Below, piece after piece: positions 1-64,000 of a stretch of 64,000 nt of DNA. Location of the stretch: positions 62,001 to 126,000 of the forward strand of contig JARGXX010000100.1 of assembly GCA_030374765.1 (NCBI GenBank), written 5' to 3'. Position numbers and translations under genes: made by a program. Source of the stretch: Agarophyton chilense. Taxonomy: Eukaryota > Rhodophyta > Florideophyceae > Gracilariales > Gracilariaceae. The notes below the pieces were generated by a model that did no database searches, was not told where the DNA came from, and saw only the letters and a list, made by a program, of their open reading frames with translations. How positions within the stretch are numbered: position 1 is the first letter of the stretch; every line of letters starts with the position of its first letter.

Positions 1-212
1 GCACGTCCGTAGAGCTGCGATTTAAGCATGATGCCACGGAGAGACTGAGCGATCTTGTTTGAGTTGTTGTCTGGAAGCTTGTCATGAAACGAAGCCCACA
101 GGGACACGGATTTACTATAGTCTTCTTGGTTGCCCTTCCCGTCAGTCCACGGGACGTTCTTGAGATCCCATGAGAAGCGCGGGTGCGAGGGCGTGTTCGA
201 CGAAGAAGTGGG

Positions 213-227
213 TCCTGGGCCCATAAC
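213..227 (-). other. Primer binding site of Copia-0 (initiator tRNA-Met, anticodon arm)
   Basis: On the minus strand the bases GTTATGGGCCCAGGA follow the LTR. They are complementary to the anticodon stem-loop of eukaryotic initiator tRNA-Met (GGGCCCATAAC), the half-tRNA priming known for Drosophila copia. The same site follows the LTRs of Copia-2 and Copia-3. Confidence 0.75.
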
Positions 228-430
228 TAAGTATTGAGCAGTCTTCGGGTACTAGGTGGTATCTGAGGTAGGCTAAGGTATGCGAAGTAGCTGCCACGCA
301 TTAGTCAGATGACCTTGAGGTGCAGCACCTTGTGTTTATATGCTCTCTTAGACAGCCAAGATGTATGTACAATACAAGTAATAAAATTACTAAGCTAAGC
401 GGGTGCAAGTAATATCAGTGCTCTCGTGCA
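228..430 (-). repeat. 5' LTR of Copia-0 (outer end approximate)
   Basis: The inner edge at 228 is set by the primer binding site; on the minus strand the LTR ends ...CTTA just before GTTATGGGCC, as in Copia-2. The outer edge is a guess at 430 or 448, where TCTCGTGCA occurs twice. No partner LTR is in the window to settle it. Confidence 0.5.
334..343 (-). promoter_or_regulatory. Putative TATA box in the Copia-0 LTR
   Basis: The minus strand reads GCATATAAAC roughly 100 bases upstream of the end of the LTR, a normal place for the LTR promoter. Assigned by position and sequence only. Confidence 0.4.
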
Positions 431-879
431 TAATGGTTCTCTCGTGCATCTGTTTGTATTCTGTCGACATACGTAGCGGTCGTCGTGGAGAAGTATCATG
501 TATTGTTCTACTGCCCGGCTCGAACCTTTCTCGAAATAGTTGGCCTGGAAGAGGTCGTTCGACATTGTTCCGTGCACAGCAGCTCTGAGTGGGCGCATTA
601 TCTTTCCTCCTCCAGTTTTTGATAGGCATATCGGTTGTCAGCGTTGACCACGAGTAGTACTTCTGTGATACCTTTTAGGTTGAATCATCGCCACGGTTTC
701 TGCTTGAATCGGCTTGTGCGATGATGCCCAGAAGCAGTTGCAAATTTGAAGCGGAGTTGGAAACACAAATTGGGTTGTTGGGGTTCCTCCACATGCGATC
801 AATACGCCTGAAAAGGGCTGGTTAATCCGATTCGGCTGATTATTATGCCTCAGTAGTGTTCGTTGCGGTTGGCCATGCA

Positions 880-1090
880 AGATCCTCAGTTATTGAAGAT
901 AGGAGTTCCGGGATGCCAACGATTTTTCGTACGGTGTTTCGAATGGAAAGTTGATACAAAATCCCCAGGACCCGTCCTTCTTCTGGGCACATACCACAGA
1001 GGAGGCCCGTTCGGCCGACGAGAGTTCAATGATACCTGCCTCCAACATTAGTTGGACCTCAACGCGTTCTATATCCCTCACCTTGTAACC
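880..1090 (-). pseudogene. Ty3/gypsy reverse transcriptase scrap
   Basis: On the minus strand a short stretch encodes the start of a gypsy RT fingers region: E-x-M-L-E-A-G-I-I-E, A-S-S-V-V and Q-K-K-D-G-S-W. It resembles the RT start of Gypsy-B (about 16560-16700), which reads M-L-E-K-G-I-I-E followed by W-A-S-S-V-V. The DNA between 430 and 880 gives only weak, unassignable frames, probably more of the same old element. Clearly a fossil. Confidence 0.6.
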
Positions 1091-1299
1091 CGCTTTGTAG
1101 TGTACTTGTGTTGTGGTCAGCCGCGTTGCGCAGATGCATCAACCTGATTACAGTACGCAAATATATCGCGCACAAATGCACTGAACTGACTTGGATATCA
1201 CATTGTGCTGCTTATTTGATTCAGCCTTCCACGTAGTGTACCACGCCTCGGTGCCGCTACGTTTACGGTTTGCCTGCGGCGAAGTGCCACGTTTGTCTC

Positions 1300-1332
1300 T
1301 ATAAAAGCTCTCTGACATCTTCAGTCAGGAGC
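1300..1332 (+). promoter_or_regulatory. TATA box and downstream hairpin in the Gypsy-A LTR
   Basis: TATAAAAG lies at 1300-1307. Directly after it GCTCTCTGAC (1307-1316) and GTCAGGAGC (1324-1332) can form a nine-pair stem with one bulged base and a 7-base loop. Gypsy-D has a stem of the same length in the same place with a different sequence (45894-45916). The hairpin would lie at or near the start of the transcript. Confidence 0.55.
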
Positions 1333-1393
1333 ACCAGATCTCAATCAACATGTGTGCCCGATCGACTTGCATCAGTGTTCTCCCGTCCAGAGA

Positions 1394-1398
1394 ACGCT
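1394..1398. repeat. Target site duplication of Copia-1, left (ACGCT)
   Basis: ACGCT sits immediately before the left LTR and is repeated at 6351-6355 immediately after the right LTR. Five bases is usual for copia integrase. Confidence 0.9.
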
Positions 1399-1641
1399 AA
1401 TGTAGAAACGGTGCAGCACAAGAAATGTTGTTCTGTGAGAACAACATTTTTTGTTCTGTGCGCAGCACTACAGACTGCTTGATGTTTTAGGAACTTCATA
1501 GATCTGTCCCCTCCGCAATGCTGGAGGGTGAACGCAAATTGTACTCAACCAGTCATTTCTGGCGATCAGGTTAGGTCTGGGTCTGGCAAGAGTGTTGCAA
1601 CCGACCATTAGATCGCTACCGATTACTACGAACTTTACATT
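1399..1641 (+). repeat. 5' LTR of Copia-1
   Basis: 243 bases bounded by the inverted repeat AATGTA...TACATT. It aligns with 6132-6350 through most of its length; this copy is 24 bases longer. The edges are fixed by the target duplication on the outside and the primer binding site on the inside. Confidence 0.92.
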
Positions 1642-1652
1642 GCTATGGGCCT
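1642..1652 (+). other. Primer binding site of Copia-1
   Basis: GCTATGGGCCT follows the LTR, a slightly diverged form of the initiator tRNA-Met anticodon-arm site seen in the other copia elements here. The gag ATG lies inside it, as in Copia-2. Confidence 0.65.
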
Positions 1653-2330
1653 TTCCAACACGTCAAAGCCTTCCAGACCGCTTTATTCTTGGAACATCCG
1701 TTCTGTGCCGTGAAGTGACGGGAAGGTAAGTCAAGAACGATATGCTGCTGTGGTCCGATTTCGGAAGTCTTTTCATGACAGATTGCCCGATTCGAACAAC
1801 AACAAGATTCCTGACGATCTGCAAGAGAACATGTTGCACTCTCCATTGTACGAATAAGCTGCTGATCTGTGTAGATCCATCGCCGATGATGTCAAACAGT
1901 CAGTAAAGGGAGTTGATGCGATCATCGAAGCTCTTTACCTCCGCGACCCACTCGTTGCAGTTGCAGAAGCATATCACGACTTCATGACGCTCATGAACAC
2001 TCGTAGAAATCCTAAGAAGTCATTCAAAGGCTTTGAGTCGCGTTTTCAAGCTCAAGCTTCAAAGCTTGCGTCTCATGACTCAATCGTGAAGCTATCAGAA
2101 CCAATCTCTGCATTTTCTCTTCTTGGAAATGCTGGAAAAGAGAACAGCGAACGAATCTCTATTCTGACGAACTGTGCACTGATGGACTCTAACTTCTCAT
2201 CTTCTGCATCTGATGGAGATTTCCTGAAAGCTTTTTCATACAAAGTGATTGCTTCTGTCTTGCGACAATGTGACACGATGAAGACGGGCGCATCGAACCC
2301 AAATACTCTGCAGGCTAATTAGGGCCAAGC
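1644..2330 (+). pseudogene. Copia-1 gag region
   Basis: Aligns with Copia-2 gag: the Met-Gly start overlapping the primer site, then D-R-L-P-x-S-N-x-N-K-I, and later L-M-N-T-R-R-N, F-E-S-R-F and V-I-A-S-V-L-R-Q-C-D. This Gag is unlike the UBN2-type Gag of Copia-3. Broken. Confidence 0.8.
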
Positions 2331-2409
2331 TACCAGTGCGAGTTCTTCCAGTAGCTCCGAAAGAATACAGTATCAGAGTATCACACCAGAACAGCTTGCT
2401 GACTACAAG

Positions 2410-2830
2410 GGTAAGACCAGATGTATAATTTGCAAGAAGTATGGCCAATGGAAGGCATATCACAGGAGTGATGGTTCTTTGAAGCAAAGAGTTAGGGCAA
2501 GCGATGAACCCCTTTCCAAGAACAACCAGAAGGACACACTCAAATTCAACATGGCTGAGTGCAAATCTGAGGATAGCGCTTGCACAGGAGATGACCATTT
2601 CATGGGACCACTGCTGGATGATGGTGCTCCATACAGTGGTATATGAGAAAATGAGTTTGATCTAATCAAACCTTGGGTATGCCCAATGTGGAATGGCACA
2701 TTTGACTCCATTCCTGCGTCAATCTCTGACAGACCGTACTGGCAGTACCGGACTGGCGCACACTCGAGCGAACCGAGGAGAATATTAGGTTTAATTCTTC
2801 TCGAAGCGCGTACCACTTAAGGTAGATCAG
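2410..2830 (+). pseudogene. Copia-1 nucleocapsid knuckle and protease region
   Basis: A knuckle-like C-x-x-C-x4 motif near 2430 is followed near 2605 by L-L-D-D-G-A-P-Y-S, at the place of the retropepsin active site. Copia-2 has the same D-D-G-A-P-Y-S, so this spelling is a trait of the lineage. Confidence 0.7.
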
Positions 2831-2989
2831 TGCATATTCGACATTTGATCATTGAGGAATCTTCTCAGTGGGTGATTGGCAAGAACGTCACTCAGCACTG
2901 CAACATCATTCATATCCATAGGAATGTTTTACAATTGCCTAACGATACGAATGGCGTGCCGCAAGGATCGATAGCAATCGTCGATCATG

Positions 2990-4150
2990 ACATGCACAGT
3001 TACATCAGTTTCGACTTGTTCACTTCTCGCGTTCTAGAGGTGACCAATGAAGGCCAGAAAAAATTGTTCTGCGCCACCGCCTCGGTGGAGGACACAGATA
3101 CTCCCGGCCTATGGAAGGAAATTAAAAATGTTGTGGACAAAGTACACAAGCATGTGTGTGGCCATTTTTCTTATTCCGATATTCAGATTCTTTTGCAGAG
3201 AAATGAGCTTTGGAGAGAAAAAGTCAAGAAGTACTTAAAGCAAGTTCTTGAAGAATGCACCAGTTGTAGGACAACTGCCACCCCACAGCTCGCCCGAAAG
3301 GTGTCTTTGAGGTCAATGGCAAAGATATTCAATGAAGTTGTGTGCATGGATCATATGTTTCTCGACGAATATTGTGTGTTTCACACAATGGATGCCAGTA
3401 CACGCTACTCAGCTAGAACTACGGTCGTTTCAACCGCGATGAATGAAACTATGGTTGCATTTGATGGTCAGTGGATCTCCCAGTTTTGGACGCCTATTTC
3501 TGTTTTGTTCGACCCGGCGTTCAACAATAGCCTATTTCATGGATATCTCGGTCATTATGGGATCAAGGCGTGGATAATTCCCCCTCGCAGACATAACAAG
3601 AATATCCTGGAATCCAAACACAGGATTATTAGGGATATCTTTTGCGACTGAAGACTGCATATGCGTCAGAAACTGAAGATTCCCAGCTATTGATTCAACA
3701 GGCGATACGTATATCCAACTATCTTTATTGGAACGACATGCTGTCGGCCCAAGAAATGGCAAAGGGTTATATGAGGCCTGTGTTAGTGGGGAAGCTACCA
3801 GTCGAGATACACGACGAGTTGATCAAGGCGCACGAGGCCTTGAAGGCAAAGCGCAAACTTACATTGATCTTACGTTCTCAGAGTGTGAAGGAAACCCCAA
3901 TATCAGTGGGAGATTTGATCGAGGTGTTCCTGAAGAAGGACAAAGAGAAGAGAGGCCTCTGGACCAATCTGAAGCCTATACTGTCCTACGATCATTATAG
4001 TCGAACATTCACGGTTCCTGGGACAAGTGGTAAGCAGATGCGCGCTGCTATTGAATATGTAAGGCCTGCCATCAATAGAGACGAGTTAGCCAATGCAATT
4101 CAGCAGGTAATCGACGAAATGGACCACAGTGTCAGTGATGCGTTGCAAAG
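2990..4150 (+). pseudogene. Copia-1 integrase region
   Basis: Contains the H-x(n)-H and C-x-x-C zinc-binding part (V-D-K-V-H-K-H-V, then E-C-T-S-C-R) and the core with M-D-H-M-F-L-D-E and the later R-H-N-K-N-I-L-E-S-K-H motif. All align with Copia-2 integrase at about 23000-23800. Broken. Confidence 0.8.
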
Positions 4151-4256
4151 CTTGAGTATGGGATCTGAAGAAGCTTCTGTAGAAGTACCAAGCTCTGCGG
4201 ATGATGGAGAACTTGGGTTGGACTCTTCTTAAGCAGTTTTCGTTCGATTTCCGAGT

Positions 4257-4420
4257 GTTGGCGACTCGACAGAAGTGTATTGGCCACTAGATGCGCGCTA
4301 CTACCCGGGAAAGGTCGCCAGCTACTCACCAAACCAGGATAAGTACACCATTTCCTACGATGATGGGGAACAGGAGTCGCTGAAGCTGGAAGATGAGAAA
4401 TGGAGAAGGCTTTCGTCTGA
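4257..4420 (+). other. Copia-1 Tudor-like module
   Basis: The reading V-Y-W-P-L-D-A-R-Y-Y-P-G-K-V, then I-S-Y-D-D-G-E-Q-E and L-K-L-E-D-E-K-W fits the W-P-x-D-x-x-[FY]-Y-x-G-x-V ... Y-D-D-G-[DE]-x-E-x-L pattern of Tudor-like folds such as that of PDS5. It lies between integrase and RT, where most copia elements have only a linker. Copia-2 has it too (24208-24366). A chromatin-reading role is an inference. Confidence 0.6.
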
Positions 4421-4639
4421 ACAAACTTCTGTTATGGCAAATGAGGTGCAGCTGTCCCCAGGGCAAGAGTTAGAAAGCGCCGAGCGAGATACAGTTGGCG
4501 AGTATTTTTCGATGTTGTGATCTAAGGAGTTTATGCTACATAAGTCTCAAGGACTTCCTGCCTTTCTTACGGAGAACGCTTACAAAAAAAGGAAGAAGAG
4601 TCTTTCAAGAGGGAAGTTCGCGAAGTGCCTGTCACGAAG

Positions 4640-6070
4640 GTCCCCAAGGAAACAAACATTATCACGAGCCCCCTTTTTTCTACAAGGTAAAGAAGTGCGA
4701 TGACGAATCGCTGGTTTTGAAGGCAAGGATCGCACCACACGGAAACAAGGACAAGAGCAAACTCGACTTGAAGAATGACTCTGCTACTTGTCCTCCAGTT
4801 GGTATCAGAATGTTGCTTTCGGTTTCTGTGCTATTTAAGTGGATTCTTGCGAAGAGTGATTGCAAAACAGATTTCCTTCAGACCGGCGATGCTACAAGAG
4901 ATGTTTATGTTATTCCCTCGCGATAATGCTGTGAGCGTAAGAAGTTTTACTGGTTTCTGTGGACTGCTACCTATGGCCTGGTTAACGCCAGCGCCAAATG
5001 GCAGAAGCTAAGTGACAATTTGTTACTCGATCTTGGTTTCAAACAGCTAGTGTTTGTTCCGCAACTGTTCTTTAAGGTTCAAGAAGGGCGGTGGAGTATC
5101 GTCGCAGTGAAGGTTGTTGATGATGTATTGTTTTCTGGGCCGAGACACATTGTGTCAGCAGCAATTGAGCAGATTCAAAAGTCCAACAAGCTAAGAGCGA
5201 TAGTGTATGGTCCAGGAACGTTCAATTTTTACGGACTCACGGTCACACAATTTGAAAACTTCTCTGCATTAGTTCATGCCGAGGAGAAGCTACAGGTATA
5301 CGAAGCTTATCCCATCAAGAGAAATAGAAGGAAACAATATGAAGAGAAGCTATATGATTTGGAATTGGCATCGTTTAGATCAGTGAATAGTTCGCTTGCG
5401 TGGTTAAGAATTGCTGCATCACCATTTCGTGCACTAGCAGCAAGCTATTTGCAGCAGAAAGGACCCGTACCTTTGGTTAAGGACACGATTTGGCAGATAA
5501 ACACACTGCGCGGCTTGAAAAAGCAAGGTATCGCAGTGAACTACAGGCGTCCTATGGACAGAAAACGATACGATCTGTCGATACTCGTCTTTTCTGATGC
5601 TAGCTGTTTCAAAGATCATGGACAATTGGGTACATTGCAGGGCTTCTGATAGGTGTCTTTGAGAAGGATGCACTGTTTCATACACTCTCCTGGGCTTTGC
5701 ATAGGTCCCGTATGCCAGTGAGATTAATTGGCGTGGCTGAGATCCTCGCAACAGGAGAGGCGATTGATGAAGCGAAGGTTTTGGTCCAAGCCTATGAGAG
5801 ACTTCTTGGGATGAAGGTACAGCATTTGGTTGTTGTGAACTCGAAAGATTTGTTTGACACTCTGTCTACATGTTGGAGGGCGAGCGATCGATCGATCAGA
5901 GCGGATGTCAACGTTATTCGCTATAAATTTGAGACGAACAACATCGACCGCATGATCTGGACACCAGGGAAAACAAACATCGCTGATCCGCTAACGAAAC
6001 CAGCTAGTCCACTTTGTCAGACGCTTGAACTATTGCTGTTTACTGGACAGATACCTCTAGATTTTGGACA
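4640..6070 (+). pseudogene. Copia-1 reverse transcriptase and RNase H region
   Basis: RT is recognised by K-A-R-I-A-P-H-G-N, C-P-P-V-G-I-R and F-L-Q-T-G-D, then a V-V-D-D motif at the polymerase site; RNase H by V-F-S-D-A-S and the closing stretch I-W-T-P-G-K-T-N-I-A-D. These align in order with Copia-2. Broken in several places. Confidence 0.85.
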
Positions 6071-6118
6071 ATCGGTTAGTAGATCTTCTAACAGATCAAC
6101 CGGGTGAAAGATTACGGC

Positions 6119-6131
6119 AAAGGGGAAAGTG
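6119..6131 (+). other. Polypurine tract of Copia-1
   Basis: AAAGGGGAAAGTG lies directly before the right LTR, the site that primes plus-strand DNA. Copia-2 has AAAGGGGAGGAA in the same place. Confidence 0.8.
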
Positions 6132-6350
6132 AATGTAGAAACGGTGCAGCACAAGAAATGTTGTTCTGCGCGCACCACTACAGACCGCTTGATGTTTTAG
6201 GAACTTCATAGATCTGTCCCCTCGCAATGCTGGAGGGTGAACGCAACTTGTACTTGAGCAGTCATACCTGGCGATCAGGTTAGGTTTGGGTCTGGCGAGA
6301 GTGTTGCAACCGACCATTAGATCGCTACCGATTATTACGAACTTTACATT
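6132..6350 (+). repeat. 3' LTR of Copia-1
   Basis: 219 bases, AATGTA...TACATT, matching 1399-1641 with about 5% substitutions. It is followed at once by ACGCT (6351-6355), the second copy of the target duplication. Confidence 0.92.
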
Positions 6351-6463
6351 ACGCTGATCTCCTCAGTAGCGTTCCGTATAACAAACCGCCCAAGATCCGT
6401 CAACAAAGCGCATTGACTCTACAGAAGGGAATAGGAATCTGGAATACAGTTTATTCTTAGAGA

Positions 6464-8225
6464 ATGGCTGCATCGAATAATGGAGTTGTCAGCTTCATTT
6501 CCCCACCGAAACTAGAAGCAATTGATCAGCCTGCACTCATCACCTTTGAGACGGAATACGCCACGTATTTTAAGAAGGTAGAAGATGTTAACAAGAACCG
6601 CGAAAAGGCCAAGAAACTCAGTGCTGCGTCTGCCGAAGACTGCATTGACAGTTCTACACTGCATGCTCTCTAAATACTCGGTGAAATTGAAGGTGCAGAT
6701 TCAGTCGAACATGCTACGGTAGAAAAGGTCAGAAAATGGTTTGAGACAGCCTCTACAGTAGCACCGAAGGAAATTTCTGAACGCTTGGACGCTGCATTGA
6801 ACGCAGTAACCTACACCCCAAGCAAATAGGATTCTGGCGGAGGTGTAGCCAACTTCATCCTCGATGTTCTTAAGGATATTGACAAGCAGAATGTTTCCGA
6901 AGTGCTACAGTACGTAGATCTTTCAAGCCATTTTACCAATCGCTTGATAAAAAAATACGAACCCTGGTGTCCTTTGAGAGAGAATCAAGATGAAAAGATC
7001 AGGGTATAAGAAGCCTCAACTGGCTATTATTCGTTTATTCAAAGACGAAGATTTTCAAGTCGCCACTTAAATTCACTTTATTGAAATAGCACGTCTGCGG
7101 ACCGAATTGCGGAATCCCCGCGAGCGTCCTCACAGTTCACGCAAGGAAGGAACGAAATCGAACCGGTATGCCAAGAAGATCCAGAACAAGTCTGAGACCA
7201 CAGCTGATACTTCCGATAAACGCAAGAAAAAGAGAAAGAATTTAGAGTGAACAGACGCATGCCTCAATTCTGATTGCAATCGACAGCATCCTCTGAAGGA
7301 CTGTAGTGATACCTCTCCTGATCGCAAAAAGAGCTCTTTGAATAACATTACAAGCGTAAATCCTCTCAAAGAGCCAAAGCGGTCAGGAATGCCTAAGGCT
7401 ACTGTCTCGATACCTGATTCGGAAGATGGCTGTTTTCGAGTGGCTCTGGAAGACGCTGTGTTCGATGTGGTTCTAGGGGATTCTGGATCCGATTTCATTG
7501 CGATTACGGTTCCAAAATTTGACATATTGTTGTTTGTGAAACCGAAACTGGTTGTAAATCATTTCAAGAAACCTTAAGAGTTTTTTTGGCGCATTCAAGC
7601 TCAACGATAATACCAAGTTTTCTGCCACTCATTTTGTTCTATTATCTGTCACAATTTATCTACCTGGATCAAACATTCTGCTGCGCATCCACGGAGTCGA
7701 GTTTTACGTTGTGGACTAAGACATGGACGAATTATTATTGGGTATCCCTTTTCTGTATTCTATTGGTTTCAAGCTGAAGGTTCATCTTGTTCGTGTGCAT
7801 TCGATGATAAATGACAAGCATGTTGATGAATTAAAACCACAGAAGCTGAAGGTGGCAGTAGCATCATATCATGGGCTTCCGTATGACAATGCCAACGATA
7901 ATCCAATCACACTACCGCAATGCATCTTGGCCGGATTTGGCGCAGACTCAGAGCAGTCATTCAAGATTTCTTTTTCCAAGATACTCTGAGATGAAAGAAG
8001 AATGGTATATCATACGACGTACACACTCGCTCGAAAGCTTTTCTGAAGCAGTACAGAGATGTCTTCTGCATCAACCTTGATAATGACCTCCCTGCAGATG
8101 TTCTGTTTCTGGTGATTACCGCAGTGAATAACGTCAAGCTGCATCCTTCGCCTCAAGAACGATATGCACCTCAGCAGCGCTTGTTCATTTCGAACATGAT
8201 TCAAGAGCTTTTAGTATAGTAACCT
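6464..8225 (+). pseudogene. Gypsy-A gag, protease and start of RT
   Basis: Gag begins near 6464 with G-V-V-S-F-I-S-P-P-K-L-E, parallel to G-V-V-S-T-I-S-A-P-R-L-E at the start of Gypsy-D gag, and continues with L-G-E-I-E-G-A. A retropepsin motif L-G-D-S-G-S-D-F-I-A-I sits near 7470 (Gypsy-D: I-G-D-S-G-A-D-C-I-A-I). The last recognisable piece near 8150-8210, Q-E-R-Y-A-P-Q-Q-R-L-F-I-S, matches the N-terminus of Gypsy-D RT. Many breaks. Confidence 0.75.
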
Positions 8226-8260
8226 AGACAGATGAAGAAATAAATCCACGTGGTGGACAA

Positions 8261-8900
8261 GGATGGTTGTGGGCATACACCGTATACTATAGTGGTTTTC
8301 TAAGCAATTAGCTTTGCTTTTCGCTCATTTAGTATTCTTTGGATAAGAGTAAGTAAATAGGGAAGCGCACCTAAAGTCCACCTCCTCGTGGCCACGTGGT
8401 GAAAAGCGCCACCGAAGGTCGGGCGGCTGGTGAGATATTTATCTCCACCAAGCCTGGCCACTCCTATCACTATTGTAAAGACAAGCACATACAACACTAC
8501 ATTTACCCATTATGGTTTCTACAGTCGACTATAACGGTTAGCCAAGTGTCCTTACGGTTTTCTGGACTCGCGTGCGCTGTGCATGATCGTCTACCAACTT
8601 GGTCTCAGTAACCACGCCGTTCCTGTTGCTCCCTTCAGTAACTGGTACTGCTACAGCCTGCAGGTATCCTCAATCTAATCCTCCTTGGTCGAGCTCATCG
8701 CGTGCTTCCTAGAAACTTCAGGTCTTAGAAAACTTCGCTACTGTTTTTGTTTTTACCATAGTTTGGTTTCCCGATTTATAAACTGGTGTTTAGCATGTTC
8801 GCGAATGGAAAGGGTGGATTTGGAGTTTAATTCGTACCGTTTGCTGAAAAAGTCATTAAAACAGCACCTGCTGACTGATTAGTTTACCTCAATTGAAAAA
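8261..8900. other. Stretch without a recognisable gene
   Basis: About 640 bases joining the end of recognisable Gypsy-A sequence to a gag scrap of another family. The frames present are short and match nothing I know. It may hold a decayed LTR or leader of the downstream scrap, but no repeat partner was found by eye. Confidence 0.5.
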
Positions 8901-10074
8901 ACCTCGAAAAACGCGCCGAGAAGCATCATTAGGGAGCCTAGTACACCAGTCTGTGATCTTCCCCCACGGGGAAGACTTTCACAACCAATCCCAGACAATT
9001 CAGAGGAACTTTTCCGGAAGCCGAGAACCACTCAGGTCGATACGGTAGGTCCACAGACAGAAGGTTTTCCTACAAAAGCCTAACATACCAATGTGATTAG
9101 GCAAAAGGAAGAACCCCTTGGTCACCGTCTGGATATCGATGCAAGTACCCGTGTGTTGGTTGATCGAACCTATCGGAGATTGATGGACCGTGTGTCGGAA
9201 TTTATCATCAACTATCTCGAAAACAAAGTTAGAGTACAAATCGACCAATTATTAATGCTATCCTTACAGAATCATGTGGTTTGCCAACCCGGAGTCCGGG
9301 CAAAAGAAAACATCGTCAAGGTGGAGGCTCAAGACCCTTTTCAGAAACCTCATGGTATTTTCAGTGATCTCCAATCCAACCTTTCAACCTTGCAAACTAT
9401 TTAGAAGCCGCACGACCGAATTCGGGGAGGGCCAGAGCCTGCGGCGAATTAGTGCCAAGGGTATTATTATCTACCGAAACATATTGGTAAAGATGCGCAG
9501 AGGACCATTAGGCGTGATCCTGGTGGTTTAGAGAGGTCATCGAGCTCGGAAGAAAAGCGACAGCGACAACCATCTTGTAAGAAAAAGAAGAAAACCAAAA
9601 GAGCGAAGAGAAAGAATCACCGCTCGGACCATGACTCTTCGAGCTCAGAAACCGAATCTAGTGGGTCAACAAATGAAAACCAAAGAGGTTCGCGGAAACC
9701 CAGGAAGGATTACCGTCGCAGTAAGCGTAAAAACAACCGCAACGGTAATACCAAACGGTATGAATCGTCGGAGTCAAATTCCTACAGCGATTTCAACCTA
9801 AAAGTGATCTTTCCGTTGAACGACCTTTTTGCAAAGACGATCGACTATCACAACTGCAGGCTGGAGAATTAGAGCTCTGATTATACCAAAGAGGTTTCTC
9901 AGAAGATGATTAAGCATCACCGTAAGCTTAGTTTCCAGATGGAGGATACCCGTTTTTCCGGAGATGACCCCATCGCTATCATAGATTTCTTTCAGAGCTT
10001 CAAGATAGCTTGTGACAAAATTCGGTTATCAGAAGGTGCCAAGATGTGGTTATTTCAGTTCTACTTAATAAATC
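8900..10074 (+). pseudogene. Chromo-gypsy gag scrap (Gypsy-B/C family), plus strand
   Basis: A Ser/Glu/Lys-rich low-complexity region at 9540-9760 and then F-S-G-D-D-P-I-A-I-I-D-F-F near 9955 parallel the Gag of Gypsy-B (F-S-G-K-D-P-I-L-I-F-E-F-L) and Gypsy-C (F-T-G-T-D-P-I-L-M-L-D-F-L). It stops abruptly at the edge of the Gypsy-B LTR at 10075, in the opposite orientation to Gypsy-B. Old and broken. Confidence 0.65.
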
Positions 10075-10848
10075 TGTGGTATTCCACTGAAGACTGTAGA
10101 GGTCTTAATGCAGTGGGTATCTACAGAAATAACCGCGAAGAGCGGTCGTCGCCTTGCCAGCGACGGTTTTTAGACAAGAAGAGAGTGTGCGGAAAGTAGC
10201 CAGGTGTGCCTGAACAATGTGGATAATAAGTGTGATCACGAGGCGGATTTCTAGATGCGGTGGTACGTAATGCACACTAGATCGGCTCGACAACACTTGC
10301 GACAACACAAATAACCAGTTAACAGTAGAGAAAACAACAAAGACACAACAGGCACTCATAGAAAGCAGTAGAAAAAGGGCGGGAAATGCGCAACAGTAGA
10401 GGGTATCCTCGGAAAAAGAGCTATAGCTCAGAACGATTAAGAACTGAAACTATAGGTGCCCCTTTGTGGTGAACCACTTTAGGATTTCTTGGACTCATCA
10501 AGATGGTTTTCAGGTTGGTTGGTTGGCCTTCTGCCGTCCTCACATGGGCCTTGCGCCCTTTAAAATGCCAAGAGGCAAAGCAAGTACTATACAGTAATGT
10601 ATACACGTGGCGTGCCACTACACAATTATCTAAATAATTCCAAATAAAATATTTGGTGATGGCACCTTACAGTGTACACTAAATACAGTAGTTCCTATTT
10701 AAATTTCTCCTGTCCAAACCATTCCATTAAGTAATTCTTCTCATAACTTCTCGTAATCAAGTACAGCCCAAGCAATAGCTTATGAATGCCGTATCGCGAT
10801 TTCGTAGTATTTCGAACGGTCGAACTCAGGTGCATCCAGAATGCTTCA
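10075..10848 (-). repeat. 3' LTR of Gypsy-B (left copy)
   Basis: Aligns through its whole length with 20480-21238 plus 26337-26355. On the plus strand it runs TGTGG...GCTTCA. It is followed on the inner side by the polypurine tract. It also preserves the uninterrupted sequence into which Copia-2 jumped in the other copy (CGAACTCAGGTGCATCC near 10820-10836). Confidence 0.82.
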
Positions 10849-10860
10849 TATCCCCCCCGT
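10849..10860 (-). other. Polypurine tract of Gypsy-B
   Basis: On the minus strand the bases ACGGGGGGGATA directly precede the left LTR, the normal place for plus-strand priming. Confidence 0.7.
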
Positions 10861-10889
10861 TAAGAGCGGAGCCACCGCGACGCATTGTC

Positions 10890-10897
10890 TATAAAAG
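10890..10897 (+). promoter_or_regulatory. Putative TATA box for the antisense gene of Gypsy-B
   Basis: TATAAAAG on the plus strand, some 40 bases inside the left LTR and upstream of the antisense gene. It would drive transcription away from the 3' LTR, against pol. Position and sequence are the only evidence. Confidence 0.45.
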
Positions 10898-11019
10898 ATA
10901 TCGCAGAGCGCTTCTCGGGCATTCCGATTCTTCTTTTCGTATCACAACCTTGTGTTTTCCCAATCCACCTTGCGATCATCTCGCTATTCCATCCTTCAAG
11001 CTTTTCTTGTTTCTGACAT

Positions 11020-12670
11020 CTCGCAATGAGAAACCTTCCGTCTTACGTGAATCCACCTACGTCCTAAGGCGATCTCGGCAAACCTCCGATTCAGCAGACT
11101 TCTGCAACGCTTAGAGGTTACGCTCCATTCTCCCGAACTGCCCCTTTGCCGCAATCGGCTTCCAGTCCTGGTCCTGCATATTTTTCCTCCACAGCAGCTC
11201 TTCTGCAACCTGTGTCCTCCCCCCTACAGGGGTTCCCACATTACGCGTATTTCGCTTGCCGAAACCCCCTGCAGCCCTTTGCATTAAACGCGCAAGCACC
11301 TCGGTTTTTACCTGCGGCAGTGGGCGAGGAAGCTTTTATGAATCGGTATGTGGTCGTCGGTCGCCTTCCCGATGGTATCCCATGACAACGAGTTGTTTAC
11401 AACAGATTGGTTGAGCCATTGCGCCCTTCCAAACAATGCGAGTAGTTGCTTCGGAAACGAGAGCTTGTTAGAGGTTCGCGAACAATTCACCCGTCTTGTG
11501 TACCAGCGATTACGCCGCATTATCGGCTCGGTGCCTCTCAATAAGGATTGCCAATTCGATACCTGGTGTGCCAGAACAAATGGAGAGGCCTACTCGTATG
11601 TCGAAACCTTAGCGGCTTTGGATGTTCAAAGGTGACGCGGTTTTAGTGGAGTATCCAACGTGGCCGTCTGTTCCGACAGTCCTCAATTACGTGCGGGATT
11701 CCGCTATCTCCGCCAACGGGATTATCCGTATTGGGAATTCCCCGGAACACCGTACCAGTTTCGACTGAGATACTTTGTTCCATACCAGATGCTTGAAGTA
11801 GACCGAATTCGGTACAACTCGGGCGTCGGGCACTACGTGCCGATTCCTCAATACTGGTATGAGATCGAGAGTCTTCGTGGCTGTCTTGTAGAGCTCCCTC
11901 CTTCAATCACCTACGTAGGTTCCTTACTCGCAAATGATCCGTATTCCGGTTATTGGGTAGTCTTCTACAGTGAATTCATCGCGAAGATGGCCGTGTTCAT
12001 CCTTTAGGATGTGTACGACACATATCTTTTGTGGTATATGAGCCCGATTCCTCGACAACTTGCGAGAGAACTCGATCTATCGCTCGTCCTAGGCTCACGT
12101 GCCAATCACGAATAGTTTCGGCGCCTGATGAATGTCATTGACCAGATTGACTGGACCCTTGTTCTTTCTAAACAGCAGGCTAGAGGACGTCCTCGTCGGG
12201 ACTATTCACCAGGAAGAACCAGTCCCGGCGGTGACTTCGTCTGGTAGGACCCCTGAACTAACCAGCATATCGACGGCGATCACGCCAAATTTCTGCGGGA
12301 AACTTCGCGAACAATGCTTCCAACCCAGCCGACTGATCACATACACGATCCAGCTGCTCAAAATGCAGACGAACTTGTTGACGAGATGCACGAAATCGAT
12401 TACGACGAAGAGCCAGAGGAGGTCATCCTCTAGAATCCCGCTTTGGCTGAGAACGACGGCATAGAGCCAGTGGTCCCTGCAGCGATACAGAACGCTGTAC
12501 CTGAGCCGGTTCTACCCTCAATAGCTTTCCCCGATGTCGTGCTTAGCAATCTGAGGCAGTTCCTCAAAGACCCTGGGATTCCTTCCTACCTTGTTCAAAG
12601 AAATCCACAGCAGATGCTGAATCTCTTGCGCTCCTCGATGGTTGTTAACTCGGATAACCCGAATCTCTAA
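11020..12670 (+). pseudogene. Antisense accessory gene of Gypsy-B
   Basis: Plus-strand coding potential opposite to gag-pol, filling the space between chromodomain and 3' LTR. The middle part (about 11660-12010) is rich in Tyr, Trp and Pro; the end part includes S-Y-L-V-Q-R-N-P-Q-Q-M-L. A stretch near 12120-12240 reads V-I-D-Q-I-D-W, Q-Q-A and S-P-G-R-x-x-P-G-G, and Gypsy-C has V-I-D-N-T-Q-W, Q-P-A and S-P-G-R-x-D-P-G-S in its own antisense gene. I recognise no domain; it does not look like an envelope gene, with no clear membrane segments. Broken. A protein of more than 400 residues is likely from the extent. Confidence 0.6.
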
Positions 12671-12869
12671 TTTTCTTGCCTGAGGGCACTGTAACAAACC
12701 GACTAGCGGTAGTCTTGAGATAACAAAATAAAACACTTTGATCTTCTGCAACTTCTCTGCTTCTTCTTCTTTCTGCGAGGCCTCTCCTCTTCTTGCTTCA
12801 CTGCTAACTTGTTGTGGACCTCCACTTCATTCTTCCCCCTCCTAGAGTTACTTCATACTTCTGTAAGGA

Positions 12870-13251
12870 TCAGATTCGATCAGACTCTTTTGACACAACC
12901 AAACCGACTAGATTGTCGTCAATAGTGTTTGGGGCATCCAGTTTAGCACGTCTGCAGAACTCGAGCACGTGTTCTCGTGGTATATTGCGTATGGGCTCCA
13001 ATGTATCGTCTTCGGGTTGAAATTCATACCAACGCTTTAAACGGTAAATTGTGGTCCTTTGCATGCCATCCATGATCTAGAATGCGGTCGATGATGTATT
13101 CCATCTCCTCAGTTGCGGAATCTTCAGCCAAGGTGACACTCCTGTCAACAGGTTCCGTAGCGTTCGCTGTAGCGTTCGCTGTAGCGTTCGCTGTGGCGTT
13201 CGGAATCGTGTCATCACGTTCTGTCGTCTCATCTACCTCCGGGGTTTTCAA
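12870..13251 (-). pseudogene. Gypsy-B chromodomain region
   Basis: The minus strand reads E-Y-I-I-D-R-I-L-D-H near 13080-13110, then R-W-Y-E-F-Q-P-E-D-D-T-L-E-P-I near 12975-13035, the classic chromodomain pattern (W-x-G-[FY]-x-x-x-x-D-T-x-E-P). It is the last part of pol in chromoviruses and is thought to guide integration through histone marks. Gypsy-C has a better preserved version. Preceded by a repeated Asn-Ala-Thr-Ala stretch. Confidence 0.75.
13157..13203. repeat. 12-base tandem repeat, about four copies
   Basis: GCGTTCGCTGTA is repeated about four times with one change in the last unit. On the minus strand it encodes a repeated Asn-Ala-Thr-Ala stretch upstream of the Gypsy-B chromodomain. 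Likely replication slippage. Confidence 0.9.
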
Positions 13252-13939
13252 AGCCAGTCGTCTGGTTTCCCTATATCATTCCGGTCTGGCCAGTGTTTAC
13301 AACCTCCTTCTCGGGGTTTCCGAACCCTGCCACGAAAAACCGACTTCAGTTGACACTGTACGCCTTAGGCGTGCCCCGTTGGGCTTCTTCTCTTCCTAAT
13401 TTGAGGTGTCCGGATGATCTGGGGGTCTCCCCCAAATGCTCGGCATCCGCCGCAAATGGGACAGATGATGTAGTCATACTGTCTCCATGTAGCGTCTTCA
13501 TAACTGCCGTTTCCCTTGTGGACTTCTTCTTTGCTTAAGGCTTGCTGCGCTCCTCAGGGAGAGTTACGCTTTTCAATCCTTTTTGCGGAATTGGCTTGCT
13601 GATCTCAGCTTCGGTTCCTTCTGATTCTACGCCATACGGAGATTCCGTTCTGTCATCAGGACCGCTTGTAGAGCCTTCACGACTTCTGATACGTGAGGTT
13701 TCATCCTCAATTTCTTTCGCGTCCACAGCGTGGTCTGAGGCAGAGACTGCAGTTTGCTGCGCGCTCGCAGTGCAGATCTCCGTGTTTCCTCTCAATGCTA
13801 CAGTGGGAGCTATGATTATGTCATGGGCGGGTGCGCCGTGTGTCGCAGACCTGTTGTTCTGCCCTGTATGTCGGATTCCCGAACTTTTTTCACCACCCGG
13901 CAGTTTTGGATTTATTCTGCCCTGCGGCGGTATATCCGC

Positions 13940-15130
13940 AAGCTACCGAACAACTAGTGGCTGTGGTGGCTCTTGTACGTCAATATCTCCACGGGTGGCC
14001 TCTTCTCGCTGTACGTCAGCTTCTAAATCTGGCGCACCAACTACTCGATCGCGAGAAATGCGCTCCACCTCAGTACCTCTCCGTATTGCCACGGTATATT
14101 CGTCGAAATCGACAACTTCATGCGGTCCTGTTGCGATCGGCGCTAACTTATGACGGCGTTTCTGTTCCTCTTCTTCTCCGGTCTTCCGGCTATCTTTCCT
14201 TTCCACTCTCACCAAAACGTGTCCTCCGACTTTGATATCCGGGAGTGCCCGTCGCATTGACGCGTCGTAATTACGCTTGTAGCGCGCTTGGGCCTTTCCC
14301 ATCTCTTTTTCAGCCTGATTAGTGCATTGGAGCGACTCATTCTTCCAGCGTAGGTGAAATTGAGCCTGCGTCGGCATCGACTCTTCTTTGGTTCTGTCCG
14401 AATCTACCTTGACTGGCAAAGCCGCTGGTCGGCGAGATATTACAACTTCAAAGGGTGTTAGATTTGTCGTTGATTGCACTCGCATATTGTACGCGTAGCA
14501 AAGCGTGTCTGTATACAGATCCCAGTCCTTCGGATGTTCTTCGATGTAGTGCCGAATTGCGGCGAGTAGTGTACGGTTGTACCGTTCCACCTGCCCGTTA
14601 CATTGCGGATGATACGTCGTGGTGAACACGTTCTTAACTCCAAGTGTCCTGCATACATCTTGGAAGGAGCGTGCAACGAATTGCTTGCCATTATCTGAGA
14701 GCGAAGTATCCGGTGGTCCGTTATAATAAACTCAATTATGGATAAACGCTCGTGCTATCACGGGAGCAGTAATTCGTTTCAGCGGAACAGTCTTAATCAG
14801 CTTAGGGAAGCGATCAGTTATTACCAAATGGTATCTGTTTCCCCGCTTCGAGCGGATCAATTCGCCAAGTATGTCAATACTGACATACTGTAGAGGTGCA
14901 ATTGCTGGGAACAGCTTCAGTGGCTTCTTCTTTTTCCAGAGCTTCACTCTATTTCTCGCGCACGTTACGCACATCTTAGCTGTCGCATGACAACCCATTG
15001 CCAAAGTTGGCCAATAAAAATCCATTCTGCGGGTTAGATACAGATTTGTACCTTCTGAATGACCAAACATTTGCGAATAATGTACCAGATGCAGTACTCT
15101 GCTCTTAAGAGCGTGTGGTATCACGATTTG
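13940..15130 (-). pseudogene. Gypsy-B integrase region
   Basis: From right to left: zinc-binding part with C-V-T-C-A-R-N near 14950, core with Y-V-S-I-D-I-L-G-E and V-I-T-D-R-F near 14800-14880, then T-Y-H-P-Q-C-N-G-Q-V-E-R-Y-N near 14580-14620 and a long C-terminal tail with the P-x-G-P-H-E-V motif near 14110. This is a standard Ty3/gypsy integrase order. Broken. Confidence 0.88.
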
Positions 15131-15439
15131 CTCATACGATTCAACTGTTTAAGCAAAGATTCCTCGATCGTCGAGACGAAAACGCAACACCTCTCCCCCC
15201 GTTAAGACGAGAGCGGATAGCCGCGCTGAAGGCATCTGTGACTTGTTCCCGTTATAGCTCTTCAAGAGAGATTCGTTCGAGTTTATCTTCTGGATCAGTG
15301 TCCGTATTCTGGGCTACCAGTAATTCCATTTGATATTTCTCTTCTTCTAGTTCTTCTAGTTCTTCTTCTTTCGTTCTCGATTTTCCGTTACCAAACATGG
15401 TATTTCATCATCGATTTCCGATTAGGTTTCGTCCAAGGT

Positions 15440-16900
15440 TTCGAGTCACGATAACGCGTCAGCGTGTACGTTTGAAGTTCCCTTCTTGTAGTTGATTTTG
15501 AAATCAAATTCTGAAAGGCGCAGATGCCATTGCATTAAGCGTCCCGACGAGTCGGCAATCGACATGAGCCATCTGAGGCATGAGTGATCGATATTGACCG
15601 TAAATTGAACACCCTGTAAGTATGGTCTGAGGGTCGTTAGAGCCCAAACTATAGCAAGGCCTTCCTTTTCTGACACAGAGTAGTTCTTTTCTGCCTGGTG
15701 CAATATTCTCGACCATTATCCAATAGGATGTCGTATGCGGTCTTCGTGCGTTTGAAAAAGGGCACACCCAATCTGATAATCGCTAACGTCCGTATCGACG
15801 GAGTAAGAGAGATCCGTTTTCGGAAGAGATAACACAGGAGCTGTGGTCAGCACGTGTTTTAGCTTTGCCATAGCTTCCGCTTCGGCTTCTCCGAATTCTT
15901 TCAATTGAACGGGGTTTCTCTTCTTCAATAAAGCGTTAAGGGGCGCAGCGATATGCGAGTAGCGCGGCACAAATCGTCTGTAGTCATTACGAAGTCCGAG
16001 AAAGGATCTCAATTGCGTCTGCGTTAACGGAGGTTTGAACTCACGAATGGCAGCGATCTGCACTTCTTTCATTTCCAGTTTCCCTGGCTTTATGCAGTGT
16101 CCCATGTATTTCACTTGGTCCGTAAAACATTCAAACTTCTTGATTTTCAAGGTGATTTCAGCTTGCTGTAACTTCTCGATGATTCCCTCAACATTCCCGA
16201 TATGGTCTTCGATATTCTTACTGAAAATGATGATGTCATCCAAGTGAACAAGACGTGTTTTCCTCTTATAATGTGATAATATTATATCGATAGCACACTG
16301 AAAAGTCGCAGGGGCGTTGGTCAAACCAAATGGCATTCTCTTAAAGCGATACAGCCCTGCGTGACACGCAAATGTAGTCTTATCTTGATCTTCTGGGGCG
16401 ACTGGTTTCTGCCAGTATCCTCAGTTTGCGTCAAGCGTGGTAAAAACATTGATTTCTCCAGAACTATCGATGCATTCGTTCATACGCGGTAATGGGTATG
16501 TATCCCTCACAGTTACGGCATTCAGTTTTCTGTAGTCAACGCACAAGAGTAAAGAACTATCTCCTTTGAGAACAAGGACCACTGAGGACGCCCAATCTGA
16601 TTGAGCTGGCTCAATGATTCCCTTCTCCAACATGGAATTCACGAGTTCTTGTTCGATCTGACGAGTTCGCGGGCCTGCCCGATACGGTAATTGATCGATG
16701 GGTCGTGCACCCGGTACAACGTCAATATGATGTTCCGTAGCCGCGATCTGGCCAATGTGTCCACTCAAAATATGTGAAAACTTCAGGAACATTCTGCACA
16801 ATCTTTCTTTATACTCCTCAAGAACGTGTTTCATCTTCACGCCCTTGAGGGCCTCTTCCATCTCTTTTTCAGAGACATTCTCTTCCTTCATATTCTTCAT
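15440..16900 (-). pseudogene. Gypsy-B reverse transcriptase and RNase H region
   Basis: RT: H-x-I-D-V-V-P-G-A, C-V-D-Y-R-K-L-N near 16530, M-P-F-G-L-T-N-A-P-A-T-F-Q near 16300-16336 and V-H-L-D-D-I-I-I-F-S near 16225-16250 (polymerase site L-D-D). RNase H follows: V-D-T-D-V-S-D near 15800, S-V-S-E-K-E-G-L-A near 15670 and H-x-C-L-R-W-L near 15570. Typical gypsy pol, broken. Confidence 0.9.
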
Positions 16901-17047
16901 GTTCTCGACCGCTTCTGTCGCTGTCTACTTCTGCTCGCCTGTGGGCGCTACTCCTAAGACGTCTGCCGTCATTATGTGTGTCGGTATCATAACTGAAGGG
17001 TGTGGCAGCGCCATGCTCAACAGCTGATGCTTGTGTAAGCGACGCTC

Positions 17048-17540
17048 TTAAGAGCCAACATTGCTCACCAATATCCTGAAAGTGATCTTCGGGCTCACCT
17101 GTGCAATGCCGTTAGCGACCAGCAACTCACTAGTGTGATATAGTGCCGCGTTCGGCTGAATAACGATAAGTCCGTGCTTCTCACTAACGACAGATACCCA
17201 TGTTTGATTTTTTGGTGGTATCACCGTTAGTTTGCACACCCGAATCTTCGGAGATGTTCTGCCCAGTGAGGCTTCGTATTTTAAGAACGGTGTTAATATT
17301 GCAAATATAGCGGATCGCCGTAGAAGTCTGCTCACGATTGGCACCGTAGAGCCATCGTCCAGCTCCACTTCCCGATTCTTCGGACGAATCGATTCGACAA
17401 ACTTGTCATAGAAGTCACAACCCAGCACAAATAGTGCAGCCAATGAGATACACACAATAAAAGTTAACATGAAAACATGACTTCTCAAGCGAAAGACAAG
17501 CCGTATTGTTCCAACAGAATTTATCTGTCTCTTGTTCACA
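17048..17540 (-). pseudogene. Gypsy-B protease region
   Basis: Between gag and RT. It reads L-G-C-D-F-Y-D-K near 17425 and a later T-V-I-P-P-K-N-Q-T-W-V, matching the C-terminal half of gypsy aspartic proteases, where a conserved L-G-x-D-[FW] marks the flap-to-end region. The active-site part upstream is not clear. Broken. Confidence 0.6.
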
Positions 17541-18059
17541 TCCCGGATATCCGGTATCTGTGCCTGTTTTATTCAAGTTCGCTCGTCTTTGCGTAGTTCA
17601 GACAACCTGATGAAGTTCGGGCCTGCGCCTCTATCCAATACAGCAAGTCTTCGCGATAACAGCTCTCGAGAAGAACCGACGTCAGCATACACCGTTTAGT
17701 TTCTTCAGGCCATAATCATGACCTGACTCGTCCTCCTACTTGGGCACACATATCGTCCCTAAGAACTTTTCAAAAGACAGTCAAACTGTACATTGTTTCC
17801 GACATTCGAAGATCTTCTTGGTCTCAGTAGGACCTCTGGTTTAAATTCCCGGGAGCGGGGCAATGTCGATACCCCGATCGGTATGGCGGGTTTGAAACCA
17901 CCCAACCCCCCGAGGGCTCCCTCACTTAATTTCCCGATGACGCGGGCTTCTCCCTCGCCACATCGGCGTTCCTCTGTACTTCTGTGGCTGAACCCTGTAA
18001 TCTTTCAGAGTTCTGAGCTCTCGCATGAGATTTGCGTACCATATCCGCAAGTCCGTAAG

Positions 18060-20094
18060 CTTAGGCCTTCCAATATGATTGTCTCGGTACACGAGTTCGT
18101 TCTGGCTCCGGGAGAGCTTCAGAGTTCAAAACAACTCGATGTACCTGTGTAAAAGGCAAAGTGCACTCAGATGACAAATGATGTTTTCCATAGCACCCAT
18201 AATATATCAGGCCGTCCCTGTTCAATTTCAGCTGTGGCTGTTCTCTACCACGGGTATCCACCCAACCAGGCTTCAGAGAAGTAAATTCACCCGTTGGCAG
18301 GACCGTTAGACTCCTTTTGTAAGGGGAACGGCGTGGCTCCATATCCAATATATAATACTCCACATGGAAATCAGTTGACAGCGAATCCGTAGTAGGCATT
18401 GACCCCCCTGGTTCATCCAGGTAGTTAACTGCGTCTTCTCCAGAACAGCTGACATCATGAGGCATAAACGTCGAAACGCATGATTCCTCTGGCGACTTCA
18501 GATGCAAAATCTTGCCTCGCTTGATAGGGGGGTTTTATATCCCTGTTAGCAACGGGATATGTCCCTAGACGACGTGTTCCACCTCCGCAACGAGCGCGAA
18601 CTACTTCACCTTCAGCCTGTGCATACTGCACTACTTCCAGAAATCTGATTCTCGAGTGCTTCTCCTGATGAAGAGCTACCAATGACTTGATAATCGGATC
18701 GAGTCCATCGACAAAAAGTGTCATCTTCTTGTCCGTAGAATGGACATTTCCTCGGCGTGGGGCTGCATTACTCAGTCTTGAACTGTACTCAACCTGCCTT
18801 TCTCTAGGCTTCTGGGTAATATCTCTGAGATTCAGGATAGCTTCACGAATCGCATTTGACGTTGCGTAACTACGCAGCAAGTACTGCACGGTTTCGGCCC
18901 AACTGGTCACTCCACCTTCATCGACGGTAAGTGAACCACTCCCGGCACGGTAGTGCTCCAATGCAAATCCAACCAATAAGTGTGGAGATGTCACGAATGC
19001 TAGAGCGTTACTCATCCCCAGCGTGTCGGCTTCGAATTTAAAGCGATTGAGAAATTCAAATATGAGAATGGGATCCTTCCCAGAAAAAGTAAGACCATCG
19101 AGGCAAATCTTCAAACGCTTAATGTGATCTCTCACTTTGGCTGTCTCGCGACCTATTCGCTTCCCCTTTCGGGCCTTGAGCCGATATACACGATAATTTG
19201 TAATCTTCCTGTAAAGCGGGTTCGTACACGAAAGCGGTTTCAGATTCTTGTAGGGCGGTCCCTTCTTGCCGGACAGTAGTGAGCTACCAATTCTTTTCTT
19301 TCTCGAACGGCAAGTGTCCTCCTCGCTCGAGGTATCATCAGAAAATGAACTTGCAGTCTCGTAGTCTTCCGTATCCGAACGCTTGGAATCCGTATAATCG
19401 GAATTATCTCCGTCTCCATCGATGTCATGTCTACTTGCGAGTTTTCTAGATTAAGAGCGCTTTGAAGATAACTTCTGTACCTTCGACTTCTTTGAATCTT
19501 TCTTGTGGGAACGCGCATCAGCAACGATGAGTCCCACCTCTTGTACTTCCGGGTGCGGAATTTGCAACGGTGCATTCACCACAGTCTCCAATTGCTCTAA
19601 GCAAGTGCTTACACGTGAGAGGACCTCCTCAACAGTAACCGGTAGAGCTGGTACGGCCCATGTGGCAGTTCCTTGCTCTTCTAGCAATTGATTTAGATCT
19701 GCTCGGATTGTCCAAACAGTCTCGGCCATCCGATTCGTTTCTAGATTTCGATTCTCCAGAGCCGTGAGCTCTCTTCTTAACGTCTATAATGACAAGTTTA
19801 ACAAGTTAAATTGACCTTCCATCTCCTTTAGACGGACCTTCTGCATCGCACATTCAGCACGGAGTTGCTGTAATTCAGCTCGCAAGGCTGCACCTTCCCA
19901 GATATCACGTTTAGATGAAATAGTAGCCTCGAGATCAATCGTCGTTGGAACCTCCGAAGGTGCAACTGCGCTTCCTGTCGATTTCGACTTCTTCTTCGCC
20001 TGACGATATAGGCGGTTCGGGCCTCTGTAGTGGTGACTAAGCGGGGTGCCGCGGACTCACTTCTATCCGAATCCGGTTGACTTCTTGTCTGCAT
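18060..20094 (-). pseudogene. Gypsy-B gag region
   Basis: Begins on the minus strand near 20094. A Ser/Lys-rich middle near 19240-19580 is followed by the capsid-like part with F-S-G-K-D-P-I-L-I-F-E-F-L near 19070, Y-L-L-R-S-Y-A-T-S-N-A-I-R-E-A-I-L and F-V-D-G-L-D-P, then a degenerate zinc knuckle near 18190. Gypsy-C gag has the same blocks in the same order. Broken. Confidence 0.85.
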
Positions 20095-20479
20095 GGCGGC
20101 AAATTATCACTGGCCATCCAGACAACAAATTCGAACGAAGCAAACAGAATTTCTCAACGAAAACAACATATACCGCGATCGATACAACCAATATCGACAA
20201 CGATAGAAACTTCTAGCAAACAGAACCAACAGACAGTGAAGATTCACAACTAATATTTGGGTGGACCGACGAACGTGACGAACGGTTAGATCCGGTTCCA
20301 AATGTCTTCTGACAATATAGACTACGTGATGACGGTTCAAGCTTCAGCTCACCGGTCTCTGTACAATGCACAGGAATCCAACGAGGATTATTCCAACGTG
20401 CAAAAAACGATATTTCCAGTCCAGGCGAACAATATTCCAAACACAGGTGCACTTCTTTCTAAGAAGGGAGACCAATTTA
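20095..20479 (-). other. Leader of Gypsy-B with primer binding site
   Basis: About 385 bases between LTR and gag. Directly inside the LTR the minus strand reads TTGGTCTCCC (20467-20476), matching the TGGTCTCCC primer site of Gypsy-C and complementary to a tRNA ending GGGAGACCA. Confidence 0.65.
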
Positions 20480-21238
20480 TGCGATATTCCACTGAAAACT
20501 GTACACGTCTCGGTGCAGTGGGTATCCACAGAAATAACCGCGAAGAGCGGGTGTCGCCTTGCAAGCGACGGTTCTTAGATACAAGAGAGTGTGCGGAAAG
20601 CAGCCAGATGTGCCTCAACAATGGGGATAATATGTGTATTCACGAGGCGGATGTCCAGATGCGGCGGTACGTAAAACACACGAGATCAGCTAGACAACCC
20701 TTGTGACAACACAAATAACCAGGTAATAGTAGAGAAAACAACGCACACACACACACAGAAAGCTGTAGAATAAAGGTGGTAAACGCGCAACAGTAGAGGG
20801 TATCCTCGTAACAAGAGCTATAGCTCAAAAAGGTTAAGAACTGAAACTATAGGTGCGCCTTTGTGGTGAACCACTTTAGGATTTGTAGAACTCACCAAGA
20901 TGGTGCTTAGGTTGGTTGGTTGGTTGTTGGTTGGCCTTCGCCGTCCTCACCTGGGCCTTGCGCTCTTTGAAGTGCCAAGAGGCAAAGCAAGTACTGTACA
21001 TTAAGGCATGCACGTGGCGTGCCCCTACATAATTATCTAAATAATACCAAATAAAAAATTTGGTCATGGAACCTTACAGTGTACACTAAATACAGTAGTT
21101 CCTAATTAAATTTCTCCTGTTCCAATCTTTTCATGACGTAATTCTTCTCATAACTTCTCGTAATCGAGTATAGCCCAAGCAATAGCTTATGAATGCCGTA
21201 TCGCGACTTCGTAGTATTTCGATCGGTCGAACTCAGGT
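20480..21238 (-). repeat. 5' LTR of Gypsy-B, larger part (split by Copia-2)
   Basis: Aligns with the left LTR from its inner end to CGGTCGAACTCAGGT, where Copia-2 begins; the remaining 19 bases are at 26337-26355. The outer end reads GCTCTACA, like the LTR of Gypsy-C. The palindrome GAGCTATAGCTC occurs in both copies. Confidence 0.85.
21234..21238. repeat. Target site duplication of Copia-2, left (CAGGT)
   Basis: CAGGT occurs before the left LTR and again at 26332-26336 after the right LTR. The other Gypsy-B LTR carries it once, uninterrupted, near 10827-10831, so the pre-insertion site is visible in the same window. Confidence 0.95.
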
Positions 21239-21518
21239 TATGAGAACGATCATTGATGGAAGTCGATCGTCTACAAATACGCCCGCTCAATGCTTTGTAT
21301 TTGAACACTTAATTGTCGTTGCTATGAGTCATCATTCGTACCTCATGGCAACCTCTTATATCATGTAATACGCCCGTTAATTATGTTGTAATGTACTCTA
21401 TTTATACATCTATGTACCTCATGTTTGTAAACATCTGCGACCTCGTGTTCGCGGCCATTGCGTACTCTCTCCTACACTGTGTGTACCTAGTTCTACACCG
21501 CAGGTCTAATCATTCTTA
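21239..21518 (+). repeat. 5' LTR of Copia-2
   Basis: 280 bases, TATGAGAACG...CATTCTTA, matching 26052-26331 with eight differences. Edges are fixed by the target duplication and the primer binding site. It includes a CTATTTATAC stretch near 21408 that could serve as a TATA element. Confidence 0.95.
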
Positions 21519-21532
21519 GTTATGGGCCCAGC
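21519..21532 (+). other. Primer binding site of Copia-2
   Basis: GTTATGGGCCCAGC directly after the LTR is complementary to the anticodon arm of initiator tRNA-Met, as in Drosophila copia. The gag ATG lies within it. Confidence 0.85.
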
Positions 21533-22330
21533 GCCCCAGTCCAATCTGCCGCCCCGGCCCAAGTTCTCCTGGGATGCCAAGTCTCCTCCATGGCCTGATG
21601 GCAAAGGTGACCAGGAAGAATACCGTGATGCTGTGAAGCTCTGGCAAACGTTTCATAACGCACTACCAGCTTCGAACAGCAACAAGATTCCAATTGCACT
21701 TCAGGCTATATGTCTTAAGTCGCAACTGTATGGCCGTGCAAAGGACCTTTGCTTCGGAATTGCTGATGGCCAGTTGACGGAAGATGGTGCTGTGGATCAT
21801 CTGGTAGGAAAAATTTACCAGAAGGACGCTCTCTCTGTAGTCAGGGAGGCCTATCGCGATTTCAACCAACTCTGGAATACTCGTAGAGGCAACACAGAGA
21901 CTATGAAGAACTTCGAATCCCGTTTCTCCTCGCAAGTTGCAAAGTTCAACTCCATCTCTGCAACGACTAAGCTTCCAGAGTGTATTACGGCGCTAATGCT
22001 GCTATCCAACTCTGCAATTGACGACTCTCAGCGGGTCTCTGTCATGGCAGCAGCTGCACCTTCCGATGAGAACCTGAATTCTCAATCGTCGAATGATGAG
22101 TTTCTGAGCTCTATCACGTATCAGTCAGTGGCCTCGGTAATAAAGCAGTGCGACAAGACTTCGCATGCCCTGAGTGGTACTGTACCGCTTACTGCTAGTT
22201 CTGCTGGCACCACGCAACACCGCGAACAACATCGCTATAGCAAGAACAGTTCTGGTTACCGTTACAAAGGACAGTCTCCTTCAATGAAATATCCTTGTGA
22301 CATATGCCGCAAATACGGTCATTGGAAACG
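21522..22330 (+). pseudogene. Copia-2 gag region
   Basis: Starts M-G-P-A-P-Q, overlapping the primer site, then F-S-W-D-A-K and W-P-D-G-K-G-D-Q-E-E. The capsid-like part has F-E-S-R-F and V-A-S-V-I-K-Q-C-D. A Cys/His motif C-D-I-C-R-K-Y-G-H-W near 22300 is the nucleocapsid knuckle. This part of the element looks open. Confidence 0.85.
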
Positions 22331-22499
22331 TAACCGTAACCCTGACGGCTCACTACCTCATCATGTCAAGTCGTTCGATGCACCAGCTACATCATCTGCT
22401 TCGCGAGCTCCTGGATCGCGCCCTGACCATGATAAAGAAAGGAGAGACAAGTCGCAAAGGAAGACAGTGTCGTTTAATATGGCAAATCTGACTAGTTCA

Positions 22500-22990
22500 T
22501 CAGCTAGTACCGGCAAGTCACCTGTTGAAGTTGGACCTCTACTTGACGACGGAGCACCTTACTCTGCAATTGGCCTTATCGAACTGAATCTACTTGCTGA
22601 CCATATAGGAATATCGCCCAATCCCAAGCTCGATGCTATTCCCAAAGCACTCGATGGACATACACATTGGCAGTATGGAGTCGGTGAACACTCCAGTCCG
22701 GCACGCTGCATCCTAGGATCTATTGTCATCACTGCGACATCTGACCAAGGTAGACCAGTCCGTATCACCCACCTTGTCCTGGATGGATCTTCTCAGTGGG
22801 TCATAGGAAGAAATGTAACTCGCAAGGCCAACATCGAGCATATTGGAAGAAATGCATTGGTCTTCCTGGCTGATGGTTATAGAGACCATATATCTATAAT
22901 CAATGAAAGTTTCTTAAGCTACATAGCTCTAGATCGGTTTACCTCTCATTGTAACAATGGTTCTACACTGTCATGCCTCTCAGCAGTCGC
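22500..22990 (+). pseudogene. Copia-2 protease region
   Basis: L-L-D-D-G-A-P-Y-S near 22539 is at the retropepsin active-site position; V-L-D-G-S-S-Q-W-V-I-G-R-N near 22775 corresponds to the closing part of the fold. Copia-1 shares both, including D-D-G-A. Confidence 0.7.
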
Positions 22991-23860
22991 TCTCGATAAT
23001 GCACCATGGCTTGAGGTCAAGAAGATTATAGACAAAGTCCACAAGCACGTTTTTGGTCATGCAAGCTATACAGACTACAAGCTCCCTCCTCGAGAGAAAC
23101 GGATTTTGGAATGAAACCATAGCTTCCAACCTCACGGACATGGTCAATCGCTGCACGGCTTGTCGGAGCACATCGGTCCCGCAGCCCAGTCGTAAGGTTT
23201 CAATCAGTTCTCTGTCAAAGAAATTCAACGAGGTTCTCTGTGTTGATCATCTCTATCTGGATGAAATACTACTAATGCATCTGATGGATCTCATCACACG
23301 ATATTCGAGCGTCTATGCAGTTACCTCGACAAATCTCTCAGAAGCTGTTGTTGGCTTTGAAGCTTCACGGGTATCACAATTCTGGTACCCTGACTCTATT
23401 CGTGCAGACAAGGCATTCCAAATAGGTGCATTGAAGAACTACACCAAGAATCTTGGAATCCCAATTCCCCCAGTGCCTCCTGGTAGGCACTCCAAGAATG
23501 CAATAGAGTCTAAACACAGCATCATCCGTAGCGTCTTTATTCGTGTAAAAGAAGCTGCTGGCGCGAACTTCGATCCAAAGCTCGCAGCATACAAGGCTGT
23601 GTCAATTTCAAATGACCTCTATGGCAACGACACTATGTCTGCATTCGAACTAGCCAAAGGCTTTTCTAGCCCTATCGTGGCAAAGCCTATCGACACTGTA
23701 ATCCCGGATGATGTGCTCAATGCTCGTGTCCAGCTTAAAGCTCGTCGCAAACTGGCGCTTATTTTGCGCTCGAAGGCAGTGACCGAAGTGCCAATTGCAG
23801 CTGGTGATCTGATAGAAGTATACCAAAAGAAAGAATTTTAGAAGAGAGGAAAATGGTCTG
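22990..23860 (+). pseudogene. Copia-2 integrase region
   Basis: Zinc-binding V-H-K-H-V-F-G-H near 23037 and C-T-A-C-R-S near 23135; core with C-V-D-H-L-Y-L-D-E near 23240, D-K-A-F near 23408 and the K-N-A-I-E-S-K-H motif near 23490. The catalytic D,D-35-E pattern is visible. About one or two breaks. Confidence 0.85.
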
Positions 23861-24207
23861 ATCCCAAACCGGTCCTCTCTATCAACCAGCATGCACGTTC
23901 AGTGACTGTACCAGGACGCAAAAATCGATAAATCACTGTTGCATTTGAAGATACTCGCCCAGCGCTGCCTCAAGAAAGCTTCGCCCAACTAGTACAAGAT
24001 GGTATTGACTCGATATCCGAGATTTCAAGTGACCATTGTACTGCTTTAAAGGCACAGGCTGAAATGAACACAGATGTCAACTTTGAATGCTCTGTACCAA
24101 GTGACACTGCTGTTGACTTATCTCAAGGTTCGTCTGATATCAACACACCTGTTGATGCACCTGTTGATGATGACTTCTCTACTGAATCCTCAAACGTTGA
24201 ATCCTGT

Positions 24208-24366
24208 GTAGGAGACAATATCTCCGTTCTCTGGCCCCTTGAAGAACAATTCTTCCCTGGCACTGTCCACTCGGCAACAGAAGATGGTCGTCTAAACATA
24301 CACTATGATGATGGGGATGTAGAACAACTTGAAATGGAGAAGGAGGTATGGAAGTTTACTGAAACA
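24208..24366 (+). other. Copia-2 Tudor-like module
   Basis: Reads L-W-P-L-E-E-Q-F-F-P-G-T-V, then N-I-H-Y-D-D-G-D-V-E-Q-L and a closing E-V-W-K-F. The layout of aromatic, Gly and acidic positions matches Tudor-like domains (PDS5-type) and the module in Copia-1, with the same spacing although the sequence has diverged. It follows an acidic Ser/Thr-rich linker after integrase. Binding of methylated histones or other chromatin marks is an inference. Confidence 0.65.
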
Positions 24367-24499
24367 ATCCCAGCCAGTTCTGGTACAGTGGCACAACTGG
24401 AAGTCACAAGCACTGAGAACTCAGTCCTAGAATCGATTCTTGACCATTTTTGGAACAAACCATTTATAAGGCACCACGCACAAGGGTTTGACCAATACC

Positions 24500-26040
24500 C
24501 TTTAGTCAACGCCTACAATGCAGAGGAAGATACATTTTTCAAGACTGTTCGCCCGGTCACACACGAAGAAGTCCCTCCGAACTCCATTGTTATCAGCAGT
24601 CACACCTTATACAAAGTGAAGACTAATGATGACGGGTCTCTCAAGCTTAAAGCACGTATTGAACCACATGGGAACGAGGACGATTTGAAGAACGTCTTGA
24701 GCAAAGACTGTACCACATGCCCACCCACAGGACTTCGGATCCTCGAATCAATTGCATCTCTATTCGGCTGGATAATCCACAGGGCTGATGTGAAGGCTGC
24801 GTTTCTGCAGACAGGGGAGGCTCAAAGAAACGTCTATGTTCGCCCACCCAAAGAAAGCCAAATGAAATCGACTCATCTTTGGCTACTTCTGACAGCTGCC
24901 TACGGCCTTATCAATGCAAATGCCAAGTGGCAGAACCAGTCCGATAATGTTATGTTTGACATTGGACTCAAGAAGTCGACCCATGTTCCTCAGCTCTTCT
25001 TCCAGAAAGAAAACGGAAGGCTGGTATTAATTGTTGCTAAAATAGTTGACGACCTGAAAGCTGCAGGCGATGGCGACCGTGTGAAACGCTTTATGGAGGA
25101 GTCTGGCAGACGATTTCAGTTTGGTGATGTGATGCAAGGACCACCCAAACTCCGATTCTTTGGCATCAACACTGTTCAAAATGGCGACTTTACCATTGAG
25201 ACAGATGCGGACGATAAGATGAACTCTGTATCTGAGTATCCGTTCTCTAGGCAACGCCGCAAGCATTTTTATGAGCCACTCAATCAGCTTGAAAAGTCTG
25301 TGTTCGCCTCCACAAATAGTTCACTTGGATGGATCGGAACTGCGGCTTCACCATTTTGCTCATTCTATGCCAGCTACCTGCAGCAAAAAGCCCCTAATCT
25401 AAAAGTGTGTCACCTTGTTGAACAAGTGAATATAGTTCGCAAGCTGAAGAAGCTCGGAACAACTATTGCTTACCCTAGACCAACAGACAAAAATCAGTAT
25501 GAACTCAGCGTTCTAGTGTTTTTAGATGCGTCACGGACAGATGAATGTGGCCAACTTGGAGTTCTAACTGGGTTCCTTATCGGTGAGATGAAGAACAACT
25601 CGATTTATCATGGCATATCGTGGTTGTCTCACAAGTCAAAGCGCCCGGTCAAAAGCATACCTGCTGCAGAGAGTTTTCCTGCCTCGGAAGGGATTGAAGA
25701 AGGAAAGACAATCTCTAAGGCATACTCGGAGCTTCTTGGCATGGAAGTCAAGTTGAGACTTGCTGTGGACTCTAAGGACTTGTTTACTTCACTATCGACA
25801 CAGAAGAATTCTATCGACAAATCGATTCGTGGTGTTGTTAGCTGCGTCCTTTTTGAATTCCAGACTGGTGCTGTTAATAAGATATCGTGGGTTCCCGGTC
25901 ATTCCAACCTGGCAGATTCGCTTACCAAGAAAGACAGCCCTCTGACAGATGCTCTTCAACTGAGTCTGTTCACTGGCAGACTTTGCTTCGATTTCCAGGA
26001 CATTGCTGAGACGAAGCATTCGAAGAAAAACTTTGGCTGA
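24500..26040 (+). pseudogene. Copia-2 reverse transcriptase and RNase H region
   Basis: RT: K-A-R-I-E-P-H-G-N, C-P-P-T-G-L-R, D-V-K-A-A-F-L-Q-T-G-E near 24787, T-A-A-Y-G-L-I-N near 24895 and I-V-D-D at the polymerase site near 25043. RNase H: V-F-L-D-A-S near 25517, A-V-D-S-K-D near 25765 and V-P-G-H-S-N-L-A-D-S-L-T near 25890. This large 3' part of pol looks open. Confidence 0.9.
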
Positions 26041-26051
26041 AAGGGGAGGAA
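26040..26051 (+). other. Polypurine tract of Copia-2
   Basis: AAAGGGGAGGAA immediately before the right LTR. Confidence 0.85.
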
Positions 26052-26331
26052 TATGAGAACGATCATTGATGGAAGTCGATCGTCTACAAATACGCCCGCT
26101 CAATGCTTTGTATTTGAATACTTAATTGTCGTTGCTATGAGTCATCATTCGTGCCACATGGCAACCTCTTATATCATGTATTACGCCCGTTAATTATATT
26201 GTAATGTACTCTATTTATACATCTATGTACCTCATGTTTGTAAACATCTGCGACGTCGTGTTCGCGGCCATTGTGTACTCTCTCCTACACTGTGTGTACC
26301 TAGTTCTACACCGCAAGTCTAATCATTCTTA
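26052..26331 (+). repeat. 3' LTR of Copia-2
   Basis: 280 bases, eight differences from the 5' LTR, followed by CAGGT. Confidence 0.95.
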
Positions 26332-26336
26332 CAGGT

Positions 26337-26355
26337 GCATCCAGAATGCTCTACA
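26337..26355 (-). repeat. Outer end of the Gypsy-B 5' LTR
   Basis: GCATCCAGAATGCTCTACA continues the Gypsy-B LTR after Copia-2. The next bases belong to a different gypsy element, so the Gypsy-B edge is at 26355. Confidence 0.8.
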
Positions 26356-27030
26356 AGGTGCGTAGGCCAGCGTGAAATGGTGTTGGGTATGGAGCTGCTT
26401 CAGCTTTCTCACTACAGTATTTTTGAAATGGCTGCCCTGTTCAAACACCCTGGTCTTCGAAGTGCCGAACGCTGCAGACCACCGTGTTAAATTTTCTGCA
26501 GTAGTTTCAAACGTGTCATCGGTAGTGAGTGTGAGCCAGACGTATCCCATTAAATCATCCTTCAAGATCAGTACATATTTGTGGAGATTTTCCCCTCTGC
26601 CGATGCTGCAGAAATCGAAGTGAATCACCTCATTCGGTTTCGTCGCGTGGATTGCTGATGCGAATGGTCAGGAGATTATGTGCCCGGGTTGGCTCGCAAG
26701 GCAGTGGAGGCAGGTAGTTATAAAATTCTTGATGTCCTTGTCCATATCTTTCCACCAAAAGTGCCTCTCGATGTTCTCCTTCGTAGCCTCTGCTGCTCTG
26801 TGCCCTGTACTTCTAGTGTGTGCCGCGACGATCGCTCGAAGTTTGCACATATGGTCATCTTCTGGGATCCAAATCTGGTTCTGGGTACTGCGGAGAAGCC
26901 CCTGTTCTCTTCAGAATACGTTGGGAGGGTTTTCCGCGCTGCTGTCCTGCGATGTTTGGAGATCGCTGAGTTTGGGCCAATCCAGTTCTGGGCTGCGCCT
27001 ATGTGGCGCACACGCTATCAACACCTAGCA
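26356..27030 (-). pseudogene. Gypsy-D-type integrase scrap, minus strand
   Basis: The minus strand matches Gypsy-D integrase: I-E-R-H-F-W-W-K-D-M-D-K-D near 26740 (Gypsy-D has W-W-D-C-M-D-K-D), F-A-F-G-T-S-type core and H-T-Q-H-H-F-T-L-A-Y-A-P near 26370. It is cut by the Gypsy-B LTR on the left and by MCM9 sequence on the right. A broken scrap of a separate insertion. Confidence 0.8.
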
Positions 27031-27034
27031 TTTA

Positions 27035-28235
27035 CTGCTCATAACTGAAATTTCCCAAGCTATCAATGATGAAGCCCACTATGGTCTGGAGATTGACGTA
27101 ATGTCAGTTGGAAATTCTGCTCCTCATGTCGTCACCGCCATTCGCAATGATCCCTATGGAGCACTTTCCCAGGTAGAAAGCGGAATTTAAACGGTGCAGG
27201 ACTCAGTCGGAGGCTCGAAGAAATATGTACATGCAGGTCTTTGTCATCTACCGGCCACACCAGACACTGTGGAGAGAAATGTAATTGCATTGCCAAATTA
27301 TGACCTTCATATGCTTATATATATAATTCGTACCGTTACAAAAACAGGAAAAGTTGTGTTGCGAGAGGAACAACGCGAGTTTTTGTGGTCAAGGTGCAAG
27401 CACTCATTGCTTGTTGCAGGCGATACTACAGTAAGTAGTGCGTTAGACCTTCCTTAACGGTGTCCAAGGCCAGACGAAGAGCCATATTACTGTTAACATT
27501 TTACCGCAAAGACCGAAATCGCTCCAAGATGTCAAAAGTATTAAGAGATCAAGGTTCAAGAAAAGGTTCAGCCTCTCGACATCGGCTTCATACCTCGCTC
27601 CCTTATTGTTATTCTCACAGATGATATCGCTGATACGGTGAAGCCTGGTGCTAATGTGGTCATTACAAGAGTATTGCGTCGTCGATGGAACAAGAACTAT
27701 ATACAGGGTATGACAGCCGATGTGGAACTAATGCTGGTTGCCTTCTACTTTACACAACGACCACAAATTATTTTTGTATGTCACAGAACAATCAAGACAA
27801 TTATTTGCAGCACACTGGGCGTCAAGAAGCCCGAGAAAGCAGTTGGAGGCTCGGAATCTCATCATCAGATCTATTTGTCCTCCGATACACGGCATTTATC
27901 TCCTGAAATTGATCGTCGCCATGACTCTCACTGGTAGGGTTTCGTCGACGGACCCATCGGGTTCTCACATTCGCGGCGAATCTCACCTCTTGATTGTCGG
28001 AGATCCGGGCACTGCGAAATCCCTATTTATTCGTTACGCCGCGAAAGTTTCTCCACGTTCTGTTCTGACGGCTGGAATAGGAACCTCTTCTGCATGGTTC
28101 ACTGTTACAGCAGTGAAAGAACCTGGGTCTGCCTAATGGATGTTGGATGCTGGTGCTTTGGTCCTTGCCGATGAAAGTGTTGGTTGTATTGATAAGTTCG
28201 ATGGTATAAAGCAACACGACAGTCCTTTGCCAACC
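27035..28235 (+). pseudogene. MCM9: MCM9 DNA helicase, broken copy
   Basis: MCM9 is an AAA+ helicase of the MCM family acting in homologous recombination and repair. Seen in order: an N-terminal zinc-ribbon-like part (T-G-K-V-V-L-R-E-E, then a Cys-Lys-His stretch near 27385), an OB-fold part with I-G-F-I-P-R-S-L-I-V-I-L-T-D-D near 27580, H-I-R-G-E-S-H-L-L-I-V, Walker A G-D-P-G-T-A-K-S near 28000, S-P-R-S-V-L-T-A-G-I-G, V-T-A-V-K-E-P and a Walker B-like L-V-L-A-D-E-S-V-G-C-I-D-K-F-D near 28165. V-Q-P-L-D-I-G-x-I-P-R-S and the extended zinc part favour MCM9 over other MCMs. The copy spans at least three frames with stops, Walker B has Lys where the catalytic Glu is expected, and the C-terminal half is absent. 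Confidence 0.8.
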
Positions 28236-28626
28236 ATCGGCACACACAGAATTGCCTCGTCGCTATGGATTCGGGTTTATTGAACTCTTCATGACCAGCA
28301 GAAGTGATGCCTCGAAAGTTAATCCTACTGCTGTGAAAAGCAACGAATGGAAGCACGACTTTTTCGATAGGTTAGTGTCGAGAACAGGGGGAGTGGCCCC
28401 TCTCATTATATGTTGTGTATCTAAAATTGTATCCCGGAAATTTCTGGGCGGATGGAATGCAAAATACGGACACATTGGTTATGATCGGGACAGGAAGTTG
28501 CGTGGTGCCAATACCAGTGAAGTTTGGGTACTACCATCTACCTGTGGACCCGCAGGTCTGACCTTCCAAGCCCGTTTGGTGCCATGTCAAAAACTAGCTG
28601 TTCCCTGTCCTACTCTTCGCAAATAA
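28236..28626 (+). pseudogene. TDG/MUG-type mismatch DNA glycosylase, 3' fragment
   Basis: The frame reads R-R-Y-G-F-G-F-I-E-L-F, then V-N-P-T-A-V, a middle part with V-S-R-K-F-L-G-G-W and E-V-W-V-L-P-S-T-C-G-P-A-G-L. Eukaryotic thymine-DNA glycosylases have YG[FI]GFT[ND]L, a variable middle and a [VF]-[MV]-P-S-[ST]-S/[SP]-x-x-N/A block in the same places. The enzyme removes T or U from G mismatches. The N-terminal half with the catalytic G-x-N-P-G loop is missing: the fragment starts right where the MCM9 copy ends. The conserved motifs are partly altered (E for N/D, C-G-P for S-G-x), so I rate it likely rather than sure. Confidence 0.55.
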
Positions 28627-28925
28627 GTTGATGAAGAGGCCTTGAATACTCTGACGAGGCATGCGGTGTGAGAAAGAATCCCATAACGCACCTAGAGAGA
28701 AAAAAGTGTCGAAGCGTGGACACAAACACTTCAACCACAAGGACTCACGCACCTCGATGTAACCCCCCGAAACAGACACTGGACTACGAAATATCGATAC
28801 AGACACTACCAAAGGGGTAACTGTGAAGCATTCCCGTCATCCAGGCCCCCCATAGTAGACGCAGACGTAAAACGAACTGACAGGAGCGCAAATATAGATC
28901 TTCAGGGCCACAAAGATCGACACCG
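28627..28925. other. No gene seen
   Basis: About 300 bases between the glycosylase fragment and the acidic gene. Frames are short on both strands; nothing recognised. Confidence 0.5.
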
Positions 28926-30181
28926 ACTCGGGCTCCACGCCCATCATGAAGATCCCATCGCCAACCAACCGATGCAACCGATGCAGAAGTAGCTGAAAAC
29001 AGTTTGGAAAAAGAGGAGCAAGCAATTACTGTTGAGCGTAATCTTGATGCCATCCGGGATACACCAGCATCTGGGCAAGATCCATTGGAGTATGCGGACC
29101 TTTCTGCAGGAAAATCTGATCCCGAACGTTCAGAGCGCGTAAAACTAACGTCAGGGAGAGAAAGGAAAATGAGGCAGTCGCAACGCAGAGTCCGGCCGTG
29201 TCTTTTGATGCTGGAGACACCGGGAAAGTGGTGGAGCCAAGGCTAAAATGGGAAAGCGATGAGCAACAGCTTGATTTGGAAATCACAACTTTCGCCCAAG
29301 AATCAAACTGTGTCGTCAATAAAACAGAAAGACAGTTCCTTTCTTGAAACAGGAGCACAAAAATAGAGCGATCTGTTGAAAGACGAAGATGATGGGATAG
29401 ATCCAAGTCAGAATCCTTCCAGTATTATTTAGTACTATACTCAGTATATCGAAAAATGGATTCAATTTGAAGAACAAACGAAACTCAAAGGAGAAGGGCT
29501 GGAATCTCTGGGGCAAACCACCATACCGTCCGAGGGTCAACACTCAGAATCAGAAAATGGGAGAAAAGAAGAAGCATTAGCTGAAACCGGAGATCATGGA
29601 GAGAGTTATTGAGAAACAATGAGAACCCTATAGCCACAGAACAGAGCTCTGTCGACATCTTACTCGCCAGAAACATGGATGAAAGCGTTCAACACGATCT
29701 ACTAGATACAAATCACGAACAAAAACTCGAACATGTGCTGGAAATACCGTCTTTGCCCGAGAATCACTGTCCGGAAACACAAATTTTGAGTGGAGAACAT
29801 GCCTTAACTGAACCTAAAAGACAGACAGCCGCACAGCTGCGTGATTACAAGCATGGTGCAGTTGAAAAGATGGGAGAGAGTACTATCATTTGTACTGATC
29901 GTGAACACGCTGAAAAATATTTAGAACAGAATCTAGAAGAACCTACCAGGGATCGGGTCGAACACCTGAAGGAAACTTCATATTCAGTTCAGTATGAAGA
30001 ATCAGCGATGGGAGAAATCACCAGTCCCAGATTAATCACCGGATAAATTGAACGAATCTATTCATAAGCGAAAATAGATGTCGCCGAGGAAGATCTTACA
30101 GATGCAAAGCCCATGGGTGGTGTAGTTAGAGATGAAGGACACCACAGGTAACCCTCACTTTCTGTTTCCTCCGTTCCCGAG
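28926..30181 (+). pseudogene. Unrecognised acidic host protein, 5' part, split by Copia-3
   Basis: The plus strand codes for a Glu/Asp/Ser-rich, probably disordered protein. Open stretches include T-D-A-E-V-A-E-N-S-L-E-K-E-E-Q near 29000 and a longer one from 29609 to 30046 rich in E, H and Q. Several frame changes and stops separate them. At 30181 Copia-3 interrupts the frame S-V-S-S-V-P-E, which resumes without shift at 34808. No domain recognised. It could be the tail of a repair or nuclear protein, given its acidic nature, but that is a guess. Confidence 0.45.
30177..30181. repeat. Target site duplication of Copia-3, left (CCGAG)
   Basis: CCGAG lies just before the left LTR and again at 34803-34807 just after the right LTR. 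Confidence 0.92.
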
Positions 30182-30396
30182 TGTTGACAGATTATGTTTA
30201 TCCTATCTAAGAGCGGATAACACACTACGTGCGTTCTATCACTGTTGGGAATATCCTTGTTTACAATATATATTTTGAGCGAGTTGAATTGTGATTACAG
30301 AGCCTTTGGCTATCTTGAAGTTAGAATCACCTACTTAAGCCAAATCTGGACTCCAACACAGAGTAAACTGGGTATCCAAGTTGTGATCCAGTAAGA
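30182..30396 (+). repeat. 5' LTR of Copia-3
   Basis: 215 bases, TGTTGACAGA...CAGTAAGA, aligned with 34587-34802 with about 24 differences and one indel. Confidence 0.92.
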
Positions 30397-30411
30397 GGTT
30401 ATGGGCCCAGG
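30397..30411 (+). other. Primer binding site of Copia-3
   Basis: GGTTATGGGCCCAGG directly after the LTR, complementary to the anticodon arm of initiator tRNA-Met. Confidence 0.88.
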
Positions 30412-30515
30412 ACCCTACCAACGTTTTGCCCCGCCTTTTTGCCGTGAATCTTCCCGGTGTGCGTGTCTCGTATTCGCTTTGGTTTTCGTACAACGTTGTT
30501 TTCTTTCACCTTCAA

Positions 30516-31400
30516 AATGCACTGTGACATGAATGATCGCACATCTGTTTTTGACGTTAACAAGGTCCGTATGCCGCTACTGAATTCTACCAACTCCTTT
30601 CTTTGGTCTCGTAAGGTGGAGCTGGTTCTTTGTAGCAAAAAATTGTGGATGATTATTGACAGCTCCAAACCGCACTCTGATGAAGTCAGTGAGGAGATGC
30701 AGAAATGTTTTTGTTCCAGAAAGGTCGCTTTGTCGACCATACTGCTTTTAGTCCATGACTCCTGTGTCGCGCCTGTAATGGACAAGAGGGATCCGACTGA
30801 GGTTTGGAAGACCCTAAAGGATCAGCATCAGGCATTATCTCAAGCCAGTAGAGATGGGCTTACGGATCGTTATCAGGCCATGAAGATGAAACGAGCTGAA
30901 ACTGCGCTAGATTTCAGAGCTCGCCTGGCCGAGATAGAATCTCAACTAGGTGGCATTGGATACATGACGTCAGAAGAGGAACAGCTCCGTGCAATGCTGC
31001 GTGGCCTTCGCGAAAAATCGATGTCTCTGCGTAAGTGATACGTGCAATGGAGAAGTCGCTGTCTGAATCTCCTGCGTTGCTTATCTCTAAAGAAGCTATT
31101 CTAATCACTAATTCTTAAAGCAAGGAAAGCAGTATCAAGGCTCTTACCATTCGTCATAGGTCCATGACGAAGTCTAAGGTCAAGTGCCACTACTGTGGAA
31201 AGTGTGGACATAAGAAGAGTAATTGCTACCATAACCCGGGGAGCAAGAAGTATCCTCGCCCGAAGCAAGGAGATAGTGATCGATCATTGGACACTGATAC
31301 TATCTCAAACGTTGCAAGGACGCTCTGTGGTGATCAAGATGGACCTGCCTCTACGTCAACATGGTTTATTGACTCCGGCGCAAGTGCGCATATGTAAAAT
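30516..31400 (+). pseudogene. Copia-3 gag, zinc knuckle and protease active site
   Basis: Gag has F-L-W-S-R-K-V-E-L-V-L near 30597, W-K-T-L-K-D-Q-H near 30805 and the E-T-A-L-D-F-R-A-R-L block, typical of UBN2 Gag. The knuckle C-H-Y-C-G-K-C-G-H-K-K-S-N-C lies near 31186 (CX2CX4HX4C). W-F-I-D-S-G-A-S-A-H-M near 31362 is the protease site. Broken. Confidence 0.88.
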
Positions 31401-31529
31401 GATCGGTCTCTATTTCTGAATCTCGCGAGGTCGTGCTGCGATACTGTTGAAGCTAGAGACGGCGACTACATTCAATTTCACTGTAAAGGTGACATACATG
31501 CCACTACTATTGCCTACGAGAAGGAGAAT

Positions 31530-32360
31530 TTCGTCACTCTCACCGATGTGAAGTATGTTCCTGAGTTGAAGTTTAACTTGCTGTCTGTAGGGTCTATGGG
31601 GAAGAAAGGTTTGAGCATAACTTTCAAGAGTGATGAACGACATGGAAATGGTACTTGCACTGTTTTAGATCCCTATAGGAACGAGAGTTGCCTCTTGGGC
31701 CTTGAATCAAAACGTAACGGACTGTATACCGCACTACTCAAGCCCTGTGATTCTGGTGTTGGTACAAAAGCCTTAGTGTCGAATATGAACGCACAAAAGA
31801 CTTTGCTGCGGCACAACCGTCTAAGACACGCATGTAAAGAGCATATCTGCAAAACTGTGCCACTTGTGCATGGTCTGTCTCTTCAAGAAGTTACGGATTG
31901 GGGTCCTTGTGAGAGCTGCAATGCACCGAAGTCCGTGCGAGACACTAGGCCTGGAAAGTCGAGAAGTCGTGAGTTTCGGGACCCTGGAGACCTGGTTCAC
32001 ACGGATGTTTTTGGACCAATGCGTACCTTATCAATGGGCAGCACTCGCTACTATGTGACATTGTATGATGACAAGAGCGCTTATTCTTTAGTCAGGTTCT
32101 TGCGCACACGATCCAAGGTGCCAGATGCTGTTAAAAAGAGATGATAATCGAACTACAGGCCCTCCTCGATAATCGTGTAAAGGCCATTAGTTTCGACAAT
32201 GCAAAGGAATATCTTTTTAAGAAAATGCAGAAGTGGCTCTTAAATCGTGAAACCAGGAGTGAGCCGGTGGCATCGTATAGTCCTGAGTCTAATGGAAAAG
32301 CTGAAAGGCTAAATTAGACTCCAAATCATGCGGCAAGGACTATGATGCTGTCTCTTTCAT
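31530..32360 (+). pseudogene. Copia-3 integrase region
   Basis: L-L-S-V-G-S-M near 31575 closes the protease-integrase link; the zinc part has H-N-R-L-R-H and C-E-S-C near 31820-31925; the core has D-L-V-H-T-D-V-F-G-P-M near 31990, D-D-K-S-A-Y near 32065 and S-P-E-S-N-G-K-A-E near 32280. Broken. Confidence 0.88.
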
Positions 32361-33199
32361 CGTTTCCTGGAAGAAACAAGCTTTGGGCAGAAGCTGTAAA
32401 CTCTGGAAATTATCTTACGAATGTCATGTACACAACTGCCTCCGATGAGAAGTGTACTTCGTATGAAGCGGTGTTCAAAACCCGTCCTAATCTATCACAC
32501 ATTAGGGTGTTTTGTGCACTAGCGTATGTGCACATCTCGAAGGAAAAGTGAGACTGAAAGTTCTGTTCTAAGGCAAGGAAAGTTATACTTGTTAGATTTG
32601 AACGAGGCAATTCGCACAGAATCTACTATCCCGACAGCGGTACTTTTTCGGTGTCTCGTGCTATGAAATTTGATGAATCTATCCTTGGATGGCCAACATG
32701 CACCCCTTTAGAAGGGAGCGCTAGCATCTCAGATCTCTTTGGTGATGTTGATCATCATGGAGACGCAGATGCCAATGAAGATGACGCCGATCAGGTTGAA
32801 GAGTTTGCGACTGTAAATGAAAGGAATACTGGTGAAATTGAAGGTGAACCGATGGATTTGGAGTTTTTGGATTAAGTCGAAAACATTGACCCTGAACTGG
32901 TAATTCAATATCCGCCAGGGCCACGAAGAACAAGCAGATTGCGTACAGCTCCAGAGAGACTCACCCCTGATACCATATTAGCCTACAACTGCGATGTTGA
33001 ATGGGGATCAGTGTTCCTGACCTCCCTCATACCTATGAACAAGCCATGTCTACGAATGAGTGTGTGCATTGGTTTCAAGCAATGAAGTTTGAGATGAACG
33101 ATCTGTGCCGAAGAGAAGATATTAAGCTTGTTCGATTGCCCGCAGGTTCTCGTCCGATACCTTGTCGATGAGTTTATGACCGTAAGAGAAACATTACTG

Positions 33200-34560
33200 G
33201 TCATGTGACAAGGCACAGAGCCCGAATTGTAGCGAAGGGTTTCATGCAGCAGTACGGAATAGAATATTTGAAAGTCTTTGCTCCTGTGGTCAGATACACC
33301 ACACTCCGCACAGTGCTTGCCCTTATTGTTGATCAGGGATTGAAGTTCATGAGGCTGGATGTCAAAGCTGCATTCTTGTATGGAACCCTGGATGAAGAAA
33401 TATACATGGAACAGCCTCGTGAATTTGAAGAACAGGACAGTGACCATCTGGTTTATCGAATGATGAAAGCGATTTATGGTTTGAAACAAGCGTCAAGAGC
33501 TTTCGAAAGTTCTTGCATCCTATCGTCGTCAGCCTAGGTGCAAGAGTCTCTTCTGCAGATCCTTCTTTGTAAACTGTGCGGATTGTAAAAGTCAATAACG
33601 GGGGGATGATGATAGTTGTCGTCTACGTTGGTAAAGTTCTCATTGCTGGCCAATCGGAAGATGCCTTGAAGACCTTTGTGCAACAGCTCAGTCAGCATCT
33701 CGATCTACGAATCGAGAAAGATGAGAGCAAGTTTTTGGGTTTGAATATAGAGAATAGTACATCTGAATCGGAGCTCAAGATCCATAATGCACCTTTGATT
33801 GATGATACCCTGATACGTTTTGGCATGGAACACTGTGCACCTATCGGAACGCCCATGGTTCCCAACATACAATTGCAGCCAGCAGAGGATTTGTTGAACA
33901 TTTCCTACCGCGAGCTAGTTGGAATCTTGCTTCATATGGCAAATACGTGCCGCCCAGACATTTCATTTGCCGTTGGATACCTCTCCTGCTTTCTCGATAA
34001 GTACGGTAGGCCGCATTGGAAGGCTGCTAAACTTGTATTTCGATACTTGAAGGTAACAAGGTACATGGGACTGGTATATCGCAAAACGCAGTGCTTCCCT
34101 TGTGGACTACACTGATACTGATTTTGCTGCTCATACTGATGATCTTAAGTCCACCAGTGGTTTCGTATTTGTGTTGTCTGAAGCTAGTAGCTCTTGGCGT
34201 TCTAAGAAGCAATCTATTATTGCTCAGTCAAAGGTAGAATCTGAATACGTTTTAATGTCCTACGCCGTTCGAAATTCCCTTTGGTTTCGTGAATTGTTGA
34301 GTGGACTCGGTGTAAAGATGGAGGCAGGTACGGTCATTTACGGAGACAATAAAAGAGCACTGGTTCTCTCTCGTGATCACATTTGTAGTGAAAGGACAAA
34401 GCACATTGATGTTCGATATCATGTCGTACGCGATCATGTGGAAAAGAAAATGTTGACTTGAGGAACCTTCCAAGTTCCCTGATGGTGGCTGATGTTATGA
34501 CTAAAGGTCTAGCTCCTTCCTCTCACTTCGACCATTGCAAGAACATGGGACTGAGAAAGG
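33200..34560 (+). pseudogene. Copia-3 reverse transcriptase and RNase H region
   Basis: RT: R-I-V-A-K-G-F, F-A-P-V-V-R near 33280, D-V-K-A-A-F-L-Y-G near 33360, K-A-I-Y-G-L-K-Q-A near 33470. RNase H: D-Y-T-D-T-D-F-A near 34105, S-W-R-S-K-K-Q-S, S-K-V-E-S-E-Y and D-N-K-R-A-L near 34350, R-T-K-H-I-D-V-R near 34400. Broken. Confidence 0.9.
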
Positions 34561-34586
34561 ATTACACAGTGTAGAACGAAAGGGTA

Positions 34587-34802
34587 TGTTGACAGATGAA
34601 GTTCATCCTATCTAAGTGCAGACTACACATTACGTGCGTTCTATCGCTGTTGGGAATATTCTTGTTTACAATAGATATTTTGAGCGAGTTGAATTTTTAT
34701 TACAGAGCCTTTGGCAATCTTAAAGTTAGAATCTTTTACTTAAGCCAATCTCTGGGCTCCAACACAAAGTAAACTTTGAATCCAAGTTCTGATCCAGTAA
34801 GA
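34587..34802 (+). repeat. 3' LTR of Copia-3
   Basis: 216 bases, TGTTGACAGA...CAGTAAGA, followed by the target duplication CCGAG. Confidence 0.92.
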
Positions 34803-34807
34803 CCGAG

Positions 34808-34927
34808 GTTTCATATTCCCAACTTCTAGATACATCGGTAAAGGGAGACGAACATGAACTGGACGACATTTTCCTGGCTCCTGGAACAGACTCGGAGGTT
34901 CATCAGGTCCCGTCAGTTCTAGTCTAG
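34808..34927 (+). pseudogene. Acidic host protein, 3' end after Copia-3
   Basis: The frame entering Copia-3 continues here: V-S-Y-S-Q-L-L-D-T-S-V, then acidic E-H-E-L-D-D-I-F-L-A-P, ending S-V-L-V and stop at 34925-34927. The run of about 40 residues in the same acidic style supports the reading that the element landed inside a coding region. Confidence 0.5.
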
Positions 34928-35235
34928 GTTAGTTCTTAGATGTTTTGGGAACCTGCCTAGGCGTAAGAAGACATTGGTCTTGAGTAATTAACCGTCGGCA
35001 GAACCGACGTTTCTAGCACATCTTTTTAGTCTACAGTGTATATGTAAATAGAAACATATACTTTAGGATACGCAGTACCCTTCTCATAATTATAATTGCA
35101 CACTGAGTAACTGTTTTCACATGTAGCCCCAAACTACTGCCTAGCAAAAACACATGATTGCAGCTGCAATTTACGAAGGAGCGCTACGCTCCCTTGAAAT
35201 GATTAGTTAAGACACCTTTAACACCTCGGTGGCCA
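34928..35235. other. No gene seen
   Basis: AT-rich spacer between the acidic gene and the M13 fragment. A short perfect palindrome-like GGAGCGCTACGCTCC occurs near 35179-35193. Confidence 0.5.
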
Positions 35236-35309
35236 AGCAAATAATGAAACTAAATCGAAAACCAACGAATAAAGTACGCTGCCAGCATTTCTTCCGACAT
35301 TTGTTTCAA

Positions 35310-35700
35310 GGCATCTACAACCAAATAGGTTCCCCAACAAATCTCATATCTTTCAACGGGCGGCATAAACATGGGGTCTTCTTCTTTGACACCAAAAGAA
35401 GCATGAAAGTCACTTAAAACTTCTACAATTTTCGCACGAAACTCCCCGTGAGAATGTGGATCCATGATTATTCTTTGCAAAGCATTTTCTTTTCTGATGA
35501 TGTCGCGCCAGATAGTCGTCAATCCCAAGAAAAAGCGTGCTCTGGTGAGAAGCAATCTACATCGGCAAGCCAGTCGTGCTTTTCCATGAATTTCTTTAAT
35601 CCAGCCAAAATGACAGTTTAACACCGCCATAATCTGCTATGTTTTCACCGAGGCACGGTTTACCGTCTAAGTTTTTACCAAATATCTGATTGTTACTGAA
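35310..35700 (-). pseudogene. M13 zinc peptidase (neprilysin-like), C-terminal fragment
   Basis: M13 enzymes are zinc metallopeptidases, usually membrane-bound and facing outward. On the minus strand a frame near 35610-35695 reads D-G-K-P-C-L-G-E-N-I-A-D-Y-G-G, the conserved GENIAD-x-GG block, and after a frame change comes R-F-F-L-G-L-T-T-I-W, D-P-H-S-H-G-E-F-R near 35465 and D-P-M-F-M-P-P-V-E-R near 35370, close to the family's D-P-H-S-P-x-x-[FY]-R and C-terminal ending. The terminal C-x-x-W reads differently and the catalytic HExxH half is absent. Only the last fifth of the protein survives. Confidence 0.7.
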
Positions 35701-35794
35701 AAGCTGTAAGTTTTATGTGATAAAGAACATGCGTTTGACAGACTTTTGCACGCTTTTTCGATTCCAAGCTACTGAAATGGTGCCCCACTATCCC
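35701..35794. other. Short spacer
   Basis: Nothing recognised between the M13 fragment and the repeated RING-like segment. Confidence 0.4.
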
Positions 35795-36440
35795 CATTTC
35801 GATTTTGAGAAGGCGATGGGCGTATCCCGTTCTTCTTTTCTCTACGCTTGCGACGCTTACGGTTCGCCACCATTTTTTTTTTCTAAACGGTGACGCTTGG
35901 TGTCCGAGAGTGATAGACATTGTAGTTTTTTTTGAATCGAAACCTGTGACGTGTAGTCAATTTAACTGAGTACCTGTCCGCTATGAATGCAGCGACGACA
36001 TATTGGGTACTTGTATCCATCATCTGTGTTTATATGCCTCGAAAAGAAATCTTTACGAAACACATGTTGACAGAAAAGTTTTGCTACATTCCCTTCAAGA
36101 GTTTGGAGAGAGATGGGACATTCTTTTGGATGGTTGATGCGCGAAACGTGTGCAGAAGAACACATGTTAGCGGTGGACCAAAACGAATAAACGAAGTACA
36201 AGATTCGCGAGGGTACAAAGAAGAACAGCTTACTGAGGTAGAGAGTCTGTCAAAAATTTGAAGACGTGTACTGTCTCCATGAGGCTACTTACCCTAATAC
36301 TGTAAGCTAATTGGCGCATTTTTGTGGTGGTCACGGCGGGCTCTCGGACGAACTTTCAGTCACCCAGGTAGTTTTACTCTATTTTATGGGGGTAGCAATA
36401 AAGTGCCCAAAACCCAGGGTTCGCACAGCAGGTATTGATG
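35795..36440. repeat. RING-like repeat segment, copy 1
   Basis: About 640 bases aligning with 60520-61170 at roughly 75-80% identity by eye, from GATGGGCGTA near the left end to GGGTTCGCAC near the right end. The likeness runs well beyond the coding part into both flanks. No terminal inverted repeats were seen. Confidence 0.75.
35962..36201 (-). pseudogene. RING-like protein, degraded copy
   Basis: Matches the better copy at 60600-60929 from the start M-Y-x-V through R-I-N-H-P-K. Here zinc ligands are lost: C-P-I-S for C-P-T-C, Q-H-V-F-R for Q-H-V-F-C and Y-P-I-C for C-P-I-C. The frame ends early relative to the other copy. Almost certainly not functional. Confidence 0.65.
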
Positions 36441-36995
36441 GATTATTTGTCGATAAAAACCCCACAGTAGCGTGATTGAAGGGTTCTATTCTTGTAGGGG
36501 TGTCTGTCATCGTACAGAAAATTTCAAACGTAGGGGATAATAGCAAGACTACTAAATGGCAATGTTAAATTATTTATTGGAAAATGATAGAAAACTTTTG
36601 TATAAATTCAGAACTGTCCATATCTTAACTACCAAAATCTGGTCATATTCAGAGGGTTCTTACAACAGTCCACTTTAGCCTACCTGAACACTATATGTAA
36701 CAAATACGAGATTCAACGTTTTTAGTCATTTGCTGCAAGGTTCTCAACTGAAAAATAATAAAAAGTTTGTATTATTAGAATATTAAAAACCTTCGCTTTT
36801 GCTGTGCAAACGCCAGTAAAACTTTTCACAAAATGATGATATACCGTAGTTCATACGACATAAACCTCTTCAACTCGCTTTTTTCTAACGCTTTTTTCTT
36901 TTATTGACGATTAATAGCTACTTCGGCCGTAAATCTTCCCGGAACGTAATCTTTCTTAATACAAATACCAAATGCTACAAGATCATACACAAGCT
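36441..36995. other. AT-rich stretch, no gene seen
   Basis: About 550 bases, strongly AT-rich with several homopolymer runs. No frame of interest and no repeat partner recognised. Confidence 0.55.
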
Positions 36996-37310
36996 CAGCT
37001 TATGAACCAATGTTCCTTGAGCACTTGGGCTTCGCTCGAGCACTTTCAGTGAGGTTGGGCTCAGCCAACACGTCACTTCGTGTTGCCTGCAACCGGTTTT
37101 GGGCTCCGCCCGAAACCATACGTGGTACACGGGCTCAGCACATGCACCACTGGTTCTTGAGCACTTTGGGCTTTGTCCTAGTGCTTGAGGTGAGGTCGAG
37201 CTGATCCCACACCTCACTTCGTGTTGCTTGCTACCGGTTTTGGGCTGAGTCCGAACCAATACGTGGTGCAGGGGCTCAGCCCACACCTCATTTCATGTTG
37301 CTCGCACTGC
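36996..37310. repeat. 140-base tandem repeat, about 2.2 copies
   Basis: Units start at 36996, 37136 and 37277, each with CAGC near the start and a shared block CACTTCGTGTTGC then CCGGTTTTGGGCT. The copies differ at many places, so the array is old. It is GC-rich compared with both flanks. Frames on both strands are open because of the repeat, not because of a gene. Confidence 0.85.
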
Positions 37311-37850
37311 AGCTTTTGCTACAATCTTGAATCTATTAACTAGGAAATTCTGCAGCGAAAAAGGCTTGGTTTGATACCAGGTTTTGTTGTTTGCATACAT
37401 GTGTAGGTTCATAGCAGAAGGTGTTCTTTATTTGCTTGTATTTGGAGTATTTGCTCGTTTTCCTTTTCGAATGGGACGGCGATAAACAATGAGCGATTGG
37501 ACTTCTGTCTCTCCTAAGTTTTCCAGCATAGCACTTTCAGTTTTATGGACGGCTTATATCCATAGCTGGTCCTCACCTCTTTGTTTATTGAAAGTAATTG
37601 ACTTGTGCTGACGTGAAACGTGGTCTATCAAATCTTTGAAGCGGTAGTAAGCTGATTTCTGCCCAGTTTTATTCTAAAGATTGTTTGAGTAGTTCTTCCG
37701 CATTTTTTTCTGGTCTCCGCTGTACTTAATAGTCGCACTGGGACGAAATTTCTTTTCTTACACCCATCCCTCTACAATATGACAAGCTCAATCACACTCT
37801 TCGGAAGCTCTGGTACAAACTTTTCTGTGAGTATAGCCAGACGTTGCAGT
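37311..37850. other. No gene seen
   Basis: Spacer with only short frames; nothing recognised. Confidence 0.5.
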
Positions 37851-37852
37851 GG

Positions 37853-38188
37853 CTAAGGTACAGGTACTGGATCTGCTTGTCTCACTATTGTCGATCTCGG
37901 TGTCTCTGGAATAGAAAAAGATGTCAGAATGGATCGGTCCAGGAGATTTTTCCTTCGCTCAAGCAAAATCAAGCGGTTTCTCAGTTCTTTCTGCCAAACT
38001 CCCATTTTGTTGATGTCATCTTCACTCTGCGTACAACCCTTCCCGAAACGATTATTTGTACTTGAAAAAAGCGAGCGGCATGCTTGTTTCCGAATTTTAG
38101 GTTCCATTCTACTAATCTGACGTGGCCGTTTAAATCCCGATCCAGTTCCTCCTCCTTGGGTATCTTTTTTCACACCAAGACGCTCCAT
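37853..38188 (-). CDS. Unrecognised basic ORF, 111 residues
   Basis: An open minus-strand frame with an ATG start, rich in Lys and Arg (M-E-R-L-G-V-K-K-D, then G-F-K-R-P-R, N-R-L-I-L-L-E-R-R-K-N) and ending in a Pro/Val tail. No known motif. It may be a gene fragment or chance; a plus-strand frame overlaps it. Low confidence. Confidence 0.25.
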   Translation of the reverse strand: MERLGVKKDTQGGGTGSGFKRPRQISRMEPKIRKQACRSLFSSTNNRFGKGCTQSEDDINKMGVWQKELRNRLILLERRKNLLDRSILTSFSIPETPRSTIVRQADPVPVP

Positions 38189-38506
38189 GGATCAAATATG
38201 CCCTCCCGCCAAGCCATCTTCGACGACTGGGAAAAGGAGAGATGATCATCGTCGTCCAACTATAGGATGAAGATCGATGAAAAGATTTGGATATTTCTAA
38301 AAGTATGCCACACGTTCGAAAATAAAGTAGTAGTATGGTAATGTAAAAATCACTTTACAGATGACTTTGAGCCAAAAACGCTGAAACCTTTTGAGCTCGG
38401 TGTTCTTTTCTGAGCCTGAAATGATGAGCTTCAAGAAACCTCATACTCACTTCTTCACTTTTTCCTACGATAGTGATCTTAGTTTGCAAATCGAAGCTGA
38501 ATCATC

Positions 38507-39782
38507 ATGGAATCATCTCAAAGAACAGTGGAATTGCAAGAGTTTGATAATCCGAGGCGTAGGAAGCGAATAAGGAGATGTGAGAATCGCCTCTTTGACA
38601 GTGCTTCGCTTAAAGAGCGCAACGAACTTTCGAACTCGGCACATAGTAAGTAAACTCAAAAAAATATAAAGCTAGCCAAGAGACTCATTGAGTAATACGC
38701 AACGCTGAAGAATGAAAATGATCCAATAACCGTTAACAAAGACAGTTCTGTCCTAGTTCTCAACTCATTGGCCGACCATTGCAGATTTGGAACGCCACAA
38801 GCACTCAAAAATGATTCTATGGGAGGCGTTATAAAAGGATTAAGGATATTTTATTGCGAAAATGGCCATGATCAAACCTGTTCGGTTCATGAAAATGGAA
38901 GTGCAAGGGGTAATCCCTTAATAGGTAATCCAGATCTCGATCGTTTGAAAAAAAGAGCACATCCTGTGCACCTATCGTGTTTTGGAGCCGTTAAAATTCG
39001 TGCAGGGCCTATAACCCCAGAAAATATCTGCGATCTTGTTGAAAAGTTTTGGTACGGAAGTGGTAATCAACCAAGTGCAACTGATATCTCTCTACACTGC
39101 GTGATGTGTTTAAGTCTTAATTTTGGTTTGAGATACGATGAGAGATCAAAGCTTAAAATTGATAACGTTTGCGTATGGTCCGGTTGAATAACTATGTCTC
39201 TTTTTGAGGCCAAAAAGAATTCAACAATGCAAAGAAAGTACACGGTTCGAGAGTCGGACGGGAACGGTGGGCTTCGACATACTACTATTTGTTGATGCAT
39301 CCGTTTGTGGCAGTACTTTCATGGTTGGTCACCAGAGGAAACACGAGTGGTTTTCTATTCTGTTAAACTAAGAGCAGAAAAGGAGGAGAAGCGTTAAATT
39401 TATCAAGGAATTGGACGTGGAAGAGCTTCAGATGTGTTTTTCAGAAACGTCGTTCGCAAATTGGAGTAGGTAGAAGTGATTTTGAGATGTTCACGGGCCA
39501 TTCCTTAAAGCGTGGTAGCGTACAATTGTGCAGATCACTTGGATTGAAGGATGAGATGGTATAATGGAATTGATTCAAATGAGTGGATATAACGCGAAGG
39601 CAAACTACTGCGAGGCTTACAATTACTGCGCTCCAAAGGAGCTGCGTCGGTGTGCGGCGTGGGAAGAGTACAAACCACATGCGCGGACACTTTTGAAGGA
39701 GGGAAATATAGTTGAAAATGATATTTACTTTAAGGAATGGTTGAAAGAAATGGACCTGGTAGAAGAAGAAGTACAAATTTAA
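38507..39782 (+). mobile_element. Crypton-like tyrosine recombinase, degraded
   Basis: A tyrosine-recombinase gene of a DNA transposon. A short basic start (38507-38653: R-R-R-K-R-I-R-R) is followed by G-N-P-L-I-G-N-P-D-L-D-R-L-K-K near 38915, and L-S-L-N-F-G-L-R-Y-D-E-R-S-K-L near 39110, which fits the first catalytic Arg box. After frame changes come F-T-G-H-S-L-K-R-G-S near 39490 (the H-x-x-R box with Lys-Arg) and S-G-Y-N-A-K-A-N-Y-C-E-A-Y near 39580 with candidate catalytic Tyr. Order and spacing fit Crypton/DUF3504 recombinases. The frame is broken near 39187 and again near 39560. No target repeats were identified, as is usual for Cryptons. Confidence 0.65.
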
Positions 39783-40700
39783 AAGAGCATATTGAACTTT
39801 GCAAACCATGAGGTGGGCGCTCTACTTCTTTCCCCCACCGTCGGTGCAATACCCCGCTTTTGGTTGGCATGATGCTCCATTTCTCGATCCTTCCTCGGCT
39901 TTGGCGCCGTTTGTGGCGCAACTGGCATGGGGTAAACCGCATGTGACGGGGTTTTTGCGAGGGTTCCTGCAGTAAAGCCAGCAGCCGTAGTATTTGTGTT
40001 GTGCGCATTCGGTGGTATACTCGGAGCCACAGCCAATGGTGCTGCTGTGGCTCCAGAGGGTAACGGGTGCTGCTGAGCGCTTTTAGCGTTTGTAGAGTTG
40101 GGGTTAGTGGGGCTTGTTCTACAGCAGCTGTGCTACCGTTGGTAGTGGGGGCACCCGGTAGAGACTGGGCGCCCGGATGAGAAGCACCACTGATGTGTTG
40201 AGCAGAAAGTCTTTCAAGCACCACATTTCCCACCCAATGCGATCTACCACTCGATGCGTGTTTGCAGCGTTGTCTTCACCCACACAGAAGCCACCGAACT
40301 CGACATAGTGGAACTGCTGCTTTTCATCGTCATCGAGTTGGTCGACATCACCACCATCGATAAAGTCATCGTCGTATTCGTGATCGTCAGCGACAGCGGG
40401 CGTGCGGGCGGGCGGCTGTGCGGCCGGCGACGAAGGCTGGTCGTCGTCGTCCTTGCTGACAGATGCTGCGGCAGAGTTTGGAAAGCAGAGCCACCGAGCC
40501 TCACGGATGTTACTGGTTGCCGCCCAGGGGATTCAGACGAATTCGCACGCCGCTTTGCATTCGGTTCTGCGTACATGTAGCGGTAGCGGCTAATGGAGAG
40601 TGTGCGCTTGCGCTTTGACGGCGTTTCGGTTGGCACATTGCGACGCCGCGGCCGTACGAAGCATGAAACCCCGCCAAAAGAGAACGCGTACATATCTTTC
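39783..40700 (-). pseudogene. Unrecognised acidic, low-complexity host gene, probably broken
   Basis: The minus strand is GC-richer than its surroundings. A frame without ATG between about 40548 and 40130 reads S-V-S-K-D-D-D-D-Q-P-S-S, a Pro/Ala part, then D-D-H-E-Y-D-D-D-F-I-D-G-G and F-H-Y-V-E-F-G-G-F-C-V-G-E-D-N. Upstream another frame starting near 40693 is Arg/Ser-rich with R-K-R-T-L-S-I-S-R-Y-R-Y, and downstream a Pro/Ala/Thr-rich frame runs to about 39780. The pieces look like parts of one gene split by frame changes. No domain recognised. Confidence 0.4.
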
Positions 40701-41139
40701 CTTGCCCTGTATGGAGATTCAATTTTTTGTCAAAATCGCGGACAGTGACAAAAACCTCACATAATTTCTTATCCCATCTGCATCGACAGTGTCTTTTACA
40801 AAGATACCCTTCTGCCCACAATCAAGTGTGTTCGCTAATGGAAATTTTTACTGCGGATGTTCTGATATTACTAACACTGGATTATCTCATGTGGACAGCT
40901 GTATCCAAAGGTACGACGTTCGCTTTCAGACCTTTGGGACGCTTGCGTCTTAAATATGAAGCGTTTATGCTATGGCAGTTTCTTCAGCAGGAGCTATAGC
41001 TGCTCGGGGACATTTCTGTTGAAGTCTAATGACGAAGAGCTCGCAAAAAGAGCTTATGTGTGCATCTGTCCCCCGGTCAGGTTGTTTTCAGTTTTCATAT
41101 AGCAGTCGCGTTTATGGCATTGTGGACTTTGGAAGTTGT
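40701..41139. other. No gene seen
   Basis: Spacer with short frames on both strands; nothing recognised. Confidence 0.45.
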
Positions 41140-41144
41140 TCAGG

Positions 41145-41880
41145 AATGTGTTTTATTGACGATTGGTGGCGAAACATTTTTCCGTTCGAGAACATGTCCA
41201 CTTCTCGATCCGAATTGTATGGCTCGCTTGCTACGCGAGGTTGCTTTATCCGAAAGTCCAATTATTCTAGCCGCTCTTCGAAGTAAGTGCTTATAACCGA
41301 CACCATCTGGTGCAGAGAGATCACATACATGTTCCGTCAACGGCAATTTTGTGACAAAGTCCACCAAGTCCTCGTCAAGGAATGGATGGCGTACTTCTCT
41401 TCCACGGTCTCTTATAAGTCTATCGTTTCGTTCAAGATTTCGAAACCATAACCTACAAAAATCGGCATCTTTTTTACGAAGAATACCGTCAGTTCCTTCG
41501 CTTTGGAAAATTGTACGATGCCGACATTTATAACCACCCATCAGATCGTCAGCACCAAGGCCGCTGAATAATACTATTGCTGTAGATTGCGTTACCTCAC
41601 GCGGTCTTTCGAAGCCATGAACAATTTTGTAATCTATTCCTTGGGAAGCAAGCCAGATAGCGGTACCGATAGAGGCATCCATAAGCTGATCACAGGGATG
41701 TAAAAGGTGCCGCACACGACTAGCTAGAGTTCCATCAGCCTTTTTAGCAATTACATCGAAGCATAACATCTCGACTGATCTTCTCTTTGAGCATAAGCTA
41801 TAAGCTGAATCTGTTGCGCAAGCATCCGTGGCGCTCCAGGTGGTCGCTTATCCTCCACACCGCATCCACTGAAGCAGGAC
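41145..41880 (-). pseudogene. ASNSD1: Asparagine synthetase domain-containing protein 1, C-terminal part
   Basis: ASNSD1 resembles glutamine-dependent asparagine synthetase but its function is unsettled. On the minus strand, near 41700-41630, M-D-A-S-I-G-T-A-I-W-L-A-S-Q-G is followed by I-V-L-F-S-G-L-G-A-D-D-L-M-G-G-Y near 41540-41580, then R-N-L-E-R-N-D-R-L-I-R-D-R-G-R-E-V-R-H-P-F-L-D-E near 41370-41440 and K-R-A-I-Q-F-G-S-R near 41215. S-G-x-G-A-D-E/D-x-x-G-G-Y and D-R-x-x-x-x-x-G-R/K-E-x-R-x-P-F-L-D-E are ASNSD1 hallmarks. Sequence like the preceding segment (G-V-E-D-K-R-P-P-G-A-P-R) lies in another frame up to about 41880, so a frame change occurs near 41770. The N-terminal amidotransferase part is missing. 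Confidence 0.8.
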
Positions 41881-42220
41881 GAGCTTATCGTAAGTCACTT
41901 GCGCTCGTTTCTTGAGGCAGAGATTGTCAGACCACCATCGGAAACGCAGCAACCAGCGTTTTCTTTGGACATGCATTTGAAGGACGGTGTTGCCACACGG
42001 CTGGAGTTGAAGACGCTCGAGGCAGGAATTTCTCGCACTGAGGCTTTTACTTTTCAGACGAGAAGCGGTCTCTCCCCGAGGGCTTGACAATGTTATTTGC
42101 TTGACTTGAGGGGGTCCCTTTCCAGGGCTGCTTACGACCTTATGAAAGATGAAAGATGTGAAGACAAAGATATGAGAAGTTTTAAGTCTATACGTATCCC
42201 AGAAACGCCCACGCCCAGTC
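41881..42220. other. Spacer between divergent genes
   Basis: Open frames exist on both strands (41848-42090 minus, 41899-42087 plus), perhaps further ASNSD1 remnants, but no motif was recognised. ASNSD1 and the PDXDC1-like gene point away from each other here, so a shared promoter region is possible. Confidence 0.35.
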
Positions 42221-42229
42221 CTATTGCGT

Positions 42230-43200
42230 GCTATGTTCTGACAATTCCATGTTTTTCCTTCTCTCCGTGTTTGTAGATATATCTGACATTTTGGTTTGGA
42301 CGAATCCGCAAAATGCTAGAAAGGCCATCGCAAAAGAGGCTATTGCAGCATACAGCCAAAGTTTCGTTTCAAATCTGAGGAAAGCTACCGCCACACCATT
42401 ATTATTCTCGCAACAGAGAAGGCAGGCCTTCATTCGGCACAAAAACCATGTATAATGCCAAAGCAAAGGAACAAAGGCGACTATGTTCTCTTTCTCGAGT
42501 CGTGGAGAGAAACCGTCACTGGGGAGGCGGAAATGCTCACTGTCGTTGGGGATTCTACTGCCAGTATGGATGAATCTTTGGAAGCTGTGCTAGAAGGATC
42601 CCACCATCATTGGGAATCTGCGCCGATTCTTATAGTATTTTACGCCTCAAATGATTCAGTTATAACTGCAAACTTGTCTTCTATTCTCCATTTATGCGAC
42701 GCGAAAGACATCAACCTATGTGTCGACGGACCAGGACTTGAATTTATTGCCCAGGCCACTCGACCATCAGATCCGAACGAGTGTTTGCAGAATGCCGACG
42801 TTCTGCTCACGAATCCAGGCTCTGGGTTTGGGTTCGATGACTGCGCTTTCATTAGTATTCACTCTCAGCCCCCCTGCCCGCCATTTCGCAACCGCGCTTA
42901 TGTACTTGTTCCACAGGTCACAACAATTACAACCAAGTACATCGCGAATATCAGAGGAAAGAAATCGCAGTCGCCTGTGTCACTAAATTGTGGACGGCAA
43001 TCTCTCAAATCGGCGTGCCGAGAATTAGAGAGAAAGTTGATGAAGTAACTCATATAACAGAAGCCCTGATTTACCAAATGCGCAACTTGCGCAGTCTGAC
43101 TACGTCCTATGAAGGAGTGGGATGCGTCGTACGCTTCTCATACTAACTTTCAACAAGTGAGCAAGTTTTTCAAAGATTGAGGAAGCGGAAATCCTATCAG
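42230..43200 (+). pseudogene. PDXDC1-like PLP-decarboxylase-fold protein, central part
   Basis: The frame at 42455-43048 reads P-I-L-I-V-F-Y-A-S-N-D-S-V, L-H-L-C-D-A-K-D-I-N-L-C-V-D-G-P and N-A-D-V-L-L-T-N-P-G-S-G-F-G, parallel to the L-x-x-L-C-x-x-x-x-I-x-L-x-V-[ED]-G block and following steps of group II PLP-decarboxylase folds. In another frame near 42990-43130 come L-W-T-A-I-S-Q-I-G-V, I-R-E-K-V-D-E-V-T and V-V-R-F-S-Y, in the order seen in PDXDC1. A frame shift near 43000 and a stop near 43143 split them. The PLP-lysine part was not found. The match is by order of motifs, not by strong identity. Confidence 0.45.
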
Positions 43201-43202
43201 CC

Positions 43203-44597
43203 ATGAACAGAAGCTTGTACGAATTTGCTTCCAATGATGTAAAAGAAGTTCAAGTATTTCTGGTTATTGTGGAAAACACCAGCGTTTTGCAGTTTTTTCG
43301 ACTGCGCTTGCTAAACGCTGAAACATTCTGGGGGCCGAACGATGATCAGATTAGGAAGTTTAGTTTTGCTCTACTACAAAAAGCTGAGCTTTACCATTTT
43401 TGCTGCACCGGTGCTTTGATTTTTATGGAGAGAGTTTCGCTATGTTTGGACATTGAACTTCTGGAAGATAGCGAAGTAACAGAAGATGTCTTGCATTGGT
43501 ATGCCGGGTTTCGTGTTGTTTTTCATGAATGGCAAGATCCGTGGATTAATTCTTCTTCTGGACGGCATATTGTGACTACTTTAACGAAGATGTTGGTTTC
43601 CGAACTATGCAACTCGTTTTTCACACTTGTGATGAACAGTCCTTCACCCCAACAGCTCCTCGAAAGCTGCTCATCCGACATCCGTGATGCCTCAAAAGCT
43701 ATCTCATCCAAGAATATTGGGCGACAGAGAATTTCAAACACATTTGACAAATTTTTGCTGGGTGTATCTGGGACGAAGAAGAACTCGTTGGACCAGACCA
43801 TTGTTTATTTACCTTTCTATTTCTATATTCACTATGAAGATGCTACGTTCAACGCTTCATTTGTTTCAGTTGAACCGAGAGCCAAATACCCCATCAACAG
43901 TGCTTCCGGACACGCATGTGGTTCGGCAGAGATAATAGTCGCCGTCCTCCAAGTGGTGTTGCAAAGATATCGAAAGAGAAATAACATAGAGTCAATTAAT
44001 CACAACTTCACGTACAGAAGTCCTGAGCGTGGAGAGACTGTGGTGCAGCCGGAGTTAAGCAAAAAGTCAGAAATTGATCAGCCGGATCATCAGGCAGCGA
44101 AAGTAATCCACGAGAGCACTTTAGAAGAATCCGAAGTCACATCCACAGATGCAAACGGCATTGAAGGCGACGGATTTGTTTTAGCTTCAAGTACACCAGC
44201 CGGTGGAGACGAACTGAATTCTGACATGCCACGCGATTTTGGTAATCGAAAAGAAACACACCCCAATCATTGTGAGACCCAACGACAAAAGGAAGAACAG
44301 GATGATGTGGTAAACAGTCGCGAGTCTGTGATCGAAGACTTGATGAAAGAGGGCATATCTAGAACTAGATCAACGCATATTTTCCTGTATGAAACCCAGA
44401 CTCAACTGGAAAACCTTACGAGGAGTCGGATTTCCTGGTTAGGTTTAGTAACTACCGAACATCTGAGCTCAGATGCCGACTCGGAGGGCAGTGATGAAGA
44501 ATATTTGGGTGATGATGATGAGGAGGGTACGCTGATTAAAGAAGACGATTCGTCGTCTCTATCTGGAATTATCACTTGGCGTATTTCGAATACGTAG
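43203..44597 (+). CDS. Unrecognised 464-residue ORF, possible C-terminal part of the PDXDC1-like gene
   Basis: The longest open host-type frame in the window. It starts at an ATG three bases after the preceding frame ends. Residues 1-250 have a folded look (L-Y-E-F-A-S-N-D, F-F-R-L-R-L, Y-L-P-F-Y-F-Y-I-H-Y-E-D). S-C-S-S-D-I-R-D-A-S-K-A-I near 43670 resembles the segment after the PLP fold in PDXDC1. Residues 280-440 are Glu/Ser/Asp-rich, ending in a very acidic tail (D-D-D-E-E-G). Either a separate gene with a short upstream gap, or the second half of the 42.2-43.2 kb gene. Being open over 1.4 kb in a region of ruined genes, it may still be under selection. Confidence 0.5.
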   Translation: MNRSLYEFASNDVKEVQVFLVIVENTSVLQFFRLRLLNAETFWGPNDDQIRKFSFALLQKAELYHFCCTGALIFMERVSLCLDIELLEDSEVTEDVLHWYAGFRVVFHEWQDPWINSSSGRHIVTTLTKMLVSELCNSFFTLVMNSPSPQQLLESCSSDIRDASKAISSKNIGRQRISNTFDKFLLGVSGTKKNSLDQTIVYLPFYFYIHYEDATFNASFVSVEPRAKYPINSASGHACGSAEIIVAVLQVVLQRYRKRNNIESINHNFTYRSPERGETVVQPELSKKSEIDQPDHQAAKVIHESTLEESEVTSTDANGIEGDGFVLASSTPAGGDELNSDMPRDFGNRKETHPNHCETQRQKEEQDDVVNSRESVIEDLMKEGISRTRSTHIFLYETQTQLENLTRSRISWLGLVTTEHLSSDADSEGSDEEYLGDDDEEGTLIKEDDSSSLSGIITWRISNT

Positions 44598-45624
44598 GAT
44601 GCAAGAAAAACAATACGATTGAGTTGTGGGATTCAAGTTTTGTGGAAGAAGATACCGCTGAATTTGAATGGACGATCGAGACCCCTGAAGGCTGTGTTTC
44701 GCGTCATTCATCCTGTATATATCCAAACTGGGTAGTTCTTTGTACTTCTGGTCACAAATCCTCAATCTTTCGGTACGCTGACTCGCGAGGAAGTCAATAA
44801 TAAGTATGGATTGGACAAGGATCCCGGATGCAAGGGATAAAACAGAAAAGGTGGCGGCGAAGGGCGGGAAAGAAGTTCAAGGTTTACCACTGCCACACCG
44901 TGAAGTACCAGCACGTAAGGGATTGAGAATTATAGATAAAAAATGTGTCTCTATGTTCAACTGCAACAATAATCCAATAATCAATTTCGTACATCAAATA
45001 TTTGCCGTTGTGAAATCCATATTGGTCCTCACCCCGAAATGTGGTAGATACTGTGCTGCCCTTAAACCCATCCTCCCTTATACATTCCACACCACCACAA
45101 ATCCAACCGAACCAATCCGGCCACCTACATAACCAGGCTGCTCACCGTACGTGCTGCTCCGGTACCGAACGCGTTCGTATAAGCTATGTCACCGAGGGGC
45201 ACGCAAACCACTCTGTATCATGCCAGATGGCCTTCCCAGTCAGCCTCGTCGGAGACTGTGCTTTTGTTTGCTTCATTTCCAATTCGCAGCACAACTGATT
45301 TATCATCGAGTGGCCCTGCTGGAGTCAGAAAGTTGGACTAAGTCTTTTATACTTTTGTGTCAACATGAACCTCATACACACATAGCGAAGAAGCGAATGT
45401 TTTATGACCCAAAGTCTGAACCTCTTGTTCTCCATTGCCAGTGTTGGACTCAGTGTCGAAGGCATTGCTCTGATGTAACAAATGATGAAATAAGAAACCG
45501 CAATCTAGAACTGTAGGAACTCAAACTACTGAAACTTGAACTGTTGCCAAACCCATTAGAGCTATTCGAATTTCCATACTCAAACTGTAGCACCGCGTTT
45601 TCATTCTTGTTGTCACCTCTCCAG
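44598..45624. other. No gene recognised
   Basis: About 1 kb up to the Gypsy-D insertion. A plus-strand frame at 44576-44800 with F-E-Y-V-G-C-K-K-N-N may be a further part of the preceding gene in another frame. A plus-strand reading just left of Gypsy-D (E-L-F-E-F-P-Y-S-N-C) could join with 57883-58008 across the insertion site, but this is weak. Confidence 0.4.
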
Positions 45625-45629
45625 GCCTC
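45625..45629. repeat. Target site duplication of Gypsy-D, left (GCCTC)
   Basis: GCCTC precedes the left LTR and recurs at 57883-57887 after the right LTR, over 12 kb away. This proves the two halves around Gypsy-C are one element. Confidence 0.94.
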
Positions 45630-46001
45630 TGTTAGCCACCCACAAGCACACCTGGGATGCGTAGGTGCATCCCAAAGCAGGGTGCTGCGGAACTGGGATA
45701 AAAGAGCGCAACTGCAGCCCAGAGTGGACCGTAGTCTGGATTGAGATGCGGGCGTCTGGACTGCGTAGGACTTCGAAGTAGACAGCTGCTGGACGATAGC
45801 GACACCTACGCAGCGCACGCATCATAGAAAACCTAGAAGCGCAACCCACGAGCTGGTCTTGGAGCACCACGAACTACTATATAATAAAGAATACCAGACT
45901 CTGTAAAAGAGTCTGGGAGCATTCGACACAGCGCGGAACTTCTCTTGGTGCCCAACCTTTTTGGTTCACGTGCGACTAGCGCGAATCGTGACACGTCAAC
46001 A
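45630..46001 (+). repeat. 5' LTR of Gypsy-D
   Basis: 372 bases, TGTTAGCC...CGTCAACA, aligned end to end with 57511-57882. Contains a TATA region near 45877-45888 and an AATAAAG signal. Confidence 0.94.
45877..45916 (+). promoter_or_regulatory. TATA region and hairpin in the Gypsy-D 5' LTR
   Basis: TATATAATAAAG is followed by CCAGACTCT-GTAAA-AGAGTCTGG (45894-45916), a perfect nine-pair stem with a 5-base loop. The 3' LTR keeps the stem unchanged and differs only in the loop (GTCAA). It is near the expected transcription start. Confidence 0.6.
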
Positions 46002-46051
46002 AAGCGCTTTGCCTCTAAGGAGTACACTGTTTGCTTTTTGCGCTTAACGTG
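46002..46051 (+). other. Leader of Gypsy-D with an unusual primer region
   Basis: After CAACA the sequence is AAGCGCTTTG, and Gypsy-A has AAGCGCATTG in the same place. It does not start with TGG, so priming by a normal tRNA 3' end is not apparent. Gag begins at the ATG at 46052, or at an upstream non-ATG codon. Confidence 0.5.
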
Positions 46052-46980
46052 ATGTCGAAGTACGGAGTTGTGTCAACCATTTCGGCGCCTAGGCTGGAGA
46101 GTCCTACACAGCCGAACATGATCAAATTCGAATTAGAGTATGCTGCGTATACGGAATATATCGCTGAATTTAACCAGACTCGCGCTGCTGCAGATCACAT
46201 TCCACCAGCCACGATTCGACAGTGCGTCAAGCCGGAAATGCTACACAGTCTGTGCATCTTGGGAGAAATAGATGGCGCGAGCACAGTCGATGACGCGACT
46301 GACGAAGTGGTGAAGAACTGGTTTGAAAATGCTCTCAAGGAAGCTCCGAAGGACCTGGTGCAACGCGTACAGACATCATTGTATGCAGTGAAGTACCGAA
46401 GATGCCCCAGGGACCCAGGTGGGGCTGTTACAGAATTTGTCGTGAACATAGTCATGCATTTGGACAGAAACAATGCATCGGATGTCGTGAAAGATCAAGA
46501 AATCTGGAACACGATCGTCCCTAAGCTAATCAATCGCCTGGAACCCGCTGAGCTACGTATTCGTCTGCTGAACGAGAAGTCATACTGGACAACCGCACAA
46601 AAGGCAAGCGTATCCCATTTTATGAAACGCGCCAGCGCTCTTGCCGTCGAAGTGCATAACGGCGAAGCTGCACGGGCGCAGAAAAAGCGAAGACACGAGC
46701 GCAACGGAGAAAACGTTTCGAAGAAGAGTGAACCCGAAGATATGGAGCGCAGTCGCAAACGTTCGAAACGAGATTCATCGAACTCAGGACCACAGAAAAC
46801 CACCGTAGACGGTACTATGTGGACGAAGCTTTGCCTGAACAAGAAATGCGACAAGAAGAACCGAATCCGAGACTGTAGTATTACCTCCGCCAAAGAAGGG
46901 AAGCAGCTCTTGAACGATATCTTTGCAGAGAAGCAGGGGAAGAGAAGCATCAAAGTCGCCCGTTTATCAAGCCATTCGAG
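46052..46980 (+). pseudogene. Gypsy-D gag part
   Basis: Begins M-S-K-Y-G-V-V-S-T-I-S-A-P-R-L-E, then C-I-L-G-E-I-D-G-A and a Lys/Arg-rich stretch near 46680-46780. A Cys pair L-C-L-N-K-K-C-D-K-K near 46830 may be a minimal nucleocapsid motif. This part looks open and continues into the protease. Confidence 0.8.
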
Positions 46981-48560
46981 CAGCAATGGAAAGTACAACA
47001 TTTTACTCGACGAACGAGTCGCAGCAGTCGCAATTGGAGACTCTGGCGCCGACTGTATTGCTATATCGAGGGACTTGATGAAGAAAGTCAATGCCGGAAG
47101 CAACTTGGAAGTAATCGATCTCCCTGAAACCATCGAACTCTTGACTGCTGTCGAGAGCATTGAAGAAGCCCCAATCGTGTTCACATCAAAGCAGAAGACG
47201 GCTATGTCGCTAGTTCTAACCCTGCCCAGGACCAAGATACCTATACTTCTGCATGGAGTAGAGTTCTTAATTACGGATCAGAGTATGAAAGAGGTGATTA
47301 TTGGATGCCCCCTGCTCAATGAAATAGGATTCAACCTTGACGACCACCTCGAGAAGGTGTGCTCGGCGGTCAACGGTATGCGTATCACCCACGTCGGTGT
47401 ACCTACTGATAAGGGTAACTACCGTGGTGTATCTTACAGAGACGCAGAGGACGACCCAATTGAACCCCCGGAACACCTCACGACTGGATTCAGAATGGAC
47501 GACTCGATTGAAATCGACAAAGCTCTCGCTTCCCTGGAGGAGGAAGCCCGGAAAAACGGGATGATTAATGAGGGACATCGCGAGCTGAAGAGAATACTAT
47601 GTGAGTATCGATCAATCCTTCGCATAAAGCTCGGTCCCAATCCACCTGCCAAAGTATCCCCATTGGAGATCGAACTGCGCCCTGGAGCCAAATCAATCCG
47701 CTGCCCTCAGAGGCGGTACGCGCAGAATCAGCGAGTTTTCATCAGTCACACGATCAAGCAGCTGGAAAAAATCGGCGCAGTGTATACGAACCCAGCAGCC
47801 AAGTGGGCCAGTCCCGCCCTGGCTGTACCAAAGCCTGGGACTGACAAACTGCGCTTCACAGTCGACCTCCGCTTCGTAAACTCCAAGACCATATCCATGC
47901 AGTCGGCAATGCCACATCTCGATTCGAAGTTACAGGAGTGCGGAGGCTGGAAAATTTTCGCCAACATCGATTTCTGCCACGGATATTGGCAGTTCGCACT
48001 ATCTCCTGACTCGAAGTAACTCATGTCTATCCAGACATCGCTGGGCATATATTCGCCGTGACGTATGCCGCAGGGAGGTATAGACTCGGGAAACCATTTC
48101 CAAGCTTGCACGCAGACTGCCTTTGCGGAAGAAGTGCCCAACCTCATTCAATGGATAGACGACTTCCTGCTACACGCAAAAGACGAGGGCGAACTTTCTG
48201 TCGCCATCGAGAAGTTTTTAGCAGTATGCCAGCGATTTGGTTTCCGAATAAACCCAAAGAACAGTCATTTTTTTCAAAGAAGAGTGAAGTTATGTGGACG
48301 TATCATCTCAGAAGACGAAGTACACTATGACCCACGTTCATTCAAGGTTCTCATCGACATGAATGCTCCGAACACCGTAAGTGAGCTACAGCAACTGCTC
48401 TGCGCTACTAATTGGATGCGTACGTCTATCCCAGACTACGCCAAGAGAGTAGAGTCATTGCACGATCTCATGGAAGAAATGTACAAGGAAGCGGGGTCAC
48501 GACAGAAGAGTGCAGTAAGGATATTCAGCGTAGTTGAGAAATGGAACCCCACGCACTAGG
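46981..48560 (+). pseudogene. Gypsy-D protease and reverse transcriptase
   Basis: Protease: V-A-I-G-D-S-G-A-D-C-I-A-I near 47025 and I-I-G-C-P-L-L-N-E-I-G near 47297. RT: Y-A-Q-N-Q-R near 47719, K-W-A-S-P-A-L-A-V-P-K near 47800, F-T-V-D-L-R-F-V-N near 47857 and L-I-Q-W-I-D-D-F-L-L near 48145 (polymerase site I-D-D). Later L-C-A-T-N-W-M-R near 48400 matches the thumb. About one or two breaks. Confidence 0.88.
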
Positions 48561-48727
48561 TCGCGCTTGACGATATCAAACGCCTTCTCATCTCTGCAAC
48601 AAAACTGTCCTATCCAAAAGAAGGACACACTCTCTGCCTGTTCACCGACGCTTCTGAAACCCACTGGGCCGCAATTCTCACCCAGATCCCGGAAAAGCAT
48701 CGAAAACTCGACCTCAGGGACCAGAAC
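48561..48727 (+). pseudogene. Gypsy-D RNase H, first part
   Basis: L-F-T-D-A-S-E-T-H-W-A near 48640 is the first catalytic block of RNase H. Gypsy-C begins a few codons later, and the rest of the domain is at 55582-55900. Confidence 0.85.
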
Positions 48728-48732
48728 CATGG
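48728..48732. repeat. Target site duplication of Gypsy-C, left (CATGG)
   Basis: CATGG precedes the left LTR and recurs at 55577-55581 after the right LTR. Confidence 0.94.
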
Positions 48733-49645
48733 TGTGGAGATAAACCCGGCGACGGGAAGTGCTCTCAAGGTGTTCGAAGCCTTGCTCCCTGGGGGAGGCA
48801 GACTCAGAGACAGAGCCCTCCGTTCCACCCGTAGTGTGGGGTGTAACTCCCACGGGGTATTCCGGCAGTACCGACGGAGGTGAGGGGTAGAAACCGTTGG
48901 ATTGGGAATGGGTATGAGTATCCCAAAGAATGGGGAAAATCCGGCGAAGAGGAAAAACGGGGCGAGGGTCGGGCACTAACAGGCACCGGACCCGAGAACC
49001 AGAAAAGGGGCGAAACAACAAAAGAAACCCAATACAGGGGCGAAAACCTGTCCTCGAAAGGAAACACAAAAAGCACGCAACAAGTAAGCAGAACCCCCAC
49101 GGGGTATCGTGCACGCAGGTCGTCTGAGCGGTCCCAAGGGGGTGGTTGCACGGAACCCAAACGGGGGCACTCTCCAAGTGGAGTCGTGTCCCTACGCAGG
49201 CGTTGCTAACCAGAGCCCGTTCCGGGTTGTAAGGCCAAAACGATGGCGACGAAGAACCTCTAAAGGTATCGAAGACCAACCTTGGTTTTCATTTACTCTG
49301 AGCTTCGGACTGTCAGATCTCATCTCCCTAAGTAGGGCCCACTAACTAAACTCTACAGTAGTGCCCACCTGCTCAGGGCCATACACGTGGAGATCCAACT
49401 GTCAGGGCCCAAAAGTCCAACGTTCTACAAATATCCGAAAATCGGTGCCAAAATTAAGAAACGTGTATCACGGGGCCAATCCAACCATGGGCCATCCGAA
49501 TTTTCCCTTATAGGCGAAATATAACCAGAAAACAGTGCCACCTCAGCACACCTTAGAGGGGATCATAATCATAACCCTCCGAGGGTTCAATCCTCATTCT
49601 ATGAGTTGCATCTTCAAGTATCCCCTGACTTGGCGTCGCTCTACA
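48733..49645 (-). repeat. 3' LTR of Gypsy-C (left copy)
   Basis: 913 bases, TGTGGAG...GCTCTACA on the plus strand, almost identical to 54664-55576. CCTATAAGG on the minus strand near 49508-49517 may be the TATA box. Several frames are open on both strands within it. Confidence 0.95.
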
Positions 49646-49660
49646 TCTCCCCCTCCTTAA
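49646..49660 (-). other. Polypurine tract of Gypsy-C
   Basis: The minus strand reads TTAAGGAGGGGGAGA directly before the left LTR. Confidence 0.8.
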
Positions 49661-49727
49661 GACGAGGAAGAACATTCCGAGCCGCGGGTGTCTAGCTTTC
49701 CGATTACTATACATACTTCTCTCCCAA

Positions 49728-50624
49728 TGGGGTCCTTCACCACTTCTGAGGATCGCCACAAAACCGGCACATCGGTACAACTTTCTTCTACTCCTCCGAC
49801 TTTCGGCGATAAGCAACTTCTCGCAACAGCGGTCTCAACCAGCCCTCTCAAGGGAATGAACCCATACGTCATCAACCCACTCTCGGGGCCATCGGCCTCC
49901 GCGCCGGCGGACAACGAAGCTCCCCAGCAGGGTGGAGATTTCTCCGATGCTACGGACCATCATGCGTCAGATCGACCTTGTCCCAGCGTTGGGTTTGGCC
50001 AGCAACGTGCAGGACCTCTATCCAATCTTGGACGTGATCGACAACACCCAATGGGATCGAGTTCCAGTGGCAAATCAGCCCGCAGGGGAAGGATCCGCGC
50101 GAGACAAGTCTCCTGGCCGGTACGATCCGGGCTCCGGTAACTGGGTCTATTACAATCCCTTCGAAGGGGTTCGCATCAGCGCGGCGCAAGCACGGGCGCT
50201 GATTGACTCGCCTCGACCGATGCCGGTGGGACACCCGACGGGGTTCATTTATACCGACGATTACGAGTACGAGCCTCCAGTAGACCTGGACGATCCAGCG
50301 TTGGATAACGAAGTGCCAGCTCCTAGTGGAGTACTCCCTGTGGAGCCATCTGCACCCTTCCAACCAGTGGGAACGACCTCAGCTGCGGCGGCGAATGCAT
50401 CCGGTGGCGGTCCATCTGCTCCCCCCGGGTGGGGTGTGAACACCCTTGCGCAGGCGCCGGTTGCCACTCCGCAAGCGGATAGTGTGCGACAAGGCCTCGT
50501 GAACACAGGCATTCCGATTCCCCCGGGTATGACGGATGTGAGCCAGATGTTGGCTTTCGCCTCGGCGTACCATCAGGGTCAGAATCCCAACGGTGGGGCG
50601 GGTCCCTCCTCGGGCTTTCCGTAG
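49728..50624 (+). pseudogene. Antisense accessory gene of Gypsy-C
   Basis: Plus-strand coding between 3' LTR and chromodomain, opposite to gag. The main part (49932-50624, about 230 residues) has V-I-D-N-T-Q-W-D-R-V, D-K-S-P-G-R-Y-D-P-G-S-G-N-W-V-Y-Y, an acidic Tyr-rich part (Y-T-D-D-Y-E-Y-E-P-P-V-D-L-D-D) and a Pro/Ala/Gly-rich end with D-V-S-Q-M-L-A-F-A. Gypsy-B's antisense gene has the matching V-I-D and S-P-G-R blocks and a matching Q-Q-M-L end. No known domain. Shorter than in Gypsy-B. Whether translated is unknown; at least one break near the start. Confidence 0.6.
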
Positions 50625-50689
50625 TTCCGCCTTCGGGCAATTGTAGAGTCCATAGCTTGGCGACAATAGTAAACTTCTGATATTTGCAT

Positions 50690-50830
50690 AACTACTTTTC
50701 TTCTTCCTTCCTAAGATCTTCTTCATCTTCTTCATTCCTTCTTAGGATCTTCTTCATCTTCTGCCCTTCCTAGGGTCCAATCTTCTTCTTAATCTTCTTC
50801 TCCACTTCGTGGGTCTTCTTTTCCTTTTTC
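50690..50830. repeat. Pyrimidine-rich low-complexity tract
   Basis: TTCTTC and ATCTTCTTC units repeat irregularly for about 140 bases between the ends of two converging genes (antisense gene and chromodomain). Gypsy-B has a shorter TCTTCTTCTTC tract in the same place near 12760. It may separate or end the two transcripts, which is an inference. Confidence 0.7.
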
Positions 50831-51005
50831 ATTATAAACTGTCCCGATAACCGGTGTTGTGTTCCCCGGTTAACGGCACTAGGCCGAGGGCCAGTAGACA
50901 TTCCCTCTCAATACGTGTTCTTCGGGATACTCTCCTCAATTCCTCTTCAGAGGTCCAACATCTTCCTCACTTCGAGGTCCCATCCACACCAGTTCCCGTG
51001 GTGGC

Positions 51006-51296
51006 TTACCCGACTTGGGCACGATCCATATTTGGAGGCAAGGTTACCCGAGCGCGTCGGTGATAGGATAAAACCTTAGACCTCGGAAGGTGCTCAATGG
51101 GTTCCACTGTATCCTCATCAGGCGAGAATCCGTACCATCGGACTTGGTAGCGAACTTCTCCCTCGGGGGTGTAGATGTGACGCACGATGCAATCGATAAC
51201 GAATTCCTGCGGGTACACTTTTCTCTGTTCGGGCTTCTCTTCCATCTTGGAACGCTTTAGTTCCCTTGAGGGTGTCAACGTAGGGTCTAGACACAC
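51006..51296 (-). CDS. Gypsy-C chromodomain
   Basis: The minus strand reads Y-P-Q-E-F-V-I-D-C-I-V-R-H near 51210, V-R-Y-Q-V-R-W-Y-G-F-S-P-D-E-D-T-V-E-P-I near 51110-51160 and L-P-R-S-K-V-L-S-Y-H-R-R. All main chromodomain features are present: hydrophobic strand, aromatic W-Y-G-[FY] and D-T-x-E-P. In chromoviruses this sits at the end of integrase and guides insertion; here there is no integrase in front of it, so it would be made alone or fused in an unseen way. It looks whole. Confidence 0.8.
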   Translation of the reverse strand: MCLDPTLTPSRELKRSKMEEKPEQRKVYPQEFVIDCIVRHIYTPEGEVRYQVRWYGFSPDEDTVEPIEHLPRSKVLSYHRRARVTLPPNMDRAQVG

Positions 51297-51580
51297 CCCG
51301 GTGGGTTCTTTTCCGTGTTGCGAGCGGGTCTCAGCACTTCGTCCAAACGGCGCCGAGTGGCCTGTGGGCTACGTTGTAACTTCCGTCTACGGAGTCAAAA
51401 CGGCCCAGTTTTGGGTTCTTCTTAAAGCTAAGATCTTCCCAATAACAACGGTTTTCTTAGATTCCGTGACGGTTGAGTAACCGCGACGCGGTAGCGTCTC
51501 CAATCTCAGGGGGGTAAGACTTCAACGTCAACCCGAGCTATGGGGACGAAGGTTGCTCTTGTGCAACGTGCCGTGCGACG
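51297..51580. other. Spacer of Gypsy-C
   Basis: About 280 bases between chromodomain and the tandem repeat with no recognised coding sequence. Confidence 0.4.
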
Positions 51581-51730
51581 GAGGCGGTTTGCGTGACGGT
51601 TGGTCGTCAGAGCCTTCTGATTGGCTCGGTGAGGCGGTTTGCGCGACGGTTGGTCGTCAGAGCCTTCTGATTGGCTCGGTGAGGCGGTTTGCGCGACAGT
51701 TGGTCGTCAGAGCCTTTTGATTGGCTCGGT
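51581..51730. repeat. 50-base tandem repeat, three copies
   Basis: GAGGCGGTTTGCG starts units at 51581, 51631 and 51681. The units are 50 bases long and differ at only about three positions. The flanking sequence 51751-51790 is a copy of part of the antisense gene (near 50450-50485). Confidence 0.93.
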
Positions 51731-52513
51731 GCCATTCGACGTGTGCCACATAAATGCGCGGGCGCCGGTTGCCACTCCGCAAGCGGATGTGAGGTGGCGC
51801 TTTCGACACGCGCTAGCACTCTCCTGAGCTGTCCCCGACGGGTCTCACTCATTTCTTTCCCATTCCTGAGGGTTCCAGTGTCTCCATAGGAGTTCCTATT
51901 CCCATTCCATAACGGAGAGCCAAATTTGGTCAACCTCGTCGTCGAGATCTTCCCCGTGCAGGTCCGCTGACACAGCTCGTTCCCGAGAAAGCGGGGTTTG
52001 AGTGTGCGACACCTCAGTGTCTCGTCCGCGGCGGCGGGTGATCGTCGGCTCTGTAGGCGTTCCGGGTGCGGAGTTCTCCACACGACTCTCCCTAGGAGGG
52101 TTTTCGTCATCTTTTCTGACGTCGTGCTCGGCTGGGTCGGCGGTGATGTCGCTACCCATATGCTGGGGTTGTGACTTCTCTGTCGCCGGCTCGGTCGGGC
52201 TCGCCGTCTCACTGTGAGAACTAGATTCCCTGTTAGGGCGACTGGCTGACGCCGAAACATCGTCCTGCGAAGGAACTAAGTCCTCCTCCCCCTCCTTAGG
52301 CGGAGAGCCAGGAGGCTTGATTACCTCCGGTGGGGGAGTAACTCTGTAAGAGTTCGTTGACTGGGCCCTTGAGGGAGCGGGCCCAGGTTCGGGAGTATCC
52401 GAAGTTTAGTTTTTCGAAGCGGACCCCACCGAATTCGGTGCAGCTGCCTCGAAGGGGACCGGTTGTTCCCCGTTCGCAGGTACAAGTTCTGTATCCCTGT
52501 CAGCAAGGTGAGC
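51731..52513. other. Spacer of Gypsy-C downstream of gag
   Basis: Frames on the minus strand near 51896-52260 are Thr/Pro/Glu-rich and match nothing known. In a full element this is where protease, RT and integrase would lie; none of their motifs is visible. Confidence 0.55.
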
Positions 52514-54436
52514 TCAGAGTATCCTTTGTTCCTCATAGGACCTACTCGGGACTCGAGCTTTCTCCTCAGGGGTTAGAGCCTCGTACTGAGCGATAATTCG
52601 TGAACCCTCCCGCAGGGGAAATGTGCAGTCTGGTGCTTTGTGACCACGGAGGTAACACAAATAGCAAATCAGCTCTGCCGGGTTCGGTTGTGGACGTAAA
52701 TCCACGCGACGTGGTGCTGTATCCCTCAATCCGGGGCGAGAGAACCGAGCAGCGGTATTCGCAAAAGGTAGCGATGCGGCTGGCACCCTCCGTCCGTGGG
52801 TATAGAGCGCAGGGTCTTCATCCGTAGTCGGAGCGGATGTCGACGGCAACTCAGACGTACCCATAGATTCGGGGTTACTTCCCATGAAGTGAATGTTATC
52901 ATTGACCCCCACAGGGGTAGGGCCTCCTGCGAGTGACAAAGACGAGTTACCTCCATCGGCGAGGAGTGCACTTGTCGGCCGACTCTTTCGGTTCTGCCGG
53001 GCACGGAGAGTATCCCCCTCAGCCTGGGCGTACTGAACCAGTTCCAAGCAGGTCAGCTTGCGCTTCTCTTCCCGATGTCGGGCAACCAATGCCCTTATCG
53101 AGGGGTCCAAACCATCCACAAACATGGAGCATCTCTCGTAGGCGGGGAATACATTCCCGCATCGGTGAAACGCTTTATTCAAGCGAGTTGAATACACCGT
53201 TTCGGTTTCCATCGGCTTCTGCCGCGTATCCCTTAATGCAAGGATTGCTTCCTGAATCGCATTTCCAGTAGCGTATGACCTCAAGAGGTACTGCACCGCT
53301 TCGGGCCAGCACGTGACTCCCCCTTCCGAGGCTCGGGATGATCCACGGACGGAGTTGAACTGGTCTTCAGCCATCCCCTTTAAGAAATAGGGTAATGCCA
53401 GATACGCTTGCGCTTCACTCATACCGAGGATGTCAGCCTCCTGGACGAACCTCGCAAGGAAATCGAGCATCAGAATTGGGTCTGTTCCTGTGAACTCCCT
53501 CTTCTGTAGGGTGATGCTCAGCCTTTTGATGTAGTCCTTGACCTTACCCGTTCCGCGGGATGTTCGATCTCCCGAAGGGTTATCCAACCGGTAATAGCGG
53601 TACGATAGCAGCTTCCGATAGAGAGGATTCGTCGGCTTCAGCTCCCTTAATCCAAGGTGTTTCCTACCCTTCTTCCGGGTACGGATTGCCCCTTGAGAGG
53701 TGTAAGTAGCCTTTGACCGAGTCGCCCGGGATGACCGGCGTCCATCTTCACTATCCGAAGATTCGGAGGACGAACTCGATGACGAGCGATTGGGATCGGA
53801 ATCCGATAAATCCTCTTGCAGGTGAACCCTCTTCTTAGACTTGCGGTGGTCCCGTTTAGCGGAGCGGTGTTCTTCGTCTTCCGAAACGTCGGGTTTATCC
53901 TTCGAGGCTTCTGTGTCTCCGTCCATACGGATAATGGCCTCGAGGGTGTCCAGCCGAGCTTGGAAGCGATCCGCTTGCACGCGGTGTTCCTCCACGAGGC
54001 TCAGGTACTCCTGGACAAAGACCCGAGGGGTACCAAAGCTTTCCAAAAGGGATTTCACATCCCTCCTCAGGGTACGAAGGTCATCGGCGACTCCCCGCAC
54101 CTGGGCGTCCTCCACCTTGAGGCGGAGGGTAGTAATTTCCTGAAGGAGCTCGATGTGAGCCGCGTTGGCGATATCAATTCCAGTCTCCAGGCGCTGTAAT
54201 TCAGGGTCGGCCCGACTTTGGGGTGCTGCTGAGGGGGTCTCCACCACTAGAGCTGGGCCCACAGCCACGACCTCTCGAGGACCTGAAACCACTGAGGGTG
54301 CTCTCCGAGTGTCCGGATCGGTACCGGAATCGTTCCGACCTTCGGGAATTAAGCTCCTCGACCTAGGCGGGGCCGGGGGCACTGAATCCGCTTGACGGTT
54401 CGATCCAGTCCTGGAACCACGGGTAGGCGGCGACAT
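52514..54436 (-). CDS. Gypsy-C Gag, 640 residues, looks whole
   Basis: A single open reading frame with ATG start at 54436. N-terminal Arg/Ser/Pro-rich part; a middle with coiled-coil tendency (residues 90-170: repeated L/E/R pattern); a Ser-rich tract (S-S-S-S-S-S-E-S-S-D-S near residue 225); the capsid-like part with F-T-G-T-D-P-I-L-M-L-D-F-L, S-Y-A-T-G-N-A-I-Q-E-A-I-L and F-V-D-G-L-D-P (residues about 310-450), and a C-terminal zinc knuckle C-Y-L-C-Y-L-R-G-H-K-A-P-D-C (CX2CX4HX4C). Gypsy-B Gag shares all blocks. Gag would assemble particles that package element RNA in the cytoplasm. It is the longest intact frame of any element here. Confidence 0.88.
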   Translation of the reverse strand: MSPPTRGSRTGSNRQADSVPPAPPRSRSLIPEGRNDSGTDPDTRRAPSVVSGPREVVAVGPALVVETPSAAPQSRADPELQRLETGIDIANAAHIELLQEITTLRLKVEDAQVRGVADDLRTLRRDVKSLLESFGTPRVFVQEYLSLVEEHRVQADRFQARLDTLEAIIRMDGDTEASKDKPDVSEDEEHRSAKRDHRKSKKRVHLQEDLSDSDPNRSSSSSSSESSDSEDGRRSSRATRSKATYTSQGAIRTRKKGRKHLGLRELKPTNPLYRKLLSYRYYRLDNPSGDRTSRGTGKVKDYIKRLSITLQKREFTGTDPILMLDFLARFVQEADILGMSEAQAYLALPYFLKGMAEDQFNSVRGSSRASEGGVTCWPEAVQYLLRSYATGNAIQEAILALRDTRQKPMETETVYSTRLNKAFHRCGNVFPAYERCSMFVDGLDPSIRALVARHREEKRKLTCLELVQYAQAEGDTLRARQNRKSRPTSALLADGGNSSLSLAGGPTPVGVNDNIHFMGSNPESMGTSELPSTSAPTTDEDPALYTHGRRVPAASLPFANTAARFSRPGLRDTAPRRVDLRPQPNPAELICYLCYLRGHKAPDCTFPLREGSRIIAQYEALTPEEKARVPSRSYEEQRIL

Positions 54437-54663
54437 GCTGCAGACACGACACCGACGATTCGGGGTAACGATGAAATTCGATCACGAGATTCCCGGAGAA
54501 CGGATGACGTAACACAAAACAAAAATAAAAACCAATTCCACCCTTTCCAAAGGGGACCACTACAACAAATCTTCACGCCGGTGCTTCCTCTTCCAAGAGA
54601 TATTACAACACGTGGATGACCAACCCAAAAGTCCGAGAACGGATTCAAAGTCGGGAGACCACT
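54437..54663 (-). other. Leader of Gypsy-C with primer binding site
   Basis: Directly inside the right LTR the minus strand reads AGTGGTCTCCCGACTTTGAA (54644-54663). TGGTCTCCC is shared with Gypsy-B and would pair with a tRNA ending GGGAGACCA. Confidence 0.7.
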
Positions 54664-55576
54664 TGTGGAGCAAAACCCGGCGACGGGAAGTGTTCTCAAG
54701 GTGTTCGAAGCCTTGCTCTCTGGGGGAGGCAGACTCAGAGACAGAGCCCTCCGTTCCACCCGTAGTGTGGGGTGTAACTCCCACGGGGGATTCCGGCAGT
54801 ACCGACGGAGGTGAGGGGTAGAAACTGTTGGATCGGGAATGGGTATGGGTATCCCAAAGAATGGGGAAAATCCGGCGAAGAGGAAAAACGGGGCGAGGGT
54901 CGGGCACTAACAGGCACCGGACCCGAGAACCAGAAAAGGGGCGAAACAACAAAAGAAACCCAATACAGGGGCGAAAACCTGTCCTCGAAAGGAAACACAA
55001 AAAGCACGCAACAAGTAAGCAGAACCCCCACGGGGTATCGTGCACGCAGGTCGTCTGAGCGGTCCCAAGGGGGTGGTTGCACGGAACCCAAACGGGGGCA
55101 CTTTCCAAGTGGAGTCGTGTCCCTACGCAGGCGTTGCTAACCAGAGCCCGTTCCGGGTTGTAAGGCCAAGACGATGGCGACGAAGAACCTCTAAAGGTAT
55201 CGAAGACCAACCTTGGTTACCATTTACTTTGAGCTTCGGACTGTCAGATCTCGCCTCCCTAAGTAGGGCCCACTAACTAAACTCTACAGTAGTGCACACC
55301 TGCTCAGGGCCAAACACGTGGAGATCCAACTGTCAGGGCCCAAAAATCCAACGTTCTACAAATATCCGAAAATCGGTGCCAAAATTAAGCCACGTGTATC
55401 ACGGGGCCAATGCAACCATGGGCCATCCGAATTTTCCCTTATAGGCGAAATATAACCAGAAAACAGTGCCACCTCAGCACACCTTAGAGGGGATCATAAT
55501 CATAACCCTCGGAGGGTTCAATCCTCATTCTATGAGTTGCATCTTCAAGTATCCCCTGACTGGGCGTTGCTCTACA
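54664..55576 (-). repeat. 5' LTR of Gypsy-C (right copy)
   Basis: 913 bases, the same length as the left copy, with about 3% difference. Followed by CATGG (55577-55581). Confidence 0.95.
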
Positions 55577-55581
55577 CATGG

Positions 55582-56080
55582 GCCCCTCGCATTTCTTTCT
55601 AGAGCGTTTCGCGGCGCTGCACAGCACTGGAGCACCCCGGAAAAAGAAGGATTCGCCATCGTAGAGGATATTAGTAAGCTGGATTATCTCGTATCCAGTC
55701 GGACGGTCTCGATTTTCACGGACCACGCAAACCTCGTCAACATGTACGACCCGTACGGAAGCAACCCCAGCACACCACGCCACAAGGCTAGCAAGCTGAT
55801 GAGATGGGCAATGAAGCTCAACGGTTTCAGGTACATCATACAGCACCTACCGGGGGAACGGAATGTTTGGGCTGATATGATGACACGTTGGGCCGTAAAA
55901 AGTCCTGGCAAAGTCAAAGTAGCCACTTCGAGGGCACGAAAAACTGTTCTTATGGCGCCAATAAGTCCCGAACTGAAGCCGGAACTCGACTGGCCCAATC
56001 TCAAAGACCTGGAGAACTCACAATGTAGCAGTCCAGAGAAGCCGCCCAGCAGTTTCAAGCAGAATCAAGGCATTTGGCGA
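55582..56080 (+). pseudogene. Gypsy-D RNase H, second part, and link to integrase
   Basis: Continues after Gypsy-C with L-A-F-L-S-R-A-F near 55587, W-S-T-P-E-K-E-G-F-A-I-V near 55631, I-F-T-D-H-A-N-L near 55713 and L-M-R-W near 55797, the expected RNase H order, then I-Q-H-L-P-G-E-R-N-V-W-A-D near 55840. Confidence 0.88.
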
Positions 56081-57160
56081 AACAGTTCAGGGAGTACATG
56101 GGTACCGAAGTCAGACACACTGTGCAAGCTAAAAGCTTTGATCGCGGCACACACCGGATCAACAGGACACCCAGCAAGGGAAGTGACAAAGGCAAACATC
56201 GAAAGACATTTCTGGTGGGACTGTATGGACAAAGATGTGAAGGACTGTGGAATCCTGTATCTACTGCCTCGCTAGTCACCCAGGATTTATCGTGCCAAGG
56301 CCTCTTAGGTCTGCGATTCATGCTACGAAACCCAACGAAGTAATCTATTTCGACTACTGCTATATTGGAAAAGGAGAGAAGCATCACATCTACGTTCTGG
56401 TGATCAAAGACGACTTCTCTGACTACCTATGGCTCGTTCCGACAACCGAAGCAAGGGCTGAAGTTACCTCTGAACTGCTAACAAAATGGTTCGCCGCCTT
56501 CGGAACTTCGAGGATATGGGTGTCCGATCAAGCCAGCCATTTTAAGAACACAGTGACGCGTAGTCTCAAGGATCATTTGCACACGCAGCATCATTTCAAA
56601 CTGGCCTACGCACCATGGAGCAACGGTACAGTCGAGGTAGTGTGCAAAGAGCTTGCTAGAGCGGCAAGAGCATTATTATCAGAGTTTTAGATTCCATTCG
56701 CCACATGGCCCAATGTGATGTCACTGGTGCAGTCAGCACTGAATAACTCTCCATTGAAGCGATTGAAGAATCGATTTCCACTCGAAGCATTAACCGGGCT
56801 GAAGCAGTACGGCCCATTTGCCGGACTCACAGAACGCAAAGGAGAGTTGGAAACTGTGTCCATCACCGAGGCACAGATTAGGAAATTGCGAGAATTCGAC
56901 CGGTGCATAGAAGCAACGAAACGCATGTACCGAGACGTCGCCACAGCTTCTAGCAAGAATCGCAAAGCAGCAGTAGAATCACACAACCGGAAAACGGGAG
57001 TACGCAAGGTGAACTTTTCTGATGGTGATTTTGTGTTGAAAGGATTGGTAAAGAAGAAAATGAAAAAGAAACTCTCGCTACACTGGACAGGTCCGTATCG
57101 AGTGGCAAGCTCCAATGGCGAATACATCTTCGAAGTTGAACATTTACTTTCATGAAAGAA
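56081..57160 (+). pseudogene. Gypsy-D integrase
   Basis: Zinc part: L-I-A-A-H-T-G-S-T-G-H near 56140, I-E-R-H-F-W-W near 56200. Core: I-Y-F-D-Y-C-Y-I-G-K near 56343, V-S-D-Q-A-S-H-F near 56520, W-S-N-G-T-V-E near 56617. The C-terminal part has W-T-G-P-Y-R-V near 57084 (G-P-Y/F motif). About two breaks. Confidence 0.88.
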
Positions 57161-57249
57161 GGAACTAGTGCACGGCCGTCGGTTGAAGTTTTTCCGAAAC
57201 AAGAATTTTCAAATCACCGAAGGACTTCAAAATTACCTCTCTTATCAAG

Positions 57250-57430
57250 ACAACGAGCTACTGACGGTCGAAGAGTTCCAGGATATCAGAAAAGAAAACG
57301 GAAAACTTGACATCTTGGTAAAATGGAAAGGCTTTGAGGACAACGAAACCGACTGGGTCTCATTGGAAAGCCTACAGCACGACGTACCAGACTTGGTGAA
57401 GGAATATCTGGAACACGTCAGGAAAGACGT
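57250..57430 (+). pseudogene. Gypsy-D chromodomain
   Basis: V-E-E-F-Q-D-I-R, I-L-V-K-W-K-G-F-E-D-N-E-T-D-W-V-S and L-V-K-E-Y-L-E-H-V fit a chromodomain (W-K-G-F ... T-x-W). It is the last part of pol, in the same direction, unlike the layout in Gypsy-C where an antisense gene follows. Confidence 0.85.
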
Positions 57431-57500
57431 TACAACACGACAAAAGAGACTGGTCAAATTCTTATAAGCAACCTTCCATATTCCTTTCGAAGAATTGGTC

Positions 57501-57510
57501 ATAGGGGGAC
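57501..57510 (+). other. Polypurine tract of Gypsy-D
   Basis: ATAGGGGGAC directly precedes the right LTR. Confidence 0.75.
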
Positions 57511-57882
57511 TGTTGACCAACCACTAGCACAACTCGGATGCGTAGGTGCATCCTAAAGCATAGTGCTGCGGAACTAGGATAAAATAGCGCAACTGCAGCC
57601 CAGAATGGACTGTAGTCTGGATTGAGATGCGGGCGATTGGAATGCGTAGGACTTCGAAGTAGACAGCTTCTGGACGATAGCGACACCTACGCAGCGCACG
57701 CATCAACGAGAACCTAGAAGCGCAACCCACGAGCTGGTCCTGGAGCACCACGCACTACTATATAATAAAGAATACCAGACTCTGTCAAAGAGTCTGGGGG
57801 CATTCGACACGGCGCGGAACTTCTCTTGGTGCCCAACCTTTTTGCTTCACGTGCGACGAGTGCGAATCGCGACACGTCAACA
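57511..57882 (+). repeat. 3' LTR of Gypsy-D
   Basis: 372 bases, the same length as the left LTR, with about 8% differences. Holds the same TATA region (57757-57769) and hairpin (57775-57797). Followed by GCCTC. Confidence 0.94.
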
Positions 57883-58642
57883 GCCTCTGCCACTTACGAA
57901 ACACAGGAGCTGATGCGTGGCCGTCGTGAACTTGCAAGGCGAAGACCATTGAGCGTCTTTCCCTACGGCGCGATGCAATTCCTAACAAAGCTTTTGAATC
58001 TGATTTAATATGGGAATATATGCCCGCAGCACGGAGAAGTCCAAAAGCTTAAGAAATCTATGCCATGCCACACGCGCAATCGAAGCTCTGACATCGCGTG
58101 GTTGACTAGGCTAGAATTTACTGTCGGTAGCCCAGCGCTGCCGCCACAAAAGTATATAATCGCGCGTTAACCTCTCATCATCGTCCAAGCATTACAATAC
58201 GACCTCACTTGCTCACGTCTTGTCACAGCGACACCTTGCATCCCTGGCGCGGCGTCGCGAAAGCGCCGCTGTTGGCGAAGATCTGGCGCCACGAAAAGTC
58301 TGTAAAAATCGGTAGAAGGAGGATACAGTGAAGTCGCCTATGTCTTTGGGACAACCTGTTCGCGTGAAATTGTTGTTTTCCAGCCGGTTCGAGCTCGTGC
58401 TGGGAGTGAAGCCACCGTTGGAAAAGCCCAACTAGCAGGACTTTTATGACAAACAGTGTATCCATTCCTGATGCACGTGGCAAACGATCAACTACGAGTC
58501 GCTCCGACGACGGCGAACTCGCTACATTCCGAAAGGTTTTACACTGTTGAGCCTAGCACCTGCATGTGTCGTATATTTGGCACATGTGAACATGGCACTT
58601 TGTAATGAAAGACTGGTGCACGGCAGAGGAAATCTGCGTCCT
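57883..58642. other. No gene recognised
   Basis: A plus-strand frame running to 58008 (E-L-M-R-G-R-R-E-L-A-R-R-R) may be a host fragment cut by Gypsy-D. AGTATATAATCG near 58150 could be a TATA element. Otherwise nothing seen. Confidence 0.4.
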
Positions 58643-59221
58643 TTACGAGACGCTAGAACTAATTGGAAACATCTTTATAAGCACCTCCATTGCGCGTTGT
58701 GAAATGTTGGAATGCTCGGTTGTGTAAATCAAACTAGCCAGCCGTTCGTACTCGACTTGCTTTGTGTTCTTTTCGTCATTTCCAGAGCTCATCGGAGGAG
58801 TATTGGATGCAGCAAAAGATACGCTTTCAGAGATTTCCGAAGAAAGCGCCAGCGATTGCAGATCTGATCCAATATCTGCAATGCTTCCATGACTACCTCC
58901 ACCCTCAACAACAGCAAAATAGTCCTCGGAGCTGATGGAATCGTTTTGCTCATGTACCATACTTTCGTACGCAGCTACAAGGTTTTGGGACGATGAGTGA
59001 ATACTTGCTACTGGGTGGACTTTTGCATCGCCATTTTGATATTGCACTGATTTCCTATTGGTGACGTGTAGCGGAAGAATATTGTGGCTTCTTTTCTGCC
59101 ACCTGAACGGTCTCTTATCAATCCTTTCTCCTGTTTCACCTTCAAGTTCCTGGTACCTATTCACTTCTTTTAATACAGTCGAGCCGCGATTGCGACGAGT
59201 AGAAATCGCAATTGCAGACAA
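58643..59221 (-). CDS. Unrecognised ORF, 192 residues
   Basis: An intact minus-strand frame with ATG. Basic first part (S-T-R-R-N-R-G-S, K-R-P-F-R-W-Q-K-R-S), then a Ser/Glu-rich middle (S-I-S-S-E-D-Y-F-A-V-V-E-G-G-G) and a C-terminal part that may form a helix (E-Y-E-R-L-A-S-L-I-Y-T-T-E-H-S-N-I-S-Q-R-A-M-E). No known domain. It may be the tail of a larger gene: another frame upstream, near 59157-59339, shows V-G-P-S-F-M-Q-N-G-K. One of the few long host frames without stops. Confidence 0.45.
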   Translation of the reverse strand: MSAIAISTRRNRGSTVLKEVNRYQELEGETGERIDKRPFRWQKRSHNILPLHVTNRKSVQYQNGDAKVHPVASIHSSSQNLVAAYESMVHEQNDSISSEDYFAVVEGGGSHGSIADIGSDLQSLALSSEISESVSFAASNTPPMSSGNDEKNTKQVEYERLASLIYTTEHSNISQRAMEVLIKMFPISSSVS

Positions 59222-59690
59222 GTACCCTCGTATTTGCTGGATATTGATAAGCTTTTGGCTTTCCGTTCTGCATGAAAGACGGCCCTACTCTGCTCGGGGC
59301 TATCGCTTCAACGTCTAATAACATCAAATCTTTCGTCACCCAAGAGACGAACCATTCTGTTTGTCTTTAGCGCCAAATCGCGTCTTCCGAAATCTCAGCT
59401 CTTACCCTTCCTGATATCATATATTGGTGGCAAACATATTACACATCTTAACGATCGATCGGGACATTTTTGGAATCGGATAGAGAATGTTTTGCTCTCT
59501 GGTCCATGTTGGCGGTCGGCTCTAAGTCGCGACAGCGTAAGTCATCGCAGCGAGAACCGCGGACGGGGTGGCAAAGGTTAATGCAGCGGACGCAGCGGAA
59601 GAGGTGAACGAGGTGGACGAGATGAACGAGGGGGAAGAGAGGGCGAGGAGCGTCGAGGATAGGATCGAATCGAGACTCAAATGTCAATGA
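59222..59690. other. Spacer with GAG/GAC-rich low-complexity tract
   Basis: Between 59560 and 59650 short units such as GGACGAG, GAACGAG and GCAGCGGA repeat irregularly. The frames it opens on the minus strand (H-L-V-H-L-V-H-L) are a by-product. Confidence 0.55.
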
Positions 59691-59892
59691 ATATCTTGGT
59701 TCCAATGAATACAAATATCTCCGACAAGAGCTTTACAATGACTACCAAGACAGTGTAATAGACTTTGAAGAGGCTACCAAGATCCGTGCCGTAGAGAATT
59801 CAGAGGAGGTACAAATGGATGGAACTTATCTTATGAAAGAGCTGACTGCGGACTTCTCGGAAATGGAAAACGTCCTACTCTTTATTCCATAG
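59691..59892 (+). CDS. Acidic ORF fragment without a visible start
   Basis: A plus-strand frame reads V-N-E-Y-L-G-S-N-E-Y-K-Y-L-R-Q-E-L-Y, D-S-V-I-D-F-E-E-A-T-K and E-M-E-N-V-L-L-F-I-P before a stop at 59890-59892. It has the look of a helical protein end, but no ATG and no recognised family. Another open frame with D-Y-L-D-S-L-Q-G-D-V-T continues nearby up to about 60065. Perhaps the last exon of a host gene. Confidence 0.35.
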
Positions 59893-60065
59893 TGGGTGAG
59901 ACTCGCAAAGTCCACGCGTTTTTCTTTCAGCATTTCTGAATCTCAAACAACTTACGACTATCTCGACTCTTTGCAAGGTGACGTAACTAACATCAAACGC
60001 GGTAATTACCCACAGGATGATGGCAAACAATTAGAAAAGAGGGTTGAAAACATATCGTTGAATTA

Positions 60066-60519
60066 ATAGGCTTGGCATCACTGCGATTTCATTGATTGAT
60101 ATTTGTTTCTTTATCTGCGTTGAAAAATAAATACGCAAAAGACATAAATACGTCAATATCACAATGTATTGACAATCTATATTATGAGATGAGTGTTGGT
60201 TTCACGACAAGTTCCCAACGCCCGCTATACCACAACTTCGCCGTCTGGGTTTGTTCTAGCCGAACTCCATAGATCATCGCAAGAAAAATGCACGCGGACC
60301 CAACAGACGTCTCCCTCCTACCCCAAAAATGAGAGTTTTAATATAACATAGTTTCTTCGACTTGTGCTACATACTGGTATATCTGTCTTTTTTCCTTCTG
60401 TCTCTCCGAGTACTCCTTCTTTACTAGACTCTCAATTCTCTTCTTAATCTCCTGGATATTTGGTTCGAACTTCGGCTACAGCTCTCGGGTGACTGCAATG
60501 GTGCTTCATTCCCCTTACT
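60066..60519. other. No gene seen
   Basis: AT-rich spacer with no recognised features. Confidence 0.5.
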
Positions 60520-61170
60520 ATCCTTAATTCGATAATGAGAAGAAGATGGGCGTAGCCCTTTCTTCTTCTCTCTGCGCTCGCGGCGCTTATGGTTTGCAAC
60601 TAATTTTTTTCTAAACGTTGACGCTCATTTTCCGTGAGTGACGGACATTGTAGTTTTTCCTGATTCCAAACCTGAGAGGTGTAGTCAATATAAGTGAGAA
60701 CATGTCCGCTGTGAATGTAGCGACAGCAAATTGGGCATTTCCATCCATCACCTGTGTTCATATGCCTCAAAAAGAATGCGTTACAAAACACATGTTGACA
60801 GAAAAGTTTTGCTGTATTTCCTTCAATAGTTTTGAGGCAGGTGGGACATGTTTTTGGATGGTTGATGCGCGAAACGTGTGCAGAAGAAGACATGTTAGCA
60901 GTGGCCCAAAACGAACAAACAACGTACAAGATACTTGAGTGTACGAAGAAGAACAGTTTTGTGAGGTAGGGTGTCTATCAAAGTTCTGGAGACGTGTAAT
61001 GTCTCCATGAGGTTTTTTACGTTAATATTGTAAGGTAAATTGCGCATTCTCATGGTTGTCACCGCGGGTTCTCGGACGAACTTTCAGTCATGCCATTAAT
61101 TTTACTATATTTCACGGGGGTGGCAATTAAGTGCCCAAAAGCGAGGGTTCGCACGGCAGGTAATGTATAG
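60520..61170. repeat. RING-like repeat segment, copy 2
   Basis: Partner of 35795-36440 in the same orientation, with likeness extending about 60 bases left of and 240 bases right of the RING-like frame. The pair could be a gene duplication or two copies of an unrecognised mobile unit. Confidence 0.75.
60600..60929 (-). CDS. RING-like zinc-binding protein, 109 residues
   Basis: The minus-strand frame reads P-K-T-C-P-T-C-L near residue 26, L-F-C-Q-H-V-F-C near 42, H-M-N-T-G-D-G-W-K-C-P-I-C near 56-68, then a charged tail (E-N-E-R-Q-R-L-E-K-N). This is the C-x2-C ... C-x-H-x2-C ... C-P-x-C pattern of RING fingers, but the sixth ligand is Phe (C-N-A-F) in this copy and also Phe in the degraded copy 1, so the second zinc site would be incomplete. 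Most RINGs are ubiquitin ligases; that role here is uncertain. The tail beyond the RING has no known domain. Confidence 0.6.
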   Translation of the reverse strand: MYVVCSFWATANMSSSAHVSRINHPKTCPTCLKTIEGNTAKLFCQHVFCNAFFLRHMNTGDGWKCPICCRYIHSGHVLTYIDYTSQVWNQEKLQCPSLTENERQRLEKN

Positions 61171-61580
61171 CGTTTGCATTTGGGATTCGGTAGCATTACT
61201 TGCTGTTCCAGAGCTTCAATTGTGCAATACACGATTGCCACCTGGCACAATGCCGCCGGCGCTGCATACTGAACCTCATTCTTGCTCCACCTCGAGACAC
61301 TGAGGACAGAGGAGCAAGGGGGGACACCTTGTGCCCGTTCTATCTTCCTCGGTTCCACCACGCGTTACAAGCGCATAGTAGACATTAGACAGACAGCCCT
61401 CTTGCTCTGCGTACGACTGCTTCTCATAGCAATTGACAGTTGTTATACTACAGTACATGGTAGAATCCATCGGCTACTAGCCAAATCACATAATTCTCTT
61501 TCTTAAGAGTTCCAACTACCCAGATGATCATTAGACCATGCTTGGATATAGTATACAGAGATTGCACCATTGCACAGTAG
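61171..61580. other. No gene recognised
   Basis: Short overlapping frames on both strands with no motif, between the RING-like segment and a copia scrap. Confidence 0.45.
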
Positions 61581-61584
61581 TTAA

Positions 61585-61960
61585 TCCAAGCTTGTTGACA
61601 GAGGCCTATCAGTTATGGTAATTGAAACTGTGTAGTTGGTTTTTCTGGGAATCCAACCCATTTGATTTATGTTACCAGTTTCAAAATCATATTGAATAAC
61701 AGACACATTGCCACGAATAGACCGATCAGTGGCGTTTCTGAAAGTCGAGAGTGTCTCGTTCAAAACCATAGAGTCCACAACAACCAAAAGACCTACTTAA
61801 ATTCCCGACAAATGTGTAAAAACATTTTTCAATATTTTCTCTTTGTCAATGGCCTCGCCGGCTTTAAATGATTCAGCAGAGCCAATAGACTTTCCAGGAA
61901 GACGACATTTGTGTAAACTCCAAGCAACTCGGTGAAACACCCATTCTTACTTCAGATTTC
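61585..61960 (-). pseudogene. Copia RNase H scrap (Copia-1/2 lineage), minus strand
   Basis: The minus strand reads A-E-S-F-K-A-G-E-A-I-D near 61850-61880, V-V-V-D-S near 61780, A-T-D-R-S-I-R-G-N-V near 61705-61730 and I-N-Q-M-G-W-I-P near 61650. Copia-2 has A-E-S-F-P-A-S-E-G-I-E, A-V-D-S-K-D, D-K-S-I-R-G-V-V and V-N-K-I-S-W-V-P in this order. No LTR was found nearby. Broken and old. Confidence 0.75.
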
Positions 61961-62590
61961 CGAACAATAGTTATGTCACAAGTTTTAGTGTCTATACGAC
62001 CGCTGGCATCACATGAGGCCAAACTGTAAATTTAGGTGCTAATTTTTAGGTATTTTGACCAGATTTTTTTCCTGTTTTGACCTCCAAACAGTAAAGATTT
62101 GGTATAGCCTACTCAAAAGAATATGCGCTTCACGAAATTGCTTCCATGTGAAAGAATGAAACTTAAGGAATAAAACAGTATAGAATATATGTTTAACTGA
62201 TACGCAGGCTAATTTCTATCTTAAAATATAAAACAGGTATTTTTGGGTGGAAAAAGCGTGGTTGCACTCTAAAAAAATCGTTTTGGAGCTGTGTATGAAA
62301 CAAAACTACCTTTCAAAAAATAACCAATTTCGAACTGTCTCTCCGGTCGTATAGACACTAGTGGCCCATAGTCAGCTGTACGATTAGTGTAATGCAATAA
62401 TACGTAATTTCTACTGATTATTATCATGTAGCAACTGCTTATTACAAATTGATGTGTTTGAATCCGATTCGAACAAATAAGCGATCAAAAACATATCTAT
62501 ATAAGTTGCATGAGCTTCTACCGCAAATATAGTAGCAATAGGGCTTCATCGTTGCAGTAAGTAAATGTAATCTTCGATCATCATTATATA
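61961..62590. other. AT-rich stretch, no gene seen
   Basis: Over 600 bases of AT-rich sequence with no open frame of note. Confidence 0.55.
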
Positions 62591-63131
62591 TTGTCTCTAA
62601 CTTTTGGTAGCATCGAACGATTTCAGAAATATATATTGGCAAAAATGAGCCCACTTTCGAGTAACCGTAGGAATGGCGACGACAGCCATTATTTGGGGCA
62701 ATGTGCTGTCTCACATTTACAGCATCAGCTGTATCGCTTGAAAGCGATGGTTCAACACCACGCTAACTTTACCCAGACTCTTAAAGCGGGGCTAAACAAT
62801 GGTTAGGGTTCTGTCGGAAATCAAGGGAACTCTAGCGCAAATGCTTTCGAGTCTCCGCAGGTTCTGCTGTTCAAAAAAACTGCTGCCAATCGCAAGTCTG
62901 AGCGAGCCTAAAGATTCTTTTAATCAATCGAGAAGTATAGAACCTTATGCAACTACTCTGAAGAAAATTATATCTTTGGCTGAAATTTCTTATAGTAGAT
63001 GCAGAAGTTGTTGCGTCAAAGCTGTTAACGATTTACTGTCGATTTACTGTCGCGATGTCGCTTTATTAGGGTCTAAAAGTACAACTCGTTTCAGCCACTT
63101 GGCCTCCAACCTTCTAGTCACGGTAAAATGA
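62591..63131 (+). CDS. Two overlapping unrecognised ORFs, possibly one gene
   Basis: The first frame (to 62806) ends H-Q-L-Y-R-L-K-A-M-V-Q-H-H-A-N-F-T-Q-T-L-K-A-G-L-N-N-G with a stop; the second (from 62799) starts M-V-R-V-L-S-E-I-K-G-T-L-A-Q-M-L-S-S-L-R-R and runs 110 residues. Their styles match (helical, Leu/Gln/Lys-rich), and they overlap by 8 bases, so a one-base shift in a once single gene is plausible. The second has several Cys (R-C-R-S-C-C). No family recognised. Confidence 0.35.
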
Positions 63132-64000
63132 TAAAGTAGTGCTGTACTGCCACAGTGCTCAAAATTAAGCAGTGTAGAGGCCAAACGTCCGTATCTGACA
63201 ACAAAAACCTCTGGCAGATAACGGGTCACTCGACAGCATATAGGCTCCGTCCCCTACTACTCGGAACCTATTTGGTGCCAAACCGGGCTCCATTATCTTC
63301 ACTCAGTTTTCGATATAAATAATACATACAGAGCAACAAGTTGCCAAAGATCGATTATAGTTCCTTGACACGTTAATGCCAAAAAAAGCTTTACATTTTG
63401 CAGGAATATAAACAATAATATTGTTTCATAAACATATTCTAAATATGAATTTCTTTACGATATTAAACCAGTTTTTTGTATCGAGAGGAACAGAATGTCG
63501 CTTAACTTCGACTTTCCTTACCGATGTTGGAGTTGAAAACTACGAAATACAGAAGTTCTTCTTGAAAGTAGGAGAGAGCTAGAAAACCTGTACAGCAATG
63601 AACCAAGTGTGCATTTTTAAACCACGTTTCAAGGATGTTGAAAAAGCCGTTCCAAATTACCCTGGAAGATGAGGTAAATCTTTCTTTTTTTCCATACTAA
63701 AACATTGTTTTGTAACTCCGTTGTATTACAATGCCCAAATATCAGCAACACCAATAGATCTTTTTATCTGCCACTGACAAGGTTAACCGAGCAGGAGAGA
63801 GTTACAAGGAATAACACGACATAGTCGAGTGAAAAACTTAGATTAGGTTTTAACGAGTAGCGCATCCAGGTTAAATTGATGGGCTGTATCTAATTGTTCT
63901 CCAGAGAAGTAACGAGTGCACAGTCTTGAATGCGTGGCAATGCCGCTACAAGTCCCTAGTAGCAGACTACCAACTTGAAAGAACAAAAGAGTAAAAAACA
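63132..64000. other. AT-rich end of the window, no gene recognised
   Basis: Only a very short frame near 63638-63676 (M-L-K-K-P-F-Q-I-T-L-E-D-E) followed by GAGGTAAAT could be an exon end with a splice donor, but nothing supports it further. Confidence 0.4.

Follow-up and report, generated by a model that had tools for sequence, protein, structure and literature searches.

Does the strand opposite gag-pol in red-algal Ty3/gypsy retrotransposons encode a protein of its own? The question is raised by two chromodomain elements, Gypsy-C and Gypsy-B, in a 64,000-nucleotide stretch of the Agarophyton chilense genome (hereafter the window). The original prediction, made from the letters of the window, proposed that both carry plus-strand coding sequence, running against their own genes, in the region that separates the chromodomain from the 3' LTR. 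The related proteins and their position were found as proposed, but neither window copy is intact.

Gypsy-C (48733-55576, minus strand, TG...CA ends read by eye) is nested within pol of an outer chromovirus on the plus strand (45629-57882; LTRs 45629-46001 and 57510-57882, 373 bp, 92% identity). As Gypsy-C is a minus-strand element, its 913-bp 3' LTR (48733-49645) stands at the left end; it is 97.4% identical to the 5' LTR (54664-55576). A 5-bp target-site duplication, CATGG (48728-48732 and 55577-55581), and a polypurine tract on the minus strand (49646-49658) were recognized by eye. The minus-strand chromodomain ORF that ends pol (51006-51368; Pfam Chromo, 2.9e-07) converges with the antisense gene, and a gag-like ORF lies open at 52514-54481 on the same strand; the Pfam scan found no domain in the latter, which was assigned to gag by eye for its position and its resemblance to gag of Gypsy-B. 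The window copy is without reverse transcriptase (RT), and no RT match was obtained in colinear sister copies.

The antisense gene of Gypsy-C begins 82 nt from the edge of the 3' LTR, at an ATG at 49727. It had been described as one coding sequence at 49728-50624, which does not hold, as this interval contains two reading frames around a deletion of about 960 nt relative to full-length copies. The frame from the ATG covers approximately residues 1-72 of the full protein (49727-49943, plus strand) and then runs out of frame to 50140; the tblastn match of P0002, a stop-free family C protein, extends over 49727-49993, with its final part out of frame. The frame changes at the deletion junction, placed approximately at 49938-49950 (plus strand), after which the last 225 codons and the stop are open at 49947-50624 on the plus strand. 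By tblastn, window positions 49938-50621 correspond to residues 391-618 of the full protein in this other frame.

Gypsy-B is also on the minus strand, with a 3' LTR at 10080-10831 and a 5' LTR at 20485-21238 (87.0% identity). Between them are gag (18455-19450; Retrotrans_gag, 3.9e-05), an RT/RNase H ORF (15716-16420; RVT_1, 1.9e-18), an integrase ORF (13943-14731; rve, 2.8e-07, 31.2 bits with a cut-off of 32.6) and a chromodomain region placed by eye at approximately 12950-13100; this copy is locus L009 in the comparisons below. Its antisense gene on the plus strand (11026-12691, by tblastn with P0003, a stop-free relative from family B) is decayed: 11026-11382 lies in one frame with one internal stop and 68% identity to P0003, and 11393-12691 in another with seven internal stops and 75% identity.

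The sequence blocks named in the original prediction are present in Gypsy-C (VIDNTQW, QPAGEG, SPGRYDPGSG and SQML) and, by eye, in Gypsy-B (VIDQIDW, QQARG, SPGRTSPGG and QQML). The likeness survives proper alignment, with 38% identity between the stop-free C and B proteins P0002 and P0003 over 385 aa (E=3e-76). It is also found when stop-free proteins are compared with the window copies, P0003 matching Gypsy-C at 30% identity over residues 341-500 (E=3e-15) and P0002 matching Gypsy-B at 34% over residues 176-529 (E=1e-53).

Several further features of the window were recorded. Where the antisense gene and the chromodomain converge, the DNA separating them (50625-51076 in Gypsy-C, 12671-12990 in Gypsy-B) is rich in pyrimidines on the plus strand (63% and 60%), hence in purines on the sense strand of the elements; it could possibly represent a second polypurine tract or a shared terminator. 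A TATA-like box beside the window Gypsy-B is absent from its relative L022. The chromodomain of the outer chromovirus occupies 57156-57464 and its frame ends about 40 bases before the 3' LTR, which leaves no room there for an antisense gene. A copia-type element at 24064-26037 (RVT_2, 3.5e-18) has a sub-threshold Tudor_3 match before the RT of its polyprotein (1.8e-4, 21.8 bits, cut-off 25.8), and a host-like gene with an asparagine synthase domain lies at 41140-41769 on the minus strand (9.3e-16).

Intact versions of the antisense gene exist elsewhere in the genome. Searching the genome at the protein level with the last 225 codons as query gave 1257 candidates, and many of the best 150 lie in open frames of 640-650 codons. 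In family C, L059 has an uninterrupted ATG-to-stop frame of 618 aa, and L060 and L063 are open as well; with the 618-aa protein as query, 38 of the best 71 of 1894 candidates are stop-free in the matched stretch. The leader of L059 is two bases shorter at the site of window positions 49718-49719. In family B, L022 encodes 558 aa and, itself the query, is the only stop-free whole-protein copy among the 79 matches listed; the other B matches listed, at 74-84% identity, each have at least one stop. The B search also found a third family, D, at about 50% identity, for which at least 85 matches were scored, 20 of these 85 without stops. Such match and stop counts are lower bounds, only the best candidates having been scored, and the matches listed also include more diverged copies. 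Counting C, B and D, the predicted antisense gene is carried by at least three diverged families.

Family D is known from 2.2 kb (L061 and L062) covering the gene and a preceding C-rich stretch. A stretch of this kind, resembling the Gypsy-C polypurine tract, marks the LTR boundary in B as well; in D it comes a short distance ahead of the antisense gene. The antisense orientation is consistent in B and C: the gene lies opposite the chromodomain strand at 49 of 50 loci (29 of 30 in B, including the window copy, and 20 of 20 in C) and on the chromodomain strand at none of the 50, the one exceptional B locus missing one of the two matches.

The shortened gene of the window Gypsy-C belongs to an amplified class. 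A DNA search with this element gave 694 candidates, of which the best 40, window included, are 97-100% identical and span nearly the whole query. We aligned the window with 20 further copies (L039-L058; 21 rows), and the antisense gene is shortened in all 20 of these fetched loci. Gaps among them are confined to L057 (two leader bases) and L052 (one base inside the antisense gene and the final alignment column), so that none of the copies joins the two frames; the two-frame state was therefore amplified as such. The N-terminal frame has an early stop in 5 of the 21 rows. As a separate observation, the leader dinucleotide before the antisense ATG (window 49718-49719) varies or is absent in L045, L048, L049, L052, L056 and L057. 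In ten of the 20 loci gag is joined to the 3' end and RT is gone, nine have RT on the sense strand, and L049 has neither RT nor the gag junction. Since the window copy is without RT yet flanked by a 5-bp duplication, non-autonomous Gypsy-C copies have evidently spread. And because copies missing most of the antisense gene, such as this one, still spread, the gene appears to be dispensable in cis.

The original prediction knew of no described family that matches the protein, and this holds for Pfam, NCBIfam, PHROGs, the PDB and open-licence papers. There was no significant Pfam match for P0002 and P0003 (E<=1) or for the public relatives P0004-P0012 (E<=10), one match having an E of 0.24; NCBIfam gave nothing significant (best E 0.28), and PHROGs gave no match. 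Sequence searches of the PDB were empty, as were fold searches with AlphaFold2 models, which were weak (mean pLDDT 53.7 and 62.1 from 7 and 10 sequences, respectively). These models suggest a disordered N-terminus, a conserved and mainly helical core of about 370 aa, an acidic linker (pI 4.05 in P0002) and a short C-terminal helical pair, which may resemble HeH or LEM-like motifs. Ish1 (PF10281) scored below its cut-off in two of nine C-terminal pieces, at a best E of 0.069 (13.9 bits, cut-off 26.6); ABATE and Clp_N score similarly, on one C-terminal piece each, and a separate scan gave one of five pieces at E 0.16. No clear membrane segment was seen in five proteins (best 19-residue hydropathy 0.93-1.63, the highest, in P0003, being borderline). 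The domain, structure and fold searches returned no match backing a nuclear or nucleic-acid role.

How might such a gene be expressed, and what could its product do? With the ATG only 82 nt from the LTR edge in Gypsy-C, transcription would start at a promoter within or next to U3 of the 3' LTR and run inward. The LTR-adjacent position, the convergence with pol and the dispensability in cis together suggest that an antisense promoter in the 3' LTR drives a protein that acts in trans. Grande gene23 and retroviral HBZ serve as the models here: like them, the product would be a nuclear accessory or regulatory protein of the element life cycle. The statement as a whole, combining an accessory gene, 3'-LTR transcription and a trans-acting nuclear role, is plausible to us, and we are somewhat less than half convinced of it.

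One alternative is that the gene is coding and antisense but that its product enters the particle, where it would assist gag or the integration complex in structure, packaging or nuclear import. The conserved, mainly helical core and the lack of a clear membrane segment in the proteins examined are compatible with this possibility, and deleted copies could be complemented in trans by such a product too. Structural proteins often evolve faster, and identity between C and B is 39.5% in the antisense core and 54-58% in RT, so that the antisense protein evolves somewhat faster than RT. However, no capsid, nucleocapsid or zinc-knuckle match was found in Pfam, and antisense expression would, we reason, uncouple the dose of the product from that of gag. 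We regard a particle component as unlikely, though deserving of attention, and retain a trans-acting nuclear accessory protein as the preferred reading.

It could also be asked whether this is a host gene that one element has captured but that still serves mainly the host. Nine public protein records are related to the antisense protein (P0004-P0012), including P0005 from another red alga (Gracilariopsis chorda BWQ96_10156), and two of the records are called simply hypothetical or unnamed protein, a point in favor of this reading. But the A. chilense record, P0010, is 100% identical to the genome place C2:1421739-1423244, which is a D-family copy; the gene occurs in many copies and in three or more diverged families; and no relative with a known host function was found in Pfam, the PDB or protein searches. 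The matches listed include no single-copy syntenic homolog outside transposons. A gene mainly of the host is therefore improbable. Given the absence of the family from Pfam and the uninformative record names, annotations of seaweed genomes may list such transposon genes among those of the host.

The relatives also bear on the age of the accessory gene. P0004 has a best match of 52% among the 75 listed in the A. chilense genome and is thus not a copy from the assembly studied. An outgroup-free tree of 12 rows places C beside P0004 (99/96) and B beside D (100/100), the deeper forks being without resolution. The grouping of C with P0004, and not with B or D of its own genome, suggests that the gene is older than the splits of element lineages and hosts. 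A bolder extension would be an ancient antisense protein superfamily of red-algal chromoviruses that predates the C versus B/D split, is present in at least two gracilarioid genera and supplies trans-acting nuclear regulators of whole families, non-autonomous elements included, with a possible further independent origin beside those in plants and Botrytis; we offer this extension tentatively and consider it doubtful.

Comparisons between families bear on whether a protein has been maintained. Over 362 aligned core codons, identities at codon positions 1, 2 and 3 are 0.55, 0.60 and 0.30 between C and B, 0.57, 0.59 and 0.29 between C and D1, and 0.70, 0.76 and 0.40 between B and D1, with 0.26 expected by chance at the third position. 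By NG86, the B-D1 pair has dN 0.34 and dS 2.9, and dS is beyond computation for the C pairs. As judged from these codons, constraint falls on the predicted antisense protein itself in the comparisons among C, B and D. Positions 1 and 2 are conserved, and the third is close to chance in C-B and C-D1; this pattern speaks against constraint on RNA or on the sense strand as the cause.

Change within families is a different matter. Selection for a shared protein, as originally proposed, is upheld by the codon constraint between families and not by the B family, the D pair or the deleted C class, in which change is near neutral; neutral drift among natural copies, named at the outset as evidence against selection, is close to what was found in these three groups. 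The ratio of nonsynonymous to synonymous change (N/S) is 0.93 among 29 B copies (0.90 in the core, P=0.06), and the D1-D2 pair has dN 0.058 and dS 0.053. In the deleted C class, N/S is 1.05 for the N-terminal remnant and 0.82 for the C-terminal part (P=0.14), whose first and second halves give 0.52 (P=0.0055) and 1.53. The gag of this class, taken as a control from 10 of the 20 loci, drifts likewise (0.89, P=0.17), so post-insertion drift is general, whatever the gene, and does not decide for or against the antisense protein. Three full-length C copies give 0.54 in the frame of the gene (P=0.005), a value that could be lowered by their being drawn from lists ranked by protein similarity, and 0.64 in one opposite-strand frame (P=0.02). 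All N/S P values are uncorrected for six frames and several segments, and two other frames of the deleted C class also reach P about 0.02.

These patterns leave little room for explanations without a protein. Regulation by antisense RNA is raised as a possibility for such regions in excerpts of PMC7264820, and the antisense transcript could matter here for dsRNA or silencing control, the open frame being a by-product; an RNA role would not explain why the first two codon positions are constrained when the third is close to chance, which strongly disfavors this reading, and we consider it very improbable. The frame might instead be open by chance, as the mirror of a gene on the sense strand. 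This view could claim the 271-aa sense ORFs that overlap the antisense gene in L061 and L062 and the mild N/S dip in one opposite-strand frame (0.64, P=0.02), but is refuted because a conserved sense frame needs antisense position 3 to be kept, which is near chance in C-B and C-D, and because proteins of different families align over 385 aa in the antisense frame. What the locus holds is almost certainly a remnant of a genuine protein-coding accessory gene, antisense and placed after pol and before the 3' LTR in red-algal chromodomain Ty3/gypsy elements.

Antisense accessory genes of LTR retrotransposons are without an established function according to PMC7264820. Distant from plants and fungi, the lineage studied here offers a natural comparison that bears on what such genes do, among many stop-free copies, an amplified class missing most of the gene and an outer chromovirus without it. 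Pfam has no entry for the protein family, and its two organism-named records bear no more than the labels hypothetical or unnamed. Like chromoviruses, the elements have RT, integrase and a C-terminal chromodomain on the sense strand (RVT_1 1.9e-18 and rve 2.8e-07 in Gypsy-B; by tblastn, the chromodomain at B loci and 20 of 20 C loci, and RT at 9 of 20 C loci), and unlike the outer chromovirus of the window they carry the antisense gene. The gene differs from an env-like third ORF in its antisense orientation and in having no clear membrane segment. HBZ is a bZIP protein, whereas the algal protein is about 560-620 aa long with no bZIP or other known domain by Pfam. The two genes are similar in placement, HTLV-1 HBZ also being positioned for inward reading from the 3' LTR according to excerpts of PMC10186651; the algal gene is known from sequence alone.

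The closest parallels are the plant aORF-3R genes, which excerpts of PMC7264820 and PMC11963269 describe in maize Grande (gene23), rice RIRE2, Silene Retand (ORF4) and Phaseolus PvRetro13. By these accounts gene23 is nuclear and transcribed from its own promoter, and functions of the plant genes are not established according to the excerpts of PMC7264820. The shared traits, as far as these excerpts go, are a Ty3/gypsy setting, an antisense position between pol and the 3' LTR, many copies and conservation across families. The algal gene differs in its red-algal host, in its chromodomain elements and in having no Transposase_28 (PF04195) or SMC domain by Pfam. Transposase_28 is a trait of Retand and was found in neither P0002 and P0003 (E<=1) nor P0004-P0012 (E<=10). 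Retand is described as a non-chromovirus in the same excerpts (PMC7264820, PMC11963269), while Gypsy-C has a chromodomain (Pfam 2.9e-07; tblastn match at 20 of 20 C loci). Outside plants, the brtn gene of Boty/BcGypsy1 in Botrytis cinerea, cited in excerpts of PMC7264820 and PMC8365987, is likewise an extra antisense gene of an LTR retrotransposon, compared here by description only, and its host is an ascomycete. Among the listings from searches of open-licence PMC full text, none reports an antisense gene in a red-algal retrotransposon. Genes of this kind are known, and the protein family, the host phylum and the chromovirus setting appear to be new.
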